From positions 1 to 44,800 of the forward strand of contig CALUQO010000020.1 of the NCBI GenBank assembly GCA_944322935.1: a DNA stretch of 44,800 bases, in the 5' to 3' direction. The stretch comes from Candidatus Gastranaerophilales bacterium. Its GTDB lineage: Bacteria; Cyanobacteriota; Vampirovibrionia; Gastranaerophilales; Gastranaerophilaceae. The stretch's first letter is position 1, and every line of letters starts with the position of its first letter. The position numbers were made by a program, and so were the translations under genes. Below are positions 1 through 44,800 of this stretch, in pieces. The notes below the pieces were generated by a model. The model was not told where the DNA came from. It searched no databases and saw only the letters and a list, made by a program, of their open reading frames with translations.

Positions 1-425
1 TCGAAAATTCGGGGTTCTTTCCTCTCAAAAAATATGACATTTAGTCATATTTTTTTCGGCAGAGTCTCCGGGCCCAAATTTAAAAGACTTCCTTCGGGAA
101 GTTTTTTTTTCATGGGATTCGAACCGCAAATTTTCTTCGAAAATTCTGGGTTCTTTCCTCTCAAAAAATATGACATTTAGTCATATTTTTTTCGGCAGAG
201 TCTCCGGGCCCAATTATTAAAAGACTTCCTTCGGGAAGTTTTTTTTTCATGGGATTCGAACCGCAAATTTTCTTCGAAAATTCGGGGTTCTTTCCTCTCA
301 AAAAATATGACATTTAGTCATATTTTTTTCGGCAGAGTCTCCGGGCCCAATTATTAAAAGACTTCCTTCGGGAAGTTTTTTTTTTCATGGGATTCGAACC
401 GCAAATTTTCTTCGAAAATTCGGGG
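1..425. repeat. Three tandem ~137-bp structured repeats plus the start of a fourth
   Basis: Units begin at 1, 137 and 274 and a truncated fourth begins at 412. They are nearly identical apart from single substitutions and changes in A/T run length. Each plus-strand unit contains a 12-bp hairpin (first copy arms 27-38 and 44-55, loop ATTTA), the block GAGTCTCC (62-69), a six-bp hairpin with a TTCG tetraloop followed by a T run (87-110), a tRNA-T-arm-like string GGGATTCGAACC (114-125) and a 7-bp hairpin with a TTC triloop (129-145). No open frame is convincing. The array lies just downstream of the TpsB gene, which reads towards it. The T-arm-like string suggests degenerate tRNA 3' ends, but the T stem does not pair, so no functional tRNA is called. 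Confidence 0.85.
359..385. terminator. Intrinsic terminator stem in the third repeat unit (also at 87-110 and 224-247)
   Basis: ACTTCC and GGAAGT pair around a TTCG tetraloop, with an A-rich left flank and a run of about ten T on the right. The flanks allow termination in both directions. This copy is the first that transcripts of the minus-strand TpsB gene would meet. The same stem occurs once in each of the three repeat units, giving three terminators in series. Confidence 0.6.
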
Positions 426-483
426 TGAATTTTTACAAAATTGTCTTTAAAAAGTAAAACCCGCTGTTCTGACCGAAAATTGA

Positions 484-2544
484 CTACAGAGCTTCTCTGT
501 TTTTTACTGTTTTTCTGTATTTCAATATTTTGTCTATGTCCGGCGCAAGCGATATTTCAAAGCTGAATCTCGGGTTCCTGTAATAGACTTCGTTCGGGTT
601 GTGCATAAGCGGGCAGCCCCAGTATAGCCTTGCGCTGGCATCACCCGGCAGGGAAATTCTTAAACCAAGCCCCATGCTCAGCATGTAATCCGCCTGAGTG
701 TAACTTCTTGCTCCCGGACCTTCTCCCTTAAATGGATAAATACCGGCATGGTCAACAAACGCAATACCTTTGACATAACTGCCGATAAACGGTATCTGTC
801 TTTTTTCTTTTTTACGTTTGATTGTTATTTTTTGAGGCGCAATCGGGAACATAAGCTCCGTGCTGATAATGTAGCCAGAACGTCCGATTAAAAGACCTTC
901 CGAGTAGCCTCTGACCGTGGCAAGACCCCCTGCCTGAAACTGGTCGATGTAAGGGATTACATCCTGCGGCGAGAACTGATACATACCTCTTAACTGACCT
1001 ACAATACCGTGTCCGAAGTCGTGCAGTCTGATTAAGCTGCCGGTGTATTTAAAGTATTTTAAATCTTTGTCAAACATTGGAAATGCTTGATAAACACCCT
1101 GATTTAAGTACCAGATACCTTTTTTGGTATCTAATCTTGCATTTAATGCGGCTTCGGCACTGGCAATTCTGTCCGTATTGAGTGTATATCCGCTGAACGA
1201 GGTTGCAGCCTGTTTGTAGTTTGCACCAACATAGGCATTTAATTCAAAGTTCGGCTTTCTTATTAAAGGATGTGTGTAGTAAAGCGAATAGTTGTACGAA
1301 CGGCTTTCGATATCGAAGATTTTGTAAGGACCTTCTCCGATTTGTGCGTAGCTTGAGGAGAACAAGAACCCGACTCTGCCGTCGTATTTGTTAACGGGGA
1401 TGTTGTAATCCGCAAACGGAGTGACCGAGTGTCTGCTTACGTATGAACCAAGCGTAAGTCTGTCACGCTGTTTAAAAAGACTGTCCGCCTGAAGCATTAA
1501 GCCGCCTCTTAATTCGCCGATTGTTTTTCTGCCGGCATTATCCATTAATGCTGTGACATGGAACGGGAATTTTTCGTCAGCTTGCAGCTTTATATCCGTA
1601 GTACCTATTTGTTCACCTTTGACAAGGTTGGCTTTAAGTTTTATTCCGTTATTGTATTTGTTGAACTTTAATATGTCCTGTTCGAGTTCAACAATCTGGA
1701 AAATATCACCTTTTTTTGCTTTAATTCTTTTTTTTACGTAGTTGTCAGAAGTCCATTTGTTGTTGTCAACTGTTACTTCGCCTACCAGCCCTTCGACAAG
1801 GTTTATTCTTACAAGTCCGTCTTCAATGGTTTGCGGCGGCAAAAAAGCACGGGCTGTGACGTAACCTTTTGTTGCATAAGCATAGTTGAAATCCTGAACA
1901 AGTTGTTCCAAATCTTCAAAGGTTACAAATTGACCGATGACGGAATCCGTTATATTTTGAATCTCTGTATCGGAAAGGATTTTGGAATTTGTTACGCCTA
2001 CCGCTCTGATAAAAACCCTTCCGTCTTGCAGAGTTGTTTTTTCGGTTTGGGCTTTAATAGTAGTAGTTGTATCCGTCTTTTCTATAATTTTTTTTTTATC
2101 ATCAGGCTGTGCTGCAGAATCCTCGGCAGCTTCGCCGTCTGCTTGTTCCTGCTGGTCTTCTTGTTTTTTCTTTTTAAATAGTGAAAATCTTTTTTTCTTT
2201 TTTTGCTGCTGCTTTAAAAGCTCTTGCTGTTCTTTGATTTTTTGCGAGGTTTCGGCATCGTAAATTTTTTCGCCGCTGCCGGTTTCGTCTTTTATTATTT
2301 CTTCGGGTTGGTCTTTTCCTTCTTTTCTGTCCTGATAGTTTTGAAAATCTTCAGCCTGTTCTTTGAGCCTTTGTTTTTCTTTCAGCATCATCATGTCATG
2401 GCTGTTAATAATACCGCCGTAATTCATGTTTGTCGGAATATCCGACGGATTAAAACCGCCAATCGGGTCGGCAAAACAGCTGCTTTGAGCAAGCAATATT
2501 ACGGCTGCTAAAAGTAGTATTTGCCTCGCTTTAGTTTTTTTCAT
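484..2544 (-). CDS. TpsB-type outer-membrane transporter (ShlB/FhaC/HecB family)
   Basis: This 686-residue protein is the likely outer-membrane pore of a two-partner secretion system. It begins with a signal peptide (about 1-25, cleavage near CFA/DP). A long, strongly charged Lys/Glu/Gln-rich stretch follows (about 50-160, with runs of KKKK). Two POTRA-like modules are visible at about 177-255 and 255-325, then a 16-strand-type barrel. The family's loop-6 motif VRGY is at 544-547, followed by a Gly-rich strand. FhaC proteins usually have only a short plug helix before the POTRAs, so the ~150-residue charged extension is unusual. About 18 mostly basic residues also follow the last obvious strand (FSFEISLA), where such barrels normally end. 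The gene diverges from the giant exoprotein, its presumed substrate, instead of sharing its operon. The ATG has only a weak A/G-rich ribosome site. Confidence 0.9.
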   Translation of the reverse strand: MKKTKARQILLLAAVILLAQSSCFADPIGGFNPSDIPTNMNYGGIINSHDMMMLKEKQRLKEQAEDFQNYQDRKEGKDQPEEIIKDETGSGEKIYDAETSQKIKEQQELLKQQQKKKKRFSLFKKKKQEDQQEQADGEAAEDSAAQPDDKKKIIEKTDTTTTIKAQTEKTTLQDGRVFIRAVGVTNSKILSDTEIQNITDSVIGQFVTFEDLEQLVQDFNYAYATKGYVTARAFLPPQTIEDGLVRINLVEGLVGEVTVDNNKWTSDNYVKKRIKAKKGDIFQIVELEQDILKFNKYNNGIKLKANLVKGEQIGTTDIKLQADEKFPFHVTALMDNAGRKTIGELRGGLMLQADSLFKQRDRLTLGSYVSRHSVTPFADYNIPVNKYDGRVGFLFSSSYAQIGEGPYKIFDIESRSYNYSLYYTHPLIRKPNFELNAYVGANYKQAATSFSGYTLNTDRIASAEAALNARLDTKKGIWYLNQGVYQAFPMFDKDLKYFKYTGSLIRLHDFGHGIVGQLRGMYQFSPQDVIPYIDQFQAGGLATVRGYSEGLLIGRSGYIISTELMFPIAPQKITIKRKKEKRQIPFIGSYVKGIAFVDHAGIYPFKGEGPGARSYTQADYMLSMGLGLRISLPGDASARLYWGCPLMHNPNEVYYRNPRFSFEISLAPDIDKILKYRKTVKNREAL

Positions 2545-2647
2545 TAAATCTTTTTCAACCCGCTTCTTATAAAATTTATAAAACTTATATAAATGTTATT
2601 TTTACATGAAATAAAATAATTTGTATCCTATGTAACGATTTTATAAA

Positions 2648-2672
2648 AAATTGTGACAAAGTGTCACAATTT
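2648..2672. promoter_or_regulatory. Palindromic candidate operator between the divergent TPS genes
   Basis: Two perfect 11-bp arms surround a 3-bp centre, with core TTGTGACA…TGTCACAA. The half-sites TGTGA and TCACA match CRP/FNR-family half-sites, but the spacing is 7 bp where CRP has 6, so the binding factor is uncertain. A possible -10 for the plus-strand gene is TAAAAT at 2705-2710, which would put the palindrome centre near -57. It could control both genes. The role is inferred from symmetry and position. Confidence 0.5.
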
Positions 2673-2732
2673 AATGAAAAACTAATAACCTTATTTTAAA
2701 CTGGTAAAATACCGTAAGAATAGGGAATTTGT

Positions 2733-5700
2733 ATGTTTTTAAAATTTAATTTGAGTGTAAAAAAACTTGTTGCATTTGTATTAACATCTTTGTTTTTTAT
2801 GCAGCAGACCATGATATTGCCGGCAATTGCAACGGAAATTACCGGTGTTCAAGCCGGGGCGGACGGACAGTATAATATTCTCCCCGATTTTGTCCACGGC
2901 GATACAGGTTTTAGACACTATGATAATTTTAATTTAAGCAAAGGCGATATCGCCAACCTTATTTTTGCATTGCAAAACGGTCAAATTGACGTAAACAAAT
3001 TTGTTAACCTTGTTGACAGCAGAATTATAATTAACGGTGTTTTAAACGGCGTATTAAGAAACGGTGATATCGGCGGGCATGCAATTTTTGTTTCTCCGCA
3101 GGGTATGGTTATCGGCGCTTCCGGTGTATTGAATGTGGGAGCATTAACTACAATTGCGCCTACTCAAAATGTGTACGACACAATGAAAAATAAATATACC
3201 CCGAATTTCCAAAATCATCAAACACCTGCCGATCCTGTTTTGAATATTGTTAATGATACATATGTTAAAGATGATTACTCTACCGCACAAAGAACCGATA
3301 ATGAACAGGTTGCTTTTGATTTAAATACTTTAAAAATATCCGACCAAGAGGGTAACATTGATGTTAACGGTAAAATCATTGCCAGAGACGATGTTGAACT
3401 TGTCGGCAAACATATAAAAGTGCAAAAAGATCCTAACAATCCAAATGCTGACAAAGCCGGGATTCTTGCGGGTGTAAATAATAATGCAGAAACAAATTCC
3501 AATATGAAGGTTAACGCAAAGCTTGAAACAACCGAAGCTGCCGGAAAATTATTCAATGCCCTTGTTAACAATGATGTGCAAAACGGTGCCGGTTTTGAAA
3601 ACCAAAACGGCAAGATTGTCATAAAGGCTCAATCAATAAAACAAATAACAAATGAGGATGTTCCCTCTAATGTTACAGAAGTGGAAGATTCTTCTTTAAT
3701 TGCTTCTTTATTTCCTAAACCCAGTGATGATTTTGTGAATCCGGATTCATTTGAAAATAATTCATCTTCGGTATTAATTCAAGATGCAATTCTAAAGGCT
3801 CATGATATTGATGTTTCCGCAACCACAAAAGTAGAATACAACGCTAAAAAAGGTGCACCGTCTTTAAATTACATTACAAATCCTGATGCAACAACATTGT
3901 CACAGCTGCTAACAAATGGTTATGTAAACTGGGAAGGTGCAAGGGCTAAGGCAACTGTTACAATCGGCAGCGGTGCGGAGCTTATTGCATCCGGTGATGT
4001 TTTGCTGAACTCACTGGCTATTGCTACTTCAAATATAAAAGTAAAACCATTAAAAATAACTAAAAAAGTTCAAATAGCAGATATTGCGGAAATGTACTAT
4101 GCAGTCGGCACACAAACAGAATCAAGCGTGCACGTTCAAGACGGTGCTAAAATAGAAGCAGGTGAAAATTTTGTTGCCAATGCAACATCTAAAAATACTC
4201 TGTGGGCAAAAATTAAAAATACTACAACATGGCTGGATCAGGCTATTTTGCCTAACTGGCAGGTTGTTGTGCTTAATTCAACAACAGATGCTGACACAAG
4301 TGCTGTTATTGACAGCGGAGCAACTGTTAAGGCCAAAAATGTTGATGTGCAAGCTGTTAATGTAACAAATGATTTTGTTAATATAGCCGCTAAAACTACT
4401 ATGTATAAAAGCGACAGTTTACCCTCGTTTTCCGCAGGTGTAATAGTAAGAAATGCTGATATTGATACTGAAGCAAAGGTTAATGGAAACATAAATGCCG
4501 CAGAAGATGTTAATGTCAATGCGCAGAATTTACATGTTGCTTCCCTCAGTTCTACTGCTTCTGTTGCAGAAGATAAAGGAAGCAAACTTCCGCTTCCGGG
4601 AAATTTAGGCAAAGCCCAGAAAGCCGTTGAACAAATACAGCAAAAAATCAGCGGGCTTCTCGGTACATTTATTGCTGATGTAGCTCCAAATGCCAGCGGA
4701 TCGGTAGTAGTTAATACTGTCAACAACAGTGCTTCTGCAACTATTGGTAATAAAGCGGATATTACTGCAAACAAAGTTAATGTTAATGCCAATATAGTAG
4801 ACTTGAGCGTTAACAGTTCTACTGCTAAAACCGGTGATGATAAAACAGCCAGTTATGTTCCGGCCCCCGGTGTGGCTGTAATTGTTAATGAACAGAATAA
4901 TGCTGCTCATGCTCAAATTGAAGATTCAGACGGAACAAATTCTGCAAAAATTAAGGCTAAAAACGGGCTTAATGTCAGTGCAACAACAGAACAGCCGATG
5001 AACGAAGCAACCTTCGAATTTTTATTGAGTCTGGCTCAACTCGGTAATGATTTGGTTGATGGTAGCGGTAATATTGTTGACGGAGTAAGCTCTTTTGATA
5101 TAAATACAAATACACCTTGGGATTTTTCCGGCTTGACTACATTATTTACTAATGAGTCAGGTGAAATACTTGCGGATATAAAAGATATTAGACTCGGTTT
5201 AAAACAATCGGGGGCTACATCTCATCTCGGCTTAAAAGGTTTTACTAATAACTGGGCGCAAAGTACATCAAAAGTTAAAGACGGTGGTGTAGGTCTTGCC
5301 GGTTCATTTGTGTATTCCGAAGTTGTAAATGATACTGTTGCAAGAATCGGGAATGGTACACAAATCACAGACACTGGCAATGTTATAGTAAATGCGGCAA
5401 ATAAAATTGTGCAAAATAATGCAGCCGGTGATTTGTCTAAACTATGGAAAATAAGCGGTTCTTCCGGTGAATCAAGCGGTGTTGGCGGCAGTGGTATTGT
5501 AACTTATGTTACTAATAATGCAAAAGCTCAAATTGGTGAAAATGTAATTATTGATTCAACAGGAGATGTAAAACTCAATTCTGCAAGCCTGCAATCATAT
5601 ATCAATACGGCTATTACCGGCAGCTCGACGCAGAACGGACTTGCATTTTCAGGCAGCACTGTTGTACAGGAGATAAATGGTACTACCGAATCTTCCGTTG

Positions 5701-8700
5701 GCAAAGGTACAAGCATAAAGGCAAAAAATCTTGATGTTATTGCAGGAAGTGCATCCATAGCTACAGCAACAAGAGCTAAAGACCAATTGATTTCTGATCC
5801 GTTTGCTGATAGAGATGATGTATTAATAACGGATGACATCGATTTGTCTACGCCTCAGGTACGTCAGTTCCTTGATTTGAATGAAGATACAGGTTTGATT
5901 AGCGTTGATGCTCCATCAACAATAACTGACGGCGTTTCCAATATAACAATAACAGGTGCTCTTGCAAACCAAACAGGACAAGTTACAGTACCATCTGAGG
6001 GTGGCAATACAGGTACCTCTTCTCAAAATAATCCGCAAAGTTCAAGCGGTGTTGCGGTAGGTGCATCAGTTGTTGTGTCTGATATATCCCGTGGGGTTCA
6101 AGCTTATATTGCTGATAATACAACTATTGAACTAACAGAAAGTTTAAATGTTAAAGCCGATACTTTAAACCAAGAGTTAAATATTGCAATTGCGGGTGCA
6201 TTTGCCGGCGGTGTCAAACTTAAGAAAGAGAAAAAAGATACAGATAAAAATAATGTTGCAGCTAATTCGGCCACAGGTAAAACAAATTTACTTAACTCTT
6301 GGCAGGACAAAACTGATAATGCAGCAACAAAAGCTGATAATTTATTAGCAAATGCTAATACTTCAAAATCTTCATCTGCAAAACTTGATAAAAACGGAAA
6401 CCCGATAATAAATGTTGAAGGCAAAGAATATACTACTAATGATAAAGGTCAATATTGCGACAAAGACGGTAATGTTTTAAAAGATAAAAACGGCAATGAA
6501 GTTAAATATGACGGCTCAACAGGTAAAGAAGCCTCTAACCTTGACAATTTGGATTCGGAAAAAGGGCATTCCAAAAATATGTCAGCTGCTGCAGCCGGTT
6601 CTGTAAATGTCCAATTTAATAATACGGAAGTAAAAGCAGAAATTGGTAATGCTGATATAAAAGTCGGTAATGATGTTAACGTAGAAGCTAATCAAGCAAC
6701 AAAAGTTCTTAATGTTGGCGGCGGTGTTGCAAAAGCAGCAACAGTCGGAGCCGGAGCCGCTGTTAATTTAATTGAAAATACAAACCAAACAACTGCTTCG
6801 CTAAAAGGCAGCCAAATTACTTATACAGGCACATCTGATAACAAGCTCAATGTTAAAGCAGAGGAAAATAATGATAATATACAGGTGGCTATAGGTGTTG
6901 GTGTTTCAAAAGCAAGTCAGGATGATGCAACAACGCAGGTCTCCGCAGGCGGGTCTTTCAACACGGATATACTCGAAAATAAAGTTGTTTCACAGATTGA
7001 CGGTGCAACTGTAAAACATCAGAATAAATCAAATAATATTGCTGTTAATATTGATGCAGAAAACCACTCAACCTCGTATAAAGGTGCCGGAGGTCTTTCA
7101 GTTAATACAAGCAGCAGCGGAACAGGAACAGGTGGTTCTTCTGGCTCGACTGGTTCAACAAAGGCTCAGTCAGGTAATACTTCTGTCGGTGCCGGCATGG
7201 GTGGAAATTTAAACCTTATAACGAAAGAAACCAATGCTAAAATAACAAATTCAAACATTCAAAATGCCAAATCTGTTGAGGTTGTGGCAAATAAGGATAA
7301 AACACAAAAGACAGAAGATTTAATATCCGTAGGTGTAGGCGGTACCGTTATAACAGGTGCTCAAAGCGGATATTCTTTCTCCGGTGCAATGGCTACCGAT
7401 GTAATCAATAATACAATTAATGCCAACATTGACAATTCAACCATCGCTGCGGCGAATAATGTTAACGTTGCAGCAAACAATAATTTCTCTAACGGAAATA
7501 TTGCAGGTGCTTTGGGGTTTTCAACGGCTTCCAAGGGCGTCGGTGTCGGTGTTGGAGCTATTGTAAGCGTTATTAACAACGACATAAATGCTTCCGTTAC
7601 AAATAATTCAAACATAACCGGCGGTGACGTTAACGTTAACGCATACAATAACGAGAATTTAAAATTCCTTGCGGCTAATATGGGAATACAAACAGGAAAC
7701 GGAATACCTGTTACCGCAAACGGTATTGTTAATGTAATTCAAAATAATATTGCAGCCTCTGTTCTTGATTCTTCTATTACAAATAGCGGTTCTTTAGATA
7801 TTATTTCAGACTACGACAATTCAATCGAATGCATTACTGTTGCTGCCTCAATAGCTGCAGGAAGCGGACTCGCTGCAGGTGCTAACGTATTGTCCAACAC
7901 GTTATTGAGCAGCAATACTGCTCAATTAATAAACTCTGACACGACTTCAAGTGGAAAATTGACAGTAAAAGCCACTACAGACGGAAATATTGATACCATT
8001 CCTGCTGCTGCAGCAATTAGCTCATCCGGAAGTCTTGCAGCTGCTGCAAATGTCGGGGTTAATGTGGTACAAAATTCCACAACTGCAAAAATTGACGCTG
8101 AAAACGGCAAAAAATCCAATGTATCCGCAAACGGTGTTGAAGTAGCAGCTTCTGATAACACCCAATCAAGAAGCAGAGGCGGAGTGCTTGCTGCTTCCGG
8201 CGGAACTGCAGCTGTCGGCGGTTCTATACTTACTGATGTTTATTTAAAAAACGTTGACGCACATATAGATAATGCAACAATAACAAAAGGCGGAGATATA
8301 AAAGTTGATGCTTCTGCTAAAAATATTTTTGGGGAAGAAACGCCCGGCTCAATTACAGCTGCCGCTCTGGCAGAAAAGTTGTCCAATCCTGATTATGATA
8401 TGAAAAAAGATACTGATTACCAGAACTGGGATATGACCTTTGATGTCGCCGGTGCAAGCACAGCAGGCGTTTCCGGATCTTTGATATCTAAAAATGTTAT
8501 AAATGATGTGGATGCTTATATTGGTTCTAACGTTGCAATTCAAGAGGCAGGAAACATTGACGTTCTTGCTTCTAACAAAACAGTTGCTGATGTAATTGTT
8601 GGCAGTATCACTGCCGGCGGTACCGCAGCAGTTGGCGGTTCTATATTTTCTAATGTAAATGTAAGCACGGTTGATGCAGGTATCAAAAACGGTGCACAAG

Positions 8701-11700
8701 TCGGTTCTGACTCTTCAAGAGTTGGTTATGTTAATGTTAATGCAAACTCCGAACAGATTTATAAATCAATGATGGCTATAGTTGGCGGCGCAGGTGCCGC
8801 TGCAGTTAAAGGTTCCATCAATTCCAATATAATTGTAAACGAAACAAATGCATATGTAGGAAACGGCGTAAATATATTTGCTGACAGATTAAATGTTGCT
8901 GCCGCTGATTCTATGGATACTGAAGCATTAAATGTTGCAGTATCTGCAGCCGGTTCTGCAGCTGTTGGCGGGGCTATTTTTACAAATGTACTTGCTAATA
9001 AAGTAAATTCAATTGTCGGTAAAAACGGCACTGACGGACAAAAAGCCGGAAATATTAATACAACCGGTGACGTGAAAGTTTCTGCGAATGATGATCAGAA
9101 CTTCCAAGCTAATGTGATTGTTACCTCTGCAGCAGGTGCGGCGGGTGTAGGCGCAGTAGCTGTAGCCAATATTATGGCATCGGAAGTGAATGCCGGTATT
9201 GAAAACACAACTGTAACCTCAAATGATAGTGTAACAATAACAGCAAACAACAGTTTTAACGGGGCTCATAAAGATCAAAATACAGGACTGCAGTCACTAA
9301 TAAACAAAGGTTCTGTTTCTTCTGACGATATATCAAAACTTATTCCTCTGGTAGGTGTTATAACTATAGGTGCAGCAGGTAGTGCAGGTGTTAGTGCTAC
9401 GCTCATTGCAAATTCTGTAACTACTGCTGTTAATGCATATGTCGATAATTCAACAATATCAACACTTAAAGGCTTAAATGTTGATGCCGATTCTTCAATG
9501 ACAACTTATGATGCAGCGTTAAGCGTTGCTGCTGCAGGTGTTGCCGGAGTCGGTGTGAACGGAGTAACAAATATTTATTCTGGCACTACTATCGCATCTG
9601 TAACTGATTCGACAGTCAATGGTTCTCTAAATGTTACGGCTGATGATGCTTTTAATTTAAATACAATTATATTTACAACCGCTGCGTCTGGTACTGCAGC
9701 TGTTACGGCTATTACAAACGTAAATACTATTTCAAATGAAGTAACTGCAAAAGTTGAAAATACTGATATTAATGATGCGCAAACAGTTAAGGTTACAGCT
9801 AAAAATACAGTTACAGCAACAGATGTTCTTGCTGCAGGTGCGGTAGCAGGAACAGGTGCCGGTGTCAGCCTTGCTCCTATTGTGAATGTGTTTACTAACA
9901 GCACAAACGCTTATATTCAAGGCGGTTCTGTTGATAATGCACAAACTACAGTAGATGCACAATCGGATATTAATGTTATCTCTGCTATTTTAGGTGTATC
10001 AGGCAGCGGCGTGGGAGCTAGTGTTTCCGGATTTGCAGGAGTAAATGTTTTTGATAACGAATTGAATTCTTATATCTCTGACGTAAGCTTTACAAATGCA
10101 CAATCAACCTCGGTTTCTTCAACAGCTAACCTTAATTTGGATGGCATTATTGGAGCAATCGGGATAAACGGTGTAGGTGCGTCAGTACTTGTAAACGGTA
10201 TAGTAAACGTTATCAAAAATAATGTAAATGCATATATTGCGAATTCATCAATCTCAGGGGGAAGTGTGTCCGTATCGGCAATACAAAACTCTGATATTGA
10301 CAACACAACCGCTTCAATTGCAGCAAATGGTGTGGGGGCCGCAGTTTCTGCCAATACACTTGTGTCTGTTTTGACCAATAATTTGAATGCAAATATAACA
10401 AAGACGTCGACTGATGTTGATTCATTAACGGTTAATGCAAATAACAAACAGGATATTTCAAATAATAATATTGGTATTGGTGCTTCGGGCACAGATGCTG
10501 CAGGTGTGAATACAACTGTTAATGTTCTTGAAAATACCGCAAAAGCATACATTGATGCCGAAGACAATACAATGAATGTCTCTGGAAATGTAAGCGTTGC
10601 CGCTAAAGACGAAATATTAATGCAAAATAACCTGGGACTTGTCAGTGGTTCCGGCATTGGGGCTGTCGGTGCAAATGTTAACGTAAACGTAATTAACAAT
10701 GCTGTTTTAGCTCAATTGTTAAGCACTTCGCAAGGTCAAATTAATGCCAACAGCGTAGAGGTTAATTCAAACTCAATTATTGGTCTTGACGAAGGCGGTA
10801 TTACAGCGGCTGCGGCAGGATTTGGCGCAATTGCAGGTACAGTCTTTGTTAATTCAATCGGAGGAAAGGTATCCGACTATTCAACGAATGCTAACCTTAA
10901 AGATGCGGGAATAGACGAATCAATCACACAGGCAAACAATAATTTTAACAGTATTGTAGAAGGTATAACCTATGAAAAAGACGGTCAAAATCAGACTTTA
11001 GCCGGATCATATAATCTTACATCAGGTGAAGCCAAAGCCGGAACACAGGCTGAAATTAACGCCAACGTGACAACAACCGGTGCTGACGGAGTTAAAGTAA
11101 GTGCCCAAAACACGTTAAAAGGCTATGATTCCGATACAATGAGCATTACTAACGCAACTGCAGCCGGCGGAACAGGTGCTGCGGCAGTAGGCGTGCTTGT
11201 TACGGATATGAAATACAACACCTCGGCTTCCATATCGGGCGGAAATGTCGTTGCCCAAAATAACGGCGATGTTACTGTAAAAGCAGATTCCAATGTTAAA
11301 GCAAATACCGATGCTGTTGCAACAACATTAACAGCTCTTGTTGGTGTTGCAGGCAGCGTTGCATATTTTGATAACAAAGCAAACACCACTGCTCAAATTA
11401 TAAATGCCAATGTCAATTCTGCCAATGACATAAACGTGCTGGCAGAGTCATCGGACAGTATTGTTTCCAAAGCAATTTCCGCAAGCGTCGGCGGTGTAAG
11501 TGTTAACCTTAATATTGCGGTTGCAAATACGGAAAATACAATACAATCTTTAATTTCAGGCAACAATGTCGATATTGATGCTGACAACTTAAACGTGAAA
11601 GCAACAAATACAAGCAGACTTGAATCCGAGTTGTACGGTGCAAGTATAGCCGGAGTTGATGTTTCCGTTGTCGTAAACACAGCCGTATCAAAGGCTGTTT

Positions 11701-14700
11701 CGGATGCTTTGATTTCACTTAACAACAACTCAACAGTTGACGTGTTAAATGATTTAAACATCATCTCTCAAACCGGAGGAATCAACACAATAAACAACGT
11801 TGTTGTTGGTTCAGTCGGTGTGTATTCTGCAGATGGCAACTACCAGAAGGCGGAATCAAACGCAACGTTTAACTCGGGAATTGCCGGTGGAAAAATTAAT
11901 GCAAACAACGTAAAAATCAATGCAGGTACAGCAAAGGATTCCGATGAAGGCGGAAACATAACAGCAACAGTTAACACAAAAGAGGCAACCGGTGCTCTTT
12001 ATTCTTTTGGTACAACCGTTGTTGACGCAAGAGCTAACGGTAACGCAAACGCACAGATTACAGGTGGAAACGTTACGGCAAAAAATAAAATCGATATAAA
12101 ATCAAAGCTTAACAGAACAGCAAAAACAGATTCAGAAAGCTTTTCCATAAGTGGCTTGGAAATAAATGCTCTCGTTGTATCAAATTCAACCGGCGGTGAC
12201 ACAAATATCAACACAAACGGCTCAACATTGACAGCTTATAACGTTGATATGCTTGCCTCAAGTACAAATAGAACCTCTGCTTCTATGGTAAGCGGTAAGG
12301 TCTCTCTCATCGGCGGTGATGGTACCGTGGTTGAGGCTATTTCAGGCGGCAATGCAAAAATCGAGACAGGCAACATAAATGCTGATAATACAAATTTAAA
12401 AGTTGATATAAAAAGAAATGCAACGATTACAAAGAACGAAAAGGCAGCATCTCTTGTAGGTTTGAAAGTAACTGATTTAAAAGCTAAAACAACAGGCACT
12501 TCTGGCATAAATACACACGGTATAATACAAAATAAAGCCGCAAACGGACAGGCACAAAAAGTTGTTATTAACACTGTAGACAATTCGGTTGCGCAAAACG
12601 AATCTGCCGAAACAAGCATAGGTTTTATTGAAGGATCTGTATTGAATATAGAAACAACATCTGATTCTTTAATATCTAATGTTATAGGCGGTACAATCAA
12701 GACGCAAACTCTTGATATCGATTCTACGCTTAACAGAACAGCTGTATCAAATGCTGCGTCAAAAGATGCAGGGCTAGCCAATATCGGTGTAATGAACTTA
12801 ACAAGCCAGATAGGCAATGCTAATACAACAACAATCTCAGCAGCAATCGAGGCAGAAAACGTTGATGTCGATTCCACAATGACAAGCACAGTGGAATCCT
12901 ATGTACATGACTTTTCAGCAGGTCTTGTGGCACTTGCTCACGGCGCAACCAGAAACAAAGTTAACGATACATCAAAAAATATTGTTAATTTTAACGGTAC
13001 TATCAATGCAGATTTACTCGATGCTGATATAAACACTCTGTCTAATGCATATCTGTTTAAAGAAAGCGGTAATTACGGATTGTTTGTGGTCAAAGGCGGC
13101 GAGTTGTCAAATACACTTAAAGCAACTTCCGAATTAAACTTAAATAACGCCAAAATTAATACAAAAGGCGACGCTCTGTTCACTGTTGTGAATAACGCCC
13201 ATACACCAAGCGAAATGCAGGTTACTGATGATGCCGGCGGGTTTGTTGTATCAGGTGGTGCAAAACTTTCCAACACGCTTAATATCGGTGCCGGTATCAA
13301 TGTTAACGGCAATACCGAAATCAATGCCGGTAACAAACTCGAACTGGATATAACCAGCGGTACAACAGGCTTTAAGCAGAAAGTTACCTCTGACGGAAGC
13401 GGCTTTACCGCAAATAATAACGCAAGTTCTATTGTAACAGCAGTAGTTAATAATAATATAAACATAAACGACGGTTTGCTCAGCGGCAAATACGTTGATA
13501 TCAATATGAACTCATCTAACGAGCTGAGTTCTATTGCTGAAGTTGACACACACCACTTTGCCGGCAATCCGTCTGTTAATAGCGAAGTTAACCTTACAAT
13601 CAACAACACTTTGAACGTTGCCGGCGAATTGTTTGCTCAATCCGAAACAGCAGGTGTTAATGATGATACCAGCGTCAACATTAATTTTATGGGTAATTCA
13701 AAACAAGACCTAAACCAGCTTGCTGATTTGTATGTAGAAGCTGCAATTGCTACCGGTGATGCGGATGGTGGTATTAACTTCACTACAAATAATAATGTGA
13801 ATGTTAAAAATAATGGGGTAATAAGCTCTCAAAAAGATATTAACGTTGTGTTTGACAGAGGGGAAGAAAAACTTTCTTCAAAAATTGTTTACGACAGAGT
13901 AAGCAGACTCCTTTTTGGGATAAAAATACATGATGACGGCAGTTATACTTCCGTAAAAAATGAATCCTCAAATAACGTAAAAGTTGACGGAAAACTTATT
14001 GCCGGCAAGAACAACTCTATGCATCTTACAATCGATAAAGACGGCAATGCAACCGGTACAATACAGGACAACTTATACGAGAAACAAGACAGCACTCTTA
14101 TTGAGGCCGGTAAAGATTCTCAGGCAGCGAAAGATGAAATCGCCAAAATTGAACAGGCGCTTAGCGAGTTAAATTCGGAAAAAGAACGCCTGGAAAATAT
14201 TAACGAAACAAATACTGCTAATTACGAATCTCTGCTTGAGCAAATCGATGCGCTTAAATTGCAGCTTGCAATGGCAGAGTATATTCAGGGCGTTGCTGAT
14301 TCCGGAAAAATTTCGCAAAACGATTTTAAAAACAGTATCGTTACAATGCTTGAAAACAACAATGTTGCAAATGCAGAAACAGTAGCTAATCAGCTTTTGG
14401 ATTACTACACAATGGCTGCGGATGATAAAACTAATCTGCCTATCTACAGCTTCAATACATCTGACGGAAATAATATTATTCTGAAATATGCTGTGGATGA
14501 AAACGGTAGCTATATTATAGAAAATGGACACTACAAGTTGGCCGATCTTGAAGGCTATACGATAAATTATGAAAACAATATTCCCGTGAGTGTTACACCT
14601 GATAACTCAGCTTCCGTAATAAGCGTTGGAACACTTACATTTGATGATTATTTAGCAGGGCTTGGTATCGGTGAAGATGCTCTAAACTCTATAAAAACTT

Positions 14701-17700
14701 CATTAGACGGTATGAAAATTGATTCTCAAACCGCTACTATAACGACTGATTCAGGCACCAAAACAGTAACATTCCTTACAACAGGCGGAAAAATTATATA
14801 TGACAGTCAATATGTCGATAATATGCAGTCTGTTTCTTCTGAAATTACGGCGGCTGAAAATAGTGCTAATACATTAAATGAAACAATTTCATCAATCGCC
14901 GATGATTTGAACGATATAAAAAATCAAATAAAAGAAAACGAGGCAAGAAAAGACAACATTGCCCAGAACGGACTCGGAGAATTCAAAGCTGAGAACGGTT
15001 CTTACATATTTAAAGATATCAACGCAACAAGCGGTACGATTAATATTCAAGCCAACAAAGGCAAGAGTGAAGTTTCCGGCACGGGTGAAATTATTATGAG
15101 TCTTGCCGATGTGTTGATTAACAACTACTCAAACTACAACCTGATATTCAGCGATATCACTGTTGCCGGCGGTGTGGGCAGCTTTGTTGTGGATGGAAAA
15201 ACCGTAACGGATAATCCGTATAATGGAATCACAATCAGTACAATAGGTTCGGCTGATAATAAAGGCGGTATTACTATTAATAACTGGTATGATCCAAACG
15301 ATCCTGATAATAATACTGCTCTTGGCGTTCTTTCCAGCAATATGATATTTAACGGCATTATCAATACGGGTGTCGGCAATGTGAATATCTACAACGAAAG
15401 CGGCGATGTCACAATTAACAACGATGTTACCTCTAATAAATTAACTGTCAATGTTGCTCAGGGCAGCTTTACACAGGATACAAAGGGTAAAGAATACGTG
15501 CTTAACTCAGGTGATACACTGTTTGCCGGTAAAAACATAAATATTATCGCTTCAAAAATTAAAGTTGAAGGCAATATGCAGACAGGCATAGCCGACAAAA
15601 ATATAACAATTACACAGGATATGCTTGAACATGCCGTTAAAGAAACTGTAAAACAGGTAGTTACTGATGCATCCGGAAACCCAATTAAAGATGCAAACGG
15701 CAATGTTCAGTATAAAGAAGTTGAAACAGGCAGACTGCTTGTAAATCTTGCACTTGGCAGGGACGGCTCAGAAGGTTCCAAGCAGTCTGACTATATGTAT
15801 AATACAAATAACATCAAGGCACTTTATGATCCGAAAACAAATACTGTTGAACTCTTCGGCGTAAAAGTTACTGATGAGGCTAACATTAACCTTACAGCGA
15901 CAAGCTCTGACGCTGATGCGGTATATGTTTCAGATAAATCGTCAATAAAATATGCAAACGGGTACGGTGAGATAAATATCGATAACCAAACCAATGCGCA
16001 CCTTGTTGTTAACGGACTTGAAAATAACAAGATTGCAGGTGCCGTAACGGTTAACGGCAGTACAAATCTTCCTGAGTTTTCAACAGTTCAGGTTGAAGAA
16101 ACAAGATACGGCTTGCATCAAATAGATGGATTCCCGTTCTTTGCATATGGAGAATATACCGTAACAGTTGAAAAACAGGCGGGTTTTGGTGCTAAACCTC
16201 AAAATACTGCTGATACAACACTGACAAACGGAAAGACTACAGTTGATACCTCGAAAAATTCAACAACAGGCGACCTTATCGTTAACGGACTTATTTCTTC
16301 CGGTAACTTAACCGAAGATGAAGCCGGTCTGCTGTTACAGACTAACGGAAATCTCGTTATTAATAACAGAACGGCTTCGGAGGATTCCAATTATCAGGTA
16401 CCGACTATTGATACAAAAGGCGATATTGTACTTAACAAACTTACTGACAACGGCGGCGTATTAATTCAAGGTCTGATACAAAATTCAGGCAACACAACTG
16501 TAAATAATGCAGGAGCAGACGGTATTACGCTGGCTGCTATGGGCTTTATTGATAATGAAAACGGAAAAGTAAACATAAATAATAACAACGGAAATATACA
16601 AATTTCAGGCAAAATCAACAATACTACAGAAAACGATTTTGCGGGCGAAAAAGACGTTGTTATTACCAATAATTCTGACGCAGGCGGTATAATTACAGAT
16701 GCGGACAGTGAAATTAAAAATCACAACGGCAAAGTTACCGTTACAAACAATGGCGCTCTTGGAATTAATGCACAGGGTAATATCCTAGCAACAAAAGGTG
16801 ATATCAATATTACCAACAAAAAAGGAGATATGTTGCTTGGCGAGGATTCTTTAATAAGCCTTAACGACGGTTATACAAACCAATTAAACAACATAAACAT
16901 CTTAAATTCCGAAACATCAGCCTCTATGACTATTGCCGGTGCTGTTAACAACTACGGAAACGGCAATATTGATATACATAACAAGGGTACGGGTGCCGCA
17001 ACAATTGCGCAAACAGCTGTTGTTTCAAACAATATCGGCAATATAATTGTCACAAATGAAAACAGCAAACTCACAATTGCAGGTAAAACGCAAAACCAAA
17101 ACGGTGATACCCAAATTACCAATAACGGTGAGGAAGGTGCACTGATTTCTGGTAAGATTTTAAATACCGGTAATGCAGGAACAGTCACAATAGATAATAC
17201 CAAAGGTAACGTAACTATTTCAGGTGCTGTGTCTAACGTTTCTCAAACTAATGAAGACAATCTTGTTATCACAAATGATGGTGACGGTGGGGCGTTGATA
17301 TCCGGAACTGTTAGCAATCTGCTTGGTAATACGATTGTTGATAACACAGCTGGAGCTTTTGAACTATCCGGAAATATGACAAATTCTCAAGGTAATACGA
17401 AAATTACAAACAGCGGTGACGGTGGTGCGATAATTTCTCAGTCTGGAGTTGTTTCAAATAATGCCGGAGATATCTTAATTACAAACAACAATAATAAACT
17501 TACAATAGCTGGCACAACAGAAAACCAAAACGGTAACACCCAAATTACCAATAACGGTGAGAATGGTGCATTGATTTCCGGTACTGTTTCAAATACCGGC
17601 AATGCGGGCAAACTTACTATAGATAACACCGTAGGCGGTATTACAATAACAAATACGGGCAGTGTTACAAATACTTCCAATACAAATGAAGACAATCTTC

Positions 17701-20315
17701 TTGTCCAAAATAGTGGTGACGGCGGAATCAGTATTGCCGGTAAAGTTGTTAATACAAATCAAGGTAACCTGAAGGTTGTAAATAACAATGCAAATTCCTC
17801 AGCGATAACCACCGCCGCAGGCTCATTGATTCAAAACACAAACGGCGTTTTGAATATAACCAACGAAGGCGCAAACGGTATCTCCGTTGCGGGTACTGTT
17901 AACAACATTAAAGGTGCATCAAATATTGTTAACAACAATACATCTGACACCTCTGCAATAAAAATTGCTACAACTGGACGTGTTACAAACAACGACGGTA
18001 CAATCACCATCAAAAACTTCGGCACAAAAGATGTCGGTCTTGATATTGAAGGTATTGTCAACGCAATAAAACAAAATATAGAAATTATCAATGAAAATTC
18101 CGACATTGAAATCGGCGAATATGACAGCTCTAATGATTTCTACGTAAACGCTCAAAACGGAAATATCATAATCAGCCAGACAAACGGCGATATCTTAAAC
18201 GGAATAGTTGATACCGATACTGAAAATAAAAATCAAAATCACGATTTGGGCAATAAGGACAAAGCCTATAAAACTCTGCTTTCAACAAGCGGAAACTTAA
18301 CAATGAACGTAGAGGGTGGTAATATCGGCTCTGATACCCACGCTCTTGACGGCAAAGAATCAGGCTTTGGTATCAACGCATCAACCCGTGATTACACGGA
18401 GTCAATAAACGTTAATGTTGCAGGTGTTGTCAACGCAAATGCTTCAAACAACGGCAATGCGCTTATCAATCTGCGTGCCAAAGATTCCAACCTTAATGTA
18501 AACAACATAACTTCTGACGGAAACGTTATGCTTACGGCTGTTGATTGGAAACAGGCTGATATGGTACCGGCTCCGTCTGATGAAAGCTATTATCACGGAT
18601 ATTCCGTAGTAAACAGTGCAACAGATAAGTCCAAAGCTAATGTTACTGGCAGAAACATTTCCGTGATTTCAAGCGATAACATAGGTACAAACGGAAACTC
18701 CTTCACCTATAATCAGCTTGAAGGCGGCTCAATAAGCGCTATGGCAGAAAATGACCTTTACATTAAAGGTATGGGATTAAATGATAATATCTGGCAGCTT
18801 ATTACAAAACGCGGCAACATGGGGCTTGAATTTAACGGCGATGCCGTAATAAGAGAGCTCACTGCCGGTAAAGACCTTAAGATTGTTTCTAAAGGTGCTA
18901 ACCTGACTATATATGACCTTGGCAAAACAACAAACCTTGAGGATAACGATGATATACTCTTCCCTCACGACGGTATTTTGATGTCATCTGTTTCACCTGA
19001 AACGCTTGATATAAGAGTGCTGGATGTAAACCCTGATACAAGAGTAAACCAAAATGCTGCAAATTCTACTCTTAATATCTATAACGCTTATGTAAAAGGT
19101 CAAAGCAACGGAACACCGGATGTGACGCTGCGTGCAGATAATATTATTGCTCACGCTTATGATGCAGCAAGTTCTCCTGTCGGCAATGCGTCAAGACCAA
19201 GCGGCTTTGATGCCACTGAGGGCAGATTATATGCAAACGATTACACCGATTCTGATGCAGAGAAAAACCTTAAAGCAACCGGCTTTAATACGGTAGGCAG
19301 CGGAAGCAAACTGGTATTTGATATACAGGGCGTTTCTCCTGACGATGTCGTTAACGCAGGAGCACAGCAGGGTGACAGAAACTATAAACCGCAAGAAGTA
19401 GTTGAAACCTGGGAAATCTTTAACAACCCGATAGGTTTTAAAGATACGGTATACAAAGCAAAAGATGTTACTCTGTCTTTAAATTCCGCTTCGACTTCAC
19501 CTACAGACAACAGAGGTATGGAAATTTCTAAAATCTATACAGATAACGCATATGTGGATACAAAAGATTTGAATATGCATATCAGTGATGCATATGTTAC
19601 TAATTACGGTGAATTCAGAAACGGTAACAGAGGCGGAGCCGGCGGCGGCCACTACATCAGCGATGATTACAGATGGCTGACTATTGTGGATAACGATTAT
19701 TTCAGAAACATCACAAACCTTTACGATATTCCTGTAACGTCGCAGCTGTATACAAAACTGACGGGCTCTTTCGGTTTGAATATGGGGAATGTGATTGCGC
19801 TTGAGACCAAAGCACCGGTTGTTCATTACAACCCGTATGAGGTAATTCTGCTTCCGAGAACGGAAAACAGTTTTTATCGCTTAACCTATAAAGATGATAA
19901 AATACAAAAAACTACGACAACGCCGGATTTTGCGGATATCGATAAATCTACTTACAAACCTACAAAACGTGATTCCATCAGATTTACTGTTAAGCAAGGT
20001 GACGGATACGTAAATATTTCCGATAAAAAGAAGAAAAAAGAGAAAACACCTCGTATTATTGCAATTGAAAACATCTCAAGAGGCGGTTTGGCTGTAGTTC
20101 ATGACGGCTCGTTAAGAAAAGGCGAACGCTTTGTAATTGATATAGATTACCACAACATCAAAGCATCGCCCGAGGTAGAGGTCGTCCGTGTTGTGAACGA
20201 CAAAGCCGGCTTGAAATTCATTAATCTTGACAAAGCCACTGCAAACAAAATTCTTTATATGAACATGTTTATGGCTGATAATGAAGAAACATCACCTCAA
20301 ATGTCACAGAGATAA
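2733..20315 (+). CDS. Giant TpsA-type filamentous exoprotein (LktA-like) with C-terminal PilZ domain
   Basis: This 5860-residue protein is probably exported by Sec and then by the neighbouring TpsB. A signal peptide covers about 1-33 (AIA/TE). The TPS/haemagglutination domain follows, with SPQGM at 121-125 in the place of the family's NPNGI-type motif. Most of the rest is Asn/Ala/Gly/Thr/Val-rich beta-helix repeat. Between about 8.2 and 10.8 kb the repeats recur every 53-60 residues, with a GxAAVGGS-like turn and an NAxI strand. A charged, Asp/Asn/Lys-rich insert lies at about 1195-1290. Two coiled-coil segments lie at about 3798-3855 and 4035-4080. A second repeat type (GDGGALISG-like) fills about 4550-5110. 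Near the C-terminus are RDSIR (5746-5750), a Lys-rich linker and NISRGG (5780-5785), the RxxxR and NxSxxG motifs of c-di-GMP-binding PilZ domains. I saw only two cysteines (1242, 1700). No autotransporter barrel is present. AGGGA precedes the ATG. The substrate of adhesion is unknown. Confidence 0.9.
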   Translation: MFLKFNLSVKKLVAFVLTSLFFMQQTMILPAIATEITGVQAGADGQYNILPDFVHGDTGFRHYDNFNLSKGDIANLIFALQNGQIDVNKFVNLVDSRIIINGVLNGVLRNGDIGGHAIFVSPQGMVIGASGVLNVGALTTIAPTQNVYDTMKNKYTPNFQNHQTPADPVLNIVNDTYVKDDYSTAQRTDNEQVAFDLNTLKISDQEGNIDVNGKIIARDDVELVGKHIKVQKDPNNPNADKAGILAGVNNNAETNSNMKVNAKLETTEAAGKLFNALVNNDVQNGAGFENQNGKIVIKAQSIKQITNEDVPSNVTEVEDSSLIASLFPKPSDDFVNPDSFENNSSSVLIQDAILKAHDIDVSATTKVEYNAKKGAPSLNYITNPDATTLSQLLTNGYVNWEGARAKATVTIGSGAELIASGDVLLNSLAIATSNIKVKPLKITKKVQIADIAEMYYAVGTQTESSVHVQDGAKIEAGENFVANATSKNTLWAKIKNTTTWLDQAILPNWQVVVLNSTTDADTSAVIDSGATVKAKNVDVQAVNVTNDFVNIAAKTTMYKSDSLPSFSAGVIVRNADIDTEAKVNGNINAAEDVNVNAQNLHVASLSSTASVAEDKGSKLPLPGNLGKAQKAVEQIQQKISGLLGTFIADVAPNASGSVVVNTVNNSASATIGNKADITANKVNVNANIVDLSVNSSTAKTGDDKTASYVPAPGVAVIVNEQNNAAHAQIEDSDGTNSAKIKAKNGLNVSATTEQPMNEATFEFLLSLAQLGNDLVDGSGNIVDGVSSFDINTNTPWDFSGLTTLFTNESGEILADIKDIRLGLKQSGATSHLGLKGFTNNWAQSTSKVKDGGVGLAGSFVYSEVVNDTVARIGNGTQITDTGNVIVNAANKIVQNNAAGDLSKLWKISGSSGESSGVGGSGIVTYVTNNAKAQIGENVIIDSTGDVKLNSASLQSYINTAITGSSTQNGLAFSGSTVVQEINGTTESSVGKGTSIKAKNLDVIAGSASIATATRAKDQLISDPFADRDDVLITDDIDLSTPQVRQFLDLNEDTGLISVDAPSTITDGVSNITITGALANQTGQVTVPSEGGNTGTSSQNNPQSSSGVAVGASVVVSDISRGVQAYIADNTTIELTESLNVKADTLNQELNIAIAGAFAGGVKLKKEKKDTDKNNVAANSATGKTNLLNSWQDKTDNAATKADNLLANANTSKSSSAKLDKNGNPIINVEGKEYTTNDKGQYCDKDGNVLKDKNGNEVKYDGSTGKEASNLDNLDSEKGHSKNMSAAAAGSVNVQFNNTEVKAEIGNADIKVGNDVNVEANQATKVLNVGGGVAKAATVGAGAAVNLIENTNQTTASLKGSQITYTGTSDNKLNVKAEENNDNIQVAIGVGVSKASQDDATTQVSAGGSFNTDILENKVVSQIDGATVKHQNKSNNIAVNIDAENHSTSYKGAGGLSVNTSSSGTGTGGSSGSTGSTKAQSGNTSVGAGMGGNLNLITKETNAKITNSNIQNAKSVEVVANKDKTQKTEDLISVGVGGTVITGAQSGYSFSGAMATDVINNTINANIDNSTIAAANNVNVAANNNFSNGNIAGALGFSTASKGVGVGVGAIVSVINNDINASVTNNSNITGGDVNVNAYNNENLKFLAANMGIQTGNGIPVTANGIVNVIQNNIAASVLDSSITNSGSLDIISDYDNSIECITVAASIAAGSGLAAGANVLSNTLLSSNTAQLINSDTTSSGKLTVKATTDGNIDTIPAAAAISSSGSLAAAANVGVNVVQNSTTAKIDAENGKKSNVSANGVEVAASDNTQSRSRGGVLAASGGTAAVGGSILTDVYLKNVDAHIDNATITKGGDIKVDASAKNIFGEETPGSITAAALAEKLSNPDYDMKKDTDYQNWDMTFDVAGASTAGVSGSLISKNVINDVDAYIGSNVAIQEAGNIDVLASNKTVADVIVGSITAGGTAAVGGSIFSNVNVSTVDAGIKNGAQVGSDSSRVGYVNVNANSEQIYKSMMAIVGGAGAAAVKGSINSNIIVNETNAYVGNGVNIFADRLNVAAADSMDTEALNVAVSAAGSAAVGGAIFTNVLANKVNSIVGKNGTDGQKAGNINTTGDVKVSANDDQNFQANVIVTSAAGAAGVGAVAVANIMASEVNAGIENTTVTSNDSVTITANNSFNGAHKDQNTGLQSLINKGSVSSDDISKLIPLVGVITIGAAGSAGVSATLIANSVTTAVNAYVDNSTISTLKGLNVDADSSMTTYDAALSVAAAGVAGVGVNGVTNIYSGTTIASVTDSTVNGSLNVTADDAFNLNTIIFTTAASGTAAVTAITNVNTISNEVTAKVENTDINDAQTVKVTAKNTVTATDVLAAGAVAGTGAGVSLAPIVNVFTNSTNAYIQGGSVDNAQTTVDAQSDINVISAILGVSGSGVGASVSGFAGVNVFDNELNSYISDVSFTNAQSTSVSSTANLNLDGIIGAIGINGVGASVLVNGIVNVIKNNVNAYIANSSISGGSVSVSAIQNSDIDNTTASIAANGVGAAVSANTLVSVLTNNLNANITKTSTDVDSLTVNANNKQDISNNNIGIGASGTDAAGVNTTVNVLENTAKAYIDAEDNTMNVSGNVSVAAKDEILMQNNLGLVSGSGIGAVGANVNVNVINNAVLAQLLSTSQGQINANSVEVNSNSIIGLDEGGITAAAAGFGAIAGTVFVNSIGGKVSDYSTNANLKDAGIDESITQANNNFNSIVEGITYEKDGQNQTLAGSYNLTSGEAKAGTQAEINANVTTTGADGVKVSAQNTLKGYDSDTMSITNATAAGGTGAAAVGVLVTDMKYNTSASISGGNVVAQNNGDVTVKADSNVKANTDAVATTLTALVGVAGSVAYFDNKANTTAQIINANVNSANDINVLAESSDSIVSKAISASVGGVSVNLNIAVANTENTIQSLISGNNVDIDADNLNVKATNTSRLESELYGASIAGVDVSVVVNTAVSKAVSDALISLNNNSTVDVLNDLNIISQTGGINTINNVVVGSVGVYSADGNYQKAESNATFNSGIAGGKINANNVKINAGTAKDSDEGGNITATVNTKEATGALYSFGTTVVDARANGNANAQITGGNVTAKNKIDIKSKLNRTAKTDSESFSISGLEINALVVSNSTGGDTNINTNGSTLTAYNVDMLASSTNRTSASMVSGKVSLIGGDGTVVEAISGGNAKIETGNINADNTNLKVDIKRNATITKNEKAASLVGLKVTDLKAKTTGTSGINTHGIIQNKAANGQAQKVVINTVDNSVAQNESAETSIGFIEGSVLNIETTSDSLISNVIGGTIKTQTLDIDSTLNRTAVSNAASKDAGLANIGVMNLTSQIGNANTTTISAAIEAENVDVDSTMTSTVESYVHDFSAGLVALAHGATRNKVNDTSKNIVNFNGTINADLLDADINTLSNAYLFKESGNYGLFVVKGGELSNTLKATSELNLNNAKINTKGDALFTVVNNAHTPSEMQVTDDAGGFVVSGGAKLSNTLNIGAGINVNGNTEINAGNKLELDITSGTTGFKQKVTSDGSGFTANNNASSIVTAVVNNNININDGLLSGKYVDINMNSSNELSSIAEVDTHHFAGNPSVNSEVNLTINNTLNVAGELFAQSETAGVNDDTSVNINFMGNSKQDLNQLADLYVEAAIATGDADGGINFTTNNNVNVKNNGVISSQKDINVVFDRGEEKLSSKIVYDRVSRLLFGIKIHDDGSYTSVKNESSNNVKVDGKLIAGKNNSMHLTIDKDGNATGTIQDNLYEKQDSTLIEAGKDSQAAKDEIAKIEQALSELNSEKERLENINETNTANYESLLEQIDALKLQLAMAEYIQGVADSGKISQNDFKNSIVTMLENNNVANAETVANQLLDYYTMAADDKTNLPIYSFNTSDGNNIILKYAVDENGSYIIENGHYKLADLEGYTINYENNIPVSVTPDNSASVISVGTLTFDDYLAGLGIGEDALNSIKTSLDGMKIDSQTATITTDSGTKTVTFLTTGGKIIYDSQYVDNMQSVSSEITAAENSANTLNETISSIADDLNDIKNQIKENEARKDNIAQNGLGEFKAENGSYIFKDINATSGTINIQANKGKSEVSGTGEIIMSLADVLINNYSNYNLIFSDITVAGGVGSFVVDGKTVTDNPYNGITISTIGSADNKGGITINNWYDPNDPDNNTALGVLSSNMIFNGIINTGVGNVNIYNESGDVTINNDVTSNKLTVNVAQGSFTQDTKGKEYVLNSGDTLFAGKNINIIASKIKVEGNMQTGIADKNITITQDMLEHAVKETVKQVVTDASGNPIKDANGNVQYKEVETGRLLVNLALGRDGSEGSKQSDYMYNTNNIKALYDPKTNTVELFGVKVTDEANINLTATSSDADAVYVSDKSSIKYANGYGEINIDNQTNAHLVVNGLENNKIAGAVTVNGSTNLPEFSTVQVEETRYGLHQIDGFPFFAYGEYTVTVEKQAGFGAKPQNTADTTLTNGKTTVDTSKNSTTGDLIVNGLISSGNLTEDEAGLLLQTNGNLVINNRTASEDSNYQVPTIDTKGDIVLNKLTDNGGVLIQGLIQNSGNTTVNNAGADGITLAAMGFIDNENGKVNINNNNGNIQISGKINNTTENDFAGEKDVVITNNSDAGGIITDADSEIKNHNGKVTVTNNGALGINAQGNILATKGDINITNKKGDMLLGEDSLISLNDGYTNQLNNINILNSETSASMTIAGAVNNYGNGNIDIHNKGTGAATIAQTAVVSNNIGNIIVTNENSKLTIAGKTQNQNGDTQITNNGEEGALISGKILNTGNAGTVTIDNTKGNVTISGAVSNVSQTNEDNLVITNDGDGGALISGTVSNLLGNTIVDNTAGAFELSGNMTNSQGNTKITNSGDGGAIISQSGVVSNNAGDILITNNNNKLTIAGTTENQNGNTQITNNGENGALISGTVSNTGNAGKLTIDNTVGGITITNTGSVTNTSNTNEDNLLVQNSGDGGISIAGKVVNTNQGNLKVVNNNANSSAITTAAGSLIQNTNGVLNITNEGANGISVAGTVNNIKGASNIVNNNTSDTSAIKIATTGRVTNNDGTITIKNFGTKDVGLDIEGIVNAIKQNIEIINENSDIEIGEYDSSNDFYVNAQNGNIIISQTNGDILNGIVDTDTENKNQNHDLGNKDKAYKTLLSTSGNLTMNVEGGNIGSDTHALDGKESGFGINASTRDYTESINVNVAGVVNANASNNGNALINLRAKDSNLNVNNITSDGNVMLTAVDWKQADMVPAPSDESYYHGYSVVNSATDKSKANVTGRNISVISSDNIGTNGNSFTYNQLEGGSISAMAENDLYIKGMGLNDNIWQLITKRGNMGLEFNGDAVIRELTAGKDLKIVSKGANLTIYDLGKTTNLEDNDDILFPHDGILMSSVSPETLDIRVLDVNPDTRVNQNAANSTLNIYNAYVKGQSNGTPDVTLRADNIIAHAYDAASSPVGNASRPSGFDATEGRLYANDYTDSDAEKNLKATGFNTVGSGSKLVFDIQGVSPDDVVNAGAQQGDRNYKPQEVVETWEIFNNPIGFKDTVYKAKDVTLSLNSASTSPTDNRGMEISKIYTDNAYVDTKDLNMHISDAYVTNYGEFRNGNRGGAGGGHYISDDYRWLTIVDNDYFRNITNLYDIPVTSQLYTKLTGSFGLNMGNVIALETKAPVVHYNPYEVILLPRTENSFYRLTYKDDKIQKTTTTPDFADIDKSTYKPTKRDSIRFTVKQGDGYVNISDKKKKKEKTPRIIAIENISRGGLAVVHDGSLRKGERFVIDIDYHNIKASPEVEVVRVVNDKAGLKFINLDKATANKILYMNMFMADNEETSPQMSQR
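17010..17630 (+). repeat. Direct repeat of ~190 bp inside the exoprotein gene, offset 429 bp
   Basis: The stretch at about 17010-17200 recurs at about 17440-17630. The best-conserved part, around CCCAAATTACCAATAACGGT, is identical in both. The offset of 429 bp is exactly 143 codons, so the reading frame is kept. It encodes beta-helix coils of the GALISG type and looks like a comparatively recent internal duplication or gene conversion. Confidence 0.7.
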
Positions 20316-20352
20316 TGATATTATAAAAAATTCTCCTCTCCCGCCGGGAGAG

Positions 20353-20386
20353 AGTACCGGCAGACTTTAGTCTGCCCTGCGGTACT
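20353..20386. other. Nested two-tier hairpin after the exoprotein gene
   Basis: The outer arms AGTACC/GGTACT enclose an inner GGCAGAC/GTCTGCC stem with a TTTA loop. The inner palindrome recurs near 44344-44361, before the other surface-protein gene, and in altered form near 20638. No T run follows, so it may act as an mRNA 3' stabiliser or be a dispersed repeat, not a classical terminator. Confidence 0.5.
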
Positions 20387-20540
20387 AAAGTAAATAAAAC
20401 CAAGGATTGATGCATTATTTGCACCCCATTCTTTGGAAAGAAAGAAAAGTATCTAAAGAAAATAAATCGTATAATAATGCACACATTTTAGTGAATAAAA
20501 AATTTTACATCAACAATTAAGTCGGATTCCGCCACTGTTC

Positions 20541-20610
20541 AGATTCTGAACATAAACGGCTGATAAAGACTCTAAAAGCTTGATGCTTCAGAATGACAGC
20601 GGGTTTTTGC
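20541..20610 (-). repeat. REP-like dispersed repeat, copy 1
   Basis: The landmarks are AGATTCTGAACA near 20541, TTGATGCTTC near 20580 and GAATGACAGCGGG near 20591. The reverse complement carries the same landmarks in the same order at 43293-43363 and 43503-43572. The distance between the landmarks is kept while the interior varies. No coding capacity is evident. Confidence 0.65.
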
Positions 20611-20739
20611 TCACCTGTTAACGATTGTGTTAAAGGTAGACTAAAGTCTGCTTATCATTCTCACAGAGTTCATTGATTTCGTTTACACACGGGTTTATTG
20701 CTTAGGCAAGTATGCACAAACGACGTTCATAGAAAAAAT

Positions 20740-21525
20740 TCATTTTATAACGGTATTAATATCAATAGAACTGCTTTCTATTTTAAAGCGATTTAAAGTC
20801 TCGAATAATTTTTCTTTGGTTTTTACAATTGTACCACGGGTAACAATCATCGGAATCACTTCGTCCTTGGGGTTATCGTAATTGCCTATTAAGTACCTGT
20901 TAGTCTGATATTTTGTAATCTTTTTTCTTTCTTTAAAAAGCTCTTCAAAGCCGATTGATTTGTAAAAATATACGGCATAAGACTTCTCCGGAACTTCGGA
21001 GCGCACATATATATCTCTAAAGCCGTCATTAAGAACCGTATTGTAATACTCCGAGGCAATGGCTTTGCCTATGTTTTTCATTTTTTGTTCGGGGTTGGGG
21101 TTCCAGGTCGTCAACCAGTCCAGCTCTGTTTCTTTGCGGGCATTGTTTTTTCTGCTGCTGTAAACAAGTTTATTGTCGGCTGTTCGTCTTTTTACTACAT
21201 TTCCTACTAATATTCCGCACGGTTCCATGTTTGATATTGCAAGCAGGCTCTTTGCCTTCTTTTCCTGCCTGTCTGATGAAAGAATCGCTTTTACTGCGCC
21301 GAAAGCTTCTTCCATAACCTGTTTGTGTGCAAAATCTTGGATTTTCTTTTCTTTAAAATATTGATTTATATTTTTTAAAAAATTGGTGACAAAAGGCAAA
21401 TCTCTTTTTTCAAGTTGATATATAGTAACAAAAATATTAGGTTCAGTATTGTATTTGGCAAGCGGAATCGCTTTAAACGATTGATGTCCTTTTTTAGTTG
21501 TATATGTGGTTTTGGCAATTTTCAT
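20740..21525 (-). CDS. GNAT-like acetyltransferase of unknown substrate
   Basis: The 261-residue protein carries a segment QKMKNIGKAIASEYYN, which fits the acetyl-CoA loop and following helix of GNAT N-acetyltransferases, then a beta strand and YFYKSIGFEE, typical of GNAT motif B. The loop departs from the canonical QxxGxG/A spacing, so the assignment is tentative. An upstream ATG would add 12 residues, but no ribosome site precedes either start. The inner start was chosen because a TATTAT box ends exactly 6 nt before it, which fits a leaderless transcript. The gene converges on the giant exoprotein gene across 424 bp of repeats and diverges from the sugar porter. Lys-rich and without signal peptide, it should be cytoplasmic. 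Confidence 0.6.
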   Translation of the reverse strand: MKIAKTTYTTKKGHQSFKAIPLAKYNTEPNIFVTIYQLEKRDLPFVTNFLKNINQYFKEKKIQDFAHKQVMEEAFGAVKAILSSDRQEKKAKSLLAISNMEPCGILVGNVVKRRTADNKLVYSSRKNNARKETELDWLTTWNPNPEQKMKNIGKAIASEYYNTVLNDGFRDIYVRSEVPEKSYAVYFYKSIGFEELFKERKKITKYQTNRYLIGNYDNPKDEVIPMIVTRGTIVKTKEKLFETLNRFKIESSSIDINTVIK

Positions 21526-21531
21526 ATTTAT

Positions 21532-21537
21532 ATAATA
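21532..21537 (-). promoter_or_regulatory. Candidate leaderless -10 box for the GNAT-like gene
   Basis: Read on the minus strand, TATTAT lies 6 nt before the ATG at 21525. The -35 region at the usual distance is poor. The spacing matches four other genes in the window that lack Shine-Dalgarno sites. Confidence 0.4.
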
Positions 21538-21643
21538 AACGTGTAAAAAAATTTTTACCATATTAAAACAATTTATCTTAAATATATAGAATTAAATCAA
21601 AAAATACTTTAAACTATAGATATAGTTATTAAGGAGTTTACAT

Positions 21644-23020
21644 ATGGACAGATTCAAATTTATCTGGTTGTATATAGTTGCAATTATAGCTTCGCTTGGC
21701 GGTTTGTTGTCAGGATATGACACAGGTGTTATCTCCGGAGCACTTTTGTTTATTAACGAAACATGGGATTTGTCTGATTCCCTGCAGGGGATAGTTGTAA
21801 GCTCAGTATTAATCGGTGCTGTTATCGGTGCTGCAACAAACGGAATTCTGGCCGATATTTTCGGCAGAAAAAAGGTTATTATCGCTACTGCAATAATTTT
21901 TATACTTGGATCAATTTTATGCGGATTTGCTCCTAATGTTTACGTTTTAATAATTTCAAGAATCTTTGTCGGGCTTGCCGTCGGTATAGTGAATTTTGTT
22001 ATTCCTTTATATTTGTCGGAAATTTCACCAAAAGCAGTAAGGGGAACCCTTGTTTCTCTCTACCAGTGGGCAATTACCGCAGGTATATTGTTCTCTTATT
22101 TTATAAACGCAGCTTTTGCACAGGCTATATTCAACTGGAGATGGATGCTGCTTGCAGGTGTTCTTCCGGGGCTTGTACTGCTTATAGGTATGTGCTTTAT
22201 GAGCGATACCCCCAGATGGCTAATCAGCAAAAGCAGAGATGATGAAGCACAAAGCGTGCTAAAAAAAATTGAACCGGATGTTGATGTTGAGTCAGAAGTA
22301 AAAGAAATAAAAAAGACTTTAAAATTGAATGAAAAAATTTCAGGTCAGAAATTTCGTTTTGAAAAATGGATGATTATGCCGTTTGTAGTCGGTATAGGTA
22401 TTATGTTTGCGCAAATTTGTACCGGCATAAATACAATCATCTATTATGCTCCCACAATATTTAAAGTAGCCGGCTTTGATTCCAACCTGAATGCAATATA
22501 TGCAACTACTGGAATAGGCGTTGTAAATTTCCTTATGACGATTGTTGCCATATTCTTTACGGACAGATTAGGTCGAAAGCCGCTTCTTTATTTCGGCTTA
22601 ACTGGTGTTATGCTCAGTCTGGCGGCTTTAGGGTGTGCGTTTGCTTTTGAGGGTGCACTCGGGGCAAATCTGAAATATGTTGCAGTCGGGAGCCTTGTAA
22701 CTTATATAATATGTTTTGCAATGAGTCTGGGGCCGATAGGCTGGATTATTGTTTCAGAGGTATTCCCTTTAAAAATAAGAGGGATAGCCATGAGCATATG
22801 CACGGTTGCAAACTTTGCTTTCAATTTTTTTGTTGTCGGCAGTTTCCCGCTGCTTATTCATAATATAGGCGGTGCTTACACCTTCTGGGGATTTGCTGTT
22901 GTATCGTTCCTGTGCATTTTATTTGTATATTTCTTTGTACCGGAAACCAAAGGCATATCACTTGAGCAGATTGAATCCAACTGGATACACGGGGTAAATC
23001 CGAGGAATTTTAGCAAATAG
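21644..23020 (+). CDS. Sugar-porter MFS transporter (XylE/GalP-like)
   Basis: This 458-residue inner-membrane protein has the 12-helix sugar porter plan and probably imports a hexose or pentose with protons. Hallmarks in order are GYDTGVISGA (24-33), DIFGRKK (71-77), an RGTL segment after helix 4 (133-136), SDTPRWL in place of PESPRWL (187-193), QICTGINTIIYYAP (257-270), DRLGRKP (307-313), a GPIGWIIVSEVFP segment (363-375) and PETKG (433-437). Length is normal for the family. A clear AAGGAG lies 9 nt before the ATG. It stands alone: the upstream gene diverges and a strong terminator follows. The exact sugar cannot be read from the sequence. Confidence 0.9.
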   Translation: MDRFKFIWLYIVAIIASLGGLLSGYDTGVISGALLFINETWDLSDSLQGIVVSSVLIGAVIGAATNGILADIFGRKKVIIATAIIFILGSILCGFAPNVYVLIISRIFVGLAVGIVNFVIPLYLSEISPKAVRGTLVSLYQWAITAGILFSYFINAAFAQAIFNWRWMLLAGVLPGLVLLIGMCFMSDTPRWLISKSRDDEAQSVLKKIEPDVDVESEVKEIKKTLKLNEKISGQKFRFEKWMIMPFVVGIGIMFAQICTGINTIIYYAPTIFKVAGFDSNLNAIYATTGIGVVNFLMTIVAIFFTDRLGRKPLLYFGLTGVMLSLAALGCAFAFEGALGANLKYVAVGSLVTYIICFAMSLGPIGWIIVSEVFPLKIRGIAMSICTVANFAFNFFVVGSFPLLIHNIGGAYTFWGFAVVSFLCILFVYFFVPETKGISLEQIESNWIHGVNPRNFSK

Positions 23021-23127
23021 TGTTGTAAACATTTATTACAATATGTTTGTTTTCTGAAATTTTATCGTTATAAATGACTTTATATATACAACAGTTAAAA
23101 ATACTGACTTAATGTTCATTTAGAATG

Positions 23128-23150
23128 GAAAGGGGCGACGAGCCCCTTTC
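23128..23150 (+). terminator. Terminator hairpin after the sugar porter
   Basis: GAAAGGGGC and GCCCCTTTC pair perfectly (9 bp) around GACGA. The following TTCTTGTG is only moderately T-rich. It sits about 110 bp past the transporter stop and 100 bp before the next gene. Confidence 0.65.
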
Positions 23151-23248
23151 TTCTTGTGTTCTTGTAACTTTTTGTTAATTTAAAAATTTTGGTCAGCAAA
23201 TTATTTTATGTTGGTACTTAAAGCAATTATTAACGAAGGGAGAAATTA

Positions 23249-23884
23249 ATGTTTAATTTAAGCTTTGGTTCAACATACAGAATCCCCATAACCCAGCCGG
23301 GGGCTAATAACTCTAAAAAAGAAAAATTAAGAAATCTCGTTGAGTCATATCCCAACGGTTTGATTGGTAAAAGCAAGACCGGTTATGCCAGAGTATCGGT
23401 ACCGGAAGAAGCTGACAATACTTTTGAGAGTCGACTTAAAGGCATTGGTTATAAGGTTTTTCAAAAATTTGACGGGCATGATATTTCTAAGGAAAATCTT
23501 GATTTATTTATAAAAGAAAAACTTGACACACGTGACTATAACCAAAAGGGCAAAAAGATGAAAAAAATGTCACGTGAAATGAAAGAACAAAGGCGCTATG
23601 AAAGACGTTTTACTCCGCCTGAAAAAGAAAAATTACATGATACAAATGCGGATAATACTGCATTAGAATCAATAAACGAAGAATCATCAGACTTTAATAA
23701 AGAAATTATTAAACAAACATCTGATATAACAAAAGGTAAGAAAACTGCGTTAAAAGATTCATATAAAAAAGACAGTTTAACAAATGAAGAAATAGAAAGA
23801 ATAAAAAATACTGAAAGCTATAAAAGTATGAAAGATGCATATGGCGAAGATTTTGCCAATGCTGTTTTTTTTGATTTAAGATAA
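23249..23884 (+). CDS. Lineage-restricted hypothetical protein, 211 aa
   Basis: I do not recognise this protein. It starts with an Asn/Phe/Tyr-rich head (FGSTYRIPI at about 6-14), continues with a small alpha/beta-looking segment (about 25-95) containing VPEEADNTFESRLKGIGYKV, and then becomes highly charged and helical, with a basic cluster KGKKMKKMSREMKEQRRYER (about 99-118) and a Lys/Glu/Asn-rich tail. There is no signal peptide or membrane segment. AAGGGAG lies well placed before the ATG, so the start is firm. It stands alone between two hairpin terminators and converges on the 646-residue gene. Confidence 0.7.
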   Translation: MFNLSFGSTYRIPITQPGANNSKKEKLRNLVESYPNGLIGKSKTGYARVSVPEEADNTFESRLKGIGYKVFQKFDGHDISKENLDLFIKEKLDTRDYNQKGKKMKKMSREMKEQRRYERRFTPPEKEKLHDTNADNTALESINEESSDFNKEIIKQTSDITKGKKTALKDSYKKDSLTNEEIERIKNTESYKSMKDAYGEDFANAVFFDLR

Positions 23885-23893
23885 CTTATTATA

Positions 23894-23931
23894 AATAATC
23901 GGATATGCTTTTTGTTGCTTATCCGATTATT
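23894..23931. terminator. Shared hairpin between convergent genes
   Basis: AATAATCGGATA and TATCCGATTATT form a perfect 12-bp stem with a 14-nt loop. The right arm overlaps the last codons and stop of the minus-strand gene. It can fold in transcripts of both genes, but neither flank has a long T run. Confidence 0.5.
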
Positions 23932-25859
23932 TCAGTTCTTCTGCCGCCTGAAAAACATAATTCTTCAATTTGATTTTTCTTGCTTGTTACACTTGAACCG
24001 CTTTTGGAAAGAATGCTCAAGGCGTCATCTTTCATATTAAAGATTTTGCTTTGTCTTGTTATCTTCATAGCTTCAGCCGGTGAGTAGTTCTGCAAAGCTT
24101 CAAGCATAACATCTGTACTTGTTGCATCAGTACACAATTTTACAATATCTGCTATTTCGTTAATACTTAAAGAACCGCCTGCTTTTTTAATTTTTGTTAT
24201 AAGATATGGGTCTTCAACAAGTGCATTTATGATAACCTGGTTTCCGTTATATTGTTTCATCAAATCAATAAAACCGGGGTCTTTTTCTATAGCACTAAGT
24301 ACTTTTTCTGCAGATGCGCCGTATTTTTTTGTTAAGGCGTTTAAAACATCGCTTCTTTCATAAACCTGTCCGTTAATTACAGTTGCTTTTTCAATTTGTG
24401 TTGATGAATCAACTGAATTAGTAGCAAAAGCATTAGAAGGATTAACTATTACATTATTGAAAGATTTTGCTGCTGTGAATGTATTTTGGATTGGTGCAGT
24501 TACTGATTTGTTTTCTGCAGAATTGTTTTCAGTTGTTGTAACATTATTTTGTACTGAAGAACTTTTTATGTTGTCCTGCAATGATGTTTTGGTTGTGTTT
24601 GTTATAGTTTTATTTTCGGAATTATTATTTTTTGCTTTTTTTGCAAGCTGCTGTGCATAATTTACAACCTGTTCGCTTGTATTTTTCTTATTTCTTAATG
24701 CTTCAATAACCTGAGGTTTGATTTCAGGATGTTCTGCAGTGTTATGCGTTATTTTTATTGCATCATTGCCGTTAATATTGCTGCATTTTACAATATCTTT
24801 TATATCAGCTGTATATTGGTCGCAAAATTCTTTTGCCTTTTCTTTTAAGTAGGTTGATTCACTTGAAACATTAAATGCAGAAAATTTGTCTTTTCCGTTT
24901 TTATCTTTTGCTGTTGCCAAAAACTCAATTGCATCGGCCATGTTGTGATTTTTAGCCAGGTTAGATGTTGTGTTGATTAAATATTCATCCGTCATATCGG
25001 ATTTTTTAGCTACAGTCAACATAGTTGATTTAACTTCTTTGTTTTTAATCATTTTTTCGTCAACATTGATGATTGTTGAACCTTTGTATCTTATGTTGCC
25101 TTGATTGTCCTGAATGGATTCCAATTCAGCAGCATTAGCCGTAAATTCATTTGCATCATCAATATTTTCAACAATTATATTTCTTGCCTGAAGAACATCT
25201 TGTTCGGTGTAAAGTTTAGAGCCGTCTTTGTTTTCTTTGACAACAAAGTGCATAACATTTTCTTTGGTTTCAGGCTGTCTGGTCATTGTGTCTGAAACAT
25301 CAACTACGGTATCAGAAGAAAAGTCTTGTCTTTCAGTTCTGACAGAATTCATATTTTCGCCTAATTTGTCAGCATAATAAACAGTTTCGCTTTTAGCTAC
25401 TTCAATAGCATCATCAATACCTTCGTTTACTAAAGTTTTGAAGAAGTTACCGATTCTGCCGAATAAATTTTTGGGTGCATATTCTTTAACATTTCTCATT
25501 GCCCCAAGAATGTCACCGGGTTTAAGTGATTGATTTGCTTCAATCAATTTTAAGAACGACTTTAACTCTTTTTTATTTGTTAATATTGATTTTAATTCTT
25601 CAACTTCTTTGTCGGAAAAATCTATACCAAGTTCATTAAGTACCCCGATAGGATTCTTTTTGTATTTTTTAACCAATTCGTCTACGTCTATATCAGCAAG
25701 TTTGTTAATTGATTCCTGAACATTTGGTAAAGTTTTTTGAAAAATTTGCAGACTATTCACTGTTGATTCAACAGCCGAAGATTGAGTGTCGTTTGCTTGT
25801 TGTACACCTTTATCTGTTTGTCTTATTTGATATTTTGAACTATCTATTTCGTAGCTCAT
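23919..25859 (-). CDS. Hypothetical protein, 646 aa, helical, lineage-restricted
   Basis: I recognise no family. The N-terminal part (about 1-170) is helical and contains a short segment, LFGRIGNFFKTLVNEGIDDA, that could be amphipathic. The middle (about 200-400) consists of short helices and strands with regularly spaced T/N/D-rich turns, suggesting a helical-repeat array such as NTTSNLAKNHNMADAIEFLA. An Asn/Ser/Thr/Lys linker covers about 415-490. The C-terminal ~150 residues again look like short helical repeats (NALTKKYGASAEKVLSAI; INALVEDPYLITKIKKAGG). There is no signal peptide or transmembrane helix. GAGGA precedes the ATG at good distance. It follows the 611-residue gene on the same strand but is separated from it by a hairpin, so it may be a separate unit. 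Confidence 0.7.
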   Translation of the reverse strand: MSYEIDSSKYQIRQTDKGVQQANDTQSSAVESTVNSLQIFQKTLPNVQESINKLADIDVDELVKKYKKNPIGVLNELGIDFSDKEVEELKSILTNKKELKSFLKLIEANQSLKPGDILGAMRNVKEYAPKNLFGRIGNFFKTLVNEGIDDAIEVAKSETVYYADKLGENMNSVRTERQDFSSDTVVDVSDTMTRQPETKENVMHFVVKENKDGSKLYTEQDVLQARNIIVENIDDANEFTANAAELESIQDNQGNIRYKGSTIINVDEKMIKNKEVKSTMLTVAKKSDMTDEYLINTTSNLAKNHNMADAIEFLATAKDKNGKDKFSAFNVSSESTYLKEKAKEFCDQYTADIKDIVKCSNINGNDAIKITHNTAEHPEIKPQVIEALRNKKNTSEQVVNYAQQLAKKAKNNNSENKTITNTTKTSLQDNIKSSSVQNNVTTTENNSAENKSVTAPIQNTFTAAKSFNNVIVNPSNAFATNSVDSSTQIEKATVINGQVYERSDVLNALTKKYGASAEKVLSAIEKDPGFIDLMKQYNGNQVIINALVEDPYLITKIKKAGGSLSINEIADIVKLCTDATSTDVMLEALQNYSPAEAMKITRQSKIFNMKDDALSILSKSGSSVTSKKNQIEELCFSGGRRTEIIG

Positions 25860-25958
25860 GTAAACGTCCTCAATACTTGTAAAAGTCTAGTTCTTATATA
25901 AATAAAGTTATATTGCCTAAAATAATTGCCATATTTTGGCCAATTGTAACAAAGTGTT

Positions 25959-25986
25959 AAGCACTACAAACGTCTTTGTAGTGCTT
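25959..25986. terminator. Strong 12-bp hairpin between the 611- and 646-residue genes
   Basis: AAGCACTACAAA and TTTGTAGTGCTT pair perfectly around CGTC. It is placed just after the 611-residue gene (minus strand). The T tract in that direction is weak, so read-through is possible. Confidence 0.55.
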
Positions 25987-26008
25987 AGTTTTGGGTTTAG
26001 TATATATT

Positions 26009-27844
26009 TTATAGATATTTTTGCGCTTGAGCTTCCGCTAAATCGGCCTGTCTTAAAACTGCATCGATTGCTGCCGTATGACTCATTGGAGGTGCTATTG
26101 TGTTTTCAACTCCAAGAATCGGGCTGGGTATGTATGTTCTTACAATCCCGGCATTTTGCTCCGGTGTTCTTACGGACGCTGCTGCAGGAGTCTGCGGGCT
26201 CATGGATTGCGCACCTGCTGGATTATGATATTGATTTGTAAACTGTTGATACAAGCTGCCCGGCTGTTGTTGCGGCTGTTGACTGTTTTGAACCTGAGGA
26301 GCGGCAGAAGGCTGTTGAACAACCTGAGATGGTTGTTGCAGCGGCTCAAGGGGCTGACCGTTTTGAATATTGTCTGCGCTATTCTTTTCAGCTTCTTCCA
26401 TCTGTTTCTGTTTTTCAAGGGTTTTTGTCGGTTTACCAAATATTGCGTAAGAAGCTTTTTTAGCTATGCCTGAGAAGACAGGAATAATTGCAGCCATGAT
26501 AAATGCTACCCTTCCGGCATAACCCAAGCCAACCTTTAATCCGTAAGGTATCTTAGCCAAGTTAGTTGCAAATTTCGTTGTTTTAAGAGGTTTAATTGTT
26601 TCTTTAACACGGCCGAAGCTCATAAGTTTGCCAATCCATTTAACAGGTTTTTGGTACCATTTTATAGAGGTATTACCGGCTGTAGCAGTCTTTTTAGATA
26701 CATCTTTTAATTTATCGATTATATTTAATTGTTTGGCATATTCACTGTGGTTTCCTGCTTTGGCGGCCTGATTCGCTTTTGCAATAGCATCATGCAATTT
26801 ATTAACATTATCTTTTGACATACCTATATGTTTTAAACCGGCAAGGTGGTTTACTATGCGCATTTGTATACCCATAGTTGCAAGGAATGCCATAAGTTCC
26901 GCAAACGAAGCCATAAATGTGGAGAATTTTTCTCCCTTTTCTGCTTTAGATGCTTCATTAACGGATTGAGCAATCATTAATGCCTGTATAAGCACCTGAC
27001 CTTTACCTGAAAACATACCGTTCGTCAAACATTCAATACTTCTCATAAGGTATCCGGCAGCTTTTTGTCCGAGTGAAGTACCTGCAGTTTTGTAGTTTTT
27101 AATTAAAATATCCTTGTTGAGAATTTCTTGCAATGAAACTTTATTTTTGACTAGTCCCAAGCCCCACCACGGACGTTTACCCATAACAGTTTTTAAATCG
27201 GCAGAGGAATTTCTTATGGCATTCATAATATCGTCATAATGCTTATAGGATTCCTTGCTTGCTTTATTGAGAATTGCGTCAAATTCTTTAAATTCGTTAC
27301 CCGTTGTTTTCAGATAATGTTCTTTGTACTTTTTCATTGTTTCAATTGCACGGTTAGCAAGGTGACCTTTGGCACCTGCTGCTTGAGATTGCACCTGGGA
27401 ACCGCCTAAGCCCGGTTTGTTAAGTAAAGTACGAAGAATTTCCGATTTATTAGCAGTATTTTTTACACTGTTTCCAAAATCGTTAATTTTATCAATAACG
27501 TTTTTGGCTTTAGGTTTTGAAGCATATTTATCGACAAAGGTCTCTACCTTTTTAAAGAAAGTATCATCATATTGCTTTGTTTGTAGCGGATTGTTAATTA
27601 CATTATTAATTGCCATCAAGGCGGCGGAGCTTATACCTGCTGCACCTACAAAATACAATGGATTATCGGGGGTACTGGTTGCGGCATTTAAAAGAGGATT
27701 GTTTTGTACAACACCTTTATCCGATATATTCGAAGCAGCACTGGGAGTAGCTGCAAAATTTTGTGTCTGTTGGGTTTGCGCTTGCTGCAGCTGCTGTAAT
27801 TGTTGATATTGAATCGGATTGTATGATGAAATATTCTGAGACAT
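26009..27844 (-). CDS. Hypothetical membrane-associated protein, 611 aa, with Gln/Pro-rich ends
   Basis: I recognise no family. The N-terminal ~60 residues are Gln/Ala/Ser/Asn-rich. Three hydrophobic segments stand out at about 62-82 (YFVGAAGISSAALMA), 303-325 (FMASFAELMAFLATMGI) and 438-460 (VAFIMAAIIPVFSGIA). The stretches between them are basic, helical and Lys-rich, e.g. KWYQKPVKWIGKLMSFGRVK. A Gln/Pro-rich low-complexity linker follows (about 490-550), then a conserved-looking tail. There is no classical signal peptide. The start is supported by AGGT about 9 nt upstream. It lies between rplI and the 646-residue gene on the same strand, bounded by hairpins. The layout could fit a membrane-anchored scaffold, but that is a guess. 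Confidence 0.7.
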   Translation of the reverse strand: MSQNISSYNPIQYQQLQQLQQAQTQQTQNFAATPSAASNISDKGVVQNNPLLNAATSTPDNPLYFVGAAGISSAALMAINNVINNPLQTKQYDDTFFKKVETFVDKYASKPKAKNVIDKINDFGNSVKNTANKSEILRTLLNKPGLGGSQVQSQAAGAKGHLANRAIETMKKYKEHYLKTTGNEFKEFDAILNKASKESYKHYDDIMNAIRNSSADLKTVMGKRPWWGLGLVKNKVSLQEILNKDILIKNYKTAGTSLGQKAAGYLMRSIECLTNGMFSGKGQVLIQALMIAQSVNEASKAEKGEKFSTFMASFAELMAFLATMGIQMRIVNHLAGLKHIGMSKDNVNKLHDAIAKANQAAKAGNHSEYAKQLNIIDKLKDVSKKTATAGNTSIKWYQKPVKWIGKLMSFGRVKETIKPLKTTKFATNLAKIPYGLKVGLGYAGRVAFIMAAIIPVFSGIAKKASYAIFGKPTKTLEKQKQMEEAEKNSADNIQNGQPLEPLQQPSQVVQQPSAAPQVQNSQQPQQQPGSLYQQFTNQYHNPAGAQSMSPQTPAAASVRTPEQNAGIVRTYIPSPILGVENTIAPPMSHTAAIDAVLRQADLAEAQAQKYL

Positions 27845-27935
27845 TTCTAACCTGTTTTTGCCTACACTTATTATAATAAAAACTTTGGATTACAAAATCT
27901 TGTTAGAATTTTTGTAAATGTAAAGATTTATTGCA

Positions 27936-27967
27936 AAAAAATCCGGTCTCTAAAACCGGATTTTTTT
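27936..27967 (-). terminator. Intrinsic terminator of rplI
   Basis: TCCGGT and ACCGGA pair around a 7-nt loop, flanked by seven A on one side and seven T on the other, so the stem extends and works in both directions. It lies 20 bp past the rplI stop. Confidence 0.85.
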
Positions 27968-27987
27968 ATAATAAATTTTCTAAAAAA

Positions 27988-28491
27988 CTATTCAGCGGAT
28001 TCTTCTTTTTCCGGAGCCTCTTCAATTTCAGATTGAATAACTTCAGAAGCAGTAACAATAACAGGTAACTCAGTTTTAACTTTAGATGTTAATTTTATAA
28101 GCATTTTAAATTCGCCAACTTTGTTAATAGCAGCATCCAAAGAGATAACTTTTCTGTCGATTGATGTGCCTAATTTAGCATTCAATTCTTCAGCCAATTT
28201 TTTTGTAGTAATTGTACCGAATAATTTGCCTGTTTCACCGGCTCTGGCTGAAAGTTCAAGTTTTTCCAGTTCTTCAATTTTCTTTGCCAATTCAAGAGCT
28301 TCCTGATGAAGTTTTTCCTGTTTAGCCTTAATTCTGGCAAGGTTTTGTTCTCTGTTTTTCAAAGCACCTTCTGTGGCAACTTCTGCAAAGTTTTGCGGAA
28401 GTAAAAAGTTTCTTGCGTAACCGTCTTTAACATTAACTACATCGCCGGCTTCGCCAACGTTTTGTACGTCTTTTCTTAAAATAACTTGCAT
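27988..28491 (-). CDS. rplI: 50S ribosomal protein L9
   Basis: L9 binds 23S rRNA with its N-terminal domain and helps limit frameshifting. The family signature is visible in the first 40 residues (GEAGDVVNVKDGYARNFLLP), followed by the long connecting helix (about 45-80) and the C-terminal domain containing GKLFGTITTK and the late strand LPVIVTA. At 167 residues it is longer than the usual ~150, because of an acidic Glu-rich tail (about 150-167). AGGAG precedes the ATG by about 8 nt. It stands alone here, without rpsF/rpsR next to it, and has its own strong terminator. Confidence 0.95.
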   Translation of the reverse strand: MQVILRKDVQNVGEAGDVVNVKDGYARNFLLPQNFAEVATEGALKNREQNLARIKAKQEKLHQEALELAKKIEELEKLELSARAGETGKLFGTITTKKLAEELNAKLGTSIDRKVISLDAAINKVGEFKMLIKLTSKVKTELPVIVTASEVIQSEIEEAPEKEESAE

Positions 28492-28608
28492 TTTTTATTC
28501 TCCTTTAATAATTATTTTCGGTGATTTATAAGTTTAAAAACAATCACATACTAATATAATATGCGACATTAATAATCGTAATAGAAACATATTCAAATGT
28601 CACCTGTT

Positions 28609-28637
28609 TTACGAGATTTTTTTTATTATTGTATAAT
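28609..28637 (+). promoter_or_regulatory. Candidate promoter for a leaderless U32 mRNA
   Basis: A perfect TATAAT at 28632-28637 ends 7 nt before the ATG at 28645, where transcription should start. The -35 candidate TTACGA at 28609-28614 is weak. No Shine-Dalgarno sequence is present. Confidence 0.55.
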
Positions 28638-28644
28638 TTTTGTA

Positions 28645-30453
28645 ATGATTGTTGAAAATAAAAAAATTGAATTACTTGCTCCAGCAAAAAACAAAGAGTG
28701 TGCAATCGCAGCAATAAACGCAGGTGCAGATGCCGTTTATATAGGTGCTGACAGTTTTGGTGCCCGTAAAAAAGCCGGCAACTCTTTATCAGATATTGCA
28801 GAAATTGTTGATTATGCACACAAATTTCTGGTAAGGGTATATGTTACGGTCAATACAATATTATTTGACAATGAGTTAAAAGAAGTAGAAAAACTGATAT
28901 GGGAATTATATGAAATTGGTGTTGATGCAATAATTTTTCAGGATTTCGCTTTTTTTGAAATGAATTTGCCTCCGATAGCTCTGCACGCCAGTACACAATG
29001 CAACAATGACACAATTGAAAAAATTAAATTTTTAAAATCAATGAATGTTGAGCGTGTTGTGCTGCCGCGAGAGTTTTCAATAGATGAGATTAAAAAAGTT
29101 ACCAAGAATATTGGCATAGATACGGAAGTCTTTATTCACGGGGCACTTTGTGTTAGCTACAGCGGTCAATGCTATTTCAGCAATTATATAGGGAAACGCA
29201 GTGCCAATCGGGGTGATTGCGCACAGCCCTGCAGGAAAATGTATACAGTTGTCGATGATAAAGGTAATGTTGTTATAGACAAAGGGTATTTGCTCTCTAT
29301 GAAAGACAACAACCTTTCTGCGCATATAAAAGAGCTTATTGATGCAGGTGTAACATCTTTAAAAATAGAGGGGCGCCTGAAAGACAAAGAGTATGTAACA
29401 AATGTTGTATCTCATTACAGAAGTTTAATTGATGCGATTTCAAACGATTTATCTCCGTCTTTTGGTAGACTTTTTACTAATTTTATTCCGGATGTAAATA
29501 AGACCTTCAACCGCGGTTACACTGATTTTTATTTTGACGGAAAAAGAAAAACTTTTATAAATCCGCTTACACCAAAATTTATCGGCGAAAAAGCAGGAAA
29601 AGTTAAGTCAGTTAAGGGCAATACAATTGTTTTAGAAAAAGGTTTTAAGTTTAATGTTTCCGACAAAGTAGCATTTTTTAATGACAACTTTGAACTTACC
29701 GGAACTACCGTCACAAAAGTTTTGGGTAATACGTCAATAGAAGTGCTCAACAGTAAAGAAGTAAAACAGGGTTTGGTTTTATACAGAAATTATGATTCAT
29801 CTTTTTATAAATCACTAAATAACGCGATTTTCGAGCGTAAAATTCCCTTAAAGATATATGCGGATAATAAACAAATTGTATTCAAGTCTTTTGCAAACAA
29901 TATTGTTGAATATAAAATTGATGAAAAATTCGAAATCGCAAATAACATTCAAAAAGCTAAAGACAATTTGATTAAACAGCTTGCAAAGCTGGGGGAAAGC
30001 GAGTTTGTTGCAGAGCAAATTACAGTAGGCAATGACTTTAATATTTTCATTCCAATATCAAAAATCAATGATATAAGACGTAATTTAGTTGCAAAGCTTC
30101 AAGAAACATCAAAAAACAATTATTTTTATAACAAGCGTGATACAGATGTTACAGCTGATTTATACCCTTATAAACAGCTTGATTACTCGTTTAATATTTC
30201 CAATAACAAAGCAAAATCTTTTTATGAAAGGCACGGCTGCGTTGTTGCGGGATACGCTCCGGAATACGCCAAATGCACCCATTCCATTGATCTTATGAAA
30301 ACAAAACACTGCTTAAGAGATTACGCAGGAATATGTCTTAAAAAGAATCCTGATAAACGCAAACTGTATCTTGTTGATACACATGGAGTAAAGTATCCTC
30401 TGAATTTTGACTGCAAAAAATGTGTTATGAAAATAGAAATACCCGTTAAATAA
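28645..30453 (+). CDS. Peptidase U32-family protein (RlhA/TrhP-type RNA hydroxylation)
   Basis: The 602-residue protein belongs to the U32 family, whose studied members hydroxylate RNA (RlhA on 23S rRNA, TrhP on tRNA) or ubiquinone precursors and bind an Fe-S cluster; they are not proven proteases. It opens with ELLAPAKNKECAIAAINAGA and GADAVYIGA, as in the family. The signature EVFIHGALC…SGQC includes C169 and C176, followed by C192 and C196, plausible cluster ligands. The C-terminal module is Cys-rich (HGCV, YAKC, KHCL, GIC, FDCKKC), resembling the tail found in longer U32 proteins. The frame extends 16 codons further upstream, but the internal ATG was chosen because homologues start here and because of the -10 box 7 nt upstream. 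The exact RNA target is not decidable. Confidence 0.85.
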   Translation: MIVENKKIELLAPAKNKECAIAAINAGADAVYIGADSFGARKKAGNSLSDIAEIVDYAHKFLVRVYVTVNTILFDNELKEVEKLIWELYEIGVDAIIFQDFAFFEMNLPPIALHASTQCNNDTIEKIKFLKSMNVERVVLPREFSIDEIKKVTKNIGIDTEVFIHGALCVSYSGQCYFSNYIGKRSANRGDCAQPCRKMYTVVDDKGNVVIDKGYLLSMKDNNLSAHIKELIDAGVTSLKIEGRLKDKEYVTNVVSHYRSLIDAISNDLSPSFGRLFTNFIPDVNKTFNRGYTDFYFDGKRKTFINPLTPKFIGEKAGKVKSVKGNTIVLEKGFKFNVSDKVAFFNDNFELTGTTVTKVLGNTSIEVLNSKEVKQGLVLYRNYDSSFYKSLNNAIFERKIPLKIYADNKQIVFKSFANNIVEYKIDEKFEIANNIQKAKDNLIKQLAKLGESEFVAEQITVGNDFNIFIPISKINDIRRNLVAKLQETSKNNYFYNKRDTDVTADLYPYKQLDYSFNISNNKAKSFYERHGCVVAGYAPEYAKCTHSIDLMKTKHCLRDYAGICLKKNPDKRKLYLVDTHGVKYPLNFDCKKCVMKIEIPVK

Positions 30454-30623
30454 AACATCTCCAATCCCCGTCTGCAGGCTAAAATTGAAATGCCGTTGCA
30501 ATCAATCAAATAGTAGGAAGACTATAGTCTAAGCTTTATGTATTATTTCTAAATTTTTCTTCTTTAATTGTTACGGCATGTGATAATATTAATATGTAAT
30601 TTGCACAAAAAGAGAGTATAAAA

Positions 30624-31874
30624 ATGGGTCAAACAATCGCAGAAAAAATCTTGTCACAACATGCAGGACACAATGTTAAAGCCGGAGAACTTTGTATTGC
30701 CAAAGTGGATGTAGCGGCAGTGCAAGATGGTACAGGGCCGTTAATGGTGCAGGAATTTAAAAAACTCGGTAAAAAATCGCCGGCAAATCCGTCGCGTTGT
30801 ATTTTGTTTATTGACCATGCATCCCCAAGCCCCAGAAAAGAGTTATCTAACACTCATATGGTTTTAAGAGAGTTCGCTAAAGAAACGGGTGCTGTATTGT
30901 CGGAAACAGGCTGCGGGGTTTGTCATCAAAGGCTTGTGGAATCCTTTGTAAACCCCGGAGAAATTCTAGTTGGTGCTGATTCCCATACGTGTACATCTGG
31001 TGCTTTAGGCGCCTTCGCAACAGGAATGGGTTCTACCGATATTGCTGTAGCAATGGCCTTTGGAAAAACCTGGATGAAAGTTCCGCAAACTTTTAAAATT
31101 CTAGTAAACGGTGAGTTTCAAAAAGGCGTTTATGCAAAAGACCTTATTCTTCATCTGATAGGAATGATAGGCGCAGACGGTGCAACGTATAAAGCGCTTG
31201 AGTTTCATGGCTCAACCATAAAAAATATGACAATGGCTGACAGATTTACTCTTGCAAATATGGCAGTAGAAGCTGGCGCAAAAGCAGGCTTGTTTGTTAC
31301 GGATGAAAAGACAAAGGCCTATTTAAAAGAAATGGGCAGGGAAGATAAGTTTGTTCAAATAAAACCAGATGATGATGCTGTTTACGAAAGAATTATTGAA
31401 ATAGATGCCTCAAAACTTGAGCCAACTGTAGCTTGTCCCCACACGGTTGACAACACAAAACCGGCAAAAGATTTAAAGAATGTTAAGGTTAATCAGGTAT
31501 TTATAGGAACCTGTACAAACGGACGTATTGAAGATTTGAGAGTAGCTGCCAAAATTTTAAAAGGCAAACAGATTAACCCTGATGTGCGACTTATTGTTGT
31601 ACCTGCTTCAAAAACAGTATACAAACAAGCTATTGATGAGAATCTGCTTTCTGTTTTTGTAGATGCCGGTGCTTCGATACTGGCACCAGGGTGCGGGCCA
31701 TGTGTAGGGGTTCATGCCGGGGTTCTCGGTGACGGTGAGGTATGCCTTGCAACCCAAAACAGAAATTTTCAGGGCAGGATGGGAAATACAAAAGGATTTA
31801 TATATTTGTCATCTCCGGCCGTTGCCGCTTGCAGTGCAATAAACGGTTACATAACGGATCCCAGAGATATTTAG
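30624..31874 (+). CDS. leuC: 3-isopropylmalate dehydratase large-subunit-type protein (LeuC/homoaconitase family)
   Basis: This 416-residue aconitase-family protein probably isomerises 2- and 3-isopropylmalate for leucine synthesis with a separate small subunit. Family marks are ETGCGVCHQ (about 91-99), ADSHTCTSGALGAF (about 115-128), GTCTNGR with the first cluster Cys, APGCGPCVGVHAG with the next two Cys, and NRNFQGRMG near the end. These give the three Cys that hold the 4Fe-4S cluster. Length fits the archaeal/bacterial LeuC2 class, which also includes homoaconitase-like enzymes, so the substrate is not certain. No leuD or other leu gene is adjacent, which is unusual. Only a weak GAGAG lies upstream of the ATG. 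Confidence 0.85.
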   Translation: MGQTIAEKILSQHAGHNVKAGELCIAKVDVAAVQDGTGPLMVQEFKKLGKKSPANPSRCILFIDHASPSPRKELSNTHMVLREFAKETGAVLSETGCGVCHQRLVESFVNPGEILVGADSHTCTSGALGAFATGMGSTDIAVAMAFGKTWMKVPQTFKILVNGEFQKGVYAKDLILHLIGMIGADGATYKALEFHGSTIKNMTMADRFTLANMAVEAGAKAGLFVTDEKTKAYLKEMGREDKFVQIKPDDDAVYERIIEIDASKLEPTVACPHTVDNTKPAKDLKNVKVNQVFIGTCTNGRIEDLRVAAKILKGKQINPDVRLIVVPASKTVYKQAIDENLLSVFVDAGASILAPGCGPCVGVHAGVLGDGEVCLATQNRNFQGRMGNTKGFIYLSSPAVAACSAINGYITDPRDI

Positions 31875-31885
31875 TTTACAAATAT

Positions 31886-31914
31886 TTGATTGTAATAAAA
31901 TATTGAGATATACT
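31886..31914 (+). promoter_or_regulatory. Leaderless promoter for the pilin-like gene
   Basis: TTGATT (31886-31891), a 17-bp spacer and TATACT (31909-31914) are followed by exactly 6 nt and then ATG. The arrangement matches that before 39971. Confidence 0.6.
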
Positions 31915-31920
31915 CATAGA

Positions 31921-32154
31921 ATGAAAGACTTACCGACATCAGCACAATCAGCTATAGAATACGGTGTTGTAGCACTGCTTTTGATGATAATAATTGCAGG
32001 CTCATACAAGCTGTATAAGGACTGGACAACACCAGAAGCGCCGATTGCACACCAGACAAACCTCGAAAAAAGCAAAAAAATTCTGGAAAAGCCCTCAAAA
32101 GAACTTTGCTCATATGTAATGCAGCAGTGCAGGGCAAAATACGATATGCAATAA
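31921..32154 (+). CDS. Small Flp/Tad-type pilin-like protein, 77 aa
   Basis: The N-terminus reads MKDLPTSA-QSAIEYGVVALL. A short leader, then Glu at +5 and Tyr at +6 after a putative cleavage site, and a 20-residue hydrophobic helix (about 15-33) match the prepilin-peptidase site of Flp-type and TadE-like pilins. The residue before the cut is Ala instead of the usual Gly. The remaining ~45 residues are charged, with two Cys near the end (SYVMQQC), which is atypical of Flp. No Tad/pilus genes are nearby, so it is an orphan. An in-frame ATG 18 nt upstream exists; this start was chosen because the promoter places +1 at this A. The next gene begins 2 nt after its stop, so they are probably cotranscribed. 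Confidence 0.6.
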   Translation: MKDLPTSAQSAIEYGVVALLLMIIIAGSYKLYKDWTTPEAPIAHQTNLEKSKKILEKPSKELCSYVMQQCRAKYDMQ

Positions 32155-32156
32155 AA

Positions 32157-32567
32157 ATGTTTGATTTGATAAAATCAGTTTACTGGGAAATACTTTCATA
32201 TTTCGTACCGGAAAAAATGGAGTACGAAATAACAGGTTCATGCAAAAAATGCGGAAAATGCTGCAGATATATGTACAGCTATGACACATACACCCCGAAA
32301 GAATTTCAAATTATGCAATTTTTGTTTCCTGCTTACAAACGGTTTTACATAAAAGGAAAAGACGAGTTTGGAAACCTGATTTTTGCCTGTAAGTACGTTA
32401 CAAAAGACGGATTGTGCTCTGTTTATGACAAAAGACTTGCTATGTGCAAACGCTACCCTGTTCCTAAAATACGATATCCGGCAAAGCTTCATGACGGCTG
32501 CGGGTACAAAGTGCATAAGAAAAAATTTCAGGATTATTTAAAACATGAAGATCCAACACTGAAGTAG
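32157..32567 (+). CDS. YkgJ-family Cys-cluster protein (putative Zn/Fe-binding)
   Basis: The 136-residue protein has C29-x2-C32-x2-C35-C36 (CKKCGKCCR), then C78, C87, C97 and C115, the pattern of the YkgJ/CxxCxxCC family, thought to bind zinc or an iron-sulfur cluster. The function of the family is poorly known. The later signature GLCSVYDKRLAMCKRYP is also typical. No export signal is seen, so it is probably cytoplasmic. It starts 2 nt after the stop of the pilin-like gene and has no Shine-Dalgarno sequence of its own, suggesting translational coupling. A longer frame begins at 32106 inside the upstream gene; the shorter start fits family length better. Confidence 0.8.
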   Translation: MFDLIKSVYWEILSYFVPEKMEYEITGSCKKCGKCCRYMYSYDTYTPKEFQIMQFLFPAYKRFYIKGKDEFGNLIFACKYVTKDGLCSVYDKRLAMCKRYPVPKIRYPAKLHDGCGYKVHKKKFQDYLKHEDPTLK

Positions 32568-32641
32568 ATAGAATTAGCGCATTTTGTTATAAGGATTTTT
32601 GTTAAATTGTTAAATAAATATTACCTTTATACAATATTAAT

Positions 32642-32671
32642 TTGATTTTTTATTTTTCGCGTTGATATAAT
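32642..32671 (+). promoter_or_regulatory. Sigma-70-type promoter of the oxidoreductase-phosphatidyltransferase unit
   Basis: TTGATT (32642-32647), an 18-bp spacer and a perfect TATAAT (32666-32671) lie about 37 bp before the ATG. AGGGG follows as the ribosome site, so this transcript has a normal leader. Confidence 0.5.
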
Positions 32672-32708
32672 TGGGTAATTAAAAGAATAGTTTGACAGGG
32701 GATTATAA

Positions 32709-33719
32709 ATGAGTTCAGCAAAACCAACCACAAAAGTAGCGGTACTTGGTGCTGGTATATGGGGAAAAAATCTTGTAAGAAATTTTTATAACCTAAACTA
32801 CCTGCACACTGTGTGCGATATGGATGAGGAAAACAGAAAAAGAGTAAATTTGGATTATCCAGAAATATACACAACGCCGGACTTTAACGAAGTTTTAAAT
32901 AACAATGAAATCAAAGCAGTGGTTGTTGCAACTCCGAGTCATACACACTTTAAGCTTGTTAAGCAGGCACTGGAAGCAGGCAAACATGTTTATGTTGAAA
33001 AACCAATTGCTACAGCAAGCAAAGAAGCATTGATTTTAAAAGAACTTGCCGAATCCAAAAATCTTGTGTTGATGGTCGGCCATTTGCTTTTGTATCACCC
33101 TGCTGTTAACAGATTAAAAATGATTGTAGAATCAGGTGAACTCGGGGATATAAAATACGTTCAATCCGACAGATTAAATATCAACTACTTTAAAAATGAC
33201 AGAAGTGTTATGTGGGATTTAGCCCCGCACGATGTTTCAATGGTGAGCTATATTCTCGGAGAAGAACCTGCGCAGGTGATATCTGCTATGGGCGTAAGTT
33301 CAGAGGGTAATGAGATTATGGATATTACCCATATTGAAATCGAGTACGAATCAGGCTGTATAGCCCATATCTCGGACAGCTGGATACATCCGCAAAAAAG
33401 GGTTAATCTTATGCTTAGGGGAACAAAAGGTTCTGCAATTTTTGATGATACCTTAAAAGAAAATAAATTGCAGGTATTTAAAAACGATAAACCAAACTCC
33501 GGAAGTAATGTTGCACTTGATTATATTGAAATTGAACCGCTGAAACTGGAGTGTGAACATTTTGTAAAATGTATTGAAAACGGAAAAAAAGCCAGAAGCG
33601 ACGGAGAAAACGGTTATTTTGTAGTAAAAATTCTTGAAGATGCAGAAAAAATGATGCTGGGTGACAAACTCAAACTTTTGAATCAGCATAATTTTGCCTC
33701 ATCCAGAAGCAAACAGTAA
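32709..33719 (+). CDS. Gfo/Idh/MocA-family NAD(P)-dependent oxidoreductase
   Basis: The 336-residue cytoplasmic enzyme has an N-terminal Rossmann fold (VAVLGAGIWGKN, about 10-21), the family motif EKP at 97-99 (VYVEKPIA) that places the catalytic lysine, and WDLAPHD at 169-175 in the substrate-binding domain. Members oxidise or reduce sugars and nucleotide sugars. The motif set GHLLLYHPAV and WDLAPHD is often seen in enzymes that act on UDP-sugars in envelope polysaccharide pathways, but the substrate is not proven. Length is typical. The next gene starts 26 bp later on the same strand with its own strong ribosome site, suggesting an operon. Confidence 0.85.
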   Translation: MSSAKPTTKVAVLGAGIWGKNLVRNFYNLNYLHTVCDMDEENRKRVNLDYPEIYTTPDFNEVLNNNEIKAVVVATPSHTHFKLVKQALEAGKHVYVEKPIATASKEALILKELAESKNLVLMVGHLLLYHPAVNRLKMIVESGELGDIKYVQSDRLNINYFKNDRSVMWDLAPHDVSMVSYILGEEPAQVISAMGVSSEGNEIMDITHIEIEYESGCIAHISDSWIHPQKRVNLMLRGTKGSAIFDDTLKENKLQVFKNDKPNSGSNVALDYIEIEPLKLECEHFVKCIENGKKARSDGENGYFVVKILEDAEKMMLGDKLKLLNQHNFASSRSKQ

Positions 33720-33745
33720 GGGGTTATAACAGAGGAGTATATAAG

Positions 33746-34447
33746 ATGGCAAATATAATAACAATTTTAAGAATGATAATAGCCTTTATTGCAATTGGGC
33801 TATTATTTTACCAAACACCGGCAAGTTACATAACAGCCTTTATACTGACAATAATTGCAATATGGTTTGACGGTTTGGACGGTTTTGTCGCCAGACTTTT
33901 GAAAGAAAGTTCAAAATTCGGTGCTGTGCTGGATATTCTCGGTGACAGGGTTGTTGAAAACATTTACTGGATAGTTTTTGCAGTACTTGGCTGGATTCCG
34001 GTATGGATTCCGTTGATTGTTGTTACAAGAGGTATTTTAACTGACGGTGTAAGGAGCATTGCACTGGAGCATGGCTTTACTGCATTTGGAAAAACAACAA
34101 TGATGCAGACAAAACTGGGACATTTTCTTGTTGCATCTAATTTTTCGAGAGGTTCATATGCTGTAACAAAGGCACTGGCATTTGCATTGATGATTCTGTG
34201 CAACTTTCCGTTTGCAACAATGACTCTGTTTCTTCAAGGAGAAGATCCTGTATTGTCAGAGCAAGCAATTTCCGCTTGGAGTCATTTTCATAATATATGT
34301 ATAGGAATATGTCCGTTTGCTCATTTCTGTGTTTATGCGGCAGTTGTGTTCTGTGTATTGAGAGGTCTGCCCGTGTTAATAGAAAGCAAAAGATTCTTTG
34401 TTGAAGACAAAAAACAAACAAAAGAAGCTGAACAGACAAATAATTAA
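33746..34447 (+). CDS. CDP-alcohol phosphatidyltransferase (PgsA-like)
   Basis: This 233-residue inner-membrane enzyme carries the complete CDP-alcohol phosphotransferase motif D45-G46-x2-A49-R50-x8-G59-x3-D63-x3-D67. Such enzymes join a CDP-diacylglycerol headgroup donor to an alcohol, e.g. glycerol 3-phosphate for phosphatidylglycerol phosphate synthesis. Several hydrophobic helices are visible (about 3-22, 28-41, 72-93, 130-155, 187-210). It is somewhat longer than usual PgsA, with a polar C-terminal tail, so the acceptor alcohol is uncertain. GAGGAG sits 8 nt upstream. A terminator follows 23 bp after the stop. Confidence 0.85.
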   Translation: MANIITILRMIIAFIAIGLLFYQTPASYITAFILTIIAIWFDGLDGFVARLLKESSKFGAVLDILGDRVVENIYWIVFAVLGWIPVWIPLIVVTRGILTDGVRSIALEHGFTAFGKTTMMQTKLGHFLVASNFSRGSYAVTKALAFALMILCNFPFATMTLFLQGEDPVLSEQAISAWSHFHNICIGICPFAHFCVYAAVVFCVLRGLPVLIESKRFFVEDKKQTKEAEQTNN

Positions 34448-34470
34448 ATAAATAATTTTTGTACGGAATT

Positions 34471-34510
34471 CAGACAATCTGTTTTTATAATAAATAGATT
34501 GTCTGTTTTT
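34471..34510 (+). terminator. Intrinsic terminator after the phosphatidyltransferase
   Basis: CAGACAATCT and AGATTGTCTG form a perfect 10-bp stem with a 15-nt AT-rich loop, followed by TTTTTATA. Confidence 0.75.
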
Positions 34511-34625
34511 ATATACACGCAAAATTGTTATCATTAAAGAACGAGATGACAAATATAGTTTTATTATTAACAAAAAATTGAAACCATAATTCACTTGTGA
34601 AATAATATCGTCAGGGATTAAAATT

Positions 34626-37460
34626 ATGAACGACAAGATAATCATAAAAGGAGTAAATCAACATAATTTACGCAATGTTGATTTAGAACTGCCGAAAAAC
34701 GAACTTATTGTATTTACGGGTGTTTCAGGTTCAGGAAAAAGTTCTCTGGCTTTTGATACAATTTTTGCTGAAGGTCAAAGACGCTATGTCGAAAGCCTTT
34801 CAACATATGCTCGCCAGTTTTTGGGGCAAATGGACAAACCTGATGTCGAAAGTATCGAAGGACTTTCACCAGCTATTTCCATTGACCAGAAGTCCACCTC
34901 GAACAACCCTCGTTCAACAGTAGGTACAGTTACGGAAATTTATGATTACTTAAGGCTTTTATTTGCCCGCATAGGTGTACCACACTGTCCGGAGTGCGGT
35001 GCAGAAATCAAACCTCAGAGCATAGACGAAATTGTAGACAAAATTTTAAAACTGCCTGAAGGAACCAAAATACAAATTATTGCTCCTGTTGTAAGAGGAA
35101 AGAAGGGTGAATATATTTCACTTTTAAACGAATTAAAGCAGGATGGTTTTATCAGGTTGAAAGTAGACGGAAATCTATACAACCTTGATGAAGACGAGAT
35201 TTCAGACATAAAACTGGAAAAAACGAAAAAACACGATATTGATGTTGTTGTTGATAGAATTGTAGTAAAGGAAAGCGCAAAATCAAGAATAGCCGACAGT
35301 GCACAAATTGCCCTGCAAAAAGCCGACGGACTTATGTCTGTGGATGTAATAGGAGGTAAGGAACTTATCTTCTCTGAAAAACTTGCCTGCCCTACCTGCG
35401 GTTTGAGTTTTGAAGAACTTTCGCCAAGAAGTTTCAGTTTTAATAATCCTTACGGTGCTTGCCCGACATGTTCGGGGTTGGGATATGATTTTGTTATTGA
35501 CCCTGATTTGGTAATTCCGGACAGAAAAAAATCCATCAAAGAAGGAGCTATATACCCCTGGAGCAAAACTTCAACTTCATATTACGACGATGTCCTTGCT
35601 TCGGTATCTGAACACTATGGTATTGACTTAAACAAGCCGTTTGAAGATTTGCCAAAAGCACATCAGGATATAATACTCTATGGCGGCAATGACGTCATTA
35701 CAATACGGGTTAAGCGATTTGGCACAAACCGTTATGAAAACCACAAGATGAAATTCTGGGGTGTCATTCCGTTCCTTGAAAAGCGTTACAATGAATCAAA
35801 CGGCGAATACTGGAGAGAAGAAATCCAGAAATATATGAAAATGACTCCGTGCAAAGACTGTCACGGTGCAAGGCTCAAGCCATATATACTTGCAGTTACA
35901 ATAAACGGAAAAAATATTTTTGAAATCTGTAACATGCCGATTACTGAAAGCTTTAAATTCTTCTCGGATTTATTCCTTGAGCTGTCAGACTATCAGATGA
36001 AAATAGCAAAACAAGTGCTTGAAGAAGTCAGAGCAAGACTAAAATTTATGTTGGATGTGGGCCTTGGATATCTCAGTCTCAGCCGTATGTCTTTGACTCT
36101 TTCGGGCGGAGAAGCACAGCGTATAAGACTGGCTACACAGATAGGCAGCGGTCTTTCAGGGGTTTTATACGTTCTTGATGAACCGTCCATCGGGCTTCAT
36201 CAACGTGACAACGACATGCTTATCAAAACCCTTTTAAGGCTTAGAAACCTTGGCAATACACTCATTGTTGTTGAACACGACGAAGACACAATGAAAAATG
36301 CAGATTATATAGTGGACATAGGGCCAAGAGCTGGCGTTCACGGCGGAAAAATAGTTGCCAAAGGCACTCTTGAAGAAATTAAAGCAGTTAAAGAGTCAAT
36401 AACCGGTCAGTATCTCAGCGGTGCAAAAAAAATCCCCGTTCCGAGCAAAAGAAGGGAAGGCAACGGCGAATTTTTGCATGTTAAAAATGCACATCTTAAC
36501 AACCTTAAAAACATAGATGTTGACATACCGTTGGGAAAAATTGTCGCTATTACAGGCGTATCAGGCTCAGGAAAATCGACTCTTATGCAGGATTTAATCC
36601 ACGAATATGCAATACACAAACTCAGAGGCAACAAGCCCAAGCCGATTGGCGTTGACGAAATTTCAGGATTCGAACACATAGACAAAATCATTGACATAGA
36701 CCAGTCGCCGATAGGAAGAACGCCTCGTTCCAACCCTGCAACATATACAGACGTATTCTCGCACATCAGAGATTTGTATGCTATGACAAACGAATCAAAA
36801 GTCAGAGGCTACAAACCCGGCAGGTTCAGTTTTAACGTCAAAGGCGGACGATGTGAAGCCTGTAAGGGCGACGGCTTGTTAAGAATCGAAATGAACTTTC
36901 TTTCCGATGTATATGTAAAATGCGATGTGTGCAAAGGGCAACGCTACAACAGAGAAACACTTGAGGTTAAATACAAAGGGGCAACAATCGCAGATGTTCT
37001 CAACATGACTGTTGCGGAAGCTTATGTATTTTTTGAGAATATTCCAAAGATAAAAAGCAGGCTTAAAACATTGTACGATGTAGGCCTCGGGTACATAAAA
37101 CTCGGACAGAGTGCAACAACGCTTTCTGGCGGCGAAGCTCAAAGAATCAAGCTTGCTTCCGAACTCAACAAAAAGGCAACAGGAAAGACATTATATCTGT
37201 TGGATGAACCGTCTGTCGGTCTGCACTGGTATGATTTGGACAAGCTTATAAAAATTATAAACAAACTTGCCGACGCCGGTAACACAATACTAATCATCGA
37301 GCATAATATGGATTTAATTAAAATTGCCGACCATATTATCGACCTCGGGCCTGAAGGCGGTGACGGGGGCGGCAACATAGTGTTCAGCGGCACACCGGAA
37401 GAGATAATTAACTGTCCGCAGTCATATACGGGTAAGTATTTAAAAAGTTATCTGCAATAG
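34626..37460 (+). CDS. uvrA: Excinuclease ABC subunit A
   Basis: UvrA is the damage-sensing ATPase of nucleotide excision repair. The 944-residue protein has two ABC modules. The first Walker A is GVSGSGKS at 32-39 with its signature LSGGEAQRIRLA near 492 and LDEPSIGLHQRD. The second Walker A is near 644, with signature LSGGEAQRIKLA near 833 and LDEPSVGLHWYD. All zinc-finger Cys pairs are present: CPECG; CPTCG with CPTCSGLG; and CEACKGDG with CDVCKGQ. The UvrB-interaction and insertion regions are in place, and length is standard for the main UvrA class. The ATG has a modest AGGGA upstream. It stands alone; a 14-bp palindrome (37485-37498) lies after the stop but without a T run. Confidence 0.97.
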   Translation: MNDKIIIKGVNQHNLRNVDLELPKNELIVFTGVSGSGKSSLAFDTIFAEGQRRYVESLSTYARQFLGQMDKPDVESIEGLSPAISIDQKSTSNNPRSTVGTVTEIYDYLRLLFARIGVPHCPECGAEIKPQSIDEIVDKILKLPEGTKIQIIAPVVRGKKGEYISLLNELKQDGFIRLKVDGNLYNLDEDEISDIKLEKTKKHDIDVVVDRIVVKESAKSRIADSAQIALQKADGLMSVDVIGGKELIFSEKLACPTCGLSFEELSPRSFSFNNPYGACPTCSGLGYDFVIDPDLVIPDRKKSIKEGAIYPWSKTSTSYYDDVLASVSEHYGIDLNKPFEDLPKAHQDIILYGGNDVITIRVKRFGTNRYENHKMKFWGVIPFLEKRYNESNGEYWREEIQKYMKMTPCKDCHGARLKPYILAVTINGKNIFEICNMPITESFKFFSDLFLELSDYQMKIAKQVLEEVRARLKFMLDVGLGYLSLSRMSLTLSGGEAQRIRLATQIGSGLSGVLYVLDEPSIGLHQRDNDMLIKTLLRLRNLGNTLIVVEHDEDTMKNADYIVDIGPRAGVHGGKIVAKGTLEEIKAVKESITGQYLSGAKKIPVPSKRREGNGEFLHVKNAHLNNLKNIDVDIPLGKIVAITGVSGSGKSTLMQDLIHEYAIHKLRGNKPKPIGVDEISGFEHIDKIIDIDQSPIGRTPRSNPATYTDVFSHIRDLYAMTNESKVRGYKPGRFSFNVKGGRCEACKGDGLLRIEMNFLSDVYVKCDVCKGQRYNRETLEVKYKGATIADVLNMTVAEAYVFFENIPKIKSRLKTLYDVGLGYIKLGQSATTLSGGEAQRIKLASELNKKATGKTLYLLDEPSVGLHWYDLDKLIKIINKLADAGNTILIIEHNMDLIKIADHIIDLGPEGGDGGGNIVFSGTPEEIINCPQSYTGKYLKSYLQ

Positions 37461-37484
37461 ATAAGCAGGCAAGTTTGTCGCCAT

Positions 37485-37566
37485 GCATACCGGTATGCCC
37501 GCAGGGTATATGTAATAAGGACATGGCGCGGATTGTTACGAAGTAACAATTGCGTTTGAATCGCGG
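37485..37566 (+). repeat. Palindrome and GAA-triloop hairpin between uvrA and tRNA-Lys
   Basis: GCATACCGGTATGC (37485-37498) is a perfect palindrome. ATTGTTAC and GTAACAAT (37532-37550) form an 8-bp stem closed by GAA, followed by TGCGTTTGAATCGCGG. The stem-GAA-stem-TGCG order, and the following GAATC, match the second hairpin of the elements at 1-425 (minus strand) and, in part, 43935-44011, with different stem sequences. It appears to be a half copy of that family. Confidence 0.55.
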
Positions 37567-37592
37567 CAATAAATAATCATAAAAATAAAAAA

Positions 37593-37665
37593 TGCGTCAC
37601 CCGCGATTCGAACGCGGGACCTATCCCTTAAAAGGGGAGTGCTCTACCTACTGAGCTAGTGACGC
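37593..37665 (-). tRNA. tRNA-Lys (anticodon TTT)
   Basis: Read on the minus strand, the 73-nt sequence folds into a cloverleaf: 7-bp acceptor stem GCGTCAC/GTGACGC, D stem GCTC/GAGC, anticodon loop CTTTTAA giving TTT, and T arm CCGCG-TTCGAAT-CGCGG. The anticodon stem has four good pairs and one C-T mismatch at its base. The discriminator base is A and the CCA tail is not encoded. It decodes AAA/AAG. Confidence 0.95.
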
Positions 37666-37771
37666 ATTTGCATGACTATTTATTTTTCAATACAACCGGA
37701 AAAACCTTTTAATTCCGACTGCTTATATAACATAACAAGAACATATTTTCACGTCAACATATTTTTTCTTA

Positions 37772-39070
<1,299 letters not shown>

Positions 39071-39108
39071 TTATGTACATAAATAATTATAAAACAAATT
39101 AAAAAAGT

Positions 39109-39124
39109 ATGAGTATATACTCAT
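39109..39124. promoter_or_regulatory. 16-bp perfect palindrome upstream of the small-protein pair
   Basis: ATGAGTATATACTCAT is its own reverse complement. It lies between the divergent purA and the 131-residue gene. It may be an operator for either. No matching factor can be named. Confidence 0.4.
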
Positions 39125-39285
39125 TGTACAAAAATATTATCAGGCTATATTTGACGTTGAGGTATATTCGTCTTTCTATTGTTAAGATTTATTAAGCAAA
39201 GTATATACAAAAAAGCAATTTTTATATACTTTTTTACTTTATATATATACGAGAGATAAGTAAAGTAAGAAAAGAGGACACAGAG

Positions 39286-39681
39286 ATGGGCTACGCAGTA
39301 TCAGCATTAGCAGCACAAACTACAATGAACGTACAGTCAGATTGTGAGTATTTATTAACAAGAATTACCAATACACTTTCCAGAATGGCAATGGAAGAAC
39401 AAGCAATAATTGAACAACAAACAGCAGCAGGTCAAGCTTATATGGCTGCTCATACTGATGAAGAAGGCGAACCTACTGATGAAGCTATTGAATGGGTAAA
39501 CAGCACTGCATTCAATGCTGTATTCAACCAGAAATTAAAAGAAATTCAAGCTAAAGAACAAGTATTGGATATGCAGAAACAACAAATAGAAACAAAACAA
39601 AAAATGTACTCAACTCAGAATGAAAGCTGGGATAAGAGCACACAATCCAATATCGAAAAAACCTTCAAATACGGCAACTAA
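39286..39681 (+). CDS. Small helical protein of unknown function, 131 aa
   Basis: I do not recognise this protein. It is almost wholly helical. The N-terminal ~20 residues are mildly hydrophobic (YAVSALAAQTTMNVQ) but lack a proper signal peptide. A Glu/Gln/Ala-rich middle with an acidic turn (TDEEGEPTDEA) and a W follows. Then comes a predicted coiled coil (about 85-110, KEIQAKEQVLDMQKQQIETK) and a tail ESWDKSTQSNIEKTFKYG. The size and helical-hairpin plan recall small exported subunits (WXG100 or needle-type), but no diagnostic motif is present. It has a good GAGG ribosome site, A/T-ending codons suggestive of strong expression, and a 230-bp upstream region. The next small gene starts 64 bp later. 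Confidence 0.75.
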   Translation: MGYAVSALAAQTTMNVQSDCEYLLTRITNTLSRMAMEEQAIIEQQTAAGQAYMAAHTDEEGEPTDEAIEWVNSTAFNAVFNQKLKEIQAKEQVLDMQKQQIETKQKMYSTQNESWDKSTQSNIEKTFKYGN

Positions 39682-39745
39682 TTTAATTAACCAATAAATT
39701 GAAAACTAACACGGCACTACTAGACTAATAAGAGAGAGAACAAAA

Positions 39746-39934
39746 ATGAGCGTAAACACTAACCCTTTTGCAAATTATACATTATCTATAGCAACACAAT
39801 ATCAAGAAACAAGAAAAGGTTTACAAGAAGCTGAGAAAAAGCCGGCAAGAAAACTTTACAGAACAATGGATGCAATGCTCCAGGAATGTGTTTTCTTAGG
39901 TGCAACAAGATTCGGAACCAATTATATTGCATAA
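39746..39934 (+). CDS. Small protein of unknown function, 62 aa
   Basis: I do not recognise it. It is polar, with an Asn/Pro-rich head (SVNTNPFANYTL), a charged helix (about 20-45, KGLQEAEKKPARKLYRTMD) and a tail ending MLQECVFLGATRFGTNYIA. No membrane segment is present. A clear AGAGAGAG precedes the ATG and codon use matches the 131-residue gene 64 bp upstream, so they are probably one unit. The head resembles the NPFAKYN head of the 85-residue protein at 42906, hinting at a lineage-specific small-protein style. Confidence 0.65.
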   Translation: MSVNTNPFANYTLSIATQYQETRKGLQEAEKKPARKLYRTMDAMLQECVFLGATRFGTNYIA

Positions 39935-39935
39935 C

Positions 39936-39964
39936 TTGATTTTAAACGGAATTATTTCTATAAT
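39936..39964 (+). promoter_or_regulatory. Leaderless promoter for the polytopic membrane protein
   Basis: TTGATT (39936-39941), a 17-bp spacer, a perfect TATAAT (39959-39964), then 6 nt and ATG. No ribosome site exists between. It begins 2 bp after the stop of the preceding small gene. Confidence 0.65.
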
Positions 39965-39970
39965 ACAGAA

Positions 39971-42367
39971 ATGAATCTGGGCAAGGGATATTTTAAAGAA
40001 TTTTTTAATAAACTGAATACAATTGATTTAATATTAAATTCAATATTGAGCTTTTGTATTTCAGTTTTTTTATTTTATATATTTTTCCCGAACAATGGGT
40101 ATAGTAACCTAAAAGATTTCTTCGTTGGAGAAACAATTTATTCAAATTACAATAAATTTTATGATATTTATTTTGTTTTCATATTCATAATTTTATTCTT
40201 TCTCACACTTTTTGTATATAAAAAATTTAAAACAATAGTTTTTGAACAAAATATTACTCAAACTAAACTTACAGGCAGAATATTTTATCCTCTTCAATAT
40301 ATATCTTTACTTTCATATTTTATAATCTACCCTTTTGACGGACATTTTTATAAAGGTCTGTTTGTTTTAGCACTATTGCTTATAGCAGCTGGGATATATG
40401 ATATACAAAGATTGCAAAAATTAAGCAGACAAGACGGGCTAATACATTTTTCAGTGTTTTCTATAACGGCAATTGCACTGTTGTGCTTTGGACGCTTTTA
40501 CAGCGCGCAGCATTTTTACATAGATACACACCACGATGCAGAGCACTTTAGCGCCTATTATATGCATACTGTGCATAAAATGACTTATTACAAAGATGTA
40601 ATGCTGGTGCATGGCGGAAGAGATTTGGCTGAAAGCTGGCTTGCCGCTCATTTCTTCGGCAGTAATAATCTGTACACATATTTGCTTGGCAAAGCTTTAT
40701 TCTTTAATATAATCATTATTATTTTTAGTTTTTTGGCATTGTTTGTCTTCGGAAAGAATCCTATTGTCCTGCTTCCGCTTGTAAGCCTATACAGGAATGA
40801 TGAACCTACAGGACTGCTGGGGATTTATTTGCTTGTATACTTTGCATTATTAAAGGATAAAATCTTTAATAAAACATCAATATTTTTATCTTTATACATA
40901 GTATCAGCAATATTGTTTTTCATGTTTTGGACAACATTGGGAATATTGTGGGCTGCAGCGTTGCTCCCGGTGGTTCTGTATAGAATAATAATCACCCTTA
41001 AAGAAAAAGATTTTAAACAGCTAATTACACCGACAATCGTTTTGTTTGTCTGTCTGCTTGTATTTGCCAAAGACCTGTATTACTTTGCGCAGCAGGCCGG
41101 TTTTTATACAGCAGGAAATATATATGGATTCGGCACGGCAATGGTCTTAAACATAAAGAAATGGAATATTTATCTAAAACTGGCCTCAATACTGGCCGTA
41201 CCGTCTTTTATATTCCTTTTGGTAAAAGAATTTTTGAGTGAGTCTAAAAATACTAAATATCTTTTTGTACTTTTGTCATCCGTGTTGTTAATTTTACTAT
41301 CATTGAATTATTCAATAGGACGCATTGACGGAAGCCAGTTTACCAGAGTTTTTATCATATCAGTTAATACATTATTTGTAATAGTACCGTTTCTTGTTTA
41401 TCAAAAATGTAAAGACAATTACTCAGATTTGATTAAATATATTCTTCTTGTTGCAACAGTATTTCTTTCAATAACAGTGTTAACAAAGACACATTATGCA
41501 TTATTGTTTAAGAGAATATCTCCTCATAAGGAAAAATCATTAAATGTAAATTATATGCTCGACAGCCAAAATTCTGCCAATGATTCAATGCACAGGACTT
41601 TAAGATTTCTGAACAAGTATCTAAAAAAAGAAGATACATTTCTGGATTTAACAAATAACGGCATACTTTATTATGTGTTTAACAAAAAACTACCTATGCC
41701 CTACACATCTTTTTATAATATTGTTTCAGACAAACAGGCACACTATACTTTAAACATTCTGAACCCCACTTACCCTGATAAAATTTTAATATCAAGGGCT
41801 GATTTTCCGCTTGACCATGTATACCCGTCGTTAAGAATTAACCCGATATACAGACATCTGCTTTTGAGCGGAAAATATAAACTTGTTGTTGATGACACAA
41901 AATCTGTCGGGCTGTTAATAAAAACAGATAGAGACGGACAAAAATTCAGCGAGTTTGACTATCAGTTTCTTGATGATTGTTTCTCGATGAAAAACCTTGG
42001 GTATCTTCCGGATGTTTGGGGAAACAAACCCCAGTTTAAAACACAGCAAATACAATTGAACTATATGTTGGAAAAAATTGTAATTCCTCAGGGGACTATC
42101 TTTATCATTCGTTTCCAAACTCCGATAAAAGGTTCAGATATTGATTTGATAAATTTTGATATTAAGAATAAGACGAAAAGCAGCTGGGTTATGCAGATTA
42201 ATAGCAGTCAAGCCATGTTGTTTTTTGAAACCAAAACAGGTGAAATGCTTATACCGTTTGACAACTACCCATCATGGCTGCTAAACGAAACGATAACAGA
42301 GATTGCAATAAAAACTAATTCCGATATAAAGGAAATTCCCGAAATCAAATTTTTTAAGAGAAGATAA
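39971..42367 (+). CDS. Polytopic membrane protein, possible GT-C-type glycosyltransferase
   Basis: The 798-residue protein has about 12 hydrophobic helices in the first ~510 residues, then a soluble domain of ~290 residues that should face the periplasm. This plan resembles GT-C glycosyltransferases, which transfer sugars from lipid carriers. The loop after an early helix holds an acidic/His cluster DTHHDAEH (about 185-192), placed where GT-C enzymes carry their acidic metal or base residues. I see no family-specific motif, so the enzymatic role is a guess. The start is fixed by the promoter, which puts +1 on the ATG. The stop lies 6 bp from the end of the convergent Mini-RNase III gene. Confidence 0.7.
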   Translation: MNLGKGYFKEFFNKLNTIDLILNSILSFCISVFLFYIFFPNNGYSNLKDFFVGETIYSNYNKFYDIYFVFIFIILFFLTLFVYKKFKTIVFEQNITQTKLTGRIFYPLQYISLLSYFIIYPFDGHFYKGLFVLALLLIAAGIYDIQRLQKLSRQDGLIHFSVFSITAIALLCFGRFYSAQHFYIDTHHDAEHFSAYYMHTVHKMTYYKDVMLVHGGRDLAESWLAAHFFGSNNLYTYLLGKALFFNIIIIIFSFLALFVFGKNPIVLLPLVSLYRNDEPTGLLGIYLLVYFALLKDKIFNKTSIFLSLYIVSAILFFMFWTTLGILWAAALLPVVLYRIIITLKEKDFKQLITPTIVLFVCLLVFAKDLYYFAQQAGFYTAGNIYGFGTAMVLNIKKWNIYLKLASILAVPSFIFLLVKEFLSESKNTKYLFVLLSSVLLILLSLNYSIGRIDGSQFTRVFIISVNTLFVIVPFLVYQKCKDNYSDLIKYILLVATVFLSITVLTKTHYALLFKRISPHKEKSLNVNYMLDSQNSANDSMHRTLRFLNKYLKKEDTFLDLTNNGILYYVFNKKLPMPYTSFYNIVSDKQAHYTLNILNPTYPDKILISRADFPLDHVYPSLRINPIYRHLLLSGKYKLVVDDTKSVGLLIKTDRDGQKFSEFDYQFLDDCFSMKNLGYLPDVWGNKPQFKTQQIQLNYMLEKIVIPQGTIFIIRFQTPIKGSDIDLINFDIKNKTKSSWVMQINSSQAMLFFETKTGEMLIPFDNYPSWLLNETITEIAIKTNSDIKEIPEIKFFKRR

Positions 42368-42373
42368 TAAAGA

Positions 42374-42763
42374 CTAGAAAGAATCTCCAACAATATGGTC
42401 TTTAGTGTCAATGTATTCGGAAACAACTTTTAATAGTTTCAACAGACGTTCTTTGTCGTGTATATGAAGATAGCCTATCAAAACTTCAAAACCCGTAGCA
42501 ATACGATGAAGAGCCTGATTGGTCTTTCTCTTTGATGTCGTAGGCAGATTTCTTCCGCGTCTTACAAGGTCAGCTTCGTGCTCACTAAGGTACGGTTCAA
42601 GAACATTTAACAGCTGACACTGAAACGAAGCCCGGACAAGCATAGTGTTAATTTTGTGCATGCGAGCCATATTAGATGTAAGATAAATTATTTTTTCCCT
42701 GATAAAAAGTTCATAAACAGCGTCGCCTAAGTGTGCATAACATTTTAAATTTAATTCTTCCAT
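42374..42763 (-). CDS. mrnC: Mini-ribonuclease 3 (MrnC)
   Basis: MrnC is an RNase III catalytic domain without a dsRNA-binding domain that matures 23S rRNA ends in Firmicutes and cyanobacteria. The 129-residue protein has the family motif AHLGDAVYEL with catalytic D14, the middle signature RRGRNLPTTSKRKT, and FEVLIGYL with E93. Length is typical. AGGA precedes the ATG. Convergent with the membrane protein gene, with almost no gap and no clear terminator. Its presence agrees with a cyanobacterial affinity. Confidence 0.9.
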   Translation of the reverse strand: MEELNLKCYAHLGDAVYELFIREKIIYLTSNMARMHKINTMLVRASFQCQLLNVLEPYLSEHEADLVRRGRNLPTTSKRKTNQALHRIATGFEVLIGYLHIHDKERLLKLLKVVSEYIDTKDHIVGDSF

Positions 42764-42871
42764 TATAACGTTCCTAAACTGACCTAATACTTATCTTTAT
42801 AAATAGTTATATAACAATTATAAAAAAATTTTTAAGTTTTGTAAATATAATCGTTTTTCAAAAAATATTTG

Positions 42872-42899
42872 TTGACAATAAAAAAAGAATTATTAAATA
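42872..42899 (+). promoter_or_regulatory. Leaderless promoter for the 85-aa gene
   Basis: A perfect TTGACA (42872-42877), a 16-bp spacer and TAAATA (42894-42899) are followed by 6 nt and ATG. The -10 is poor, but no ribosome site exists. Confidence 0.45.
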
Positions 42900-42905
42900 C
42901 AAAAT

Positions 42906-43163
42906 ATGAGTAACAGTAATATGATAAATCCAGCAAACTATTACAATCCGTTTGCCAAATACAATTATGTAAGCAAAACCAGAGGCGTCTATATTCCCAG
43001 AAATACTGAACCGCTGGTTAAACCCTCTGAAAATGCAGAGAAATCCGCAAGTATTTATTCAGATAATTATGATGCGGAAACTGATGTTATGGAAAGTTTG
43101 AAACAATATGACAGTAAAAATCAGGGTGTTTTAGCTAACTTTATTAACAAGCTTTTTGGGTAA
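42906..43163 (+). CDS. Small hypothetical protein, 85 aa
   Basis: I do not recognise it. The head is Asn/Tyr/Pro-rich (NPANYYNPFAKYNYVSKTRG), followed by a Ser/Glu-rich stretch, an acidic helix (about 55-68) and a short amphipathic end (VLANFINKLFG) that could touch a membrane. There is no signal peptide. It has no Shine-Dalgarno sequence; the promoter position suggests a leaderless mRNA. It is the last gene before the 1.2-kb repeat mosaic. Confidence 0.6.
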   Translation: MSNSNMINPANYYNPFAKYNYVSKTRGVYIPRNTEPLVKPSENAEKSASIYSDNYDAETDVMESLKQYDSKNQGVLANFINKLFG

Positions 43164-43292
43164 ACGGCAGTAATTTGCGTTATCTCTGACGTCAGTACGG
43201 CTGGCTTCCTCCCCTGACCCGGCATGAATTTGCTTTTTTTTAAGTTGCAGAGTTGTCTATAGCCTGCAATTAACGACATCGCCGCATGTCTG

Positions 43293-43363
43293 CAAAAATC
43301 CCGCTGTCATTTGCGAAGCATCAGGCTTTTGATTTAAACACCAATCGTTTGTGTTCAGAATCT
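43293..43363 (+). repeat. REP-like dispersed repeat, copy 2
   Basis: It runs from CCGCTGTCAT through GAAGCATCAGGC to CAATCGTTTGTGTTCAGAAT. The same landmarks recur 210 bp downstream and, inverted, at 20541-20610. Confidence 0.7.
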
Positions 43364-43502
43364 TATCGATAATGGAATTGCCATCCATCTTTGGTAAGAA
43401 CGGGTGGCAAATAATGCAAGACTTGGTTTTTAATTGTGGAGGGCCGGAGGTGAGGAGCGACAAAAACAATGATGGAAGGTCGCTTGGGCATACCTGCCCA
43501 AC

Positions 43503-43572
43503 GCAAAATCCTGCTGTCATTCTGAAGCATCAGGTTTTGCGGTAACATATCAATCGTTTGTGTTCAGAATCT
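43503..43572 (+). repeat. REP-like dispersed repeat, copy 3
   Basis: CTGCTGTCATTCTGAAGCAT and CAATCGTTTGTGTTCAGAAT match copy 2 in order and orientation, with a diverged centre. Confidence 0.7.
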
Positions 43573-43610
43573 TTCCGGCATTTTTCGCTTTCTTTGATAT
43601 TTTTTCTTTT

Positions 43611-43685
43611 CTTAGATACTTTTCTTTCTTTGTGTTGCGCAGGCAAAGAAAGAAAAGTATCACAAAAGAAAGAATACCGGCGCTA
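43611..43685 (+). repeat. Long-hairpin element, copy A
   Basis: An 18-bp perfect stem (43615-43632 with 43644-43661, GATACTTTTC…GAAAAGTATC) encloses an 11-nt loop TGTTGCGCAGG. The flanks CACAAAAGAAAGAATACCGGCGC are shared, inverted, with copy B. Confidence 0.8.
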
Positions 43686-43934
43686 TTCAAAAGAGCTTTT
43701 AAAACTCAGAAACGAAAATTTCCGTCCACTCTCAAAATACAAAATTCGGTACGGTAAATTTTCATTCCTTCGTTTAAAAATCTCTAACTGTATTCCATCA
43801 GGGCTACGCCCCGAACCCCCTACGGCTCACATCGTGAGCCGTTGTAATCAGCGTATTTCTATTCAAACGAAAACGCACCTTAAAAACCGACCTTTGTAAG
43901 GACTCCACAAGCACTATTGAGTATCGTGCGTAGT

Positions 43935-44011
43935 GGAGACTCTGCCAAATAAAAGCAACTAAATGTTGCTTTTATGAGAGAGGCAAGCCAGATACGAAGT
44001 ATCTGCGTGCC
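43935..44011 (+). repeat. Two-hairpin structured element with conserved loops
   Basis: GGAGACTCTGCC is followed by an 11-bp hairpin (43949-43959 with 43965-43975, loop TAAAT), GAGAGAGG, then a 7-bp GAA-triloop hairpin (43989-43995 with 43999-44005) inside a GGCA/TGCC outer stem. The minus strand of each repeat at 1-425 has the same order, the same loops and the same single-stranded blocks, while the stems differ and still pair. The meaning is unknown: a structured RNA, a recombination site or a mobile repeat are all possible. Confidence 0.65.
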
Positions 44012-44222
44012 GTATAAAAATTAAAAAGAAATGAACATAAAAAATAAAGACATAAATTTTTTTTGGGTTTTAATCAACCTTTTTTACCGCGTAAGCGGTG
44101 TTAGCGGCTTTGCCGCTGGAATGCGGCTAAACACTGTTAGTTTTTAGAGTAAATTTTGACAGACCGCAACGTAGTGAAGTGGATGCAAAATTTATTCTAA
44201 AAATTTACAGTGTTTTTTGATT

Positions 44223-44310
44223 AGCGCCGGTGTTCTTTCTTTTGCGATACTTTTCTTTCTTTGCCTGCGCAATACAAAGAAAGAAAAGTATCTAAAAAAA
44301 ATAAAACGTA
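44223..44310 (-). repeat. Long-hairpin element, copy B (inverted relative to A)
   Basis: The same 18-bp stem (44246-44263 with 44275-44292) has loop CCTGCGCAATA, the reverse complement of the copy A loop except for one base. The left flank GCGCCGGTGTTCTTTCTTTT is the inverted right flank of A with one change. A partial copy lies near 20437-20470. Confidence 0.8.
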
Positions 44311-44368
44311 TTTATTTTACACTTTTTAATGTCGCAGGGCAGACTTTAGTCTGCCTTTACAAGAAACA

Positions 44369-44800
44369 CTACTCCCTGCCGACTTTCCAGCGTAAGCCGA
44401 CTGTGAGAGAGACGCCGTTTCTGCCTCCGTTGTGTATCATTGCCTGACCAAAAGCAAGGAATTTATCCTTGAATCGTTTTTGGACACCTACGCCGTATTG
44501 TACGTATGGTCTTATGCTCATTTCGGGTAATCTCACATCATTGGCTGTGACTCTGCTGTCATCAAGAAGGTTCCAGACCATGTTTACTCCTATGTATGGC
44601 TGCCAGCCGTTCTTTGTATTACCGATGAGTTTTAACCCGGGGGAAAGTTGGATTGCATGGAGTGGGTCACTTTCTATTCTTACACCTGCTGCGTTGTTGT
44701 AGTCAAATGTATTTACAAAGGTATAACTTATGAGGAAGTTGGGCTGCAGAATCATTTTTCCGTCCCAGAATTCGAAGTTATAGCCTGTTTTGTTACCTAT
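44369..44800 (-). CDS. C-terminal part of an autotransporter-type outer-membrane barrel protein (cut by window edge)
   Basis: The frame is open to the right window edge, so 143 codons of the C-terminus are visible and the start lies outside. The alternating-strand sequence (LISYTFVNTFDY, WQPYIGVNMVWN, IRPYVQYGVGVQKRF, GVSLTVGLRWKVG) is typical of the last strands of an autotransporter beta-domain, and the closing GLRWKVGRE keeps the family's aromatic ending two to three residues inside the C-terminus. It should form the outer-membrane pore for a passenger encoded further upstream. A GGCAGAC palindrome lies just past its stop. The identity of the passenger cannot be seen. Confidence 0.75.
   Translation of the reverse strand: MGNKTGYNFEFWDGKMILQPNFLISYTFVNTFDYNNAAGVRIESDPLHAIQLSPGLKLIGNTKNGWQPYIGVNMVWNLLDDSRVTANDVRLPEMSIRPYVQYGVGVQKRFKDKFLAFGQAMIHNGGRNGVSLTVGLRWKVGRE

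What the first reader, a model, noticed from the sequence alone, without database searches (positions are those of the whole stretch)
43935..44011. Two-hairpin element with compensatory stem changes shared with the left array
The minus strand of the array units and this site share, in order, GGAGACTCTGCC, hairpin 1 with loop TAAAT, GAGAGG, and hairpin 2 with loop GAA followed by TGCG. The stems differ in sequence (AAATATGAC versus AAAAGCAAC; AATTTTC versus AGATAC) yet remain fully paired. This is covariation, expected for a selected RNA or DNA fold. It may be a previously undescribed structured RNA, a recombination site or a non-autonomous mobile element.
Basis: seen in the sequence. Interest (0 to 1): 0.7.

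Follow-up and report, generated by a model that had tools for sequence, protein, structure and literature searches.

The report
Mobile DNA hairpin at tRNA ends
The gut bacterium's genome carries dozens of copies of a tiny (about 46-base) DNA hairpin that keeps its folded shape while its letters change, and about half of the copies sit at the ends of tRNA genes next to a duplicated piece of that tRNA; it appears to be a new family of miniature mobile DNA.

Summary
Site and array share ACTCTGCC[GA]A – hairpin – GAGAG[GA]. Across 42 distinct gap-free copies, 9 of 12 stem pairs show double-sided changes (covariation score 0.485 vs 0.137±0.015 shuffled, 0/500). Only hairpin 1 is the shared unit; the second hairpin differs by site and often carries local target sequence.

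The genome belongs to a Gastranaerophilales MAG. A covariance model finds 68 copies in it. Among 244 genomes of the phylum it hits 99 of the sampled GTDB family, one genome of another family in the order, and none outside the order. No Rfam family matches.

About half the copies lie at tRNA/tmRNA ends, right after a copy of that tRNA's 5' or 3' end and pointing into the gene, often as 1–3 (up to 4) units of 90–240 bp. The window's left array continues from tRNA-Met at the end of contig C7. Empty sites exist in relatives; in genome G136 one host repeat occurs with and without the 45-base insert.

Best reading: a REPIN-like, non-autonomous mobile hairpin without REP's GTAG tag. The mobilising enzyme is not shown; a Y1 (RAYT) transposase is my weakly supported favourite. 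IS110 is absent. I file it as a new variant of short palindromic mobile repeats.

The parts
43939..43983 (+). Core mobile hairpin (ACTCTGCC-AA-11 bp stem, loop TAAAT-GAGAG-A-G)
   Evidence: Covariance model hit 43940-43983, E 5e-6; sequence; DNA fold z -6.0
43898..43938 (+). Second hairpin module (AAGGACTCC...GGAG, type B) directly 5' of the core; the same module type sits alone in a partial tRNA-Thr copy in relatives
43982..44011 (+).
21..65 (-). Core hairpin, array unit 1 (12 bp stem, loop TAAAT)
   Evidence: CM hit 21-64, E 7e-11
157..201 (-). Core hairpin, array unit 2
   Evidence: CM hit 157-200, E 7e-11
294..338 (-). Core hairpin, array unit 3
   Evidence: CM hit 294-337, E 7e-11
66..76 (+). 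Copy of the tRNA-Met 3' end CTCCGGGCCCA (repeated in the next two units)
   Evidence: identical to the 3' end of tRNA-Met at the end of contig C7 (match G000:C7:65552-65587)
82..110 (+). Terminator-like hairpin AAAAGACTTCCTTCGGGAAGTTTTTTTTT of the unit
114..150 (+).
1..426 (-). Tandem array of 3.1 units of 137 bp; continuation of the 3' side of tRNA-Met, whose gene lies at the end of contig C7
   Evidence: L246 runs into the same unit sequence at the contig end

Best explanation
A miniature, non-autonomous mobile DNA element of about 46 bases: fixed ends 5'-ACTCTGCCGA ... GAGAGG(TA)-3' around a hairpin of 8-13 bp that is recognised by shape, so its letters drift but stay paired. Copies inserted into host repeats and, above all, into the ends of tRNA and tmRNA genes, where the insertion comes with a duplicate of the tRNA end, so the real tRNA stays whole; the duplicated end then allows tandem growth and loss of units. 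Shown: covarying fold, copy number, empty and filled sites, the same 45-base insert in unrelated contexts, tRNA-end copies and one polarity. Inferred: that the folded single strand is the transposition substrate, and that a Y1 (HUH) transposase such as the resident RAYT cuts it (weakest step, about 0.3-0.35).
For: Covariation 0.485 vs 0.137±0.015, 104 double-changed cells vs 29±5; both arms have equal length in nearly all copies (12/12, 11/11, 10/10, 13/13). 68 copies in the own genome, 99 family genomes, 0 outside the order. Same genome G136: empty GAAGCGAATTTGC-GGAC-GGACGACACGCAG in 3 copies, filled GAAGCGAATTTGC-[45 bases]-GGACGACACGCAG in 9; the identical core also in two copies of the unrelated repeat GTCATTCTGAG..GAAGAATCT. 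tRNA-Met 3' side: genomes with empty and filled sites share the same kind of native flank, and the filled unit is bounded by an 11-bp repeat of the tRNA end. 94 of 226 distinct sites (some gathered through tRNA searches; in a listing drawn almost wholly from core-pattern searches 49 of 103 sites lie near a tRNA) copy at least 6 nt of the near end of a neighbouring tRNA, 91 of 94 with the core pointing at it. The base before the insert is G or C in 95 of 97 non-redundant sites. For RAYT: three RAYT genes sit inside or against a core (chance about 5e-6), and genomes with a RAYT carry more cores (median 6 vs 3, P 4e-4, no correction for kinship).
Against: No excision or insertion was observed in real time. 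The RAYT's own repeats are GTAG-GTTGGGC..GCCCAAC hairpins, not this core, and genomes with many cores but no detected RAYT exist (G005, G013). Insertion appears to lose 4-6 target bases instead of leaving a clean join, which is not the textbook IS200/IS605 outcome. Filled sites in G136 may partly be copies of one composite repeat.
Confidence: 0.62

Rival explanations
1. A functional structured RNA tied to tRNA expression or processing: the hairpin in partial tRNA copies acts in pre-tRNA leaders or trailers, and structure is kept for that role.
For: Strong covariation with frequent G.A / A.G cells at stem pairs 2-3 and G.G at pair 7 recalls RNA motifs; units carry terminators; several genomes keep a core at the same tRNA-Pro/Gly locus.
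Against: At 5' ends the core is on the tRNA sense strand, at 3' ends on the antisense strand, so one RNA role cannot easily serve both; orthologous sites are empty in close relatives; many copies sit in unrelated intergenic repeats. No Rfam match.
Confidence: 0.15
2. Attachment-site debris of integrative elements: each unit is an att remnant left by a tyrosine integrase that recognises tRNA ends.
For: Direct repeats of the tRNA end of 11 bp or more flank units; the tRNA is restored; many different tRNAs and tmRNA are hit.
Against: Attachment arms are read as double-stranded sequence, not as a covarying hairpin; the same 45-base core also sits in non-tRNA repeats without tRNA homology; units hold no integrase gene.
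Confidence: 0.1
3. No enzyme: replication template switching at hairpins copies one hairpin tip into another, which explains tip exchange, 4-6 base losses and absence of target duplication at some sites.
For: Variable tips in the GTCATTCTGAG repeat; a RAYT element replaces the tip of a core hairpin.
Against: Target flanks do not form better outer stems than mismatched flanks (5.27 vs 5.06 bp); fixed ends and a G/C at the joint in 95 of 97 sites suggest a specific nuclease.
Confidence: 0.13

Closest known systems
REPINs / REP sequences with RAYT transposases (PMC3116915, PMC3733652, PMC6006769)
   Same: Short, high-copy, intergenic hairpins with conserved ends, a variable middle that keeps length and pairing (compensatory changes are reported for REPINs), tandem clusters; a RAYT (NF047646, similar to PDB 4er8) is present in many host genomes.
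   Different: No GTAG or CGTC tag at the hairpin foot; not the repeat that flanks the resident RAYT; strong preference for tRNA/tmRNA ends with partial tRNA duplication; apparent loss of 4-6 target bases.
IS200/IS605-type ends (Y1 HUH transposases)
   Same: Structure-recognised single-strand hairpins; no clear target duplication at the repeat sites.
   Different: No transposase inside; no fixed target tetranucleotide, only a G/C before the insert.
Rickettsia palindromic elements; mitochondrial double-hairpin elements
   Same: Tiny palindromic elements that spread through compact genomes (resemblance known from general knowledge, not tested).
   Different: Different ends and hosts; no partial tRNA duplications known to me there.
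Integrative elements that use tRNA genes as attachment sites
   Same: Restore the tRNA by carrying or duplicating its end.
   Different: Units of about 100 bp without genes; hairpin conserved by shape; also inserts elsewhere.

Membership tests
REP / REPIN (RAYT-associated) | 5' GT[AG]G (or CGTC) tag at the hairpin foot | tested here: not met
   Ends are ACTCTGCCGA and GAGAGG(TA); the tagged REP of this RAYT is a different repeat, GTAG-GTTGGGC
REP / REPIN (RAYT-associated) | Conserved ends around a variable hairpin with compensatory changes | tested here: met
   compare PMC3116915
REP / REPIN (RAYT-associated) | RAYT gene in the same genome, flanked by the repeat | tested here: inconclusive
   RAYT in 72 of 191 family genomes; the own genome has one, lying inside a core and next to another, but only a few other RAYTs do so
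IS110 with bridge RNA | DEDD transposase in the genome | tested here: not met
   0 matches in own genome, 3 of 26 relatives
Any Rfam RNA family | Match to a covariance model | tested here: not met
   Window at gathering threshold and 18 loci at permissive E-value: only tRNA and tmRNA reach threshold
Integron attC cassettes | R (GTTRRRY / RYYYAAC) boxes and an integron integrase | not tested
   No such boxes seen at the core ends by eye; no integrase search made
tRNA-targeting integrative element | Own integrase gene | tested here: not met
   Units of about 90-240 bp, too short for such a gene; no shared gene family adjacent to cores apart from ordinary host genes

The most novel reading that the evidence does not exclude
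A new transposition system: shape-recognised DNA hairpins that use tRNA and tmRNA gene ends as safe havens, moved by an unidentified nuclease that swaps 4-6 target bases for the hairpin and rebuilds the tRNA end, specific to the Gastranaerophilales.
Probability: 0.35. Interest if true: 0.8.

Novelty: new variant of a known kind. Interest (0 to 1): 0.62.

Why it matters
It shows a miniature mobile element whose folded shape, not its sequence, is kept, and which repeatedly uses tRNA gene ends without destroying the tRNA. It offers dozens of natural empty/filled site pairs in one bacterial family in which to work out how structure-recognised DNA moves and how partial tRNA arrays arise, and it explains repeats that break assemblies of these uncultured gut bacteria.

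Tried and rejected
(1) Rfam family: none. (2) IS110/bridge RNA, suggested by target-like sequence beside the core: transposase absent. (3) An autonomous partner next to the cores: ORFs within 2.5 kb of cores are ordinary host genes such as tuf. (4) The core as the RAYT's own REP: the RAYT is flanked by another, GTAG-tagged hairpin. (5) Insertion at the apex of hairpins in general: flanks pair no better than mismatched flanks. (6) Viral carriers: no match in viral contigs. (7) Published description under the host's name, or of bacterial palindromes in tRNA genes: none found. The three non-Gastranaerophilales records in the pattern scan (Altiarchaeales, Oscillatoriales, Chlorobiota) match only with long gaps and look like chance.

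Full report
Observation. The site at 43935-44011 and the minus strand of the array at 1-426 are as described. The 12-mer GGAGACTCTGCC occurs four times in the window without mismatch; allowing two mismatches there are five matches against 0.96 expected. Both places fold far better than shuffles as RNA and as DNA.

The family. Searching the window's own genome and relatives shows a large family: conserved ends ACTCTGCCGA and GAGAGG around a hairpin with loop TAAAT, TGAGT or TAAGT. Record titles identify the host group as Candidatus Gastranaerophilales. Both arms have equal length in nearly all of 108 distinct copies. On 42 distinct copies of equal length, which align without gaps, 88.7% of cells pair (70.2% shuffled), 104 cells have changes on both sides (29±5 shuffled), the covariation score is 0.485 (0.137±0.015), and slid registers collapse. 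The search pattern fixed CTCTGCC, the loop and GAGAGG, so conservation there is by construction; the stem was free. Shuffling does not correct for relatedness of the copies. Stem pairs 2-3 alternate between Watson-Crick pairs and G.A / A.G cells.

Distribution. The covariance model finds 68 copies at E 0.01 or better in the own genome and hits 99 genomes of the own family and one of another family of the order among 244 genomes of the phylum, none outside the order. No exact pattern match in IMG/VR.

tRNA ends. In a listing of 103 sites, drawn almost wholly from core-pattern searches, 49 lie within 500 nt of a tRNA or tmRNA. Of 30 top hits in the own genome about half do (counting the window array, whose tRNA-Met is on contig C7). 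In all loci held (some fetched through tRNA searches), 94 of 226 distinct sites have, directly before the core, at least 6 nt copied from the near end of the neighbouring tRNA; in 91 the core strand points into the tRNA, which is on the same strand when the core is at its 5' end and on the other when it is at its 3' end. Units of about 90-240 bp repeat 1-3 times, in one genome four, and the last is followed by the intact tRNA. In the window, the unit carries CTCCGGGCCCA, the tRNA-Met 3' end, a terminator-like hairpin and a T-arm mimic; the tRNA-Met gene at the end of contig C7 runs into the same unit, so the window array is its continuation.

Empty and filled sites. For tRNA-Met, G010 and G014 have the native 3' flank directly after the gene, while G009 and G006 have units between the gene and a matching flank, bounded by a repeat of CTCCGGGCCCA; whether the empty state is original or a loss is not settled. 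For tRNA-Thr, relatives are empty or filled with this core or with two other hairpin types; one of these is the module that lies directly 5' of the core at 43898-43938. In G136 a host repeat occurs empty three times and with a 45-base core, in place of four bases, nine times; the identical core also interrupts two copies of another repeat. The base before the insert is G or C in 95 of 97 non-redundant sites.

Enzyme. A RAYT (Y1 transposase; NF047646 and PDB 4er8 similarity) occurs in 72 of 191 family genomes. Its own flanking repeat is a GTAG-tagged GTTGGGC hairpin, but three RAYT genes lie inside or against a core, and genomes with a RAYT carry more cores (no correction for kinship). Genomes rich in cores without a detected RAYT exist. 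I therefore hold a Y1 enzyme as the best guess, not as shown. IS110 is ruled out in this genome.

Verdict. A REPIN-like miniature mobile hairpin without the REP tag, with a marked preference for tRNA gene ends: a new variant of a known kind, with an unresolved mechanism.

Noticed in passing
window 43601-43703 and 44204-44306: 103-nt inverted repeats (88% complementary, 500 nt apart) bracket the right-hand composite; their arms contain the genome-wide AAAGAAAGAAAAGTATC repeat.
   Followed up: no
window 2733-20315 (+): A single ORF of 5860 aa; no Pfam match in the first 2000 aa tested, a PilZ match near its end; next to an ShlB/FhaC-type transporter ORF at 484-2544 (-), as in two-partner secretion.
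   Followed up: partly
L206, L198, L207 (RAYT loci): RAYT elements lie inside a core hairpin (tip, base, 3' arm), one replacing the loop exactly.
   Followed up: partly
L231-L243 (tRNA-Thr 5' side in relatives): Two other hairpin types (AAGGACTCC..GGAG; AGGGACCCGC..GCGGG) occupy the same position in partial tRNA-Thr copies; copies end in the anticodon loop.
   Followed up: partly
T-arm arrays of G000, G001, G006, G012, G019: Within a genome, cores at different tRNAs often share the same stem variant while the same tRNA differs between genomes, as if stems were exchanged within genomes.
   Followed up: no
window 42374-42763 (-) and 44369-44755 (-): Genes flanking the site: a Ribonuclease III-domain protein and an autotransporter beta-domain fragment.
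   Followed up: no
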